From: Orobanche coerulescens
Taxonomy: Eukaryota; Streptophyta; Magnoliopsida; Lamiales; Orobanchaceae
DNA length: 64,000 nucleotides
Reading direction: 5' to 3'
NCBI GenBank assembly: GCA_033398695.1
Contig: CM065814.1
Location: 82,478,358-82,542,357 of the forward strand
Below, piece by piece: positions 1 through 64,000 of this stretch. Each line of letters starts with the position of its first letter. Position 1 is the stretch's first letter. The translations under genes and the position numbers were made by a program. The notes under the pieces are model-generated. The model searched no databases. It saw only the letters and a program-made list of their open reading frames with translations, and had not been told where the DNA came from.

Positions 1-859
1 TGCTTATGTTTTGTGAATGTGTTTGCTCACCTCGGGAGGGTTCGACGGGGCCACGGAGGGAATTTCATTGGCGTCGACCTGGATTCACGAGTGAAACTTC
101 ACGGGTGCGTGTGTATTTTATGTCCGTTGAGGACGCATGACGTGGGTTTTTAACCTTGTGTATTATGGTTGGTTTTATCTGCAAAAACAAAACCTTTGGG
201 CTGTGACCCTATTGATTTTTGGAAAGCGAAGGATTCGGTAATCCTAAATTGTTTCCTATTAAAACTCTCGATGGCAATTCAAACTGTTTTATAAATAGTT
301 TTCCCTTGATTTGCGACCATTCGGTTTTAGAATGTTTTACCAAACTCTTGCCTCGGGAAGTACTTTTCGTCACGTTCGGATTTTTGAGGGATTCCTGATT
401 ATTATTGTTCTTGGAACTTGTATTGTATGGCTCGTATTTTTGCACTTGTACTTGCACTAGCAAAGCAGTGGAGTTTTGCTAACCCCCGAGTATTCGGGGG
501 GTGGATGTCTATTTTTGCATTCAGGTTTTGGAGCATAACACAGGGTCGGCACGAAGGATGATGAAACATGAACGATACTAATCACACGAGGATCCGTTGA
601 TGTCGTATTGGTCTAGTTGTATTTTCTTTTCATTGCGATATTTTCCCCGTTGTACGGGAGTTTATTGTATTTTGACCCCTGCGTGGGTATGTGTTTGCAA
701 TCGAGTTGTATGTTATTATTGAAAGACCAAGTCGGTCTACTGAGTCATTTTAGCCTTAAAGGCGATGTTTAGATGTTTGATTTTAGTTATCAGCCTGGTA
801 GATCCTCGAGGAGAGGGTCTACGACGTGTAATATCCCTGAGTGGATTGGGGGTGTTACA
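1..859 (+). mobile_element. LARD-1 left LTR, 3' part only (window edge)
   Basis: This is the downstream part of a long LTR, nearly identical to 5490-6349 in the right LTR of the same element. It opens inside a GC-rich minisatellite unit. It contains the branch-site-like CTAAC (477-481), a C5GA/TCG5 hairpin (482-499) and the acceptor-like CAG|GT near 522-526. It also holds the U5 half of a long-range helix (549-563 and 572-585), and it ends GGTGTTACA at 859. The primer binding site follows 4 bases later, which fixes the boundary. The upstream promoter half lies outside the window. Superfamily (Ty3/gypsy, Tekay-like) is inferred from the terminus and primer site, since no polyprotein is present. 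Confidence 0.9.
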
Positions 860-863
860 TAAA

Positions 864-875
864 TGGTATCAGAGC
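864..875 (+). other. Primer binding site of LARD-1
   Basis: TGGTATCAGAGC lies 4 bases after the LTR end. It is the standard complement of the 3' end of plant initiator tRNA-Met used to prime minus-strand DNA synthesis. A hairpin follows at once (AGCTTAGGTT, loop, AAACCTAGGCT, about 873-897). Confidence 0.95.
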
Positions 876-3310
876 TTAGGTTGTGGAAACCTAGGCTGTC
901 GGGTCAGTGGTGTCTGTTGAGTTTTGTCTTGTCGGATTTTGTCTGACTAAGTCGTGTCGCGACGCGTCATCTGAGTTGGTTGGTCGTGATTAGTATCGTG
1001 GGGCGATCATCATCTTCGTGCGACCTGTGGATGTAAGTCTCCCTTCTTTGTGTTGTGCCTCGTGTGATACGAGCTATTTTTATGATTATTTGTTAAGTGA
1101 TGGAATCCTCTTATGGATTTTGATTTCTTGATATGTGGTTATTTGACCCTCATATTTCGTTCATATGAGGAGTAGTGTTGCTGGATTGTGCATGTTTGAC
1201 TTTATTTCTTTTATCCGCTGCGTGAGTTCTTTTGTAATGACTTTCGGTATTTTACCGACGGAGTCTTATTTTGAAAACCGATTCCTTTAACTGAGTTTTG
1301 GCATTATGGCCTTGATCGCTTTGGCGAAATTCTTATGACGGTATTTAGTACTTTGTAAATGGCTTCTGTGAGTTTTTGAAATATTACCGTCATCAGCCTT
1401 TTTGACATTTTTGTAAATGGTTTTTAGCACAGTGGGTTCGTAGCGGGACCCACAGCGCTATAATGTTCCGTGTGATTACCTGAAATTTTTGGGCATTCTA
1501 GCCTTTTTGGCATCGTCCTTTTTGGCATTGAATTATTTTCGAAAACTTGAGTACCTTAGAAATAAATTTCGAGACGTACGTTTCGAATGAATTGTTTTCT
1601 CGCGGTACTTCTAAGGTGCCGCAATATGTTTCAAAATTCTTTTACCTCGAGGACCAAAATGTTTTGAGATATTTTCAATGTTTTATAAACACTTTTACTT
1701 AGACCCGAGGGTCGAATATTCTGAAAGCTTTTCACTAAAAAAAGTGTCCTCATTTTTATCAAATGCGAAATCGATAACGATGTTTCACGTTTTTACTTTT
1801 TTTGAAAGGTGATACTCAAGATCAACCGGTGTTCTTCTAAAATTATTTTCAAAAGGTGGTTTTCGTTTTTAAAACCTATCAATTCCCGTTTGAGAAATTT
1901 GGTATGTATGTATGATGTTGGCTTTGTCGCTATGATGTTAACTCACGAGTATGATCGAATTGGTGGCATGAACGTCGAGGCGTTGCCACACATTTTTTTG
2001 TACTAGCCCTCTGTGAGAGGTGTGAACCGGTGTTTACTGTTTATCGCCTCGTGGTGGCTTGCGTGTTATCGCACCTGTGTGAGCTGTTAAAGCTTGGGTT
2101 TGTGCGTTTATGCACATGGGTGATTGCTACATGAGGTTTGTAATTATGTGCTGGTTATTGTTCGGTCCGTTAAGGTCGCCGAACGATACCATCGTCGCTG
2201 TAGTGTTTGTGTATGTATTACTTTACGATGGTAATCGTTGTATATGATATGTGTTATGATTCCTTGTTGTGCTGAGTTGGCATCTCCGCTATGTTGTTTT
2301 GCGATGTTATGCCCCATTGTATCTAGAGCCGAGGTGTTTCAACCGTGGTGTGCCGAGGGCATGCATCTACCAATTGTCCTTCTCATCAGTAACGCATTTC
2401 GAGTGTGGACCCGAATGACACAGGATCTAGTTTCGTGAGTTGGGTTCCGAGTTTTCGGGGCGAGAACTTGATCTGAGATATCGAATCGGCTTTGAGGGCC
2501 TTTGAAGGATGTTTACATCGGTTGCTTGTTGTGTTGTCACCTTGATTTCGTGTTGTGAGTTTCGGGAGCGACACTTCTTTAGAAGAGGTCGAATATAATA
2601 CCCGTATTATTTTGGCTTCTATATTTTCTCTTTCTCGATCTATCGATTCGCTCATGTTCGTTGATACTTTACAGACTTGTTCTGTATTTCGGTTTCATCG
2701 TTCGAACGAGCTGTGATCTTGTTTTGGGTCGATCTGGTTATCGCTGTGACTTTTCCGAGTTCAGTTTGATTCTTGTGAACCTTGGAGTTGTTGTTCGAAT
2801 TTTATTGTTCTTCGTGATTCGAACATGATTGTTCGCTTTTTGTTGTCTCGACCGTTGTGGTTCGATCGTTTGATTGTTCGGTTTTTGTTGATCTCGTCTT
2901 GTGATTGTTGAGCATTCAGGCTCCTTCATAATTCCCTTAAGTTCGGTAAATTAGTCTCGTTTCGATCTTCCAACCCTTGGGGGGTGGAATTCTGTAATTG
3001 TTCAGCGCTTGGCTCGCGTTTTGATTGATGAACCGTTGGGTTGGTAAATCGTATTGATTTTTCGTTCGTTGTGTTTTGTGATTGTTCGGATAATCGACTC
3101 GATTGTATTGTCCGTTTGATGACACTTGTCACTTGTTGATTTTATTATGTCTCTACCGGTGGCATTGTGTTGGTCGTCCTGGAGCGTGTTTTCACGCCGT
3201 ATATTCCTGTGCGTTGCTTGTAACGTTTCACCGATGGGCGTAAGTTATGCATTTCTTGTGTATCTCGTTGAGTTTTCCTGGCGGGGATATTGCTTCTGCC
3301 TACTTGTTTT

Positions 3311-3347
3311 AAGTTTCGGGACGAAACTTCTTTTAAGGAGGGTAGAA
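3311..3347 (+). other. Pre-PPT inverted repeat and polypurine tract of LARD-1
   Basis: AAGTTTCG (3311-3318) and CGAAACTT (3322-3329) form an 8-bp inverted repeat. The purine tract AAGGAGGGTAGAA (3335-3347) then abuts the LTR start TGTAATATC. The tract is the expected plus-strand primer. The inverted repeat recurs before the PPT at 46467, 52714 and 60855. Confidence 0.85.
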
Positions 3348-3872
3348 TGTAATATCATGATTCAATTTCGGTAATTTTCTTTTTTTTTTGGCGGAAGTCC
3401 GTTTTGACGACTCGCCCATGACCGTTTCTTCATTCTGAGAATGATTAATTCTGCACTTTTTGTCATCCGAGTTCGTTTCGGTGTTGTTTTGTTGAGTTCC
3501 GTGTCATTTGGCGACTTTTCCGCACTTGAGCTCGATTCTTGCGAATCTCGTCCAGCTGTTGTTTGAGTTTCTCGTAAGTTCATTTAATGTTATTATTCAT
3601 GTTGCGAGCTTTGGTTCGGTGTTTCGATCACGTATCGTGATTTCCTGGCGTTTTGGGCCATTTTTGTAATTTCCCAAAGTTTGGGGTAATTACTTCCGTT
3701 GTCGAATTCCGACACTTCGGGTGGTCGGAATCGTGTGTTCTCATAGCGCTTAGCATCGTCTTTGTGAGTACTTCGTAACCATATCTCCGATTTTTACTCA
3801 GGTTCGGGTTTCGGGTCGTCAAGCCGTCGGAGTAGCCACAGTGAGTCACGGCGGGCGAGGCTGACTGGCGAG

Positions 3873-4119
3873 TTACGGCCGTAAGGTGCGATTACGGCCG
3901 TAATGTGTGCGATTCGGCCGTAAGTGTGATCGAATGCGGCCGTGCGGCTGGGCATCTTCGAGCGAAGGCGATTCTGGCCGTAATGTGTGCGATTACGGCC
4001 GTAAGTGTCAAACGATTCTTTGGGTGATTTTTGACGAATGCGATTACGGCCGTAAGGCTTGCCAAATGCGGCCGTATGGGCGAGTTAAGGCCGTAAGTCA
4101 CTGCCGATTCTGGCCGTAA
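3873..4119 (+). promoter_or_regulatory. Array of TTACGGCCGTAA-type palindromes in U3
   Basis: Ten perfect or near copies lie in 250 bp. The six-base cores start at 3876, 3895, 3915, 3937, 3975, 3996, 4047, 4069, 4088 and 4111, mostly 19-23 bp apart (about two helical turns). The array sits directly upstream of the TATA box, where enhancer sites are expected. Protein binding is inference. Confidence 0.85.
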
Positions 4120-4138
4120 GTGTCCGTGATGGCCAGGC

Positions 4139-4148
4139 TATATAAGGC
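4139..4148 (+). promoter_or_regulatory. TATA box of LARD-1 right LTR
   Basis: CTATATAAGG lies 23 bp after the last palindrome and is followed by a T/C-rich stretch containing TTCCTCACTTTTC, a plausible start region. The same arrangement is seen at 55653-55662. Confidence 0.75.
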
Positions 4149-4772
4149 TGACGGCCGTTTTACTCATTTCCTCACTTTTCTTGCGACTATCGGACGGAGT
4201 GCGGCGGGGAATCGAGTTCTGGCGATTCTAATCATTTCAAGGCATTTTGGAAGATCCTTGTTGATTATATCATCATCGATCCGTGTTCTTCGTCGAATCA
4301 AGGTATATTTCTTGATTTTCCTTCAAGTTGACTTTTTGGGGAATTTGTTCTTGATTTCGATTCTAGTCCGATTTTGATACATCGGTTGGTGTAGTATGAT
4401 GTTATTAATCGTGTTCTATGGGTTTTATATCCATATATCGAGTTTGTTTAACTCTATTGACGATTCGAGTGTTCTTGAGAATTATTGAACATTTAGTGTT
4501 CGATTAAATGTCCCAATGAGTTTCCCTTCGATAGTTTGTTGGGATTTCCGTTGTTTTGGCCTTGATTCTCATCGTAACCATGTGTTATTGTTCCTTCCGG
4601 AGGTTTGTAGGTGTTCGAGGATTCCGATGTTGAATCCCGTTTGGTGATTGATGATTCGTGTGGTGTTATTCTCGTAATACTCGTGGTGCTATCGCGTTCT
4701 TGATGGTGTTCGGGCGTTCGGGGCTATTCGACCGCGTCCTATCCATCGTCTCGTTGCGATCGTGATTTCGAG

Positions 4773-6012
4773 GCAAGTACCTTGTCCATACAATTCCTGT
4801 TTTGTGAATATGCTAATTGGTGATCGTCTTTATGTGTTTGTTTGGTCGTTTGAAATGAGTTTTCAAAAGATTTGGTTAGCCTTGTTAAAGGCCCTCTTTC
4901 AAAACCGTGTGTGTTTTGTGATTGGTGTGATTCGTGAACGAGTATGTGAATCTTATGGACATGTTTGGTGTTGATGATGCACTTGGTATTTGCGTGTGGA
5001 CGTATATTGTTTTTCGGTGCATTGTGGTTGACGTGTTGTTTTACTAAGTGTTTGATGCCTCTGGGTGAATTGTTTGGATATCCTTGGTGTGATATGTTAC
5101 TAGTGCTTGAGTTTGATTCGCTAGCCAGCTCGGGAGGGTCCTTCGAGGCCTCGAGTGGGATTCGTGGCTTCGTCCCGGTCCTAGGTGACGTGTGGTGCTT
5201 GAGTATTTCGCTAGCCAGCCTGGGAGAGTCTGACGGGATCACGGAGTGGGATTTGTGGCTTCGTCCCGGTCCTAGGCGATGTGAGTACGTGTTTTGTGAA
5301 TGTGTTTGCTCACCTCGGGAGGATTCGACGGGAACACGGAGGGAATTCCAATGGCTTCGACCTGGGTTCACGAGTGAAACTTCACCGCTACGTGTATATA
5401 TTTTGTGATTGTTTTTCGCTCACCTCGGGAGGGTCCGATGGGATCACGGAGGGAGTCCAATGGTATAGCCCTGGATTCACGAGTGCGGTTGCTTATGTTT
5501 TGTGAATGTGTTTGCTCACCTCGAGAGGGTTCGACGGGGCCACGGAGGGAATTTCATTGGCTTTGACCTGGATTCACGAGTGAAACTTCACGGGTGCGTG
5601 TGTATTTTATGTCCGTCGAGGACGCATGACGTGGGTTTTTAACCTTGTGTATTATGGTTGGTTTTATCTGCGAAAACAAAACCTTTGGGCTGTGACCCTG
5701 TTGATTTTTGGAAAGCGAAGGATTCGGTAATCCTAAATTGTTTCCTATTAAAACTCTCGATGGCAATTCAAACTTTTTTATAAATAGTTTTCCCTTGATT
5801 TGCGACCATTCGGTTTTAGAATGTTTTACCAAACTCTTGCCTCGGGAAGTACTTTTCGTCACGTTCGGATTTTTGTGGATTCCTGATTATTATTGTTCTT
5901 GGAACTTGTATTGTATGGCTCGTATTATTGCACTTGTACTTGCACTAGCAAAGCAGTGGAGTTTTGCTAACCCCCGAGTATTCGGGGGGTGGATGTCTAT
6001 TTTTGCATTCAG
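4773..6012 (+). other. Putative GC-AG intron inside the LTR
   Basis: The donor-like site reads GAG|GCAAGTA, the textbook GC-type 5' splice site. The acceptor-like CATTCAG|GT is preceded by CTAAC 41 bases earlier. Equivalent signals occur at matching positions in the other LTR families of the window. Splicing itself is inference; no transcript is available. Confidence 0.5.
5105..5592 (+). repeat. Five-unit GC-rich minisatellite in the LTR
   Basis: Units of about 100-120 bp share the core GGGAGGGTYCGACGGG followed by a CACGGAG-like tail, then a CCTGGATTCACGAG-type segment. The units are imperfect and lie wholly inside the putative intron. Related cores are found at the same place in other LTRs (8870, 14460, 24705, 56690). 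Confidence 0.85.
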
Positions 6013-6349
6013 GTTTTGAAGCATAACACAGGGTCGGCACGAAGGATGATGAAAGATGAACGATACTAATCACACTAGGATCCGTTGATGTCGTATTGGT
6101 CTAGTTGTATTTTCTTTTCCGCTGCAGTATTTTTCCCCGTTGTACGGGAGTTTATTGTATTTTGACGCCTGCGTGGGTATGTGTTTGGAATCGAGTTGTA
6201 TGTTATTATTGAAAGACCAAGTCGGTCTACTGAGTCATTTTAGCCTTAAAGGCGATGTTTAGATGTTTGATTTTAGTTATCAGCCTGGTAGATCCTCGAG
6301 GAGAGGGTCTACGGCATGTAATATCCCTGAGTGGATTGGGGGTGTTACA

Positions 6350-7370
6350 TGTTACCTCTTGTAGAGTGTTTTCGATCGAGCCTTCTTGAGATGTTGCAAG
6401 AAGCATGCGTCCTCTATGGTATCCACACAACAAACAAGTCCCGAGCGCCTAACGGATTGCTAGCTTCGATTCAATAAAGATTTCACTTAAATCAATTTGA
6501 ATATAGATATGTTCTAGATTATGGTAAGAACAAGAACACCAAGAATTTTATTCAAATGTTCTTGAACTTTGATCTAAAATAACAACTATGAATCTTATTC
6601 AATATGTTATTAAAGATCAAACTCACAAGATTATATGAAGATTAGATGAGTATTCTAAATGCTTTTCTTGGTCAAAGAATCAATCTTCAAAAATATGAAG
6701 ATATGTTCTTGATCATTTTGATTATTCAACACTTAAATATTATCTTCAATACTTTTAGAGAGAGAAATATCAAAATCAGATTTTTTATTCTCTTTACACA
6801 AATTATGTCTTCTCTTATATTGGTCAAGTGTGAGGGCTATAACAAGACACTATTATATAGCCCTCTACATGGCTAAGGATTCACCAACCCCTTTACCAAC
6901 CATAATCAACCGGAATAAAATAGCTGCTCTGCTCGTTTAAGTATGTGACCCTGTAGGTTCTAATTAATATGGCAATGAGTATAAAAACAATTTTACGACA
7001 CATAAATCATAAGTGGCCTCTAGCTAGACATTATGACTACTCGCATTAAAAGAATTAATTCGACGGCACGAACGAAATCCCGTTACTGTATAATATTTAA
7101 TTCTCTCGCCGCGCGATATTCTAATTAAGCATAAGGCATGTATAACTCGACCTTATATAGCTTAATTAATATTCTTGATCTCAAGTTACAATTGTCCAAT
7201 TCAAATATTTATTAATAACTCTTTCAAGGACCCGTGGATATCTTCTCCGTTTTATAGGAGGGACAAGTCCCATCTAGACAAACTACTTCCCTCTGCATAA
7301 ATCGTACCATATCTAATCACAAAATGTATGGTCCCTTGTTACAGAAGACGTTGGTATTATGTTAAAATAC
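6350..7370 (-). repeat. AT-rich LTR-like remnant, part 1
   Basis: No coding region is visible. Read on the minus strand, there is a TATA-like GCTATATAATAG near 6850, followed by a leader-like stretch, and a second CTATAAAACGG near 7245. This resembles U3-R-U5 of a copia-type LTR. The sequence continues beyond the solo LTR at 9571, because the TSD AATAC joins the two parts cleanly. The family is not recognised with certainty. Confidence 0.4.
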
Positions 7371-7898
7371 TGTAATATCCGTATTTTTCTTGTCCCGATA
7401 TTTTCATTTTTGGTGTATTTTTCATTTTTAGGTGACTCGTTTGTAACCGTTTCGACTTTTTGAATCTATTTTATTCTTGGAGTTTCTCCATTTGGACGAG
7501 TTTTGGAGATGTTTTGATGTTACTCCGTCTTATGTCATGTATTGTTGCATGGACGTTCGATTCTTGTAGAACCCGTTCGATTTTATAATTTCTTCGGTTG
7601 CACGAGTTCGTATGGTTGAGTTGTTCGTGTTGTGAGTTTCGGTTTATTGACCCAACGTCGTATCTTGATTTTCGGACGTCTAGGCCATTTTGTAATTTCC
7701 TAAGTTTAGGGAATTTTACTTTCCTTGTCATTTTTTGGATTCCTAGGTAATCGGAATTGTTTTCTCCTGCAACATTCAGCTTCGTCGACGTGTATATTTT
7801 GTATCTACATGTTGAGTTTTGTCTTTGTGTTCTGCGTTTCATGTTCGGACTGCCCGGTGCGGCTAACTTTGTTCAACAGTGCTGAACTGCTGCATGCA

Positions 7899-8225
7899 TA
7901 ACGTGCGTTATGCATGCTTCCTAGCATGCGCTATCGACACTGACATAACGTATGTTATACCCTAGTGTTAATGTACGTTATGGCCTTCAGTGTTTTGGAT
8001 AGTGAGTCTGCCCGGATTTGGTCAAGTCCTTACATACGTAAAAATGCTGGTGTTACGTACGTAAGACCTCCTTGTAGCGTACGCTAGCCGTCTGATGTAG
8101 CGTACGCTAACGGCATCAACGATTTGGGCAGATTGTTCTCTCGGGCCATTACGTATGCTAACACATGTGTGTTACGTACGTAATGAGCATAACGTACGTT
8201 AACAACTTCATGTTAATGTGCGTAA
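7899..8225 (+). promoter_or_regulatory. Three quartets of TACGTA/TAGCGT palindromes
   Basis: The 12-mers start at 7899, 7922, 7946, 7969; 8030, 8053, 8075, 8098; and 8149, 8172, 8190, about 8213. The spacings are 23-24-23, 23-22-23 and 23-18-23. Members include TTACGTACGTAA and TAGCGTACGCTA. The last one ends about 14 bp before the TATA-like TTTATAAAC. Confidence 0.9.
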
Positions 8226-8797
8226 TGAGAGGTCAGGTTTTATAAACCTGAGTTGACCCTGCAATCGCGTCATTCTTCACTTTTCCCCTTCCATCTGCAG
8301 CGAGTGTTCTTAGAGAGATTTGAGTGATTCTTCAGGTTTTGTCTGTGGAAATTCTTAGGAGATCGAGTATTGTGTTCCTAGTAAAGTTTATCATCATCGT
8401 AAATGTCTCCCTCCATCCGAATCCAAGTTAAATCTTCTAAGAACCCTACTTTTGGGTATATTGGGGGTTTTCGATTTTATTGCTCGATTCGTTCCGTGTT
8501 GTTGATTAATTTATGTTGAATATGATTAATCTTGTTGGTATTCTTGGTTTTCCACGGATTCATGGTATACTTCATGGTATTTTCATAATCGAGAGGGTTT
8601 GGTTGTGGTCCGCCCTCGTTGTTGTCCCTGTACGAATATACATAAATAGTAGGCGAGTTTTCGGGTGTATTCCTTTTCCGTTTTCGTTTAGAAATGGTTG
8701 TGATTATATTTTTTGAATCGTTAGGTTCGATTTCGCCAGTTCCTAGCGGTCGTATTGATCCTTCCTTTTCCGTTCGTGTTATCGTCCTTTGATCAAG

Positions 8798-9196
8798 GCA
8801 AGTACCCTTATGAACTTACAATCTTGACATAGTAGTATTGCATGAGAAATGGTGTGTGTGTTATGCTCACTACGGGTTAGATCCGACGGGGTCTCGGTAG
8901 GGGTCCACAGTGATGTGGATCGACGAGCTTGCTTTTAACCGCTACGGGTTAGATCCGATGGGGTCTCGGTAGGGGTCCACAGAGACGGGGATCGACGGTT
9001 AATTGTGGTGCATTTTACAAATATGATTTGGATTATTGGCGTTTCCGGAAATATGTGTTTCAACCGATGTTTTTCATGATTGCATGCTTTGACTATATGT
9101 GTAAGGTGTAAGATGTTCATTTGGTTACTTGTACTAGCGTAATTGCTAACCCCTTTGGGGGACCCATTTTGGGATAATTCGTTTTATGAATTTCAG
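8798..9196 (+). other. Putative GC-AG intron in the solo LTR
   Basis: The donor is AAG|GCAAGTA and the acceptor AATTTCAG|GT, 399 nt apart, with CTAAC 46 bases before the acceptor and a CCCC/GGGG hairpin between them. Inferred from conservation with the other LTRs. Confidence 0.45.
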
Positions 9197-9570
9197 GTCA
9201 GGTCCATCGAGATGAACGGGCGCTAGACCAGTACGCGGATTATGGCCATGCGTGATGATTGTGCACGGGTGGTGTCTTATTGTTTCCTACCCTTTTTACC
9301 GTTTGTCAACTTGTAAACTAATAGAGGTACTCGGGTACTTGGGAGTTCTTGTTTATTCGAATTGTAACGTTATCTATTATGTTTGTGTTGGATGGTTGTG
9401 TTGTGTTTGACCGGTTGAACCAGGTAGATTATTTTGATTTGCGTCTTTAGGACGAGGTGTTATTTTGTTAAATTCGCGAGTCGATGAGTATGTTGGTCGT
9501 TCAGCCTGGTGGGTCTCATGTAGGGGTTCACAGCACTGTAATATACCTCGAATATCTTGAGGGTGTTACA

Positions 9571-10080
9571 AATACGATACTCATTATGTAGGAATAATAT
9601 ATAACAATCAGAGGAATTATAATGACTTAATCCATATATAATTCTCTTTGTTAGGTCATATCCAATACGATGTCTCTACATGTATCTATGACGTGAGATA
9701 ACATCTCATGTTCATGACCAGTAAAATATAGCCATCGTATCATTATCATACTAGTAATCATATTACTAGGGATATCTAGAATAAATATTCTTTAATGCTT
9801 TAACGAGCTTTACTATGAAGTCACATACTTGATGATCGTAAGCAGAATATTATTTCAATAATATAATCAATATTATATATATTAAATAATAATAAATGTC
9901 TCCACATTATTATTAAACACTAAACTTAGAGCATAACACTAACAATAATACTGGTTGTGAATACAGGATACAAAATACTTATAATCTTGCTATTAAGAAA
10001 TGTTGCATACAACAATGAGTGGAATTGAAGTGTACCTTACCAAATAATATAAACTTGCATTGAGAGCAATTTTCAAATCT
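9571..10080 (-). repeat. AT-rich LTR-like remnant, part 2
   Basis: This continues 6350-7370 after the solo LTR. It is strongly AT-rich with no coding similarity. Read on the minus strand, a segment starting near 9955 (TGTTAGTGTTATGCTC) could be the beginning of the LTR. The assignment is tentative. Confidence 0.35.
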
Positions 10081-10089
10081 ATAAATCAT

Positions 10090-11108
10090 AGAGTTTCTTT
10101 AGCTACTGATACTTAGACAGCCTTTAAAAATAAATGATTTCATAGGAATATTTAGACACTGGATAGATGATAATTGGACCCTAAACCAAAGATCGCTTGC
10201 ATTTAAAAAATTTAATTGTGCATATACTACAAATACGATAGCTAGAGCAATATTATTGTTTTAATTTCTTTATTGCTTAAAAGATAAAAAATTTACAATT
10301 GATTTTGATAATGCTAGTTCTAATACTGCTAGCGTACCAACTTTAATACAAACATGCAGTCCTATTTTAGAAGGCCGATTATTTTGTACTAGATGCATCT
10401 GTTATATTTTAAATTTATGTGTACACGATGCAGTAGATATTGTAGATACTGAAATAAGATCTATTAAAAAATGTGTCATGTTTTTGCTAATCATACACAA
10501 TTAGCAAGATAATGGGTTCATTTAAAAGCAAAACAAATGCAATCAAAACTTTTTAATTCGGATGTAAAGCATAGATGGAACTCAACTTCTGATATGCTAA
10601 ATTCAACTAATGAGTATAAAGAATTATTGTATATACTTTTTTTGAATATTTGCATTTAGAAGGATTTTTTATTGACATACTTTTGAGATGAAACAAAAGA
10701 TTTAATAAAACTATTTTAAATTTAAAAAGTGCAATTACAGATTTAAGTGTTCGTTATTATCCCCCTTCACCTAAAATTTTATTTCATTGTTATTTTATTA
10801 TTTTCAAAATGGATATATGTAGTAAGTTCTCAAGAATGGAGAATGCTATTTATAACATGTGTTTAAAATGGTTTAAGTATTTTAATCGCATTCATAATAT
10901 TTTCTTGATTAATGCTGTTTTATCTCCCAATTTGAATTTAGCACAAGTACTGTTAGGTTTATATACTCCAAAAACATACTTTATGCTTGTATTATTTTAT
11001 TTCCATATAACTATCTATGAGAATATTAATTACATTTTATCAAATATTTTGCATATTAATTCACGTTATGGTTATGCAGAAATATTATCTATTTATTTTA
11101 TATTGTAG
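10090..11108 (+). pseudogene. hAT-superfamily transposase, decayed
   Basis: Four stretches in different frames match the order of a plant hAT (Ac/DAYSLEEPER-like) transposase. At 10096-10122 is a SLATDxxTA segment with an in-frame stop at the usual Trp. At about 10143-10205 is HWIDDNWTLNQR. At about 10378-10480 is RCICYILNLCVHDAV. At about 10540-10600 is DVKHRWNSTSDML. A C-terminal part (10809-11105) fits the region before the dimerisation domain, which itself I cannot see. Frameshifts and stops separate the blocks, so it is inactive. Terminal inverted repeats and an 8-bp TSD were not found. The high A+T content contrasts with the neighbouring LTRs. Confidence 0.65.
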
Positions 11109-12224
11109 ATAATATGGTGTGTTAGTATCCCACAAATGATCATATTATCGGTGCCTTATAAAATAATATAATAGTTCACAACCTATATAATTATTAAACA
11201 AATTATGTGAAAGGTTCTAGTGTATGCTTGGGATTAGTTGGTCTTGACTATTAGCATACATTAGCGTTTTTGCATAGGTTGAACTGGATTTCAGTGAGAT
11301 TGTGTCTTATGTACTAACTGTAAGAAGAACGTAAATCTCGGAAATTATTATTTCATAACTCTAAGTATATAATTAATAGGGTATTTATAATAATTATTGC
11401 TTTGATTTACCATGAGTGAGAATCACCATGATTGACTCAATATACTTCGTATCTTGGGCAATAATATTATTTATATGACAATTAATATTATAACTAGAGA
11501 TCGTGTCCCAACTCGTGCGTGTTGATGATGTCCCCTTGAGGAGCTCGAGAATGATTTTTATTAAACCTTGTAGGTGGATCTAATTCTGATATAATAATAA
11601 GGTTTGAGTGGTACTACTTTTGGATAAGCAATTAATGAATTAAAGTTGTCAGTAGCTTAAATTAATTAATGGCCATTCGATATCTTAAGCACAAAAAATA
11701 ATATACTTAAGTAGGAGCCCGATTTCGTAACTTGGGATTTGGGTTGGAACTGGAATATTAATTCTTACTGGACTGAACTGATATTAGTAAACTCAACCAT
11801 ATTAAAAAGGGCTTAATATGGAAGGTTGGGTTTTACTAGGAATCCTAACTCTAATCCTCCTTAAGATCCCTATAGTAGCCCAAAGCCTATAAACAGAACA
11901 ATAAGGGGACAATCGAGCTGATCATAATTTTTAACACATGAGGTTTCAAATTTTCTTCCATGTTGTTTGTTGTGGATCTTGACTTGTGTCTTTGATTCCA
12001 CAATTGAGATAATACTTTAATTCTTATTTGGTAATCGAAATTACTTGAAGAAAACAAAAAATCGAGAGTTGTGAGAAACTTGTTTCGGTCGATCCATCTC
12101 AAGTGTCAAACAAGATTCAGTAGCTCGTTGCCTACAAAACGTCTGGATTAAGACTAGGATATACTTTAGAAGATTTTGAGGAAGAAATCAAAGTAGCAAC
12201 CACTTCACTTCATAAGGTAATATC
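11109..12224 (+). repeat. LTR-like remnant downstream of the hAT pseudogene
   Basis: No coding sequence. It has an AT-rich body, an ACTATTAGCATACATTAGCG-like stretch and a TATA-like CTATAAACAG near 11888. A leader-like tail follows, cut at 12225 by an inverted LTR. It reads like U3-R-U5 of a copia-type LTR, but no partner LTR or primer site is visible. Confidence 0.35.
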
Positions 12225-13065
12225 TGTAACACCCCAATATATTCAGGGTATATTACAGCGCTGTAGACCCCTACATGGGACACACCAGGCTAAAATAATA
12301 AATACCACTTGTCTAACCATATCGGTTAGCGAAAAAACACATATCACCAAGACGAAGATTAAGTAAAATAACTGGTACAAACGGTAAACCAGACATCACC
12401 GAAATTACAAATGACATTTAGTATACAAACCATTTTCCAAATCAAATCGCCTAAGTACTTGCGGTACGGTCTATCAGTTTACAAATTTGAAACAAACGTT
12501 TGAAATGGACATATGAAATAAAAGGGCTGAATTGCACATGTCAACAACCCTGGCCAACATCCTCATACTACTCCAGTGCCCGCTCGACCGGTTGAGGGCA
12601 ACCTGAAATTCATAATGCGAATTTCCCCAAAAACGGGCCCCCAAAGGGGTTAGCAACTACGCTAGTACAAGTAATTAAGGCAAACCAATCGCTTACACAT
12701 TTTATAGTACATGCATCAAGTCGTTTCAAAATCAAAACAAGATATGTCTTTTCTTGGAAAACAAACAGTCAAATATCACAGTTCAAACTTGGCTAGGAAC
12801 GGGGCGAAACCACTGATCCCATCCGAGGCCTCCAAGGACCCTCCCGGACTGGCCACAATTAGAAATTAAAATCACGCACATGCATCGCCTAGGACCGAGG
12901 CGAAACCACTGGTCCCATCCGAGCCCTTTATGGACCCTCCCGGACTGGCTAGCCAACAAGCTCGTGAATGAGGAGCGAAATCACAGATTCCCACGAGGCC
13001 CTATCGGACCCTCCCGGAGTGAGCAAAGCACACACATATACATTACCATTTCATGTTAAGCATAA
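12225..13065 (-). mobile_element. LTR 3' part (R-U5), minus orientation
   Basis: Read on the minus strand this ends GGGGTGTTACA at 12225. It carries the acceptor-like TTTCAG|GT (12601-12606), a CCCC/GGGG hairpin next to GCTAAC (about 12636-12655), and three minisatellite units with GGGAGGGTCC cores (about 12820-13020). It is closest to the 8800-9570 part of the solo LTR. Its promoter half is missing, replaced at about 13065 by an LTR in the opposite orientation. Confidence 0.75.
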
Positions 13066-13489
13066 ATGTTTCACGAGAATATTGGACGAGTTTCAGTGAT
13101 GTTTTTACGTATTTTTGTCTGGAGCTATGTTTTATTGCGTGTACGTTCGATTCTCGTAAAACTCATTCGATTTCATTATTTTCCTTTTTCCTTGAGTCCG
13201 TATGGTTTAGTTGCTCATGTTGTGAGTTTCGGATTGTTAATCTGACGTCGTATCGTGATATTTCGGACATTTGGGCCATTTTGTAATTTCCTAGAAGTTT
13301 AGGGAATTTTATCCTTCTTGTCGTATTTTGGATTCCTCGGTAGTTGGGAGTGTATCTTCTTTCAGTACTTAACTTCGTCGTCGTGAATATCTCGTGTTTA
13401 CGCTTCTGGGTTTGACCTTGTGTTGCGTTCCATTTTCGTATCGTCCTGTGCAGAAAATGATGTTCAGCATTATAGAACTACTGCATGCA

Positions 13490-13814
13490 TAACGCACGTT
13501 ATGCATGCTTTTTAGCGTGCGCTAGCTATATCTGCATAATGTACGTTATGACCTAGTGGTAACGTACGTTATGGCCTTCAGTGTTTGGACAGTGGGTTCT
13601 GCCTAGTTTCTGCTTAGCCCTTACGTACGTTAGCTGTCTTGAGTTACGTACATAAGCTCTATGTAGAGTACGTTAATGGTCTTGAGTAGCATACGTTATC
13701 GACCTCATCTAATCGGGCAGAATGTACTGCCAGGCTCTTACGTACATTAACTCAAAGGAGTTACGTACGTAAGACATCTTAGCGTACGTTAACTTTTCAT
13801 GTTAGCGTAGGTAA
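13490..13814 (+). promoter_or_regulatory. Three quartets of palindromic 12-mers
   Basis: Starts are 13490, 13513, 13537, 13560; 13621, 13644, 13664, 13687; and 13738, 13761, 13780, 13803. The spacings are 23-24-23, 23-20-23 and 23-19-23. This is the same layout as 7899-8225 although the motif bases differ in many places. The last motif ends 11 bp before TATTTAAAT. Confidence 0.9.
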
Positions 13815-14374
13815 TGCTCTGTCAGGTATTTAAATCATGAGTTGACCTCAGATGCGTCATTTCCCTTCTTTTCCTTCCCTTGTCCGTGACGTGAACTCCT
13901 CGGGCGATTTGGAGCGATTTGTGCAGTACAATCCATAACGTTTCTCCATAGATAGATTGTTGTGCTTCAAGCAAGGTTTATCATCATCGTAATCATCTTC
14001 TTCTGTTCGAATCGAGGTATATTTCATTTGAACCCTAGCTTTCGGGGATTTTGGGTTTTTGTTTTGGTTTTCACCCTTCTAGTCCGATTTGCCTCATATC
14101 ATTATTAGATTTCGATAGTATAATCGCCATCCCTTACTTCTCTTGCGGTTTTGCAGATTGAATTCGATATTTTTCTCCGTTGATAGAGGGGAACCGATTA
14201 TGACCTTGTATTGTCCAATGAATTGTTCCAACGGGTAGAATTAGGATGAATTCCTACGTTTCCGTAATATTGAGATTGTTTGTATATCATTATTGTATTA
14301 GGAGCGGATTTGTGAAGATTATTCGGGCCAAAACCTTTCCTTTCACCATTTTCCTTCACGTCGTGTTATCCAAG

Positions 14375-14887
14375 GCAAGTACATGTATTACATTCCGTTA
14401 TGTGTGATGTTTTCGATATGAATAATGAATTGTGATCTTTCGGGTGCGTGAGTTATGTTACTTCCACCCGGAGTGTTCGACGGGATGTCTGGGGGTCAAT
14501 ACTAAGGGGTATGGCCACAGAAGTGGACTTGGGTGGGAGTGTTGCTGACCTTCCACCCAGAGCGTTCGACGGGGCGTCTGGGGGCCGATACTAAGGGGTA
14601 CGGCCGTGGAAGTGGTTTCCCACCCGGAGCGTTCGACGGGGAATCTGGGGGTCGATACTAAGGGGTACGGCCACGGGTTACCAATCGCGGATGTTGTGAT
14701 ATTGTGATGAATTAATAAACTGTTTTGTATGCCAATGTGATATTCCGGAATATGGCTTTTCAAATGTTTTCTGAATGAGATAACTGTGTAAATTGTATCT
14801 GTATGTAATGTAGTGTAATTGTATACTTGCACTAGCTATTCGAATGTTAACCCCTTAAACGGGGGAAATGCGTCTTATGCATTTCAG
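14375..14887 (+). other. Putative GC-AG intron
   Basis: AAG|GCAAGTA to GCATTTCAG|GT spans 513 nt, with TTAAC and a CCCC/GGGG hairpin 25-40 bases before the acceptor. The three minisatellite units lie inside. Inference from conserved signals. Confidence 0.45.
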
Positions 14888-15239
14888 GTATCAGAAGAGG
14901 TGAGGAGCGGGCATGGGATATGCACGCAAAGGATGGACCGGCATGATGATGAGGCTCGAGTCTATATTTTATGCTTTGTCATTGTGTCTGTTTGAGTATT
15001 GGAGTTAGACTGATTATTATTAAACTCGGTTAAAGTCCCCTACATGGGCACTGAATTGGTATTTGACTTATTCTTCATGTACTTCCATTAAAATGTTTTG
15101 GCCGAGGCCACAACCCTATTTTAATATGATGTTTGTGTCCTTGGGATTTCATTGTGGATTATGTGTCATGTGTTAGCCTGGTAGACCTCATGAGGGTTCT
15201 ACGGCGTGTAACGTCCCTTATGTGATTTGGGGTGTTACA

Positions 15240-18200
15240 GATGTCAATCACATCACATCAATAATTAGATACCAATGGAAATACTAAGTAAGAATACGAC
15301 CAATGTAATCTTATCGTCATAGCTTTATTTACTCAATTATTTCTCATCAGATTAACCATCATCACAAAACACTTCTCGTAATCTCAATTAATCAATAAAC
15401 TCAAACATGACATCATACGGTACCTCAAGCAATACCCAAGATTCTCAAAACATCATCATAACTCGTAGTACGGAAATATACCAACTCCGACCAATTCGAT
15501 CCATCGGATACATCATCAAATCCCAAGACGTTAACCGATTATCTATCAAAAGACGAATACCAAAGGAAATACGGAACATACCTCAATGAACTGCCACGAC
15601 AATCATGTCAGTCTAATCCGACGTCAGATCGATACCACACACGGACATGGTCCTAACACAAGACCTACAAACGCATACTCATATGACAACGCCAATATGC
15701 TCACATCACTAACGAAAATGTATACTTATGGCAAACCCATAATATACATATGCACAATAACAACACATGATAAAATCAATGATGCGAATCCACATGATTC
15801 CATCAACACAACACAGGGTAATCCAACAATCCAGCGCCCTCAGCATAGATCCCCATGATGATCCTGTCGGACCAACGCATGGTGGAAAACCCATCCAATG
15901 ATCCAACACCCTCAGCATAGATCCCAACATGATCCCTTCAGACCATAACGAGGTGGACATCTGATCCAGCGCCCTAAACATAGATCACACGATCCCAACG
16001 GATCAACACAACAGAACAATACAATTATGCATACACATATGCAAATCAATATGATCATCAACATGAACAGCATAACATGCACGACATTATGACAATGTAC
16101 TAGGATGACCCCATGTTCAACAACATAAATGACAATCTACATGACCAAAATCAATAACACTAAACCACAATCAGTATAGAATACTTGTCCCGAGTCTTTC
16201 GGGAGCAATCTCGATGTCAAATCATCACTGACGATTATCCGCAATGCTCGGCGATCCAAACGTACCATGGACTATAGATACTCATATCCTCGTCTTTATT
16301 ATAATGTATCCTCGATACTCGAATATGCCAATAACCAAAATAAATCATATACATTATGATTTGACTCCCAGAATCGGAAAATAACATAAAATCCAAATCT
16401 CCAGGGTTTACAATAATGATCATCGCTATATGCATTATAAACGAAATGAAACTAAAACCATTCATTAAACATTATAACTGAGCAAGTAATAACTTGCCTC
16501 GATACCGATACGATGATGATGAAGCTGCTACCAGTCACATTTCCTTCGTCTATGGGCTCCACGGCCCTGACCAATGCAATTCACGAACATACTCGAACAC
16601 GACCGCAACATACGGTTATAATCACCGATCAATAATCCCAACCTATTAAAGAAATCAAATAGCAACGATCCGATAAAAATCAATAACCAACGTAGCCAAC
16701 CAATCAATCACAACGGTTCAATGACACTTCGATCACAAATAAAACCAAATAGTATAACTCAATCCATTACGAACTCATATCCACAATACGAACCAAAATC
16801 CGATAATCGATATTAACGATCAATATAGCCGATCAACAAACCCAACGATTTCATAATATCTTGATTAAACACAATTCCGAACAATCCAACTCAAACAATT
16901 ACGAATTCATAACCAAAATACGATTATGGATACGAATGTAAAAGAAATCATATTCGGTGATCAATCACAATCTTTCCGGGTTCCAAATTGATATCATGAT
17001 TCGTATTTCATCAAGAACATACGAATTCTACCACTACAATCAACGAACATTCGATCTTCATATCTAAATATACCGATAATTCAACATACGATCATCTTGG
17101 TATGTTAAATTCATCAAGAAGTTCCTCCAGAATACTAAGTGCTTTGAAATCATGTTCATATCCATCAAAACAACATAATTCGATATCCGTTAACATGTGG
17201 ATAATCATCCAATTCGTAATCCAACTCATGTATCATTGTATTCTTCAATATACACTTCACATAACCTCAAGAATCGTAACAACACCCTAATCATCATCAT
17301 ACGAATCAATTACGGATAACAATACCAAAAATCTGAAATCAAGGCATAGAGTTCAACAACATACCTCAAGAACATGAATAACAAAATCAAACTCTTCAAG
17401 AATCATCAATATCTTCATATCCAAGCCTCAAATCCATGTTTCCAAGCTTATAATCAAGTTAGAAGAGGTTTATTCTCACTAACACACTCAGAAGGATGAA
17501 GTTTGGAGGAAGAAATGGGTTTTCTCTCGTGAAGAAATGAAAGAACGAACCTTATTTTATAACCTGCACATCCACTACGTACGTTATCCATCAATATTAA
17601 CATACGTCATGCTTCCCTACGTATGTTACCTGTCCTTCATAGCGTACGTAATAACATTCCAGAACTCACTGACTTGTTTCGTTCACTCGATTACGTATGT
17701 AATACTTCCTTCATAGCGTACGTAATACGTACGTTGACTTGCTACAGTAAATGTCCAGTTAGCGTATATTATACACTAAGCGTAGGCGTATGTTAACCTT
17801 AGCGTTGACTCGCCCGTTCACATCCATGTCGAAAGCTGCCGACCGCTGGCCCACCTGTCCATATCCTGCCTGGTACGAACTTTACATATGTTAACTCATT
17901 CACTTAACGTACGTAATAGCTATGCACCTTACTTACGTTAACTGTCCTTCTTAACGTACGTAATCCTTGTGCATTAGCGTACGTTAAGGATACATAGTAG
18001 CATGCGCTATCATGGCTATAGTTAGCCATTTTCATCTATTCTTGTCCAACGTCTCAACATACTAGATACGTATACACAACATACTGAATACACATACTCC
18101 TTCCAATAATATTATCATACGACACATCTAATACACGATATTCTCAATTGTGATTGTCGACCAAATATGATAATTATACCAATACTGACATCTCAGTCCT

Positions 18201-18296
18201 TCGTTTATTTTATCCATATTGTACAGGTTCACTATGTATAATATAACTCCGATAAAATAATATTAAACAACAATAGTAGAAATTTCGAATATTACA
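15240..18296 (-). mobile_element. LTR in minus orientation, truncated at its 3' end
   Basis: On the minus strand it begins TGTAATATTCG at 18296, inserted in the RNase H end of copia-1 (adjacent GTAAC, 18297-18301, would be the TSD). It then has a palindrome array (17575-18005), a TATA-like TTATAAAATAAGG (about 17551-17562), a GAG|GTATGT donor (about 17358), a GAG|GCAAGT donor (16500-16491) and three tandem units with GATCC and CAGCGCCC (about 15790-16000). It stops at 15240 against the plus-strand LTR without a recognisable end. Open frames in this stretch are not genes. Confidence 0.75.
17575..18005 (-). promoter_or_regulatory. Palindromic 12-mer array (minus-strand LTR)
   Basis: The promoter-proximal quartet starts at 17575, 17598, 17617 and 17640 (23-19-23), 13 bp from the TATA-like box. 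Further TACGTA/TAGCGT copies continue to about 18005, e.g. TTAACGTACGTAA types near 17907 and 17955. Confidence 0.8.
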
Positions 18297-19932
18297 GTAA
18301 CCAATACCCGTGTTCTTTAGATGTCTTTCCAAGACAGCCTGAGATAACGGCTTAGTTGGTGAGTCAGAGATATTGTCTTCTGAGTCTACTCTTTGCAAAG
18401 AAACATATCCTTTCTCAACCATCTCACGAACGATGTGATACCTTTTCTCTATATGCTTGGTGTTGTGGTGATCCCTAGGCTCCTTGGCTTGGGCGACCGC
18501 TCCATCATTATCATAGTAAAGTGATATAGGCAGCTCCGAGTTAGGCACCACTATAAGTTTTTGCACAAACTTCTGCATCCAAAATGCTTCCTTGCTCGCC
18601 TCTGAGGCAGCTTGGTACTCTTCTTGGCAGGTAGAATCAGCAGTAGCGCTTTGCTTTGAGCTTCTCCAAGACACTGCTCCTCCATTCAGAGTAAAGAAAT
18701 GCCCACGACTTAGAGTCGTCCTTGTCTACTTGAAAATCAGAATCGCTGAATCCAACCACCTTTAGTTCTCCACCCCTGTAAGTAAGAACCATATCTTTAG
18801 TACTTCTAAAGTACTTAAGAATTTTCTTAATGGCAGTCCAGTGTTCCATTCCCGGGTTTGCTTGAAATCAACTTACCACACTCACAGCGTAGGAAAAGTC
18901 TGGTCTCGTACACAACATAGAGTACATGAGGCTACCCACTGCCGAGGCATAGGGTACCTTACTCATCTGTCTTTTGTCTTTCTCACTTTGAGGACACATT
19001 TTCTTAGTGAGATGAATTCCATGTCGCATGGGAAGGAACCCTCTTTTAGAATTATCCATCTTGAATCTTCTCAGGATCTTTTCTATATAGAGGGCTTGGG
19101 AAAGTCCTATCATTCTTCGCGGTCTATCTCTGTAAAGACGGACCCTTAGAATATTGGAAGCTTCTCCCAAGTCTTTCATGGAGAACGTTTTAGAAAGCCA
19201 AGCTTTCACAGTGATGAGCATTGCTACGTTATTTCCCATAAGTAGAATATCATCTACATATAGTACTAAGAACGTAATGTTGCTCCCACTGAACTTTTTG
19301 TAAACATATAAATCCTCCTAGTTTTTCAAAAAATCAAAGTCCCTTACTGCTTCGTCAAATTGAAGGTTCCAACTCCGAGAAGCCTACTTCAGCCCATAAA
19401 TGGCTCGTTGCAACTTACACACCTTATGAATATCAACTTTAGACACAAAACCCTTAGGCTGTTCCATGAGGATTTCCTCCTCGAGGTATCCATTCAGGAA
19501 AGCCATTTTGACGTCCATCTACCATATCTCATAATCGTAATGGGCAGCAATGGCAAGCATCATGTGAATAGACTTGATCATAGCTACGAGCGAGAAGGTA
19601 TCATGATAATCGATTCCTTCTTTTTGGGTATAACCCTTTGCCACAAGCCTAGCCTTATAGGCATCAACCTTGCCACCCCCATCAGTCTTCCTCTTATAGA
19701 TCCATTTACTACCAATAGGCCTCTTGCCAGTGGGTAAATCTACTAGAGTCCAGACCTGATTGGCATGCATCAAGTCTATCTCAGCTTCCGTATCTTCTTG
19801 CCATTTATCGGAGTCCACATCCACTATCGCTTGGTCATACGTGACAGGGTTGTCGTCACGGCTGTCAGGTACGTCGTGGAGACCCAGTTCCTCGACATGT
19901 TTATAGCCATACCTCTCAGGTAAGTGAGACAC
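18297..19932 (-). pseudogene. copia-1 reverse transcriptase and RNase H
   Basis: Blocks run from LPERYG (19930) through VWTLVDLP, the SKWIYKRK and KARLVAKGYTQ motifs, YVDDILL (YVDD codons at 19249-19260, intact), KDLGE, and RHGI. They continue to the RNase H motifs (SATADSTCQEEYQA, LYYDNDGAVA, KHIEKRYH, TKPLS). Stops occur near 19515, 19320 and 18870 and a frameshift near 18660. The final codons are cut by the LTR at 18296. The original enzyme copied element RNA into DNA in a cytoplasmic particle. Confidence 0.9.
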
Positions 19933-20138
19933 CCTATCATACCTTCGAAGTAGACGTTTTGTTATAATATGTTCGGTTCGTTATCCCTGATCACATGTCT
20001 CCTCAGGACTTTCTTTGTGCTCTTACAAAGAGCCATTTCTACCCGATCCACCTTCGTAAATGAATTCATCCTCAAGGAAGTGCATTTTTATAGCCACAAC
20101 GACTCTATGGTCTTCAGGCATGTGGAATAGATAACACA

Positions 20139-20846
20139 TCAAGTCCTCTGGGTATCCAATGAAACGTAGAATAGATAACCCATCAAGTCCTCTGGGTATC
20201 CAATGAAACATCCCTTGACGGACCTCACTTCCAGTTTGTACACCTTAGCCTTCTTGACATAGGCTCGACATCCCCAAATCATTATGTGATTAAGACTTGG
20301 TTTCTTACCCTTCCACATCTCATGCAGAGTGATAGGAACGGATTTGGAAGGACATCTATTAAGGATATAGGCAGCGGTAAGTAAGGCATACCCTCGCAGG
20401 TAAATCGGTAAATCAGTGTAATTCAACATGGAGCGGACCATGTCCAACAAAGTCCGATTTGTCCTTTCTGAAACACCATTTAACTGTGGGGTTCCTTGCG
20501 GCGTGAATTGTGAAGCTATTCTATGTTCTTTAAGGAACTTATCAAACTCAGTGCTCATATACTCGTCACCTCGGTCCGATCGAAGTGCTTTGATATGACA
20601 TCCAGTCTGTTTTTCAACTAGAGCCTACTTCTGTCACCTAGGTCGAGGAGCAGAGCCCCTTGAATTTAGTAAAGTCTTCGGATTTATGTTTCATCAAGTA
20701 CACAATCCCATACCTAGTATGATCATCTGTGAACGTTATGAAATATTGATATCCATCTCGGGCTTCTTCCAAATCACCACAAACATCGGTATCTATCAAC
20801 CCAAGTTTTTCACCAGCCCTTTTAAATGTCCCTGTGAATAGGGACT
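20139..20846 (-). pseudogene. copia-1 integrase core and C-terminal part
   Basis: The first catalytic Asp (DTDVCG), the second (FTDDHTRY) and the Glu of the SERTNRTL block are present, so the D-D-E triad is recognisable. A frameshifted stretch near 20590-20660 separates them. The C-terminal WGCRAYVK and GYPEDLMGYLFY blocks follow. The last block is tandemly duplicated by about 42 bp (20120-20210). The N-terminal zinc-binding part lies beyond the solo LTR at 21938-22060. Confidence 0.85.
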
Positions 20847-21889
20847 TGTTGGAGCAATTTCGGTATTAGCGCCGTTGTGCGGAAGCGTAAATATAAAGTG
20901 CGGAAATAAAATGACACACATATTTATAGAGGTTCGGCTAAACGTGCCTACGTCCACTCTCATTATCTTTTTCTATAGGCTTAAGATATAAACCTCTGCA
21001 CCTCTCTTCTATCGGTCGAGGGATTACCGTTACAAGCTCGTCTTCTATCGGTCCGAGTAAACCATTCTCTTACTTGTCTTTTTGTCGGTCCAAGTTAAAC
21101 CATTTTCCTTTTCTATTGGACAATGAATCAACCACTCTAGCTTTTTATCGGTACTAGATATACCTCACTAAGATAGCGATTGCGATTCTAATAATGCCGG
21201 ATCCTTGATCCTAATAACACTGAATCCAATCGTATCTTTTCTTTTTCTTCTCGTGTATGTGTTGAATGTATAAACATTCAAACTATCAATATAAGCACAA
21301 TTACAACAACAAGAATATCAATATCAATATCTGATCAATGTATCATTTGCTTTGCGTTGTTGTAGGATGAATACCATTAGAAGTGATATTTATAGGCATT
21401 TCTCTTCCAACTAGACGTTAGCCTCCTGAGCCTCCATTACGTACATTAACATTCTTCAATTATGTATGCTAGAGATATTACGTACATTAACGTCTACAGG
21501 TGTTACGTACGTTAGCTTCTTCATAAAACAGTCTAGTGGCTTATGTCTTGATCATTACGTACGTTAATCAAACATCCATTACGTACATTATATATAGTCA
21601 ATATGTCTATTGCATGCTGACCTAGGCCATGATATCATCTCCAACGTTCATCTCAGTTGAACTCAGAAACATTGCATTTCGTACGTTAAGTAACATGTGT
21701 TACGTACGTTAATCTTCCACTATTACGTACGTTAGCTCATCTATATATCGTACGTTATCTTCCTTCAACCAGCTTTTTGTGACTTCGATTTCTTCGATGC
21801 TTTGCTTCGCTTATTTGTTGTCTTCTTTTGTTTATCAACTTAATCATCAAAACTCTATTAATGAATGTATGGAATAAAATATTCCAACA
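20847..21889 (-). mobile_element. Solo LTR with copia-type ends (TGTTGGA/TCCAACA)
   Basis: The 1043-bp insert has termini TGTTGGAGC and ATTCCAACA, and restores the copia-1 integrase reading when removed. The flanks are GGACT (20842-20846) and TGACT (21890-21894), a 5-bp duplication with one changed base. Promoter order suggests minus orientation: array at 21437-21757, then TATTTATAGG-complement TATA (21388-21397), then a leader with GGTTCGGC-like text typical of some plant copia LTRs. It differs in sequence, length and ends from the TGTAA LTRs but carries the same palindrome grammar. Confidence 0.85.
21437..21757 (-). promoter_or_regulatory. TTACGTACGTTA palindrome array in a copia-type LTR
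   Basis: 12-mers start at 21437, 21460, 21478, 21503 (23-18-25); 21555, 21579 (24); and 21677, 21700, 21723, 21746 (23-23-23). The first group is nearest the TATA box on the minus strand. The arrangement matches that in the unrelated-looking TGTAA LTRs. Confidence 0.85.
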
Positions 21890-21937
21890 TGACTTAATCA
21901 TATTGCATCTAAGGCATGATTCACAAGTTGGATAGGG

Positions 21938-22935
21938 TTATTCACCCAATTTACTTAAAAGTCTATCTTTCTCCATTTTGTGAACCTTGGTCTCACCAAC
22001 GTGACCAAGTCTAAGGTGCCATTTAAGAGCTTGATTAGTATCATGTCTGCCACGTTTCCTAGTTATAGTGTTCACTGCTGATTTATTTTGTAAGTTCAGG
22101 TGATATAAACTATTCAACAATGTAGTTGTGCCAACCAATTCATTTCTAAAATAAATTTTACAACTACCATTGCCAATGAAGAATGAAAATACTTTCCGGT
22201 CTAAGGCTGGAATGGATATAATGATTTTATGCCCCTTGGGCAAAACAAGTACTTCATCTAACGTCAAAATAAAACCAGATTCTAAACTTAGTAGGAGTGA
22301 TCCAATATCGGTTGCCTTGACACTCTATCCGCTTCTGGCAGTAACCATCACTTCCCCAGATTCAAGCTGCCTACTTCGTTCCAGATCCAGATTCATAGTA
22401 CAAATATGAGAAGTTGCACCTGAATCCAGAATCCATGAAGCAGAATATACAGTAGCGGAAAAATTGGTTTCAAAAATAAAAAGTTTCGTACCTGATGCGC
22501 CATAGATCCTGGGACCAGTCTTACGCTAGTGGACCATCTCACCGCATTCAAGACATTTGTCCGTAGATTTGGGACAACTTCCGAACCTTTAAGGCCTTGC
22601 CCTTTCTTTTCTGAACCCCATTCTTTGGTTTATACTGCTCGTAGGTCTTTTTCTTCTTATTCTTGGACTTCCGACGCCCAGAAGAAATCACTAGAGCAGC
22701 CTCCCTCGGCTTAATCTTCATGTTAGACTGTGTGATCACCAGTTTATTCATTACCCAGCTAATGTGCATGAAATCCCATTATAGTTGAAATTTATTACAA
22801 ACTGCGTGAAGGAATCAGGTAGAGATTGAAGGTTGAGATCAATCTGAAGAGATATATCCATATGAAAGTTGAGCACCTCGAGCCTCTCAATCATATAGAT
22901 CATATTGAGTACGTGGTCTCCCACTTTCTCCCCTT
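21938..22935 (-). pseudogene. copia-1 gag C-terminus, zinc knuckle and protease
   Basis: The UBN2-type gag end is readable (VGDH, MIERLE, LPDSF near 22930-22800) with a 1-nt deletion near 22760. A lysine-rich tract and a C-x2-C-x4-H zinc-knuckle remnant (about 22530-22560) follow in another frame. The protease active site DSGAT is intact inside WILDSGATSHIC (about 22390-22435). The GAG-pre-integrase segment (22267-21938) keeps H-x4-H (WHLRLGH) and ends at a stop near 21938. The enzyme would mature the gag-pol polyprotein, but the frame is broken several times. Confidence 0.85.
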
Positions 22936-23452
22936 ACCCGCAATATCGATTTTCAGTAATTTTCTTTTGGCGGAAACCCATTTTGACGGCTCGCTTGTGA
23001 CCTTTCATTATTCCTAGAATGATTAATTCTGCACTTTTTGACATCCGAGTTCGTTTTGGGGTCATTTTGTTGAGTTCTGTGTTCTTAAGCGACTTTGCCG
23101 CGCTTGAGTTCGATTCTTGCGAATCTTGTTCGAAACTGTTGTTTCGAATTTCTCGTAAGTTCATTTAACGTTTTTATACTGGTTGTGAACCTTGGTTTGG
23201 TTATTCGTTGTCGTATCGTTATTTTTTGGACATTTGGGTCGTTTTGTAATTTTCTAAAGTTTTGGGTACTTTTTTTCGTACTCGCTTTTACCTACCTCCG
23301 GGTTGTCGGGATCATGTGTTTGTTTTGAGATTAAGCTCGTGTTTTGATTGTTGTACTACTCATCTTGTTCGATCATAGTAATTCGTGTTCGTCGCGTTCC
23401 GCGAGCCTTTTCGAATTTGACATATGGCAGCTGTTCTGTACTGCCAGATGAA

Positions 23453-23649
23453 TAGCGCAAGCTATTCTTCATGTGTAGCGTACGCTATCGATGCCTTTCT
23501 TACGTACGTAATGCATCCTTCGTTACGTATGTTATAGTGTTCAGGATTTCGGGCAGTAAAGTCTGGGTGACTCTTACGTACGTAATTGCTTGTACCTTAC
23601 ATTCGTAACATCATTAACGTACGTTAAGGCTTACTGCTTACGTACGTTA
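23453..23649 (+). promoter_or_regulatory. Two quartets of TACGTA/TAGCGT palindromes
   Basis: Starts are 23453, 23476, 23500, 23523 (23-24-23) and 23574, 23597, 23615, 23638 (23-18-23). The last ends 13 bp before TATTTATAT. The distal and proximal quartet spacings repeat those of 7899-8225 and 61410-61485. Confidence 0.9.
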
Positions 23650-24202
23650 TCCTTCCGCACGTATTTATATTCGAAAGTTGATCGATTTCGGGTCATTTCC
23701 TTCATCCCTACATCCTTGCTGCGTTCTTGGCGATTCCGGGGTGATTCCTCACGGGAGTTCGTCAATCCTTAATCCTATAACATAATCATAAAGTCTTGGT
23801 GTGGACTATCAACATCTAATAATCCTTTTCCTCCGAATCAAGGTATATTTCTCCAAATCCTATTTTGGGTAAATTGAGGAGTTTGTCTTAATTTCGTGAT
23901 TTGAATCCGAGATTGTTGGTTTCATCATTGGTATCTAGTCTTATTGATCATAATCCATGATTTGAATTCTGTTTTTTATGAATTGTCGAGTCGATTCGTG
24001 TTCTTGGCCATTTTGGGGGAAAACACTTGAACTTTCGTCGTTTGTTCATTTAATTTGGCGACTTTGGGTCGTATTTTAGAATTCATTTTCATTGTTGTTG
24101 TTGTCATTCGTAGTTTATCGTCGCGGGCTGTCGTTCGACGGGTTCGTAGACGGTTCGGGCCTCCTCACTTCGGTTGATTCTCCGCATTTGTGATTATCCG
24201 AG

Positions 24203-25570
24203 GCAAGTATCTTGCCCATACATTTCGTGTTTTGTAGACGTGATAGTTGGTAATTAAATATATGTGGAATTTTAACGTTTAAATGAACTTCCAAAAAGGA
24301 TCGGCATATTTTTAATAAAGGTTTTCCCTCGAAGATAACTCGTAGGCTTTGCGGAAAATGTGTTTTCTGGTTATATGTAGTTGGTGCCGTATGTTGGAAG
24401 GTGTTGTGATTGTATTACGTGAATTTAGTAGACCGTAATCACTTGCCGAGGATTGTGTATTAACACATGTACTTGTTCGATGAATATGTGATATTGTATG
24501 ATATTAGTTGTTACTCCTACGTAAGGAGGTTGTGGCGCTTGGTGTTGCTTGGTTTTGGTATTTGCTTGTTGTTTTGTGACATTAGTTGTGAGCATACGTC
24601 GAATAAAGTGGCCATTCTAGCAAAGTACTTTGCATTTGTTTGCATAATCTAGTATTTGAATTATGGCTTCCGGTGGCGTTGTGGATGTTTATGTGTGTTC
24701 ACCCAGGGATGGTCTGACGGGGCCTCTGGGGATACGTATTGCCGTGTGTGTGCGTATCGCGAACTAGGATTAACCAGCCAGGGATGGTCCGACGGGGTCT
24801 CTGCAGGGTGCGGCAGCCGTGAGTCTCGTACCAATGGTTAACTTTTAAATGTTTCTTGGAGAACTATTTTTTTGGCACATAGTTCATCTGATTAGAATGG
24901 CAGTCCAAATGCTATAGTACTTGGCTGGAATGGCACCAGAAAATATGTTGTGTATGATTTCTCTTTTGTTTGCGTATTTTGGTATGAGTATGTGAGTGGT
25001 TGCTCTGTGCATTGTAGTTTTGTGGTATGTCGAGTTCGACCATACGGTCAATTTGCGAAGTCTCTCTCTCTCTCTCTTCGATGTCGTTTTGTAAGACTGT
25101 TGTCATGGTACGGTTTAACACTGTGTAGTTTCTGTTGGGTTTTTCTTTAGAGTATGTGATGTGGATGTTTAGGTCGTGGACCCCGTGTTTGTGATTGAAA
25201 TGTTATGATTGGGTCGTGGACCCCATGTTTCGTTTTCGGAGTTGTATTTTGGAAAATTGATTTTTGGGCTGTGCCCCTAAATGTTTTCGAAAGGCTTGAA
25301 AATTCTTAAACCCCAAATGTTTTCAGAACTCCCGAGATCGTAAAGTGTTCTGTAAGATGTATAATGGTTTTATTCCTACTTTTCATAATTCAAATTGTTT
25401 TGATCAAGAGATTTATCTCGGGAAGTATATTCACGATTATTATTGTTCTTGGAGAATGTTGTGTATGGCCTGTATTTGTGTTTTATACTTTCACTAGGAA
25501 AACAGTGGAGTTTGGCTAATCCCCAAGTATTCGGGGGGTGGATGTCTGCATTGCGTCCAGGTACTTGCAG
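24203..25570 (+). other. Putative GC-AG intron with tandem acceptors
   Basis: The donor is GAG|GCAAGTA; acceptors CCAG|GT (25560) and GCAG|GT (25570) lie 10 bases apart. CTAAT and a CCCC/GGGG hairpin precede them. Inferred only. Confidence 0.4.
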
Positions 25571-25934
25571 GTTGCTGGGGAGCAATTCACGGGATCGTTA
25601 TGAAAGATGATGGAAGGCAACGATACTAATCACATGAAAACCAACGTTGGGTATTTGGTGTAGTATTGTTGTTTGTCTTTCCGTTAGGGTATTTTCCGTT
25701 TTATGGAAATATGGATGTATTCAAATTCCTACGTGGCTACGAGTTTTGAGAAAGAGTAATGTATTGTTGAGGTGTATGTTGTGGTAAAAGACCAAATCGG
25801 TCTAATGGTTCGTTATTTAGCCATGTTGGCATGTATTGTGTTGTTGTGTTTTCAGTATTTAGCCTGGTATATACTTACAGAGAGGGTCTGCGGCGCTGTA
25901 ATACTCCCGAATCGTTTGGGGGTCGTACAGAATA

Positions 25935-25946
25935 TGGTATCGGAGC
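25935..25946 (+). other. Primer binding site, first copy
   Basis: TGGTATCGGAGC differs by one base from the TGGTATCAGAGC used by LARD-1. It lies 6 bases after the degraded LTR end. Its leader keeps the U5-pairing strand at 26073-26085. Confidence 0.85.
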
Positions 25947-27601
25947 TTAAGTTGCGTAAACCTAGGCTGTCGGGTCGAGTTGTGTGTTGTCGGGTCTTGT
26001 CTTGTCTTATCTTGTCTTGTCAGATTTTGTCTGACTGAGTCGTGTCGCGATGCGTCATCTGAGATGTCGGTCGTGATTAGTATCGAGGTGCTGCGATCAT
26101 CTTCGTGCGATATGTGGATGTAAGTCTCCCTACTTTGCTGTGTCTCGTGTTATACGAGTTTATGTGACTTTGTGTTATCATGTGGAGTTTAAACGTAAAT
26201 TGTGAATACGTAATCCATGCTTGTTGATTCTCATGTTGTGGTGGAATAAAGAATGGTGCCGATGTGTATGTATGTATGTATGTATGTATATACACCTATG
26301 TATAAACCGTTTTACAGGAGTAATGTTTTGGTGTGGTTACTCAATGAAGGTTTATCAGCGTGATATTTTAAAAACATTAACTGTTTTGGGAAGTCACGTT
26401 AATTTTATTTCATTTCAAAACACCTTTCAAGAAGGGAAAGAGTTTGATTCCCGTATGATGACCTCGAGACCGAAAATTTCTGGAGAACACAAACTACTTA
26501 TATTTTATTTTAAATGTTTCTTGGAGAACTATTTTTTTGGCACATAGTTCATCTGATTAGAATGGCAGTCCAAATGCTATAGTACTTGGCTGGAATGGCA
26601 CCAGAAAATATGTTGTGTATGATTTCTCTTTTGTTTGCGTATTTTGGTATGAGTATGTGAGTGGTTGCTCTGTGCATTGTAGTTTTGTGGTATGTCGAGT
26701 TCGACCATACGGTCAATTTGCGAAGTCTCTCTCTCTCTCTCTCTTCAATGTCGTTTTGTAAGACTGTTGTCATGGTACGGTTTAACACTGTGTAGTTTCT
26801 GTTGGGTAATTCTTTAGAGTATGTGATGTGGATGTTTAGGTCGTGGACCCCGTGTTTGTGATTGAAATGTTATGATTGGGTCGTGGACCCCGTGTTTCGT
26901 TTTCGGAGTTGTATTTTGGAAAATTGATTTTTGGGCTGTGGCCCTAAATGTTTTCGAAAGGCTTGAAAATTCTTAAACCCCAAATGTTTTCAGAACTCCC
27001 GAGATCGTAAAATGTTCTGTAAGATGTATAATGGTTTTATTCCTACTTTTCATAATTCAAATTGTCTTGATCAAGAGATTTATCTCGGGAAGTATATTCA
27101 CGATTATTATTGTTCTTGGAGAATGTTGTGTATGGCCTGTATTTGTGTTTTATACTTTCACTAGGAAAACAGTGGAGTTTGGCTAATCCCCAAGTATTCG
27201 GGGGGTGGATGTCTGCATTGCGTCCAGGTACTTGCAGGTTGCTGGGGAGCAATTCACGGGATCGTTATGAAAGATGATGGAAGGCAACGATACTAATCAC
27301 ATGAAAACCAACGTTGGGTATTTGGTGTAGTATTGTTGTTTGTCTTTCCGTTAGGGTATTTTCCGTTTTATGGAAATATGGATGTATTCAAATTCCTACG
27401 TGGCTACGAGTTTTGAGAAAGAGTAATGTATTGTTGAGGTGTATGTTGTGGTAAAAGACCAAATCGGTCTAATGGTTCGTTATTTAGCCATGTTGGCATG
27501 TATTGTGTTGTTGTGTTTTCAGTATTTAGCCTGGTATATACTTACAGAGAGGGTCTGCGGCGCTGTAATACTCCCGAATGGTTTGGGGGTGGTACAGAAT
27601 A

Positions 27602-27613
27602 TGGTATCGGAGC
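27602..27613 (+). other. Primer binding site, duplicated copy
   Basis: TGGTATCGGAGC occurs again 1667 bp downstream of the first, after a second LTR end (GGTGGTACA at 27596). It arose with the tandem duplication. Confidence 0.85.
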
Positions 27614-28174
27614 TTAAGTTGCGTAAACCTAGGCTGTCGGGTCGAGTTGTGTGTTGTCGGGTCTTGTCTTGTCTTATCTTGTCTTGTCAGATTTTGTCTG
27701 TCTGAGTCGTGTCGCGATGCGTCATCTGAGATGTCGGTCGTGATTAGTATCGAGGTGCTGCGATCATCTTCGTGCGATATGTGGATGTAAGTCTCCCTAC
27801 TTTGCTGTGTCTCGTGTTATACGAGTTTATGTGATTTTGTGTTATCATGTGGAGTTTAAACGTAAATTGTGAATACGTAATCCATGCTTGTTGATTCTCA
27901 TGTTGTGGTGGAATAAAGAATGGTGCCGATGTGTATGTATGTATGTATGTATATACACCTATGTATAAACCGTTTTACAGGAGTAATGTTTTGGTGTGGT
28001 TACTCAATGAAGGTTTATCAGCGTGATATTTTAAAAACATTAACTGTTTTGGGAAGTCACGTTAATTTTATTTCATTTCAAAACACCTTTCAAGAAGGGA
28101 AAGAGTTTGATTTCCGTATGATGACCTCGAGACCGAAAATTTCTGGAGAACACAAACTACTTATATTTTATTTT

Positions 28175-28560
28175 GCATTACAAATTTTCAAAATTTGATT
28201 TTTAAAACTCAAATGAGGTCTATCAAAAATTTACTTGAGACGTGACTTTCGCTTTCAACTTTTCAATCATAAAATTCCAGTATAAAAGTATGTGGTTATG
28301 ATGTTGTTGTCATTTCGACTATAATGCCCCGGGTTGTGATTAAAGTGGTGGTGTGAATGCTAAGTCGTTCGGTATGCATTCGTCGAGGTAGTTCTCTTGA
28401 CCGAGAGGTGGGAATTTAGTTTGGAATGTTAATTAACTTTTGATGGTTATTTGTGTAATGTTATAAGTATGTGAACTGTTGGCGTTTGGATTTGTGCGTT
28501 GTTGTTTATTGGTAACCTTCGGTCTAGTACTGCTGGAAGGTGATTGTGACTGTGTTACCA
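28175..28560 (+). mobile_element. Internal-region remnant after the duplication
   Basis: About 390 bp is T/G-rich, without coding similarity, continuing the leader-type sequence of the 22936 element (a TGTGAACTGTTGG and CTTCGGTC-type stretch resembles LARD leaders near 2100-2200). It is cut by the next fragment near 28560. No right LTR of this element is present in the window. Confidence 0.45.
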
Positions 28561-29303
28561 AACTTGCACTGGTAGTAGATAAAGGAGAAAGAAGCAATAA
28601 ACTCCCTCAAAAACATAAGCTAAACCACACTTACACAAATCACTCAAGAACACAAGTGTGTTCTTCACACAAAAAGAAAAAGTATTACAAAGTGAGAAAA
28701 TATAAGATGAATGATGAATAATGATGGATCTAAGGGGTCTATTTATACACTTAAAGTCATATAATAGCTCCAAAACTCCAGCATTATTACATTAGATCGG
28801 ATCAATGCCAGCCATCCCCTCAATAATAGACCAAAAGTACAAAAAATTAGACAATGATCAATAATCTGTCAAGAGTTACGGCCGTAACTTGCAAATGTTA
28901 CGGCCGTAACATTGCTTCGGCTTTTTGTACACTGGTTGCTTTGTGAGTTACGTTTTCAGCCCAGAATTTCCTAGACTTTGCGTTTTTGCTCCAAATCTTC
29001 CCGGATGATAACTTTTGATATTTAACTCTGATTTTGAATTCGGAAAGACTGCCGAACTCGTCTCGGAAAACCCTACAACATGAATACATAAAAATTCAAC
29101 AAAGAGAATATTTTATACACATGTTATTTCTTGAGTAAATCAGTAATTCAATCCGATTAAGACTAAATTTACATCTTCATCTGATAAATAATAAAATTAT
29201 TAAAAGCTAATTAATTCTAAGCAAAAACGAGTAGACTAGCTCAATTATGGGTGAAATATATCGATACAAACCATGGATAAGTGTATAAAACTGACACTTA
29301 TCA
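28561..29303 (-). mobile_element. Fragment of a TGATAAGTG-type LTR
   Basis: On the minus strand it begins TGATAAGTGTCAG at 29303 and runs to about 28560. It has two perfect TTACGGCCGTAA motifs (28876 and 28898, 22 bp apart) and then GTATAAATAG (about 28737-28746), a good TATA box. The TGATAAGTG start is reminiscent of Tat/Ogre-type LTRs, which is recollection rather than proof. It interrupts or truncates the copia-2 right LTR at 29304. No coding sequence or TSD was found. Confidence 0.5.
28876..28909 (-). promoter_or_regulatory. Pair of TTACGGCCGTAA palindromes
   Basis: Two perfect 12-mers start 22 bp apart, about 130 bp upstream of a TATA box on the minus strand. This is the same motif class as LARD-1 and LARD-3 but in a different LTR type. 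Confidence 0.85.
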
Positions 29304-29876
29304 CACGTCGAGTTTGACCCCCGCCTTCCGGTTTATAAGGTCGAACTACTCTAATGAAAATCTTGACGTCACAAGCACATCCCTACTAAATCCTCAAGTC
29401 GAAGGTTCACGAATACCTATCACAACCTTTCGATTCCATCATTGACTGTTCCGGAGTGAAATCCGTGTGACGAATCGAGGGTGAGTTGGTTCGAGTATAC
29501 TAATCCAATTAGCATACCTGTACATGTGCTCCCACTAACCATTAGTGCTCGACAGGCACTCTCCATGTCAAAGAACACCTCATACAAGTCTTCATATAAA
29601 CTTAACGCCCAATCAATTTTTATTGACTTTCGAACAATTAATTATTTGAGCTATAAACATTTCCAGTGCCGACCCCCTTATCCAATAAGGGGTGGAACAT
29701 TTTTCTCTCAAATACACGGACTAGTTTCTATAAGTATATTTACGAGTTAGGAATGCCAGTAACTTCCAGTAAATAAAGAAACATTCATTTGCCTTATGAT
29801 AATGATATACATAATTACAAGTACAATGCCTTTACTCAACAACCTCTGAGTGGCATTCGAGGGCATACTCCCAACA
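29304..29876 (-). mobile_element. copia-2 right LTR, truncated
   Basis: On the minus strand it begins TGTTGGGAGTATGCC at 29876, just after the RNase H end and a purine tract, and matches the first ~570 bp of the copia-3 LTRs (34016 and 40984). It includes the CCCCTTAT/ATAAGGGG hairpin (about 29670-29695). It is cut at 29304. Confidence 0.9.
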
Positions 29877-31059
29877 ATCTCCCACTTGCACTCAATACCA
29901 CACTATGGTATCTAATACCTATGTTCTCCATATGAAGCTCCAAGCTAGTCTGAGAAAGTGGCTTGGTCAGTGGATCAACATCTTTATCGGTTGAGTCTAC
30001 TCTATGCAGCACAATGTATCCCTTGCGAACAAATTCTCTTACGAGATGATACTTCCTCTCAATGTGTTTGGTGCTATTGTGAAACCTCGGCTCCTTGGGA
30101 TGTGCTACAGCTCCGTCGTTGTCGCAGTACAACGGAACAGGCATCTCTGCACATGATAGCACTTGAAGTTCTCCCAGAAACTTATTAATCCAGAACCCTT
30201 CCTTGTAAGCCTCCGAGGCTTCTTGATACTCAGCCTGACAGGTGGAATCAGCAGTCGCGCTTTGCTTGGCACTACACCAAGATACTGCTCCTCCATTAAG
30301 AGTAAATATGTAGCCAGAAGTAGACATCTAGTTCTTGGAAATCCGAATCAGTGAATCCCACCACATCCAGTTCTCCACCGCCATACATTAGAACCATGTC
30401 TCCAGTCCTTCTCAAGTATTTGAGAACGTTCTTTACGGCAGTCCAATGTTCCCTACCTGGGTTTGCCTGAAACCTACTCACCACGCTTAGAGCATGCGCA
30501 ATGTCAGGTCTCGTACACAACATAGCATACATTAGGCTACCCACGACCGAAGCATATGGTATATTAATCATTTCCCTTCATTGTTCCTCACTTTGAGGAC
30601 ACATCTTCGAGGTGAGTTTTATTCCATGTCGCATCGAAAGGAACCCTCTTTTAGAATCATCCATCTTAAATCTCTTTAAGATCTTATCTATATAGAGGGC
30701 TTGGGAAAGACCTATTGTTCTTTTCTCTCTATCCCGGAAGAGCCGAATACCAAGAATATAAGTTGCTTCTCCCAAGTCTTTCATGGAGAAATTACTCGAA
30801 AGCCAAGCTTTCACAGAACTGAGCATTCCCACATCATTTCCTATTAGTAGAATGTCATTCGCATATAGTACTAAGAATACGATCTTGCTCCCACTAACCC
30901 TCTTGTACACACAAGGTTCCTCTTCATTTTGCATGAAGTCAAACTCGTTGACCGCCTCGTCAAAATGAAGGTTCCAACTACGCGATGCTTGCTTCAGTCC
31001 ATAAATGGAACGCTAAAGCTTGCACAGTTTCTAAATATTGACCTCGGACACAAAGCCTT
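29877..31059 (-). pseudogene. copia-2 RT second half and RNase H
   Basis: From 31059 downward come RSIYGLKQASRSW-like text with two stops, then PCVYKR and the catalytic box. The box reads YAND instead of YVDD (30854-30865), so one catalytic Asp is lost. KDLGE, RHGIKL, and CTRPDIAHA follow. A frameshift near 30330 leads into RNase H (STSGYIF, SATADSTCQAEYQ, LYCDNDGAVA, DPLTKPLS, ending near 29890). The RNase H part is the best preserved. Confidence 0.9.
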
Positions 31060-33515
31060 TGTAACACCCCAAACTAGGCGGATATTACAGTGTTGTGGAC
31101 CCCCGACTGGGACCCTCAAGCGAATGAAAATTAATGAATTAACAACGTAAATGTAGTACCGAACCACATCATATTACCAAGTACTCCGATGACGAGTCTA
31201 AGTATAATACACCCAGGAAGAATACTGAATACATGTATATTTTATGTGAAGATAAAATATACAACATTAAATGAAAATGAATATCAAAACGGAAATCTGC
31301 AGCGGAAATAAAGATGAAAAGACATGAATAACTGAAAAGGACTGGGGCCCACTACTAGTATCACTAGGACTCCTCGCCGTCAACGTTCTATTCCCATGAT
31401 TTTGCCTTGCCATGACCTGAAAACAAAATCCCCCAACGGGGTCAGTTACACAGAATAACAATCCTCAAGAGTTGAATAATTACAATCCTGTTGAAAACAT
31501 ACGCAATCAAACATGCTGTATGAATCAACTAACAATACGGCTCAAAGGATGGCGCCACACTACGCCCGGGATGGAAATGTGTCCGTGCACAAGCCACCAA
31601 CGAGTATCGATCGAATACACGTGTGGTCTTGTACCTAATCAGTCTCACGAAGTGATCGTCTCGTGTGCACAGTCCAATGTGAGGCCAACAACCAACACAC
31701 GGCTTTATATGTGCCCGACATGAAAATCTTACACATACCAACCGGCACGCCAGTATGACCCGGAATGCCACGATATAACAAAAGTGACATCGAAAATCAA
31801 TAATCACACACCAAGATGAAATGGTGGTGAAATGAATGACAGCTCAATGAAATGATTGGAACTGTCGTTCCTCGTGAATAAAGTGATTAAGTGACAATTA
31901 CAAGTCTCAATACGGTTAGTACTTTTTGAATGAATTATGATTATGAATGAACAACAACGAAAGGAATGAATATCCTTTTAACTGAGTAAGAATTAACTTA
32001 CACAACACCGGTGAACAATGTCCTTCCACGAACAACGTCCTAAATGAAATGTCGGTCGCTCGAACAACCTTGAATGACAATTACCAACAAACGCTCAGTA
32101 TACGTATCAACCACGATTATAACCAACTCAAACGTTGATACAACAATATCCGAACTCATTGAGGCATTCTAGCGAACACTTAGGAAACACACAACCTTTG
32201 AAAATATCCAATCCCGCATATATCAAAACCAAAACCAAAATGAGTATTTCAAACCATTAAAACACTTTCAATGATATCAATAATCCCATAGGAATTCATA
32301 ATTCGAGTTAACGACAACATCTAATCGAAAACCCCAAAAATATCAAAGTCAACCCCAAAGTGTTCTTGGAATCCAAAAATATATACCATTAAATTCGTAG
32401 GAATACATTTATCCAAGGTAGATAATCCATATATAACATATTCCAACAACAATCTAAGTTCATACGAAGAAATCGGAAGGAACAAATATCCGAAATTCTA
32501 GGTTCAAGAAATCATTACCTTTGATAATGTAATGGAGATGATGAAGTGATGATTAATCCAACTCAAAGACTTGAAGATGATGATTGCTGATTACACCTCG
32601 AAGAACACTCTCCAAAATGCCCGGAATCGCTCAAAACCGACGAAGAAAAGAAGAGAAATGACAAATGACGTTAAAGGACTGGACTGTCCTATATATAGCA
32701 AATCCCAGTTAGCGTGCGCTAGCTCCTATGCGTAGCGTGTGCTAACGGGTGTACTGGGTAATCCAGTACGCTCTGATCGCAATGGTAGCATGCGCTACGT
32801 ACCTCTTGTAGCGTGCGCTACCCCCTTTTATTAGCGTCCGTTAACATAAATGGTTAGCGTGCGCTAACGAATTATCTAATGCCCAGTACTGGAGTCCAGA
32901 ACCTCCTGTCCTCTGATCTGATCGCGGTAGCATGCACTACACACAGGCTTCAGCGTGCGCTACTTACACCGTTTAGCATACGCTAATCTACTCGTAGCGT
33001 GCGCTAGGCATTTATCCAATGTCGTCCAGTAGCCACTGGACTCTGCCTGATCCGTCCTTAGCGCGCGCTACACCGGCTGCATAGTGTGCGCTACACCGGC
33101 TGCATAGCGTGCGCTACCCCGACCTACTAGCACGCGCTACTTACCATTCGTAGCGTGAGCTACTTACAACCCAACTGCAGTCCAGTGCCTTCTGGACTGC
33201 CTGCTTGAAACATACTAGCGTGCGCTAGTGTTTAGAGGTAGCGTGCGCTACCCGTACTCAATTAGCGCACGCTAAAGAGAGTACGTAGCGTGCGCTACTC
33301 CTTACACACAGCACACTATGAAATGACAACGATGATAAACACTGCACGATTCTACAACTAGATTGGTGATGAATGACGATACAATTACTCTGAACGATAA
33401 ATACAATGATTGAATATGAGTGATAATTGATCATTAATGAGTGAAAATTACTGAGTGACAATTACTGAATGATAAATACTGAATGATAATGACTGAATTA
33501 CAACCGGGTATTACA
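31060..33515 (-). mobile_element. Solo LTR in minus orientation, TAGCGTGCGCTA class
   Basis: The 2456-bp insert has ends TGTAACACC (31060) and GTATTACA (33515), flanked by GCCTT (31055-31059 and 33516-33520). Removing it restores the copia-2 RT peptide MEQPKGF. On the minus strand: array (33297-32710), CTATATATAG (32689-32698), AAG|GTAATGATTTC donor (about 32518), GT|GTAAGT-type donor (about 31995), a CTGAC branch-like site, a CCCCGTTGGGG hairpin and TTTTCAG|GT (about 31414-31440), and end at 31060. No genes. Confidence 0.93.
32710..33297 (-). promoter_or_regulatory. Long array of TAGCGTGCGCTA motifs on a 23-bp grid
   Basis: Starts are 32710, 32733; 32786, 32809, 32832, 32855; 32928, 32951, 32974, 32995; 33059, 33082, 33105, 33128, 33151; and 33216, 33239, 33263, 33286. 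Most spacings are exactly 23 bp. The gaps between groups contain CCAGT/ACTGG inverted pairs (e.g. CCAGTACTGG at about 32883). The first motif is 12 bp from the TATA box. Confidence 0.92.
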
Positions 33516-34015
33516 GCCTTTAGGCTGCTCCATATAGATTTCCTCCTCGAGGAATCCATTAAGTAAAGACGTCTTTATGTCCATTTTCCATATTTCATAA
33601 TCGTGGTAGGCAGCTATAGCAAGCATCATGAGAATAAACTTCATCATAGCTATGGGCGATAAGGTATCGTGGTAATCGATCCCTTCCTTTTGGGTATAAC
33701 CCTTTACCACAAGCCTGGCCTTATAGGCGTCAACTTTGCCATCCTCATCAGTCTTCCTCTTGTAGGGCCACTTATTCCCAATAGACAATATGCCCTTGGG
33801 TCGGTCTATTAGAGTCCAAACCTGAATGACATGCATCGAGTCTATCTCAGCTTCCATAGCTTCACGCCATTTCGCGGAGTCTACATCCACCATTGCTTGG
33901 CCATAGGTCGTTGGGTCGGTCTCTTGGTTATCACTTGGAACCTCAAGGAGACCCATCACCTCCAAGTGCACAAGACCATACCTCTCAGGTAAATGAGACA
34001 CCTTACTACACCTAC
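33516..34015 (-). pseudogene. copia-2 RT first half
   Basis: The stretch from RCSKVSHLPERYG (34015) through WREAMEAEIDSM, VWTLIDRP, YKARLVVKGYTQKEG and DYEIWKMDIKTSLLNG to MEQPKG (33516) is the N-terminal half of a copia reverse transcriptase, open in one frame. The first MDVK-type catalytic Asp is present (MDIK). The open frame continuing beyond 34015 into copia-3 LTR is spurious. Confidence 0.9.
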
Positions 34016-35950
34016 AGTTGGGAGTATGCCCTCGAATGCCACTCAGAGGATATTGAGTGAGGGCATTGTACTTGTTATTATGTAAATCATTAATATAAGG
34101 CAATGGATGTTTCTTTATTTACTGGTAGTTACTGGCATTCCGAACTCGTAAATATATAGAAAGTAGTCTTTGTATTTGAGAGCAAAATTATCCACTCCTT
34201 ATTGGATAAGGGGGTCGGCACTGGAAAGATTTATAGCTCAAATACTTAATCGTTCGCAAGTCGATGAAACGTGACTGGGCGTTAAATTTATGTGAAGACT
34301 TGTATGACGTGTTCTTTGACATGGAGAGTGCCTGTAGAACACTAATGGTTAGTGGGAGCACACATTACAGGTATGCTAATTAGATTAGTATACTCGAACC
34401 GACTCAACCTCGATTCGTCACACGGATTTCACTCCGGGACAGTCAATGACGGAATCGAAAGGTTGTGATAGGTATTCGTGAACCTTAGACTTGAGGATTT
34501 AGTAGGAATGAGCTTGTGACGTCAAGATTTTCATTAGAATAGTTCGACCTATAAACCGGAAGGCGAGGGTCAACCTCGATGTGCATCTTGATGGGCAAAC
34601 TGAATACCAATATAGAATTCTTTCTCCCGTTAGTGAGTGGGTTATATGTCATATGCAGTTATTGGTAGATGAGGTTACAAGTCTTTGGACAAAGCATTGG
34701 AGCTAGTTGTATTGTATACACGAGAGCTCGATGATCTCGATTTGCATTAACGCATGCATAGCGTCAAGTACCGATAGGGTTTGACTGATCCTTACCCTAT
34801 AACTTGATCAGGACATTTGAAAGAAGGGTTTATACGTATACTAGTACTCACGACAGAATGGTTCTTGAATGATTCCATCATTTGTTCTCAGTTGGGGTAC
34901 AGTGTAGGCCGCTAGGCTGGCTAGGTGGTGCTACTACTCTTTGGTTCCTCCCATTGCTGACTGAGACGGACCTATCGAGTCGCGCTATAGGATTGACGAC
35001 GGAATGAATCGAGCTTATTCTCTCATTATGAATATTAGATATTGGATATATAATTTGGGACATTGGATGTCTAAATTGATTTATTGGATAAATTAATTTA
35101 CGGCCTAATGAATCAAATAAATTAACGGGTGATTAATTTAATTCATGAATATAATTATTTCTTGGAGAAATTAATTATGTCATTATGTATTTGATATGAT
35201 TAACTAATTGGATTAATTGATCGATATAAATACCTCGGAATGGAATCGGAGTTTATCTGTTTGGACTCACGGGAATCCGAAACGAACCGAACTCGTCTGA
35301 TTACTTCTAGAGGCCGCCCCCACCTTGATTCCTTGCCTTGGTCTTAGTCTTGATTTGTTTGGTAAAGGAGATTTTGGGGTGATAAGGTTGGAAGAATAAA
35401 TGAAGACTTGAAAAAAACTCTCCCTTACAAGCTAACATACGTTTTTGGCAAGTAGAGAGGAGAGAAGAAATAGTTTCCAAAGGCTTCATACTATTCATCA
35501 ACTTCTTCATCATACATTCATATATTTTCTTGGAGAAAATTAAAGTGAGATAGAGAACTAAAAGATTAAACACTTAGAGTGTTGTAATTTTGATTAGAAA
35601 GTTTCCATCACTTGGTTCTAGCCATAACCTTGGAGGTTAATTAGGTGATCGTCATCCCGTTCGTTTCTCCGGCACGTGGCAAGTAGATGCGTTGTATTTT
35701 CGACGTTGGATCATCCAAGGGCTTGGAGCACATTGGATCGTAGGGATATACAACTAAATCTTGGGGAATAGCTCAAGAGAAGGAATCTATTAAATAAGCA
35801 GACTACAAGGTGAGTTTCTTACATCTCTTGTGTTTTCGTTTATATATTCGTATATACATAGCTTGATCGATCCTCGTAGGGATTCAGATCGAATTAATTT
35901 TCATTTTACTGCTTCTGATGGGCCTTCGATTTAGGCACCGAATCACAACA
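34016..35950 (+). repeat. copia-3 left LTR
   Basis: The 1935-bp LTR starts AGTTGGGAGTATG (first base altered) and ends CACAACA. It contains the CCTTATTGGATAAGG hairpin (about 34198-34213). No promoter palindrome array is visible. Open frames within it are not genes. Confidence 0.93.
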
Positions 35951-35951
35951 G

Positions 35952-35963
35952 TGGTATCGGAGC
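35952..35963 (+). other. copia-3 primer binding site
   Basis: TGGTATCGGAGC starts one base after the left LTR, complementary to an initiator-tRNA-Met 3' end with one variant base. Confidence 0.9.
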
Positions 35964-37516
35964 GTAGGTCTTGCAATCGTATATACGATATGGGCATTTG
36001 GAATGCTTGATTAGATGGTGAATGATTTGGAATCATTTATAGTCATAATCGTGGTATATGTTTTTCGTTCGTTATAGTTGTATTTTTCGTTAGTTTATAT
36101 CTAAATATAAATCTTTAATTTCTGGAAAATGTGATTTATATTGAAGATATGAATGTTGGAAAACATAGATATTGGATATCCGGTCGAAAAACTAGCCCCG
36201 AATTGCCGTTGGACGGCCCGTGAGTGGAACGGAAGAAGGGGGCCGCGGCCCAGGGCTACTGGGCAGCCCTACTTGCTGCCCGATGTGTTTTCGGACGCGG
36301 TCCAGCCCCTTTCGGACTCGGGCTTTTTTCTTCGTGTATTTCTAAAAATTGATTTCCCACATTTTAAATTGGATTTAATATGATTAAAATGATTTAGGTA
36401 TTTCATTTTATAAGGGAAATTTGATTTATTGGAATACTTGTGATTGACCGAATTATTTTGAACGTTTTTCATATTACCGATTGTGTGAATCGATTGAATC
36501 GGTTCGAATTGTTGACTAGATCAATGTATCTCTACGCTTCCCATTTATATAGTATTTATTGGATGAATGCTTTTGAATGGGGATGTGGTTCATGGACTTA
36601 GTTTTGAATCGTTCGTTTTATTCGATTGGGTTGTAAAGGCCGTTTTGAGCCTATTTAATTTACTAGAAATATTTGTATGTAGGATGCAATTTTCAATGTA
36701 AAACTTATATGTAATGATGAAGACCGGAGGAAGATCCATTTCTAGAAGACGAAGATTCAAGACGAAGACTCATAATTAGATTACGGAGTTTTTGTTTTCT
36801 ATGAACGGTCCATGAACCACATGTTGGTACCAACTAGGTTGTGAATGATTGTTATTGTATGAATGCTAAAAACGCGTTTAAATGAATTAATGTGCAAAGT
36901 GTAACATTAATCCCGAAAATTCTCCCACGACAAATTATTAAGTTTATATGGTTTCATGGTTTTCCTTCCCTACATCGAGCTTTCGGGAAATTGAAATCCA
37001 AACGTTATATGCTATACTTCCGAGTTATCGGGGTAGTCGTTCGGGGAGGATGGATAAATTACCGGGTGCGCATTGGATGCCTTTGGTTGGAGCAAATTTT
37101 ATCCCTAGATACCTGATAGGTTGCCGGATAAGATTCAATTGTGAAACTGATTTGCGTTGATGGTGTAAACTTAACTTGTTCACGAACCATAGAAACTGTA
37201 TAGGTTGAGGGGAGTGAACAAGGGGAAAAAGAAGATCGAATCATCCATTAGATGAGTTAGTGTTGGACACCACTTTATGAAAATTAATAGACTAGAAACC
37301 TGTTCGGTTGCCCTCTATTAAGATTTATAAAGAACTCAATCACCATTATGAAGTAGAGCGACGATACTTCCGGATTTCATATGGGAGTGTGTTATTCCGA
37401 TAAAAATAGTGGGAGCTGGGTAACAAGAATAGAAAAGACCTTAATTCTATACTTAGATCATAATTAAACGAGTCACTAATTAATCTGCCGTACTTAATGC
37501 AGACATAACTCTCAAT
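35964..37516 (+). other. copia-3 leader region, non-coding
   Basis: About 1.55 kb between the primer site and the gag ATG. It holds a short GC-rich patch (36190-36310) with GGGGCCGCGGCCC-like text in an AT-rich background. No coding similarity; the small open frames are unsupported. Confidence 0.6.
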
Positions 37517-38731
37517 ATGACAATGAATCCACTCGCAATTCTACTCGAAAAGAACACCTTGAACGGACCTAACTTTGTGGATTGGCTCCGCAATCTGATG
37601 ATAGTCCTCAGTATAGAGGAACTGGGATACGTCTTGGAGACGGACATTCCGGCGCCTCCAGTGCGGACAAGATCCAATCAGGAAGAGATTGAAAACCACA
37701 AAAAGTGGGTTAAGGATGACGTGAAAGTCCGTGCTTATATGATGGATTCCATGTCTAATGAGCTTCAGAAAGCTCATGAGAAAATGACTTCTGCTAGGCA
37801 GATTCTATCTCACTTAACCGAGCTTTATGGTGAGCACATTCGAACGGCTATATATGAGATATCCAAGCAATTGTTCGGTGCTAGGATGAAGGAAGATGAG
37901 AATGTTGGGGACCACATCCTCAAACTGATATCCATGATCGAGAGATTGGAGGCTCTTGATTGTAAGATGGATGCTTCTTTTCAAACCAACCTTATCTTAC
38001 AGTCTCTCCCTGATTCCTTCTCACAGTTTGTCATGAACTTCAACTGCAATGAGATTGCATGTAACTTAGCGGGGCTAATGAACAAACTCGTGACCGCTCA
38101 GTCTCAGATGAAGACTCCACGAATGAAGGAATCTTCCCTTGTGATTTATTCTGGACCTCAGAGGTATAAGAATAAGAAGAAAAAGACCAAAAAGTAGATG
38201 GGACCACAAGTCGAGAACCTTAAAGGTAAGGGCAAGGCCCCGATGGTTCCGAAGAGCGAGAAGAAGGACTCTTCTCTCAAGTGCGGTGAGCTGGGCCACT
38301 GGGCAAGAGACTGTCCGATTCTTCATGGCGCTTCCGGTACAGAACTTTTAGTTTTGGAAACAAATTGTTCTGCTACTGTATTTTCTACTTCATGGATACT
38401 GGATTCTGGTGCTAGTTCTCATATTTGTACCATGAATCAGCATCTGTAACAAAGTAGGAAGCTTGGAGCTGGGGAAGTTATGGTTACTGTCGGAAGCGGA
38501 CATAGTGTCAAAGCAACTGACATAGGATCACTTCTTTTGGGTTTAGAATCCGGTTTTGTTCTGACTTTAGAAGATGTGCTTGTTTTGCCCAAGGGGCATA
38601 AAAACATTGTATCCATTCTGGTCATGGATCGGAAAGGCTTTTTATTTTTCATTGGTAATGGTTCCTACAAAATTTATTTCAGAAATAAACTAGTGGGCAC
38701 TGCTACATTATTAAATGACTGTATCATCTAA
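37517..38731 (+). pseudogene. copia-3 gag, zinc knuckle, protease
   Basis: The frame opens with ATG at 37517 and runs in one frame to 38731, broken only by an amber (38195-38197) and an ochre (38447-38449). It encodes a UBN2-type gag (NFVDWLRNL, LTELYGEH, LQSLPDSFSQFV), a lysine-rich tract, and a zinc knuckle whose first Cys is Ser (SLKCGELGHWARDC). The protease with intact DSGAS in WILDSGASSHIC follows. The start of GAG-pre-integrase comes after the second stop. Gag would form the particle shell around element RNA. Confidence 0.92.
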
Positions 38732-39553
38732 ACCTCAGTAACAAAGTCGTTGTGAATACTATGACGAGGAAGCGTGGTAGGGATGAAACTAATAAAGTTT
38801 TAAAATAGCATCTTAGACTTGGACATGTTGGTCAGACCAAGGTTTACAAAATGGAAATAGATGGACTTATGGGTCCATTTGGATCGTATCACTTTCCTAC
38901 TTGTGAATCTTGCCTTAAAGACAAAATGACTAAGTCCCCCTTCACAGGAACATTTGAAAGAGCTGCTGATAAACTAGGATTATTCCATACCGATATATGT
39001 GGTGCTTTGGAAGCAGCACGTGATGGATATCAGTACTTCATTAAGTTTACTGATAATCATACTAGGTATGTTTATATATACTTAATGAAATATAAATCCG
39101 ATGCCTTTTGTGAAATTCCAGGAATCTAAGGCCCTAGTCGAAGTATATGAGTTCGGAGTTTGACGAGTTCCTAAAGGAACATGGAATAGTATCACAACTA
39201 ACACCTCCAGGCACTCCTCAGTTAAATGGTGTGTCGGAAAGAAGGAACTAGACCTTGTTGGACATGGTACATTCCATGCTAGGTTATGCTGACTTACCGA
39301 TTTACCTGTGGGGGTATGCACTCCTAAGTGCTGAATATATCTTGAACAGATGTCCTTCCAAATCTATTCTTAAAAGTCCACATGAGATGTGGGAGGGCAG
39401 GAAACCAACTCTTAATCGTATTAGGATTTGGGGGTGTCTCGCCTATGTCAAGAAGACTAAGGTGAACAAAATGGAAGTGAGGTCTGTGAGGAGACGTTTC
39501 ACTGGATTCCCATCTGAGACGATGGGTTATCTATTCTATATGCCCAAAGATTG
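38732..39553 (+). pseudogene. copia-3 integrase
   Basis: A frameshift near 38725 leads to HLRLGHVG (H-x4-H) and CESC, the zinc-binding N-terminus, after an in-frame stop. The core has HTDICG and FTDNHTRY (two Asp) and NGVSERRN (Glu), with a stop right after the Glu block at 39250. The region 39255-39553 carries the C-terminal blocks WGCLAYVK and the GFPSETMGYLFYM end. Integrase would join element DNA to the target; this one is dead. Confidence 0.9.
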
Positions 39554-40983
39554 AAAGATAGTTATTGATTTGCATGCACACTTCCTAGAAGATGAGTTCA
39601 TTCAGGAAGGCGGAGCAGGTAGAAATATTTCTTTGGAAGAATACAATGAAACTCTTTAGGAGACACCTGTGCAAGAAATTGAAACCGAACCTTTTGAAAT
39701 ACAAGTACAACCACCTCCTAGGTGTAGTAGGGTGTCTCAATTACCTGATAGGTATAGTTTTATGCACTTGGAGGAACTGGGTTTCCACGAGGTTCCAGGT
39801 GATAAACAAGAGACCGACCCACGACCAATGACCTATAAATGGTATGTAGACTCCATGAAATAGACTGTAGCAGTCTTCATGTAGTTGGGACCTTTGTTTT
39901 AACGAGGCAGTCAAAGAGTTTGACTTCGTGCAAAATGAAGAGGAACCTTGTGTATACAAGAAGGTTAGTGGGAGCAAGACAGCATTCTTAGTACTATATG
40001 TGGATGACATTCTACTAATTGGAAATGATGTGGGAATGCTCAGTACTGTGAAAGCTTGGCTTTCGAGTAATTTCTCCATGAAAGACTTGGGAGAAAAACT
40101 TATATTCTTGGGATTTGACTTTACTAGGATAGATCGAAGAGAATGATAAGTTTTTTCCCAAGCCCTCTATATAGATAAAATCTTAAAGCGATTTCAGAAG
40201 GATTATTCTAAAAGAGGGTTCCTATCGATGCGACATGGAATAAAACTCACCTTGAAGATGTGTCCTCGTAGTGAGGAACAACGAAAGGAAATGAGTAATA
40301 TACCATATGCTTCGGAATTTGGGTAGCCTTACATATGCTTTATTATGTATGAGACCTGACATTGCGCATGCTGGGAGCGTGGTAAGTAGGTTTCGGGCTA
40401 ACCCAGTTCGGGAACATTAGACCGCCGTAAAGAATGTTCTCAAGTACTTTAGAAGGACTAGATATCTGATTCTTATATATGGCGGTGGAGAACTGAATGT
40501 AATGGGATTCACTGTATTAGACTTCCAAGGACAGAAAGGCGATTCTATGTCTACTTCTGGCTACATTTACTCTTAATGGAGGAGCAGTATCATGGCATAG
40601 TGCCATGTATAGCGCGACTGCTGGTTCCACCTATTAGGCTGAGTATAAAGCGGCCTCGGAGGCCTCCAAAGGAAGGGTTAAGAAGTTACTGGGTAAATTT
40701 CACGTGACACCATGTGCTGCACTGCCTATTTTCGTTTTTATACCATAGAGCGGTAGCACAGGCCAGCCGAGGTTTCATAATGGTACAAAACATATTGAGA
40801 GAGAGTATCATATCGTAAGAGAATTTGTTCGCATAGAGATATATTGTGCTGCATAGAGTAGAGTCAGCCGACTACATCACTGATCCACTGACCAAGCTAC
40901 TTTCTTAGATTAGCTTGGAGCATCTTCTAGAAAACATGGGTATTAGATACCATAGTGTGTGGCATTGAGTGCAAGTGGGAGAT
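39554..40983 (+). pseudogene. copia-3 truncated RT and RNase H, purine tract
   Basis: After the linker (LPDRYS, 39740) the frame stops near 39861. About 450 bp encoding the RT fingers and first catalytic Asp is missing compared with copia-1 and copia-2; sequence resumes at NEAVKEFDF (about 39900). YVDDILL is intact (39997-40008). From 40140 to 40970 the rest of RT and RNase H survives only in pieces. GTGGGAGATTG (40974-40983) is the purine tract before the right LTR. Confidence 0.88.
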
Positions 40984-42785
40984 TGTTGGGAGTATGCCCT
41001 CGAATGCCACTCAGAGGATGTTGAGTGAGGGCATTGTACTTGTTATTATGTAAATCATTAATATAAGGCAATGAATGTTTCTTTATTTACTGGTAGTTAT
41101 TGGCATTCCTAACTCATAAATATATATAGAAACTAGTCCATATATTTGAGAGCAAAACGTTCCACTCCTTATTGGATAATGGGGTCGGCACTGGAAAGGT
41201 TTATAGCTCAAATACTTAATCGTTCGCAAGTCTATGAAACTTGACTGGGCGTTAAGTTTATGTGAAGGCTTGTATGACTTGTTCTTTGACATGGAGAGTG
41301 CCTGTCGAACACTAATGGTTAGTCGGAGCACATGTTATAGGTATGCTAATTGGATTAGTATATTTGAACCGACTCACCCTCGATTCGTCACACGAATTTC
41401 ACTCTGGGACACTCAATGACGGAATTGAAATGTTGTGATAGGTATTCGTGAACCTTCGACTTGAGGATTTAGTAGGGATGTGCTTGTGATTTCAAGATCT
41501 TCATTAGAATAGTTCGACCCTATAAACCAGAAGGCGAGGGTCAACCTCGACGTGCATCTTGATGGACAAGTAGCAGGTCCTACTGAATACCAAGATAGAA
41601 TTCTTTCTCCCATTAGTGAGCGGGTTTGATTTATTGGAAACTGAAGCATGTCGGTTTGGGTTCGGTTTTAGCCTAAAACTGACCCAAACCGACCCATGAT
41701 CACCCCTAGGTGCTACTACTCTTTGGTTCCTCCCATTGCTGATTGAGACGGACCTACCGAGTCGCGCTATAGGATTGACGACGGAATGAATCGAGATTAT
41801 TCTCTCATTATGAATATTAGATATTGGATATCTAAGTTGGGACATTGGATGTCTACATTGCTTTATTGGATAAATTAATTTATGACCTAATGAATCAAAT
41901 AAATTACCGGGTGATTAATTTAATTCATGTATATAATTATTTCTTGGAGAAATTAATTATGTCATTATGTATTTGATATAATTAATTAATTGGATCAATT
42001 AATCGATATAAATACATCGAAACGGAATCAGAGTTTATCTGTTTGGACTCACTGGAGCCCAACCGAACTCGTCCGATTCCTTCTAGAGGCCGCCCCCATC
42101 TTGATTCCTTGCCTTGGTCTTAGTCCTGATTTGTTTGGTGAAGGACTTATGACTTGAGAGATTTGATATCTCTTAAAATAAAGGTAAAGGAGATTTTGGG
42201 GTGATAAGGTTGGAAGAATAAATGAAGACTTGAAAAAACTCTCCCTTACAAGCTATCCCTTACAAGCTAACATACATTTTTGGAAAGTAGAGAAGAGAGA
42301 GGAAATAGTTTCCAAAGGCTTCATACTATTCATCATCTTCTTCATCATACATTCATATATATTCTTGGAGAAAATTAAGTGAGATAGAGAAATCAAATAT
42401 TAAACACTTAGAGTGTTGTAATTTTGATTAGAAAGTTTCCATCACTTGGTTCTATCCGTAACCTTGGAGGTTAATCGGGTGATCTTCATCCCGTTCATTT
42501 CTCCGGCGCGTGGCAAGTAGAGGTGTTGGATTTTCGATGTTGGATCATCCAAGGGCTTGGAGCACATTGGATCATAGGGATATACAACTAAAGCTTGGGG
42601 AATAGCTCAAGAGAAGGAATCCATTTAATCAACGGACTACAAGGGTGGGTTTCTTACATCTCTTGTGTTTTCGTTTATATATTCTTATATACATATCTCG
42701 ATCGATCCTCGTAGGGATTAGGGTCGAATTAATTTTCGTTTTACCGCTTCTGCTAGGCCTTCGATTTAGGCACCTAATCCCAACA
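40984..42785 (+). repeat. copia-3 right LTR
   Basis: The 1802-bp LTR runs TGTTGGGAGTATG to CCCAACA. Relative to the left LTR, about 280 bp (34650-34930) is replaced by a ~75-bp segment with an inverted repeat (41640-41712). Extra bases are present near 42140-42185 and a short CCCTTACAAGCTA duplication near 42240. It otherwise aligns throughout. Confidence 0.93.
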
Positions 42786-43238
42786 CCTACGAGGTGGTTG
42801 TACTTGTGTTTCAGAAGGTTCGGTTCTAATTTCTTGCACAGGTGTCTCCTTAGGGGTTTCATTGTATTCTTCTAAAGAAATACTTCTACCTGCTCTGCCT
42901 TCCTGAATGAACTCATCTTCCAGGAAGTGTGGTTGCAAAGCATCAATGATCTTTCGATCTTCGGGCATGTAGAACAGATAACCCATCGTCCCAGATGGGA
43001 ATCCAATGAAATGTCCCTTCGCGGACCTTGCTTCCAACTTTTCCACCTTAGTCTTCTTGATATAGGCGGGACATCCCCAAATCCTAATGTGATTAAGACT
43101 TGGTTTCCTGCCCTCCCACATCTCATGTGGAGTTTTAGGAACGGGTTTGGAAGGACATCTGTTCAAGATATATGCAGCAGTCAGGAGTGCATACTCCCAC
43201 AGGTAAATCGGTAAGTCAATATACCCCAGCATGGAACG
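42786..43238 (-). pseudogene. copia-2 integrase C-terminal part
   Basis: From 43238 downward: SMLGYIDLPIYLW, YILNRCPSK, HEMWEGRKPS, WGCPAYIKK, GFPSGTMGYLFYM, then an acidic linker to QVQPPRR at 42786. It is open in one frame. It joins 57914-58331 at its start and 33516-34015 at its end once the insertions are removed. Confidence 0.92.
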
Positions 43239-44093
43239 TGTAATACCCGTAATTTCGATTTCCGGTAATTTCTTTTTTCGGCGAAAGTCCATTTTGATGA
43301 CTCTCTCATGACCATTTCGTCATTTCGAGAATGATTAATTCTCACTTTTTGTCATCCGAGTTCGTTTGGGTGTCGTTTTGTTGAGCTCCGTGCTTTTAGG
43401 CGACTTTTCCGCACTTGAGTTCGATTCTTGCGAATCTCATCCGAAACTGTTGTTTCAAGTTTCTCGTAAGTTCATTTAATGTTATTATTCATGTTGCGAG
43501 CTTTTGTTTGGTGTTTTAATTGGGTATCGTGTATTTCGGACGTTTTGGGCCATTTTTGTAATTTCCCGAAGTTTGGGGTAATTACTTCCGTTGTCGAATT
43601 TCGACACTTTGGGTGGTCGGAATCGTGTGTTCTCATAGTTCTTAGATTCTCTTTGCGAGTACTTCATAACCATATCTTCGATTCATATTCAGGTTCGGGT
43701 TTCGGGGTCGTCCGGGCCGTCGGAGTGGCCACGGCCGAGTCATGGCCGGAGCAGGGCCTGGCCTGGCTGAGTTACGGTCGTAAGATGCCGGTTACGGCCA
43801 TAAGATGCCGGTTACGGCCGTACGTGCTCGGAAGACTTGGCGGGATGAATGCCAGTTACGGCCGTAAGACGTGATTGGGTACGGCCGTACGGGCGCTGGG
43901 CATCTTCAGGACGAAGGCCGGTTACGGCCGTAATGTGTGCCAGTTACGGTCGTAATGTGTGCCGGTTACGGCCGTAATGTGTGCCAGTTACGGCATGTAT
44001 TGTGTTGTTGTGTTTTCTGTATTTAGCCTGGTAGATCCTCACGGAGAGGGTCTGCGGCGCTGTAATATTCCCGAACGGTTTTGGGGTGTTACA
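43239..44093 (+). repeat. LARD-3 left LTR, internally deleted
   Basis: It starts TGTAATACCCG. The U3 head and palindrome array run to about 43995, then the sequence jumps to the last ~100 bp of the LTR (ATGTATTGTGTTG), ending GGTGTTACA at 44093. The right LTR shows both flanks of the missing ~2.2 kb, and the junction lies in a CGGC shared by both. TATA box, intron-like signals and U5 pairing strand are all lost from this copy. Confidence 0.92.
43772..43999 (+). promoter_or_regulatory. TTACGGCCGTAA array, LARD-3 left LTR
   Basis: 12-mers start at 43772, 43792, 43812, 43856, 43879, 43922, 43944, 43966 and 43988, i.e. 20-23 bp apart or a double step. The last is cut by the deletion. Confidence 0.88.
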
Positions 44094-46503
44094 GAATATG
44101 GAATCAGAGCTTAGGTTGTGGAAACCTAGGCTTTCGGGTCAAGTAGGGTCTGTTGAGTTTTGTCTCGTCGGATTTTATCTGACTGAGTCGTGTCGCAATG
44201 CGTCGTCTGAGTTTGTTGGTCATGATTAGTATCGTGGGGCGATCATCATCTTCGTGCGACCTGTGGATGTAAGTCTCCCTTCTTTGTGTTGTGCCTCGTG
44301 TGACATGAGCTGCTTGTATGATTATATCGTTGATTGATTGAATCCTTCTGTAGATTTTTATTCCGTGATATATGTGTATTCGACTCTAATATTTTATTTA
44401 TATGCTGAGCGGTGTCGCTGCTAAGGTATTTTCGTACTGTATTTTATCCGCTGCGTGAGTCCTTTCAAAATGACTTTCAGTATTTTGCAAACTCAGTTCT
44501 AATTTGTAAAACCGGTTCCCTAAATCAAGTTTTGGCACTTTGGCCTTGAATGTTTTATGATGGTTTGATAAAGGATTTTGTGAGTTTTGGGCATTCTCGC
44601 CTATTGAATTTTTGAAAACCTTGAGTATCTTAGAAAATTAAATTACGAGACGTACTTTTAAAACGGATTATTTTCTTGCGGTGTTTTCAAGGTGCTTTCT
44701 AATGCCGCAATACATTTCAATTTCCAGTTGAGGACCAAAAATATTTTGAGATATTTTCAAATGCAGTTGCTTAGACCCAAGGGTCGAATATTTCTGAAAG
44801 TTTTTCACTAAAAGAAAAGTGTCCTCATTTTTGTTCAAACGCAAGATGGTTTTCAAAGTCGCGATAAGGGTGTTTGTACTACTTTTTGTAAAGTGATACT
44901 CAAGATCTACCGGTGTTTCCAAATTGTTTTCAAAATGTGGTTTTCGTTTTAAAACCCATCATTTCCTGCTTGTGGTCGGAGTAGTTGTGTATGATTGTGT
45001 ACATATGTGCTTGTTTTGTGATGTTTAGTAATTATATGCTGGTTATCGTTCGGGCCGTTGTAAACGTCGAGCGATGCCGTGGTTGTTGTAATTTTAGTAT
45101 GTATTGATATGTTATGCCAAGTTGGCATCTCCGGTTTGTTGTTTTGCGACATTATATTCCATTGTACCTAGCAGTTGTATATTCGGTATGCCGAGCCGAG
45201 GTGTTTCAACCGTGGTGTGCCGGGGGCATGCACGTACCAATTGTCCTTCTCGTAACGCATTTAAAGAGTGGACCCGAGAGACACAGAATCCATTTTTGCG
45301 AGTTGGGTTCCGAGTCTTTCGGGGCACGAACTTCAGTACAGATATCAAGATCGGCTCTAAGAGGCCCATGGGAAATGTTTCCATCGGCTGCTTTTGTGTT
45401 GTTGCCTTGTTTCCGTTGTTGTGAGTTGCGGGGACGACATTTCTTTTATTAGAGGTCGAAAGTAATGCCCGAATCATTTTTGACCTCCGCATTTTCTCTC
45501 CCTCAAGTCTATCGATTCGCTCATGTTCGTTGATACTTTCTGAACTTGTTCTGTATTTCAGCTTCGTCGTTCGAACGAGCTGTGATCTTGTTTTGGGTCG
45601 ATCTGGTTATCGCTGTGACTTTTCCGAGTTCGGTTCGATTCTTGTGAACCTTGTTTGGAAGTAACATCTTTTGGTTCTACTAGTTCTTTTATTCGAAGTG
45701 GATTTTATTTTGAACTTCTGTATTTTTTGCTCTATCGACTCGTTTATTTTCGTTGACATTTCTGAGCTTGTCATGCCCCTTGCTTTTGTTGATCGAACGA
45801 GTGTGGTATGGTTTCGGAATAACTCGTTTGTCGTTATGAATTTTCAATTGCTATTCCCTTTCCTGTGGATCTTATGTGAATGCACATCTTGTTGTTTTCA
45901 CCGGATCATATACTGTCTCGAGTCGAGATGTGAACCTTGGAGTTGTTGTTTGAATTTTATTGTTCTTCGTGATTCGAACATGATTGTTCGATTTTTTTTG
46001 TTGTCTCGATCGTCGTGGTTCGATCGCTTGATTACTCGGATTTTGTAGATCTCGTTTCATGATCGTTGAACATTCAGACTCCTTCGTAATTCCCTTAAGT
46101 TCGGGAAATTAGTCTCGTTTTCGACCTTCCAACCCTTGGACGGTGGAATTCCGTATTTGTTCAACGATTGACTCGCGTTTTGATTGATGTACCGTTGGGT
46201 TGGTCAATCATATTGATTTCCGTTCGTTGTGTTTTGTGATTGTTCGAATAATCGACTTGATTGTATTATCTGTTTGTTGACTCTTTTCACTTGTTGGTTT
46301 TATTATATCCCTGACGGCGACGTTGTGTTGGTCGTCGTGGAGCGTATTTTCACGCCGTATATTCCTTTGTGTTGCTTGTAATGTTTCGCCGTTGGGCGTA
46401 AGTTACGCGTTTCTTGTGTATCTCGTTGAGTTTTCCTGCGGGATATTGCTTCTCCCTACTTGTTTTAAGTTTCGGGACGAAACTTCTTTTAAGGAGGGTA
46501 GTG
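44094..46503 (+). mobile_element. LARD-3 internal domain, non-coding
   Basis: 2.4 kb homologous to LARD-1 860-3347 over most of its length, including the leader (44222-44234 is the U5-pairing strand), a mid-region with GAGGTGTTTCAACCGTGG and the terminal pre-PPT box. Indels distinguish the two. No gag or pol remains are recognisable. It ends in AAGGAGGGTAGTG before TGTAATACCC. Confidence 0.85.
44099..44110 (+). other. LARD-3 primer binding site
   Basis: TGGAATCAGAGC, one base different from TGGTATCAGAGC, 5 bases after the LTR. The post-PBS hairpin GCTTAGGTT/AACCTAGGC follows. Confidence 0.88.
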
Positions 46504-47223
46504 TGTAATACCCGTAATTTCGATTTCTGGTAATTTCATTTTTTTCAGCGAAAGTCCATTTTGACGACTCGCTCATGACCGTTTCGTCATTTCCAGAATG
46601 ATTAATTCTGCACTTTTTGTCATCCGAGTTCGTTTCGGTGTCGTTTTGTTGAGCTCCGTGCTTTTAGGCGACTTTTCCGCACTTGAGTTCGATTCTTGGG
46701 AATCTCGTCCGAAACTATTGTTTCGAGCTTCTCGTAAGTTCATTTAATGTTATTATTCATGTTTAGAGCTTTTTTTTGGTGTTTTGATTGTGTATCGTGT
46801 ATTTCGGACGTTTTGGGCCATTTTTGTAATTTCCCAAAGTTTGGGGTAATTACTTCCGTTGTCGAATTTCTACACTTTGGGTGGTCGGAATCGTGTGTTC
46901 TCAAAGCGCTTAGATTCGTCTTTGCGAGTACTTCGTAACAATATCTTCGATTCATACTCAGGTTCGGGTTTCGGGGTCGTCCGGGCCATCGGAGTGGCCA
47001 CGGCCGAGTCATGGCCGGAGCAGGGCCTGGCCTGGCCGAGTTACGGCCGTAAGATGCCGGTTATGGCCGTACGTGCTCGGCAAACTTGGTGAGACGAATT
47101 CCAGTTACGGCCGTAAGGCATGATCGGGTACGGCCGTACAGGCACTGGGCATCTTCCGGACGAAGGCCGGTTACGACCGTAATGTGTGCCAGTTACAGCC
47201 GTAAGTGTCCGACAGGTGCTGGA
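46504..47223 (+). repeat. LARD-3 right LTR, first piece (U3)
   Basis: U3 head and start of the ACGGCCGT array (47041-47205). It breaks off at CTGGA, the LARD-2 target site, and resumes at 55530. Confidence 0.92.
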
Positions 47224-47593
47224 TGTAATATCCGCGATTTCGATTTCCAATAATTTTTTTCTGGTGTAATTCCATCTTAGCAACTCTATTGTGACCGTTT
47301 CCTCATTCCGAGAATGATTAATTCTACACTTTTTATCATCCGAGTTCGTCTCGGTGTCGTTCTGTTGAATTCCGTGTTCTTAAGCGACTTTTCCACGTAT
47401 GAGTTTGACTTTGTAAAATCACCATTAATTATTGGAAACTCTAAAAATTCTGAATCTTTTCAATATTATAGAGAATCAAGTTAGCTTTCTAATGGTTCAA
47501 ACGGTGAGTCAATCGGAGTCTGGACAAAGGAGTTATGATCGAAATAGCTAAGGCTGCACCATGTGCCTTTTTGTGCTGGAGAGGGCTGCACCG

Positions 47594-47691
47594 CAGGCCG
47601 CGACCCCTTTTGGCCGGGCCGCGGCACAAAGGCAGTGTACTGGGCAGTTTTTGGCCGTGGGCCGCGGCACACTCATCCTGTGCCGCGGCAC
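47594..47691 (+). promoter_or_regulatory. GTGCCGCGGCAC-type palindrome array
   Basis: 12-mers start at 47594 (degenerate), 47616, 47659 and 47680 (perfect), i.e. 22, 43 and 21 bp apart. The TATA-like CTATATCAG lies 15 bp downstream. The right LTR repeats it at 53121-53218. Confidence 0.8.
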
Positions 47692-48247
47692 ACAGTACAG
47701 TTTCGCCTATATCAGCGTTTTCTTGTGGAATCATCCTCATTTTCATCACTTTCCTTCTTCCTCTCCTCCTTGGGCGATTTGTGGGCGATATTTTGGGTGA
47801 TTTAGCATCATCAAACTCAAATAATTTCATCTTCTTCAAGTTGTGGTGTGGATTAACAACATGTTTGTGGATTCTTCATCCTAATCAAGGTAATTTCTTG
47901 AAATCTCCTAAAATTTGATTTTTGGGAGTTTTGGCTTTGATTTCATGTTCCGTCCGAATTTATTGAATCGGTTGATGTTTGTAAACATTATTAATCATGT
48001 TCTATGGATTGTATATCCATATCTTCGATTCGTTCAATCCGATTGATGATTCTTAAGTTCTTGAGGAACTTTGAACATTTAGTGTTCGATTAAATGTCTC
48101 AAAGAGTTTCCTTCGATCATTGTGTTATTTTCGTTCGATATTGTGTTATTGAATGAATTGTATTTCATTCAAGGTTGTTCGAGCGCTTATATTTATAGGA
48201 GGACGCCGTTCGTTGTTCGTGGAAGGATTTCATCGCTTTCGGTTGAG

Positions 48248-49803
48248 GCAAGTTTTATACTTGTACTAGTCAATGAGATTAATGTTATCATATATGTATG
48301 AATGTGTTGTATCATTCCGAGACTTAGTCTCTTCTTGAATTCATTGATATTAAGAGATCGTTCGATACGATACCTTTCGGCAATTATGCCAAATGTTTTT
48401 ATTGTTCGTTAATGGCCGGTTCAAGGCATTGTGATACTCGTTGTTAATATTATTATCGATCACCAGTTCGCGGTATCGATGTATCGATCGTTGTTGTTGA
48501 TATTAATGTCGATTTAAGTCGTCGTTGTAATCATTGCTATTAATGTTGGAGTTTTGTCAATGATGTTGTTTTGGCTGATTAAAGGCGTTGACATATTCAT
48601 TTCTCTTCTTCGTTGTCGGTAACCGATTAAAGGTGCCGAGACATCCTTCGTATCATTGTTATCTATTGGCCGTTCTAAGGCAATCGAAGTGTTCAATCAT
48701 TTATTGTATCATTGTTATCGATTGACCGTTTTAAGGCAATCAAGGTATTGAATCATCCGCTGCATCATTGTTATCGGTTGGTCATTCTAAGGCAATCGAG
48801 GTATTGAATTGGGGCTGTCGAGGATAGTTCCCATCCGTTGTGTCGTTGTTATCGATTGACTATTCTAAGGTGCTCGAGGTATTGAATTGGGACTGTCGAG
48901 TATGATGCCCATCCGTGAGACATCATTATCGTGTTGGCCGACTCAAGGTAGCACACTAACATTCTCGTGAATTCGGTAATCTACGAACCGTTGTCGTTTG
49001 TGATTAATTATATTTTGGAGGCTAGTCTCGGCTAGTGCTTATGGGTAAGTTTGGAGCTTGAACCTTCGCGGTTGGCTTCCCAACACCTATAACTCAGTAG
49101 CTCACAGTCGTGTTAATGATCTTATGGGTAAGCTTGGGGCTTGAACTTTCGCGGTTGGCTTCCCAACACCTCCAACTCAGTAGGTCACGGTCGTGTTTAT
49201 GATCTTATGGGTAAGTTTGGGGCTTGAACCTTCGCGGTTGGCTTCCCAAAACCTACAACTCAGTAGGTCACGGTCGTGTTTATGATCTTATGGGTAAGCT
49301 TGGGGCTTGAACCTTTGCGGTTGGCTTCCCAACACCTACAGCTCAGTAGGTCACGGTCGTGGTTATGATTTTATTAGCCCTCATTAACTATAGCTTCGGG
49401 CTGTTCCGGTTTCATGTGATTGTGATATTTGATAGCTTCGGCTGAGTGGCTTTCAGGCCTTTGTGATTTTCTTGATAATTTCATTGGAGCCTTCGGGCAT
49501 TGTGATTCATAATTAATTCAGTTCTGGTTTGGTTCATGTTGTGTAATTCATTGTGGTACTCTATAATTATGATTCGCCGTTGGGCATTTACGTTCTAACC
49601 TATCGAACAGGTATTAATAGTATGCCGTGGGCATAGTATTTCACGAATGCTCGGTTCTTACATTGGTTTGTGAGCATCTCATATTGTTATTATCATTGTA
49701 CCGTTTCATTCTGCCTTTGGATGCATATCATGTTATACATGTATTTGATATTCATTATCTGGATGACTGACCCCGTGGGGCGGAACATGTTTTCATGTTT
49801 TAG
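48248..49803 (+). other. Putative GC-AG intron, LARD-2 left LTR
   Basis: GAG|GCAAGTT to TTTTAG|GTGC, with CTGAC about 33 bases before the acceptor and a CCCCGTGGGG hairpin between. The corresponding right-LTR positions are 53775-55167. Inferred. Confidence 0.45.
49037..49370 (+). repeat. Four 83-bp tandem units in the LARD-2 left LTR
   Basis: Each unit opens CTTATGGGTAAGCTTGG, continues through TTCGCGGTTGGCTTCCC and closes with CTCAGTAGGTCACGGTCG. The right LTR has only two (54567-54730), which accounts for nearly all of the 163-bp LTR length difference. Confidence 0.93.
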
Positions 49804-50170
49804 GTGCTTGCGAGGAGAGAGCTGAGACACAGGGGCATGATGATGGCGACGAGGCATTCGAGCGATACTAGTCCGAGTTGTTCATGGTGGTCAGTCAGTT
49901 GGAGTGTTCTTCAGTCTCTCAGTCATTGTCATTATGTATTACCCGAGCAGATGCTCGTGGATGTTGTTGTATTTTATTTTTGGCCATGTAGGCCCATTGT
50001 TGTCATTGAAATTACTTATCGGAATATTGTGTCGGATATCATGGTAGGGACTATGATTTCCCCTTGTTGTTTAATTTAATGTATTTTAGTCATGTTCGCC
50101 TGGTGGATCTCCTGGCGTGGGGTCCACGGCACTGTAATAACCCAATAGGGTTTGGGGGTGTTACAGAAGA

Positions 50171-50182
50171 TGGTATCAGAGC
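50171..50182 (+). other. LARD-2 primer binding site
   Basis: TGGTATCAGAGC, 5 bases after the LTR. The following hairpin reads GGGTTGTGAGATACCC, a compensated version of the LARD-1 one. Confidence 0.95.
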
Positions 50183-52750
50183 TTTTGGGTTGTGAGATAC
50201 CCTGATATGTGAGTTATGTGGCTCTACCGATGTGGTAGTAGTGTGACTGTCAGGTTATGACAATCTGGACAGTCGGGTTTTGTGAGTCGTAATATTAGTA
50301 CGACTGCACGAGTCATTCATTCATCGAGTCGTCGTCAGTTGGGACTAGTATCGTGAGAACTCGAAGCTTCGTATGACCTGTGTAAGGACTCAATTCTCTT
50401 TATGTTCATACATTCATCATGTCATTAATTGTTCATGCTTTGTTGAAACCTATATGTGATATTAGTGTTATGATTGATTCATGACTAATTGTTTTGGAGC
50501 ACATGTGACTTGTGTAAGCATTAAGGATCAACTCATTCATCAGTTAATAATCCTCAATCATCATTTTGATCTCATCACTCAGTTAATTCATTCATCACGC
50601 AGTCAATATCATTCATCACTCAGTTAATTCATTCATCACTCAGTTAATTCATTCATCTCTCAGACAATATCATTCATCACTCAGTTAATTCATTCATCAC
50701 TCAGTTAATTCATTCATCACTCAGTCAATATCATTCATCACTCAGTTAATTCATTTATCACTCAGTTAATTCATTCATCACTCAGTCAATATCATTCATC
50801 ACTCAGTTAATTCATTCATCACTCAGTTAATTCATTCATCACTCGTTAATTCATTCATCACTCAATTAATTCATTCATCACTCGATCGATATCATTCATC
50901 ACTCGATTAATTCATTCATCACTCATCAATATAATTCATCACTCGATTAATTCATTCATCACTCGGTTAATTCATTCATCACTCGATCAATATCATTCAT
51001 CACTCGATTAATTCATTCATCACTCGATTAATTCATTCATCACTCGCTTAATTCGTTCATCACTCATCAATATCATTGCTCGCTTAATTCATTCATCACT
51101 CGATCAATTCCTTCATCACTTAGTCAATCTCATTGTTGATTAATTCATTAATCACTCACCAATCTCATTGTTCACCAATTCATTCATCACTCGATCGATC
51201 TCATTGCTCGATTAATTCATTCATCACTCACCAATTTCATTGTTCATCAATTCATTCATCACTCATCAATCTCATTGTTCAGCCAATTCATTCATCACTC
51301 AGTTAATCTCATTGTTCAGTTAATTCATTCATCACTCAGTTAATCTCATTGTTCAGTTAATTCATTCATCACTCAGTCAATCTCATTGTTCAGTCAATTC
51401 ATTCATCACTCAATCAATCTCATTGCTCAGTCAATTCATTCATCACTCAGTTAATCTCATCGCTCAGTTAATTCATTATCACTCAGTCAATCTCATTGTT
51501 CAATTAATTCATTAATCATCCAGTCCATCTCACGGTTCAGTTGTTGATCTTGTGAATCAAATTTTCAACCTTATTAACTTGTTCAAGGTAATCATTTCAG
51601 GAATTTCGTCAGATAGTCTTGTTACCTCACTTGATCTTTCATGCGATCTTATCATATTCCGGCGTCATGTCGACGATCGTTTTATTGCATTATTAATGCA
51701 TTCATTGTGTTAGAGCGTGTATGATCATTGTTATCATTCAATCTCGTAATCATAATGAAATCTTTATACGAGATCTGTAATTATCACGTGACTTTCGTGC
51801 CTCGGTATGGAAAGAGTTGTCAGAGGGACATCGGACTCCGACGTCCAAGAGGTCATTTTCTAGTCGTCTTCGTGCTGGGAGAGCATCTTCATCTCAGACG
51901 ACGAGTTCGACTGTTGTTTGCTTTAACTGTGATACAGTAGGACATTCATCACCGGTTTTGAGCAAGTTAATTCTTGCTCGGTAATAGTATAATCATTCAT
52001 TTCATCGCCGTTCAATCATTCGCATAAGTCATTCATCATATATCAACCACGTTGAGACTTATAATTATCAAACTAACCATTCACTTCACGGGGAACAATG
52101 GTTCCAATTATTTCATTTGAGTTATCACTCATTGCGTTATTGGTTCACCTCAGTGTGTCATTCTTGATCCTTGTCGGATTTTTAATCATTTATCATTCAG
52201 CATAATCAGTCTCGTTTTTGGTAACCTTTCGGGGTCATATTAAGCGGTGAGTTCAGATTTGAGTCTTCGTTGAATCGTTGGGATCGAGGAGATCGATGAT
52301 ATGGAGGATATCGATGTTGGGTACATTTGAAATGTAGCCTTGTATTTCGGATGACTGTATAACTCAATCCGTAATAATGTATCATGGTTGTGGATCATTT
52401 ATTGTTGATCTATTTTATAATGATCGTATTTGAGAATCTTGAGATTTTGAGATCGTTTGATGCATTCCTTGTGGTGTTGTACCGAGATTTCGTGATAATC
52501 TAGGTGATTGTTTATTGTGATTTGAGACGTCAAGTCATGGGGACTTGGGCGTGCGATAGATATGGTTCCGAGGACTATATGTGCATTGCTGTTCTTCTTT
52601 GGAGGTGAATCAGTGTTTGTATGGGCATCCGATGCCGATGAGAAACGAGCTTTCAGTTCTGGTGTATCTCATTGAGTTTTCCTGGCGGGATATTGCTTCT
52701 CCCAACTTGTTTTAAGTTTCGAGACGAAACTTCGTTTAAGGGGGGTAGTA
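50183..52750 (+). mobile_element. LARD-2 internal domain, non-coding
   Basis: The leader strand pairing with U5 (50342-50353, 50360-50365) is followed by a ~1-kb minisatellite (50560-51545). Then comes ~1.2 kb of unique non-coding sequence; the 70-residue open frame at 51728 resembles no family I know. The last 100 bp (GTGTATCTCATTGAG onward) is homologous to the ends of LARD-1 and LARD-3 interiors. Confidence 0.85.
50560..51545 (+). repeat. 1-kb minisatellite of ATTCATTCATCACTC units
   Basis: The first half consists of 20-bp units (ATTCATTCATCACTCAGTTA) alternating with 21-bp variants (TCAATATCATTCATCACTCAG). The second half has ~38-bp compound units adding a TCTCATTGTTCAG step. All frames contain stops because the period is not a multiple of three, so it is not coding. 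It is C/T- and A-rich with few G on this strand. Confidence 0.95.
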
Positions 52751-55529
52751 TGTAATATCCGTGATTTCGATTTCCAATAATTTTTTTCTGGTGTAATTCC
52801 ATCTTATCAACTCTATTGTGACCGTTTCCTCATTCCGAGAATGATTAATTCTACACTTTTTATCATCCGAGTTCGTCTCGGTGTCGTTCTGTTGAATTCC
52901 GTGTTCTTAAGCGACTTTTCCACGTATGAGTTCGAATTTGTAAAATCACCATTAATTCTTGGAAACTCCAAAAATTCTGAATCTATTCAGTGTTATATAG
53001 AATCAAGTTAGCTTTCCAATGGTTCAAACGGTGAGTCAATCAGAGTCCGGAAGAAGGAGTTATGATCGAAATAGCTAAGGCTGCACCATGTGCCTTTTTG
53101 TGCTGGAGCGGGCTGTACCGTGGGCCGCGGCCCCTTCTGGCCGGGCCGCGGCACAAAGGCAGTGTACTGGGCAGTTTTTGGCCGTGGGCCGCGGCACACT
53201 CATCCTGTGCCGCGGCACACAGTACAGTTTCGCCTATATCAGCGTTTTCTTGTGGAATCATCCTCATTTTCATCACTTTCCTTCTTTCTCTCCTCCTTGG
53301 GCGATTTGTGGGCGATATTTTGGGCGATTTAGCATCATCAAACTCAAATAATTTCATCTTCTTCAAGTTGTGGTGTGGATTAACAACATGTTTGTGGATT
53401 CTTCATCCTAATCAAGGTAATTTCTTGAAATCTCCTAAAATTTGATTTTTGGGAGTTTTGGCTTTGATTTCATGTTCCGTCCGAATTTGTTGAATCGGTT
53501 GACGTTTGTAAACATTATTAATCATGTTCTATGGATTGTATATCCATATCTTCGATTCGTTCAATCTGATTGATGATTCTTAAGTTCTTGAGGAACTTTG
53601 AACATTTAGTGTTCGATTAAATGTCTCAAAGAGTTTCCTTCGATCGTTGTGTTGTTTTCGTTTGATATTGTGTTATTGAATGAATTGTATTTCATTCAAG
53701 GTTGTTCGAGCACTTATATTTATCGGAGGACGCCGTTCTTTGTTCGTGGAAGGATTTCATCGCCTTCGGTTGAGGCAAGTTTTATACTTGTACTAGTCAA
53801 TGAGATTAATGTTATCATATATGTGTATGAATGTGTTGTATCATTCCGAGACTTAGTCTCTTCTTGAATTCATTGATATTAAGAGATCGTTCGATATGAT
53901 ACCTTTCGGCAATTATGCCAAATGTTTTCATTGTTCGTTAATGGCCAGTTCAAGGCATTGTGATACTTGTTGTTAATGTTATTATCGATCACCGGTTCGC
54001 GGTATCGATGTATCGATCGTTGTTGTTGATATTAATGTTGATTTAAGACGTCGTTTTAATCATTGCTATTAATGTTGGAGTTTTGTCCTTGATGTTGTTT
54101 TGGCCGATTAAAGGCGTTGACATATTCATTTCTCTTCTTCGTTTTCGGTAACCGATTAAAGGTGCCGAGACATCCTTCATATCATTGTTATCGATTGGCC
54201 GTTCTAAGGCAATCGAAGTGTTCAATCATTCATTGTATCATTGTTATCGATTGACCGTTTTAAGGCAATCGAGGTATTGAATCATCCGATACATCATTGT
54301 TATCGGTTGGCCATTCTAAGGCAATCGAGGTATTGAATTGGGGCTGTCGAGGATAGTTCCCATCCGTTGTGTCGTTGTTATCGATTGACTATTCTAAGGT
54401 GCTCGAGGTATTGAATTGGGACTGTAGAGTACGATGACCATCCGTGAGACATCATTATCGTGTTGGCCGACTCAAGGTAGCATACTAACATTCTCGTGAA
54501 TTTGGTAATCTACGAACCGTTGTCATTTGTGATTAATTATATTTTGGAGGCTAGTCTCGGCTAGTGCTTAAGGGTAAGTTTGGGGCTTGAACCTTCGCGG
54601 TTGGCTTCCCAACACCTACAACTCAGTAGGTCACGGTCGTGTTTATGATCTTATGGGTAAGCTTGGGGCTTGAACCTTCGCGGTTGGCTTCCCAACACCT
54701 ACAGCTCAGTAGGTCACGGTCGTGGTTATGACCTTATTAGCCCTCATTAACTATAGCTTCGGGCTGTTCCGGTTTCATGTGATTGTGATATTTGACAGCT
54801 TTGGCTGAGTGGCTTTCAGGCCTTTGTGATTGTCTTGATAATTTCATTGGAGCCTTCGGGTATTGTGATTCATAATTAATTCAGTTCTGGTTTGGTTCAT
54901 GTCGTGTAATTCATTGTGGTACTCTATAATTATGATTCGTCATTGGGCATTTGCGTTCTAACCTGTCGAACAGGTATTAATAGTATGCCGTGGGCATAGT
55001 ATTTCACGAATGCTCGGTTCTTACATTGGTTTGTGAGCATCTCGTATTATTATTATCATTGTACCGTTTCATTCTGCCTTTGGATGCATATCATGTTATA
55101 CATGTATTTGATATTCATTATCTGGATGACTGACCCCGTGGGGGCGGAACATGTTTTCTTGTTTTAGGTGCTTGCGAGGAGAGAGTTGATACACAGGGGC
55201 ATGATGATGGCGACGAGGCATTCGAGCGATACTAGTCCGAGTTGTTCATGTTGGTTAGTCAGTTGGAGTGTTCTTCAGTCTGTCAGTCATTGTCATTATG
55301 TATTACCCGAGCAGATGCTCGTGGATGTTGTTGTATTTTATTTTTGGCCATGTAAGCCCATCGTTGTCGCTGAAATTCCTTATCGGAATATTGTGTTGGA
55401 TATCATGGTAGGGACTATGATTTCCCCTTGTTGTTTAATTTAATGTATTTTAGTCATGTTCGCCTGGTGGATCTCCTGGCGTGGGGTCCATGGCACTGTA
55501 ATAACCCAATAGGATTTGGGGGTGTTACA
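52751..55529 (+). repeat. LARD-2 right LTR (2779 bp)
   Basis: It aligns with 47224-50165 throughout with scattered substitutions and two fewer 83-bp units. It has a perfect GTGCCGCGGCAC at 53207-53218, donor at 53775 and acceptor at 55167. Confidence 0.94.
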
Positions 55530-57913
55530 CTGGACAGATTTTTAGATGAATGCCGTTTACGGCCACAAGGGCCTGCCGAGTATGGCCGTATGGGCCGAGT
55601 TATGGCCGTAAGGCACTGCCGGTTACGGCCGTAAGTGTCCGGCAGTGTCCGGCTATATAAGGCCTGGCAGCCCGTTTTTGTTCATTTCTTCACTTTTCTT
55701 GCGGCTATCGGACGGGTGCGACGGGAAATAGGGTTCTTGGTCGATTCTAATCGATTCCAAGGCATTTTGGAAGATTCTTGTTGATTATATCAACATCTAA
55801 TCCGTGTGTTTCGTCGAATCAAGGTATATTTCTTGATTTTCCTTCAAGTTGACTTTTTGGAGAATTTGTTCTTGATTTCGATTCTAGTGCGATTTTGATA
55901 CATCGGTTAGTATGATGTTATTAATCGTGTTCTATAGATTGTATATCCATATATCGGGTTTGTTTAACTCGATTGACGATTCGAGTGTTCTTGGGAATTA
56001 TTGAACATTTAATGTTCGATTAAATGTCCCATTGAGTTTTCCTTCAATAGACTGATGGGTTTTTTGTTGTTCCTGGTCTTGGTTCTCGTTGTGATAGTGT
56101 TTTCGTTGTGTCTTCCGGAAGTTGTAGGTTTTCGGAGTGTCCCGGTCGAGCCGTGTTCGTCGGAGTACTTGCTCGTGGTATCGAGTCAAGTATCTTGCCC
56201 ATACTTTTCATGTTTCGTAGATGGAATCGTTGATAAATGATTTTATGTGCAATCCGAATGTTTTAATGAACTTTTAAAAAGATCGGTATGTTCTGGATAA
56301 TTGTTGTCTTTCAAAAGATAACTCGTATGCTTCGGGGATTAATGTTCTTTCGTAATATGTGCGTTAGTTTCGTATATTGGAAGATGTTAAACATATTTAG
56401 TGAATTTAGTAGACCGTAATTATTTGCCGAGGATTGTGTATTGATATGTGTAATTGTTCGGTGAATATGTGACGTTGTGTGATATTAGTTGTTATTCCTT
56501 CGTGAGGAGGTTGTGACGCTTGGTGTTGTTTGGTATTGGTATTTGCTTGTGGTTGTGTGACATTAGTTGTGACTGTACGTCGACTAAAGTGGCCATTCTA
56601 GCGAAGTACCTAGAATTTGTATGCATATTCTAGTATTCGAATTATGTCTTCCCGTGGCGTTGTGGATGATATGTGTATGTTCACCTAGGGACGGTCTGAC
56701 GGGACCTCTAGGGATACGTATTGCCGTGAGTGTGCGTATCACGAACTGTGGTTAACCACCCAGGGATGTCCGACGGGGCTCTGCGGGGTGCGACGGCCGT
56801 GAGTCTCGTACCAACGGTTAACTTTGAAATGTTGTGTTGGAGAACTGTGATTTTTGGCGCATATTTCGTCTGATTAGAATGGCAGTCCAAATGATATCGT
56901 ACTTAGCTGGAATGGCACCAGTAAATATGTTGTGTGTGATTTGTCCCTTGACTGTGATAATTTGGTAAGGGTACGTGAGTCCTGTGGTTGCTCTGTATAT
57001 TGTAGCTCTGCGCTGTGTTGAGTTCGACCGTATGGTCAAGTTGCAAAGTTGTGCTCTCTATTGTCGTTCTGTGAGACCGTTGTCGTGGTAATGTTTGACA
57101 CGGTGTAGTTTATGTCGGGTTATTCTTGTGAGTATGTGATGTGAATAAGTTGATTCACGCAACCCCATGCTTGTGGTTGGAATGTTATGATTGGGTCGTG
57201 GACCCTGTATTTTGTTATCGGAATCGTATTTTGAAATAAATGATTTTTGGGCGGTGTCCCTAAGTGTTTCGAAAGGCTTGAAAATTCTTAAACCCCAAAT
57301 GCTTTCAAAACTCCCGAGATCGTAAAACGTTTTGTAAGATGTAAATGATTCTATTCCTATCTTTCATAATTCAAACTGTTTTGATCAAGTGAATTATCTC
57401 GGGAAATAAATTCACGATTTCTATATTCTTGGAATATGATATGTATGGCTTGTCCTTGTATTTATACTTGTACTAGCAAAATAGTGGAGTTTTGCTAACC
57501 CCCGAGTATTCGGGGGGTGGATGTCTGTTTTGCATCCAGGTACTTACAGGTTGCTGGGGAGCAATTCACAGGATCGTTACGAAGGGTGATGGAAGATGGC
57601 GATACTAATCACATGAAGACTGGTGTTGAGTCTTTTGGCGACGTCTTGTTGTTTTGTCCTTCCGTTGTGTCTATTATTCCCGTTTTACGGGAATGTTGAT
57701 TTATGTTAGCCCCTGCGTGGGTACGAGTTGCGAGAAAGAGTAATGTATGGTTGATGTGTATGTTGTGGTAAAAGACCAAATCGGTCTAATTGTTCATTAT
57801 TTAGCCATATCGGCATGTATTGTGTTGTTGCGTTTTCTGTATTTAGCCTGGTAGATCCTCACGGAGAGGGTCTGCAGCGCTGTAATATTCCCGAACGGTT
57901 TGGGGGTGTTACA
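55530..57913 (+). repeat. LARD-3 right LTR, second piece
   Basis: It resumes with the remaining ACGGCCGT array (about 55555-55634), CTATATAAGG (55653-55662), AAG|GTATATTTC (about 55822), a mutated second donor GAG|TCAAGTA (56186), and two minisatellite units with CTGACGGGA or CCGACGGGG (56690-56790). A CCCCCGA/TCGGGGG hairpin (about 57500-57517) and acceptors CAG|GT (57539, 57549) follow. The U5 pairing strand is 57600-57612 and the end is GGTGTTACA at 57913. Confidence 0.92.
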
Positions 57914-58331
57914 GAACGGATCATGTTCAACAAGGTCCTGTTCCTTCTTTCAACCACACCATTTAACTGAGGAGTATGTGGAGGTGTTAGTTGTGATACT
58001 ATTCCATGTTCCTTTAGGAACTCGTCAAACTCCGTACTCATATTCTCAAAGGCCTCGGATTTATGTTTCATTAAGTATACATAACCATACCTAGTATGAT
58101 CATCTGTAAACGTAATGAAATATTGATATCCATCATGTGCTGCTTCCAAAGCACCACATACGTCGGTATGGATTAATCCCAGTTTGTGAGCGGCTCTTTC
58201 AAAAGTCCCTGTGAAGGAGGACTTAGTCATTTTGCCTTTAAGGCAAGATTCACAGATAGGAAAGGGATCCAATCCCAATGGACCCATAAGTCCACCTTTT
58301 TCCATTTTGCAAACCTTGGTCTGACCAACAT
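57914..58331 (-). pseudogene. copia-2 integrase core
   Basis: From 58331 downward: the end of GAG-pre-integrase (KVCKMEKGGLMG, CESCLKGKMTK), HTDVCG and FTDDHTRYGYVY (two Asp), then NGVVERRNRTLLNMIRS (Glu). It is open in one frame until the LARD-3 junction at GAACG. It is the most intact integrase core in the window. The upstream part is lost beyond the LTR at 58332. Confidence 0.92.
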
Positions 58332-58706
58332 TGTAATACCCGTAATTTTGTTCCCCGGAAATTTTCTATTTTTTGGCGGAAGTCTATTTTGGCGACTTGC
58401 TTGGGACCGTTTCGTCATCCTGAGAATGATTAATTCTACACTTTTTGTCATCCGAGTTCGTTTCGGTATCGTTCTGTTGAATTCCGTGCTCTTTAGCGAC
58501 TTTTCCACGTAAGAGTTCGACTTTGTTAAATCACCATAAATTCTTGGAAACTCCAAAAATTCTGAATCTTGGCAATATTATAAAGCATCGAGTTAGCTTT
58601 CCAATGGTTCAAACGGTGAGTCAATCGGAGCCCAGACGAGGGAGTTATGGTCGAAATAGATAGGTCACTCTCATTTACCAGATTTGGCCAAAACCGCCTG
58701 TACCCG

Positions 58707-58783
58707 GTGCCGCGGCACACCTGGGCTGAGCCGCGGCACACTGCCGAGCCCTGGGAGCGAATTTTGGGCCTGTGCCGCGGCAC
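58707..58783 (+). promoter_or_regulatory. GTGCCGCGGCAC palindromes
   Basis: Starts are 58707 (perfect), 58728 (GAGCCGCGGCAC) and 58772 (perfect), 21 and 44 bp apart, with TATA-like CTATATCTG 16 bp downstream. Confidence 0.82.
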
Positions 58784-59524
58784 ACATGACAGATTACCCC
58801 TATATCTGCGTTTTTCTGCGTGTTTCAACCGATATTTCTCATTTCTTCACCATCACACGAGAGGAAAGGCTTGAGAGAGGGAGGTTTCTCCATCTATCAC
58901 TTGAGTGGGTGACTTCCTTCATCTATTTTCGATTGTGAAGCCCGGATCATCGTTCTATCGCGTGCTCTTCGAATCATAGTGCTTGGATCTTCAAGAGGTA
59001 ATTTCTTCACCATCTTGGATTTCGATTTTGTATTGGGTAATGATGTTTTGGATGTTAAAATCATGGGGTATGAAGTGATATACGCATGATTATGGTTTTG
59101 TTGGAGTATTCATCGGATTATTGAAAGATTATTCAAGAACACTTTGAATTTTGTGTTGGAAATTGGGGATTTTGTTGGACTTCATCCTTTTAATCCGTAG
59201 TAATTTAGATTAGTGATGGATTGATGATGATTTAGGTGTATTCTATCATTCCCATCGTTATTCCTTGGTTGGGGTGTATTGATTCGTCGTTTTGGTTGAG
59301 TTATTAGTCGACGCCTTCAAGGTGTCCGACAAAAGGTCTAGGAGGGGGGTTTGTGCGTTGTACGATTATTATTCATCGTACGATTGTTGATTTATCATTG
59401 ATATGACTTAGGGACGAAATCCTTGTGAAGAACTCAAGTCGAAACCCTTCCGTTCGTTGTCTTCTTCGTGGTTCAAGCTTCCTGGTGAATCGTGTTCTTC
59501 GGGATCTTGATAACGTTTATTAAG

Positions 59525-59988
59525 GCAAGTATACATTTATGATTATGCGTTCTCGACCTTGAAAGTATGAAATATTGATGATATGATTATTTCTAGCCAC
59601 TCCGGACGGGCCTATGGTCCTCTCGAGGTTTCGTAGCCTCTGGTGCGATTCCATGGTTGATATGAACGAACCGTTTCTACGGCATTCATATGAAATAATG
59701 TTGGCATGTAATGAACGAACCGTTTTGACGGCATTCCTACATGTAACGGCGTATGATATGAACGAACCGTTTTTTCGGCATTCACATACGTCTTGAGATT
59801 TTAGTCATTCCGGAATACTAGTCTTAAATTGATGAATTGACGGATATTGATGAATTGACGGATATTGATGAATTGACGGATTACATTTACTTTATTGTCG
59901 AGGAGTATTATGTTTCATATTGTTATACTTGCACTAGCTATTCGACGGCTAACCCCTTTATGGGGGAAATATGTTTCATGTATTTCAG
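59525..59988 (+). other. Putative GC-AG intron
   Basis: AAG|GCAAGTA to GTATTTCAG|GT, 464 nt, with GCTAAC and a CCCC/GGGG hairpin about 25-40 bases before the acceptor. Inferred. Confidence 0.45.
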
Positions 59989-60362
59989 GTTCCAGGAGAG
60001 CGGACAGACGGGTATCGGGTCGGCATGAAGATGATGGGCAAGTGTGATACTGTGTTTTGTCTCCGGTTATTTTCTTGGATTCCTCCATTCAGTGTTGTTG
60101 TACTGGAATGGATTGTTAATACTCAAGTATTGTATTTACAGTTTCCTTGATGTTCCGGCCTGTGTTGCCGAGGTATTGATTTGTGCAGTGATGTATATGT
60201 TTTCATTGGTTATGGTTTTGAATACCATTTGTATCGTCTTTCATTCTATTGTATGTAGACCTTATCGGTCAAGTTTATAGTTCCGCGTATGTTTAGCCTT
60301 GTGGGTCCCACGGCGGGGCTCACGGCGCTGTAATATACCCTGAATAACTTGGGGGTGTTACA

Positions 60363-60894
60363 GAATATGGTATCAGAGCTTAGGTTTATGGATACCTAGG
60401 CTGTCGGTCTTTTGGGTCGATTGAGTCGGCATTTGCCCACAGTATCACTACTCTGCCATCATCACAGTGCAACCGGTACTTGTAAGTCCTCTCACTCTTC
60501 TTGTATTCTTCTTAATCGTTTCGTTTATAGCTTGGTATTCTTGGGAATTGGTCACTTCGAGAAGGTGCGATTCGGATTATACTTACGCACGTGTGTGCCC
60601 TTCAGAATGTTGGCTGGAAGTAGGAAGAATCGTGGCCGTGGTCACGGACGTGAACTCTTCCTTGAGATTTTGTTAAGTTGCTAATTGCGATAATGGTGTG
60701 TATCGGTATTATGTTGAGACTTTGTTTAGGAGTCGCATGCTAGTATCACGGGAGATCTTCGACTTCGCAGACTTGTAAGTATGTTGTTCGAATTATTCGA
60801 TAATTCTTGGTGAAATTGAATTCCCGTTGAAATGTTGTTTGTACGAGTGATTGTAAGTTTCGAGGACGAAACTTATTTTTAAGGGGGGGTAGAG
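60363..60894 (+). mobile_element. 532-bp internal domain with a gag-start vestige
   Basis: It holds the leader pairing strands (60438-60448, 60456-60463), a GTAAGT donor (60481) and TTCAG acceptor (60605), and then an ATG (60607). The ATG opens a short arginine/glycine-rich frame (MLAGSRKNRGRGHGR, ending 60684) that looks like a retrotransposon gag start, cut short. A second copy of the leader motif (CTAGTATCACGG, about 60739) precedes the pre-PPT inverted repeat (60855-60874) and AAGGGGGGGTAGAG (60881-60894). Far too short for gag-pol. Confidence 0.7.
60368..60379 (+). other. Primer binding site
   Basis: TGGTATCAGAGC, 5 bases after the LTR, followed by the hairpin TTAGGTTTATGGATACCTAGG. Confidence 0.94.
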
Positions 60895-61934
60895 TGTAAT
60901 ACCCCGATTTTTCGGATATATTTTTTTTTTTTTTCGTTTATATATTGGATATCGTGGATGGTTAATTATGCTCGAGGACGTTGTGAACGTATGACAATGT
61001 TATTGAATTGAGTATATGTATTGATTTTGCCGTATGCTCGTATTTGGTATGTCATGACTTTGGACAGGAATTGTTGAAATTGGCTAAGAATGGAATTATT
61101 ACGTACGTTAATAAGGTGAGATTACGTACGTAATATTGGCATGGTTACGTACGTTAAGGCTAAGGTATTACGTACGTAACGAAGGCATCGGACAGAACCG
61201 AGTCCTGGTCGGCAGGTGGGACCCTGTTTCGGCACTTTCGGCGGAGGATGTTGACAGGTGAGTCAACGTACGTGTTACGTACGTTATACAGGACGTGTTA
61301 CGTACGTAACGCAACCATTGTACCGTAGCAAGTCAACTGGTATATTACGTACGTTTTATGGTATGGGTTACGTACGTAATGGACTGCACGGAATGAGACA
61401 GTGAGTTGGTTACGTACGTTATGGATATTGGATTACGTACGTTAAAGTTGTTACGTACGTTAAGAAAGGACACTTACGTACGTAATGAGAGTGCAATTTA
61501 TATATTGAAGTGTTGCCTTTCATTTCTCTCACGATCCTTTGAGATATTTCTCTCCAAAACTCGTCCCTCTTTACTTTTAAGAGTGTTCTAAACGCTTTTA
61601 ACATGATTGTGAGCTTGGAATCATGGAATTAGAGCTTGGTTATGGAACTATTGTTGATTCTTGAAGTGATTTCTTGTGTTATCCATATTCTACGAGGTTT
61701 ATGTTGAAGGAAGATAATGATATGCTTTGAATATGTTGATTATGATTATGGAATCATAGAGATCTTGATGTTCTTGAGGCCATATGATGACTATGATGAT
61801 TTAATGATTCTTGGAATGGAGTTCAATTATTCTTTCTTCGTGGTTCATCCATACAAGGTAATCCTCGTATCCCTTTGATAGTGGCTCATTTTTTTTCTTT
61901 TTGGATTACTACTTGGGAGGGAGTATGTTGGGAA
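60895..61934 (+). mobile_element. Right-hand LTR start, different type from the left LTR
   Basis: TGTAATACCCCG follows the polypurine tract directly, so it occupies the right-LTR position. Yet beyond the terminus it does not match 58332-60362, and its array is TTACGTACGTAA instead of GCCGCGGC. TATA-like TTTATATATTG is at 61496, and AAG|GTAATCC at about 61857. No coding sequence. Confidence 0.8.
61099..61485 (+). promoter_or_regulatory. Twelve TTACGTACGT palindromes in 23-bp doublets
   Basis: Starts are 61099, 61122, 61145, 61168; 61275, 61298; 61345, 61368; and 61410, 61433, 61451, 61474. Every doublet is exactly 23 bp apart; the last quartet is 23-18-23. The array ends 11 bp before TTTATATATTG. 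This is the cleanest array in the window, with nearly all motifs perfect over 10 bases. Confidence 0.95.
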
Positions 61935-62262
61935 TCGTGTATTTTGATGTTCGTCTTATTTCAATGAAAATGCATAAATTGGACTGTACTTTTATCCGCG
62001 GCGTGAGTATTTTTGAAATGGATTTTTGGTATTTTGCCAACTGAAATTTTATTTTGTAAAACCGATTCCCTAAACTGAGTTTTTGGCATTTTAACCTTGA
62101 TCGTTTTGACGGTATTTGGAAAATGATTTTTTTTAGTATTTGAAAAATATTACCGTCATCAGTCTTTTTGACATTTTTGAAATGACGTGGAAAATTGTGC
62201 TTAGCCTGGTAAATCCTTGTGAGAAGGGTTTACGGCGTGTAATACTCCGTAAGGTTTTGGGG
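61935..62262 (+). repeat. Leader fragment joined to an LTR end fragment
   Basis: 61940-62185 matches the LARD-1 leader (about 1195-1420: TTTATCCGCTGCGTGAG-like text, then ATTACCGTCATCAG). 62195-62262 matches an LTR 3' end (AGCCTGGTAAATCC to TTTTGGGGTG) lacking the final TTACA. It is a deletion remnant of another LARD placed inside or beside the 60895 LTR. Confidence 0.65.
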
Positions 62263-64000
62263 TGAAGATTGTAGTATTCGGATATTGTTGATGTCATTTT
62301 GGATATTCTTGGTCTATGGTATACATTTCGGAAGGAAGTCCGGATAGAGGTATGTTTTGTGGTAATCGTACATAGAAGATTGTGTACGGGAAGGTATTCG
62401 GTATTGAGGTATTATATGGTATCATGTGATAATGCTATGCGAGATTTATTGGAATCGTAATAAGAGATTTCGGATGTTGATATGATTATTGAGATCTTCT
62501 TCATATGACGATAAGGGTTCTGTTGTGATTCTTGAGGTTGTATGAATGACATGATGAAGAAAATGGTAACATGGAGATATATACCTCGGATATGTTGTTC
62601 TGAACGTGATTTCGGATATTTCATGTTTTTGAAGAACTCTTGAATTATACGAGGTGATGAAATTTTTTTTTTAGATGTGTTGATGTTTTGAAAATGAATA
62701 TGGAATATTCATATCTAGAGCTAAACTATGTGTTGGAAATAATATTCGTATAGGAAATACGAATGTGATTATGAGCTTGATGAGACTATTATTCATCTCT
62801 GAATTTGGAAGCCCATACGTACGGAGCAAATATTCAAATCGAATGATTGGAGTGTTTGATAACCTTAAAATATGATTATCTATAATGCTGAACTAATTGG
62901 ATGGTTAGAATTAACGATGATCATCGGAAAATTTTAACTACGGATTTACGAGAAGGGAACCTTGTCAATTCGTATTTAAGAATTGAGTTTGGAACCGATA
63001 ATATTTAGACCCTTATTATTGGTCCGAATTGGTTGCTGATATGATCATCGGATTTCGGCTCGTATTGTGGACATGGATTCGTGAGGGTCTGAGTTGGACA
63101 GTTCAGACTATGATTGGTCGAGATATGGTGAAACGATTGAGTTCGTGGTTTGGTGGTATTGATATTGGTCGTCATCGAACCGGTTGATTATCAACCCTTC
63201 GTTTTACAGTAAGATATGATGTTTGATCGTAGATTATGACTTTTGTGTTGCGGTTAAGGTTGAAGGGTTCGTAGATTAACTTGGTCGAGACTCGTAAGAC
63301 GAAATCGACTGAATTGGTAACAGTTCGTTGTATTGATATCGAGGCAAGTTTTATACTCGTACTAATCAATGAAACTAATGTTATTGTGTAGGCGTACGAA
63401 TGTGTGTATCATTTCGGGACTTGGCCTCTTTATGATTGTATTGATATCAGGGGATCATTGATATGACGCCCGTCGGAAAATTATGCCAAATGTTAGTGTT
63501 GTTTGTAAAAGGCCGGTTCGAGGCATTACGATACTTGTTGGCAAGTTGCTATCGATAGCCGGTTCGCGGTATCGATGTATCGATTATTTTTGTTCGCGAT
63601 TAATGTCGTTCTGAGACATCGTTGAATCCTTGTCGTCGAATTGGAACTGTTGCTATGATGTTGCGTTAACCGATTGGGGACGTTTGATATATCCTTTTGT
63701 CATCTCCGTTTCGGTGGTCGGTTTAAGACACCGGGACATCTATTCTATCGTATCATTGATTATCGATTGATCGTTCTAAGGTAATCGATATATTGAATTG
63801 GGATTATCAAAGATAATTCCCATCTGTTGTCAAAAAAATATTCTCATCCGTTGTATCATTGTTATCGATTGGCCATTCTACGGTAATCGAAGTATTGAAT
63901 TGGGACTGTCGAGGATAGTTCCCATCCGTTGAATTATTATTGTCGTGTTGGCCGATTCAAGGCAGCACACTATTATTCTTGTAAACTCGGTAATTTTGTG
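62263..64000 (+). repeat. LTR-like sequence related to LARD-2 LTR, to window end
   Basis: No coding region. 62263-63330 is not matched elsewhere in the window. From 63341 (GAG|GCAAGTTTTATAC) to the edge it follows the LARD-2 LTR (48245 onward): AAATTATGCCAAATG, GCCGGTTC, and the ATCGATTG/ATCGA hairpin units. It may be the rest of the 60895 LTR, which would then combine a TACGTA promoter with LARD-2-type R-U5. Confidence 0.6.

Follow-up and report, generated by a model that had tools for sequence, protein, structure and literature searches.

The stretch of DNA analysed here, 64 kb in length and called the window below, carries seven arrays of a 12-bp near-palindrome whose sites are often paired at a start-to-start distance of exactly 23 bp and lie upstream of TATA-like boxes. 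We read these, with reasonable but limited confidence, as the U3 promoter arrays of one LTR-retrotransposon lineage, made of sites for cooperating activator dimers and now present in decayed copies that include at least two solo LTRs; this reading draws on the sequence of one 64-kb window, whose LTR families are not fully independent.

The window consists of nested, decayed LTR retrotransposons, the long LTRs of which begin with TGTAATA and end with TTACA. A Pfam search of 30 of its stop-to-stop frames (35 frames of at least 110 aa are present in the window) gave copia-type domains along with generic matches to an integrase core, some of them below the curated cut-off, and the window contains no tRNA and no Rfam match at gathering scores. 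These element types, taken with general background on such elements, make the window look like plant DNA. The copia-type domains are not tied to any array-bearing LTR: none of ten frames beside these LTRs, all decayed frames, matched Pfam. A Ty3/gypsy chromovirus (Tekay-like), whose mark would be a Ty3-type integrase or a chromodomain between the LTRs, is a candidate affiliation, as the LTR start and polypurine region may resemble those of such elements. TG...CA ends together with a short target-site duplication are found for two solo LTRs, one at 7371–9570 (L7, forward strand, 2200 bp, 5-bp flanking repeat AATAC) and the other at 31060–33515 (L32, reverse strand, 2456 bp, GCCTT), and for the element at 47224–55529 (CTGGA). 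L32 has a piece of a copia-type reverse transcriptase on either side, and was inserted into that element. Further repeats were noted in the window: the LTR 3′ ends at 12225–12260, 31060–31090 and 44060–44093 carry an imperfect inverted repeat, TGTAATAT..CCC...GGGGTGTTACA, resembling an LTR terminus; a direct repeat of about 1.67 kb at 24843–28174 (98.9% identical) is a recent local duplication overlapping LTR-derived sequence; and a 47-bp tandem repeat (2.6 copies) at 59658–59784 includes a TTACGG-like piece, its period being unlike that of the arrays.

The near-palindrome has the form T[AT][AG]CGNNCG[CT][AT]A, that is, two inverted half-sites T[TA][AG]CG. A scan of the whole window, allowing at most one mismatch and demanding at least four of six symmetric pairs, returned 102 matches, whereas 20 first-order Markov sequences averaged 6.8 and never exceeded 13. 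All except four (2223, 4754, 9801 and 15209) fall into 12 arrays, which contain the other 98: seven of the class described so far, here class A (77 sites, 8–18 strict sites per array), and five of a class G built on TTACGGCCGTAA (21 sites). Every motif start quoted in the first-pass annotation is present in the sequence, ten of them with one mismatch to TWRCGNNCGYWA (7922, 7946, 7969, 23453, 23523, 32786, 33082, 33128, 33151 and 61345). Besides the strict list, a longer one was used, to which seven degenerate sites were added by hand (8149, 8214, 13803, 17598, 17617, 17882 and 32928); it keeps degenerate sites on or near the grid and drops off-grid ones, the relaxed matches left off being those at 8181, 17543, 17725, 17739, 17760, 21691 and 23653. 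The tests of spacing, quartets and TATA distance were repeated with the strict list; the identity between L7 and its 13.5-kb relative, the likeness of doublet members, the mismatches, the half-sites, the comparison of LTR tails and the CAGN6CTG test are based on the longer list only.

Array A61 (61099–61485, forward strand) comprises 12 sites with successive intervals of 23, 23, 23, 107, 23, 47, 23, 42, 23, 18 and 23 bp, and is followed by the box TATATA at 61499–61504 on the same strand. Its LTR, L61 (60895–62263, forward), begins with TGTAATACCCCG after a polypurine stretch, and its 3′ bound is approximate: sequence like an LTR end, but lacking the final TTACA, runs to about 62263, and farther on, 63341–63931 resembles the inside of the LTR at 47224. 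Within L7, array A7.9 (7899–8225, forward) has 10 strict and two degenerate sites (8149 and 8214), arranged as three quartets (23, 24, 23; 23, 22, 23; and 23, 18, 24 bp) before a TATAAA box. Array A13.5 (13490–13814, forward), with 11 strict sites and the degenerate 13803, likewise forms three quartets (23, 24, 23; 23, 20, 23; and 23, 19, 23 bp), here before TATTTA, and its LTR is related to L7 (72% over 1 kb). A23.4 (23453–23649, forward; intervals 23, 24, 23, 51, 23, 18 and 23 bp; TATTTA) belongs to the LTR L23, which starts at about 22935. The remaining three arrays are on the reverse strand. A17.6 (17575–18009) precedes a TATAAA box and has a possible LTR start, TGTAATAT, at 18296 on that strand; A32.7 (32710–33297), in L32, has 18 strict sites (19 with the degenerate 32928), mostly TAGCGYRCGCTA, and a TATATA box; and A21.4 (21437–21757), the least regular, fits poorly, and owes its assigned orientation to TATAAATA, which is found on the minus strand 54 bp beyond the last site scored. 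The proposal that these are promoter arrays in LTRs is supported: all seven lie upstream of TATA-like boxes, and in LTRs wherever the boundaries are readable.

Among the 70 adjacent start-to-start intervals of the class A arrays (strict sites), 38 are exactly 23 bp, the next commonest being 24 (six), 18 (three) and 51 bp (three). Random placement of the same numbers of sites over the same spans gave a mean of 1.9 and a maximum of eight 23-bp intervals in 5000 trials, in which the largest count at any distance was 11, and each array is significant alone for 23 bp (p from 5 × 10−5 to 5.5 × 10−4). The exact 23-bp grid that had been claimed holds for the doublets, whereas the inner and inter-group intervals vary. 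When the strict sites are split at intervals above 30 bp, 11 quartets result, in which the outer interval is 23 bp in 22 of 22 cases and the inner one in three of 11, the others measuring 18–24 bp (Fisher p = 1.2 × 10−5; 2.8 × 10−4 without A13.5). The quartets were found post hoc and their looser inner interval is carried mainly by related LTRs, A21.4, A32.7 and A61 alone giving 10 of 10 against three of five (p = 0.10); with the seven hand-added degenerate sites, 23 bp is found in 28 of 30 outer and four of 15 inner intervals. Within a doublet the two sites agree at 10.03 of 12 positions, against 9.65 for shuffled partners (p = 0.0036, 37 doublets), and five of the six doublets of A61 have a first site ending in GTTA or GTTT and a second ending in GTAA. 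As the outer intervals are fixed, the inner ones loose and the doublet members alike, the rigid unit appears to be a 35-bp doublet, with doublets joined more loosely. The exact doublet patterns had no match in viral contigs and prokaryote genome contigs, a non-plant set that is uninformative on plants.

The first-pass annotation had seen in the spacing a selection on helical phasing, and in this precise form the idea is not supported: with 10.5 bp to the turn, 23 bp makes 2.19 turns and leaves the second site rotated by about 70 degrees, and intervals of 18, 20, 22 and 24 bp also occur inside groups. Since paired sites on B-DNA would thus not lie on exactly the same face, the spacing is better accounted for by a contact geometry than by helical phase. 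At 10.5 bp the fit of the intervals between groups is weak, with R = 0.55 for the full set of 17 (p = 0.006) and R = 0.52 for the 13 distinct values (p = 0.03); it was not taken as evidence of phasing, the best period in a scan of 8–25 bp being 11.5.

If the spacing were a relic and not a constraint, it could have come from an ancestral 23-bp unit, a 12-bp site plus an 11-bp gap, that was amplified in the manner of a minisatellite and whose gaps later decayed, an origin that we consider unlikely. It would predict the observed resemblance between doublet members, and one identical gap pair does occur within 33059–33105 of A32.7 (CACCGGCTGCA, at 33071–33081 and 33094–33104). Class G arrays do look as if produced in this way, as their gaps recur (TGTGTGCCRG and GATGCCGG); these arrays are partly ordinary tandem repeats, with 91% matches in Tandem Repeats Finder at 43917–43994. 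In class A, however, the gaps are near random within arrays while the sites stay alike. The 11-bp gaps of 23-bp doublets are 0.286 identical within arrays, compared with 0.264 ± 0.012 after letter shuffling (p about 0.05), and only A32.7, with its duplicated pair, has p below 0.1 (0.028). Likewise, the 11 positions flanking the sites on either side carry at most 0.17 bits, against 0.9–2.0 inside, although the information inside the motif is partly built in by the search pattern. The variability of the gaps noted previously is thus confirmed for class A, that one pair excepted, and this within-array gap identity largely excludes that 23-bp units were duplicated with conserved gaps; tandem duplication therefore does not explain the spacing, one pair apart. 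Moreover, the doublet distance has not been shifted by indels, and even a duplication origin would still require later selection on sites and spacing.

Comparisons between LTRs also bear on our preferred reading, that sites and spacing were under constraint. Between L7 and its 13.5-kb relative, motif bases are 85% identical (123/144) and array gaps 67% (119/178), with 76% (305/403) in the upstream and 69% (168/245) in the downstream part of the LTR. The promoter-proximal layout of 51, 23, 18 or 19, and 23 or 24 bp, followed by the TATA box, is common to the LTRs of A7.9, A13.5, A17.6 and A23.4, and L61 differs in having 42 in place of 51. In the tails of these five LTRs the sites are 77–87% identical and the gaps 35–61%, versus 24–31% for shuffled sequence. 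Judging from these alignments, the five tails probably share ancestry, with spacing and sites kept while the gaps drifted far apart. As the tails share some gap sequence, the LTR families are only partly independent tests; nevertheless, the retention of sites and spacing while the tail gaps diverged supports a constraint.

In all seven class A arrays a TATA-like hexamer follows the start of the last strict site at no more than 54 bp, and in two of them (A13.5 and A23.4) it has the loose form TATTTA. That the arrays lie directly upstream of the TATA box, as had been proposed, holds at 24–25 bp for four of them (25 bp in A17.6 and A61, 24 bp in A23.4 and A32.7), but with strict sites the distance is 51 bp in A7.9, 47 bp in A13.5 and 54 bp in A21.4. 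Counting the degenerate sites 8214 and 13803, each of which is on the grid and has one mismatch and three of six symmetric pairs (below the strict cut-off), places the box at 27 and 24 bp in the first two of these, and so at 24–27 bp in six of the seven arrays. The chance of such a hexamer in a given 5-bp slot is about 1.5% per array, for a slot that was picked post hoc.

The spacers between groups contain a second dyad, CAGN6CTG, which was recognised post hoc: eight of the 12 copies in the whole window are located there, compared with a mean of 0.25 and a maximum of three in 2000 trials with shuffled spacers, and CAG-N-CTG dyads with any of the other gap lengths between 0 and 15 reach three copies at most in the spacers. 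These copies lie at a similar distance from the start of the previous site. On the forward strand it is 30 bp for the copy at 13590–13601 and 31 bp for those at 13718–13729 and 23554–23565; on the reverse strand it is 31 bp at 17660–17671, 31 bp at 32897–32908 (counted from a degenerate site), 32 bp at 33027–33038, 33 bp at 33183–33194 and, once, 22 bp at 32764–32775. The dyad was not found in A21.4 or A61, and A7.9 has only a one-mismatch copy.

From these features a mechanism can be proposed in which each palindrome would bind one protein dimer, and the two dimers of a doublet, in contact over the constant 11-bp gap, would bind with cooperativity. A second factor, at CAGN6CTG, may then take part in the loose grouping of doublets, and the last dimer would sit close to TFIID at the TATA box. 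The expected result is a steep switch, by which the LTR would fire only in the presence of plentiful activator and, possibly, of sites whose CpGs lack methylation. Selection would have acted while the elements were active, the present copies being in decay. In enhanceosome-type composite promoters, activator dimers are held at fixed spacing, the intervening bases are free, and the whole is read cooperatively; the arrays resemble them in sequence layout, with rigid site spacing and free gaps. Concerning the binder, the half-sites of the longer list comprise 48 TTACG, 44 TAGCG, 36 TAACG and no TTGCG among 168. TTGCG half-sites are typical for NAC proteins, whose elements have half-sites of the TTNCGT type, and the NAC protein suggested earlier is a candidate binder, one lead among several. 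The ACGT core suggested earlier as a bZIP signature is not general: it is present in many sites of the other arrays and in none of the 19 sites of A32.7.

The palindromes might instead act at the level of RNA or chromatin, through transcript hairpins that feed small RNAs, or through CpG sites that serve as a methylation target or shield; we give this a slim chance, and a small-RNA role could coexist with a DNA-binding role. Array RNA folds more stably than its dinucleotide-shuffled counterparts (z = −5.7 for A61, 100 shuffles; −7.6 for A32.7, 20 shuffles), although any mutually complementary set of palindromes folds well, and folding requires neither the exact 23-bp doublet nor the TATA register. 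CpG transitions make up 28 of the 40 site mismatches in the longer list, which is what the decay of methylated CpG would produce and fits decay in methylated DNA after insertion. The observed/expected CpG ratio is 1.2–2.0 in class A arrays versus 1.06 for the window, and 1.13 (L7) and 1.14 (L61) downstream of the arrays. The arrays do not stand out clearly as CpG islands, as the LTR parts upstream of them are as high (1.45 in L7 and 2.0 in L61). Small RNAs have also been linked to the palindromes of maize Sirevirus elements, according to the available part of one report (PMC10760457).

Related LTRs in the window carry other palindromes, CGGCCG (class G) and CCGCGG (class C), all on the forward strand. 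Class G has no fixed distance of 23 bp. The array at 3873–4119 has short intervals of 19–23 bp and a TATATA box 31 bp after the degenerate site 4108 (54 bp from 4085 if 4108 is left out), and the array at 43772–43977 is the one with the partly conserved gaps TGTGTGCCRG and GATGCCGG. A further array, in the LTR at 46504, is split by the element at 47224–55529 into a first part at 47041–47204 and a second at 55557–55634, the latter with TATATA 31 bp after its last site start. The class C sites, GTGCCGCGGCAC, form doublets 21 bp apart, at 47616–47691 (intervals 43 and 21 bp, TATATC at 28 bp), in the partner LTR at 52751 (53122–53218; 21, 43 and 21 bp, TATATC at 28 bp) and at 58707–58783 (21 and 44 bp, TATATC at 29 bp). 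Over the five LTR promoters of classes G and C that were measured, the TATA offset is 28–31 bp, using the degenerate 4108.

Some further features of these sequences were recorded. The element at 47224–55529, which looks complete and is inserted inside the class G palindrome array, has LTRs of 2942 and 2779 bp that are about 96–97% identical in aligned pieces, and the 5-bp repeat CTGGA; its 2.6-kb internal region includes a 20-bp-type tandem array (50572–51497) and gave no Pfam match in the three frames tried, and the element is perhaps non-autonomous. Class G arrays contain another dyad, CTTCGAGCGAAG or CTTCNGGACGAAG, in a larger inter-site interval (3956–3967, 43904–43916 and 47153–47165); three of the four window copies of CTTCN4-5GAAG are in these arrays, making it a possible counterpart of CAGN6CTG. 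Finally, TTACGGCCGTAA forms the centre of two long perfect palindromes at 28874–28913, one of 16 bp and one of 20 bp, which are spaced by 22 bp in sequence that was not recognised as belonging to the LTRs studied.

The classes meet in LTRs that are homologous at both ends. L23 (class A) and the LTR at 46504 (class G) align over the first 386 bp (79%) and over 1752 bp of the 3′ part (82.5%), and their middle, with array, TATA box and leader, stays unaligned (word size 7, E-value 1 × 10−4, at least 60 bp), which suggests, at the level of these alignments, a switched promoter module. Similarly, the 5′ ends of the class C LTRs at 47224, 52751 and 58332 align with class G LTRs at 78–85%, and those at 47224 and 52751 align again downstream of the TATA box (75–77%), with a different palindrome in between; these two are the LTRs of one element, and the classes beyond A are drawn from few LTRs. 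From class to class, the kind of palindrome, its spacing and the TATA offset seem to vary in concert (23 bp with TACGTA-like sites, 21 bp with CCGCGG and 19–23 bp with CGGCCG, at TATA offsets of 24–27 versus 28–31 bp). Tentatively, and with more doubt than conviction, LTR promoters may thus switch a whole regulatory cassette of palindrome, doublet spacing and TATA offset between LTRs homologous at both ends. If so, each class would have its own dimeric factor, either a host paralogue or encoded by the element, in an arms race over promoter recognition.

The joint change of class and spacing between related LTRs would also be expected if each array recruited a dedicated factor that strips methylation, as VANC does for VANDAL elements, possibly encoded by the lineage, with different factors for classes A, G and C. 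The targets of VANC are not the same in related elements; they build up in non-coding DNA and are likewise short, according to the accessible part of the VANC study (PMC5735166). However, VANDALs are DNA transposons, unlike the LTRs discussed here, and in that same part VANC motifs are tied to tandem repeats, with no palindromes, exact spacing or TATA register described (PMC5735166). In addition, the 30 frames scanned with Pfam, a part of those in the window, whose elements are decayed, hold no candidate gene for such a factor. Sequence-specific anti-silencing seems to us very improbable.

The closest known parallel is found in Sirevirus LTRs, which carry high-copy, short palindromic repeated-motif (RM) boxes, most of them with CpG, clustered upstream of the TATA box (PMC2829016). 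In the 3′ LTR the RM copies start 200–400 bp after the junction, and their consensus differs between elements (Bousios et al. 2010, PMC2829016); RMs are described as confined to Sirevirus, the classic elements used for comparison having none (PMC2829016), all of this according to the portion of the paper available. Class A arrays are similar in being high-copy palindromes upstream of TATA in an LTR, and it is in their palindromes that these LTRs are like those of Sirevirus. The CGG-CCG core of the RM boxes is present in class G (TTACGGCCGTAA) and absent from class A sites, and the same portion of text describes no fixed spacing, doublets, TATA register or second dyad (PMC2829016). Hence, as far as this source extends, palindrome arrays upstream of TATA are known from Sirevirus, whereas the 23-bp doublets, the TATA register and the second dyad are not described there. 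Within the literature covered, which includes few subscription papers, no report of fixed 23-bp palindrome doublets in plant LTRs was found, and the available parts of PMC11302176, PMC6911290 and PMC11656987 contain nothing on such arrays.

Provided that the spacing truly is constrained, this genome's LTRs offer natural variation on a single composite promoter, and the binding protein, the geometry between dimers and the rule for the TATA distance could be read from them and put to the test. Switching of class between sister LTRs would, in turn, show how retrotransposons change the factor on which they depend, a change that bears on their escape from silencing and on the gain of new expression patterns.
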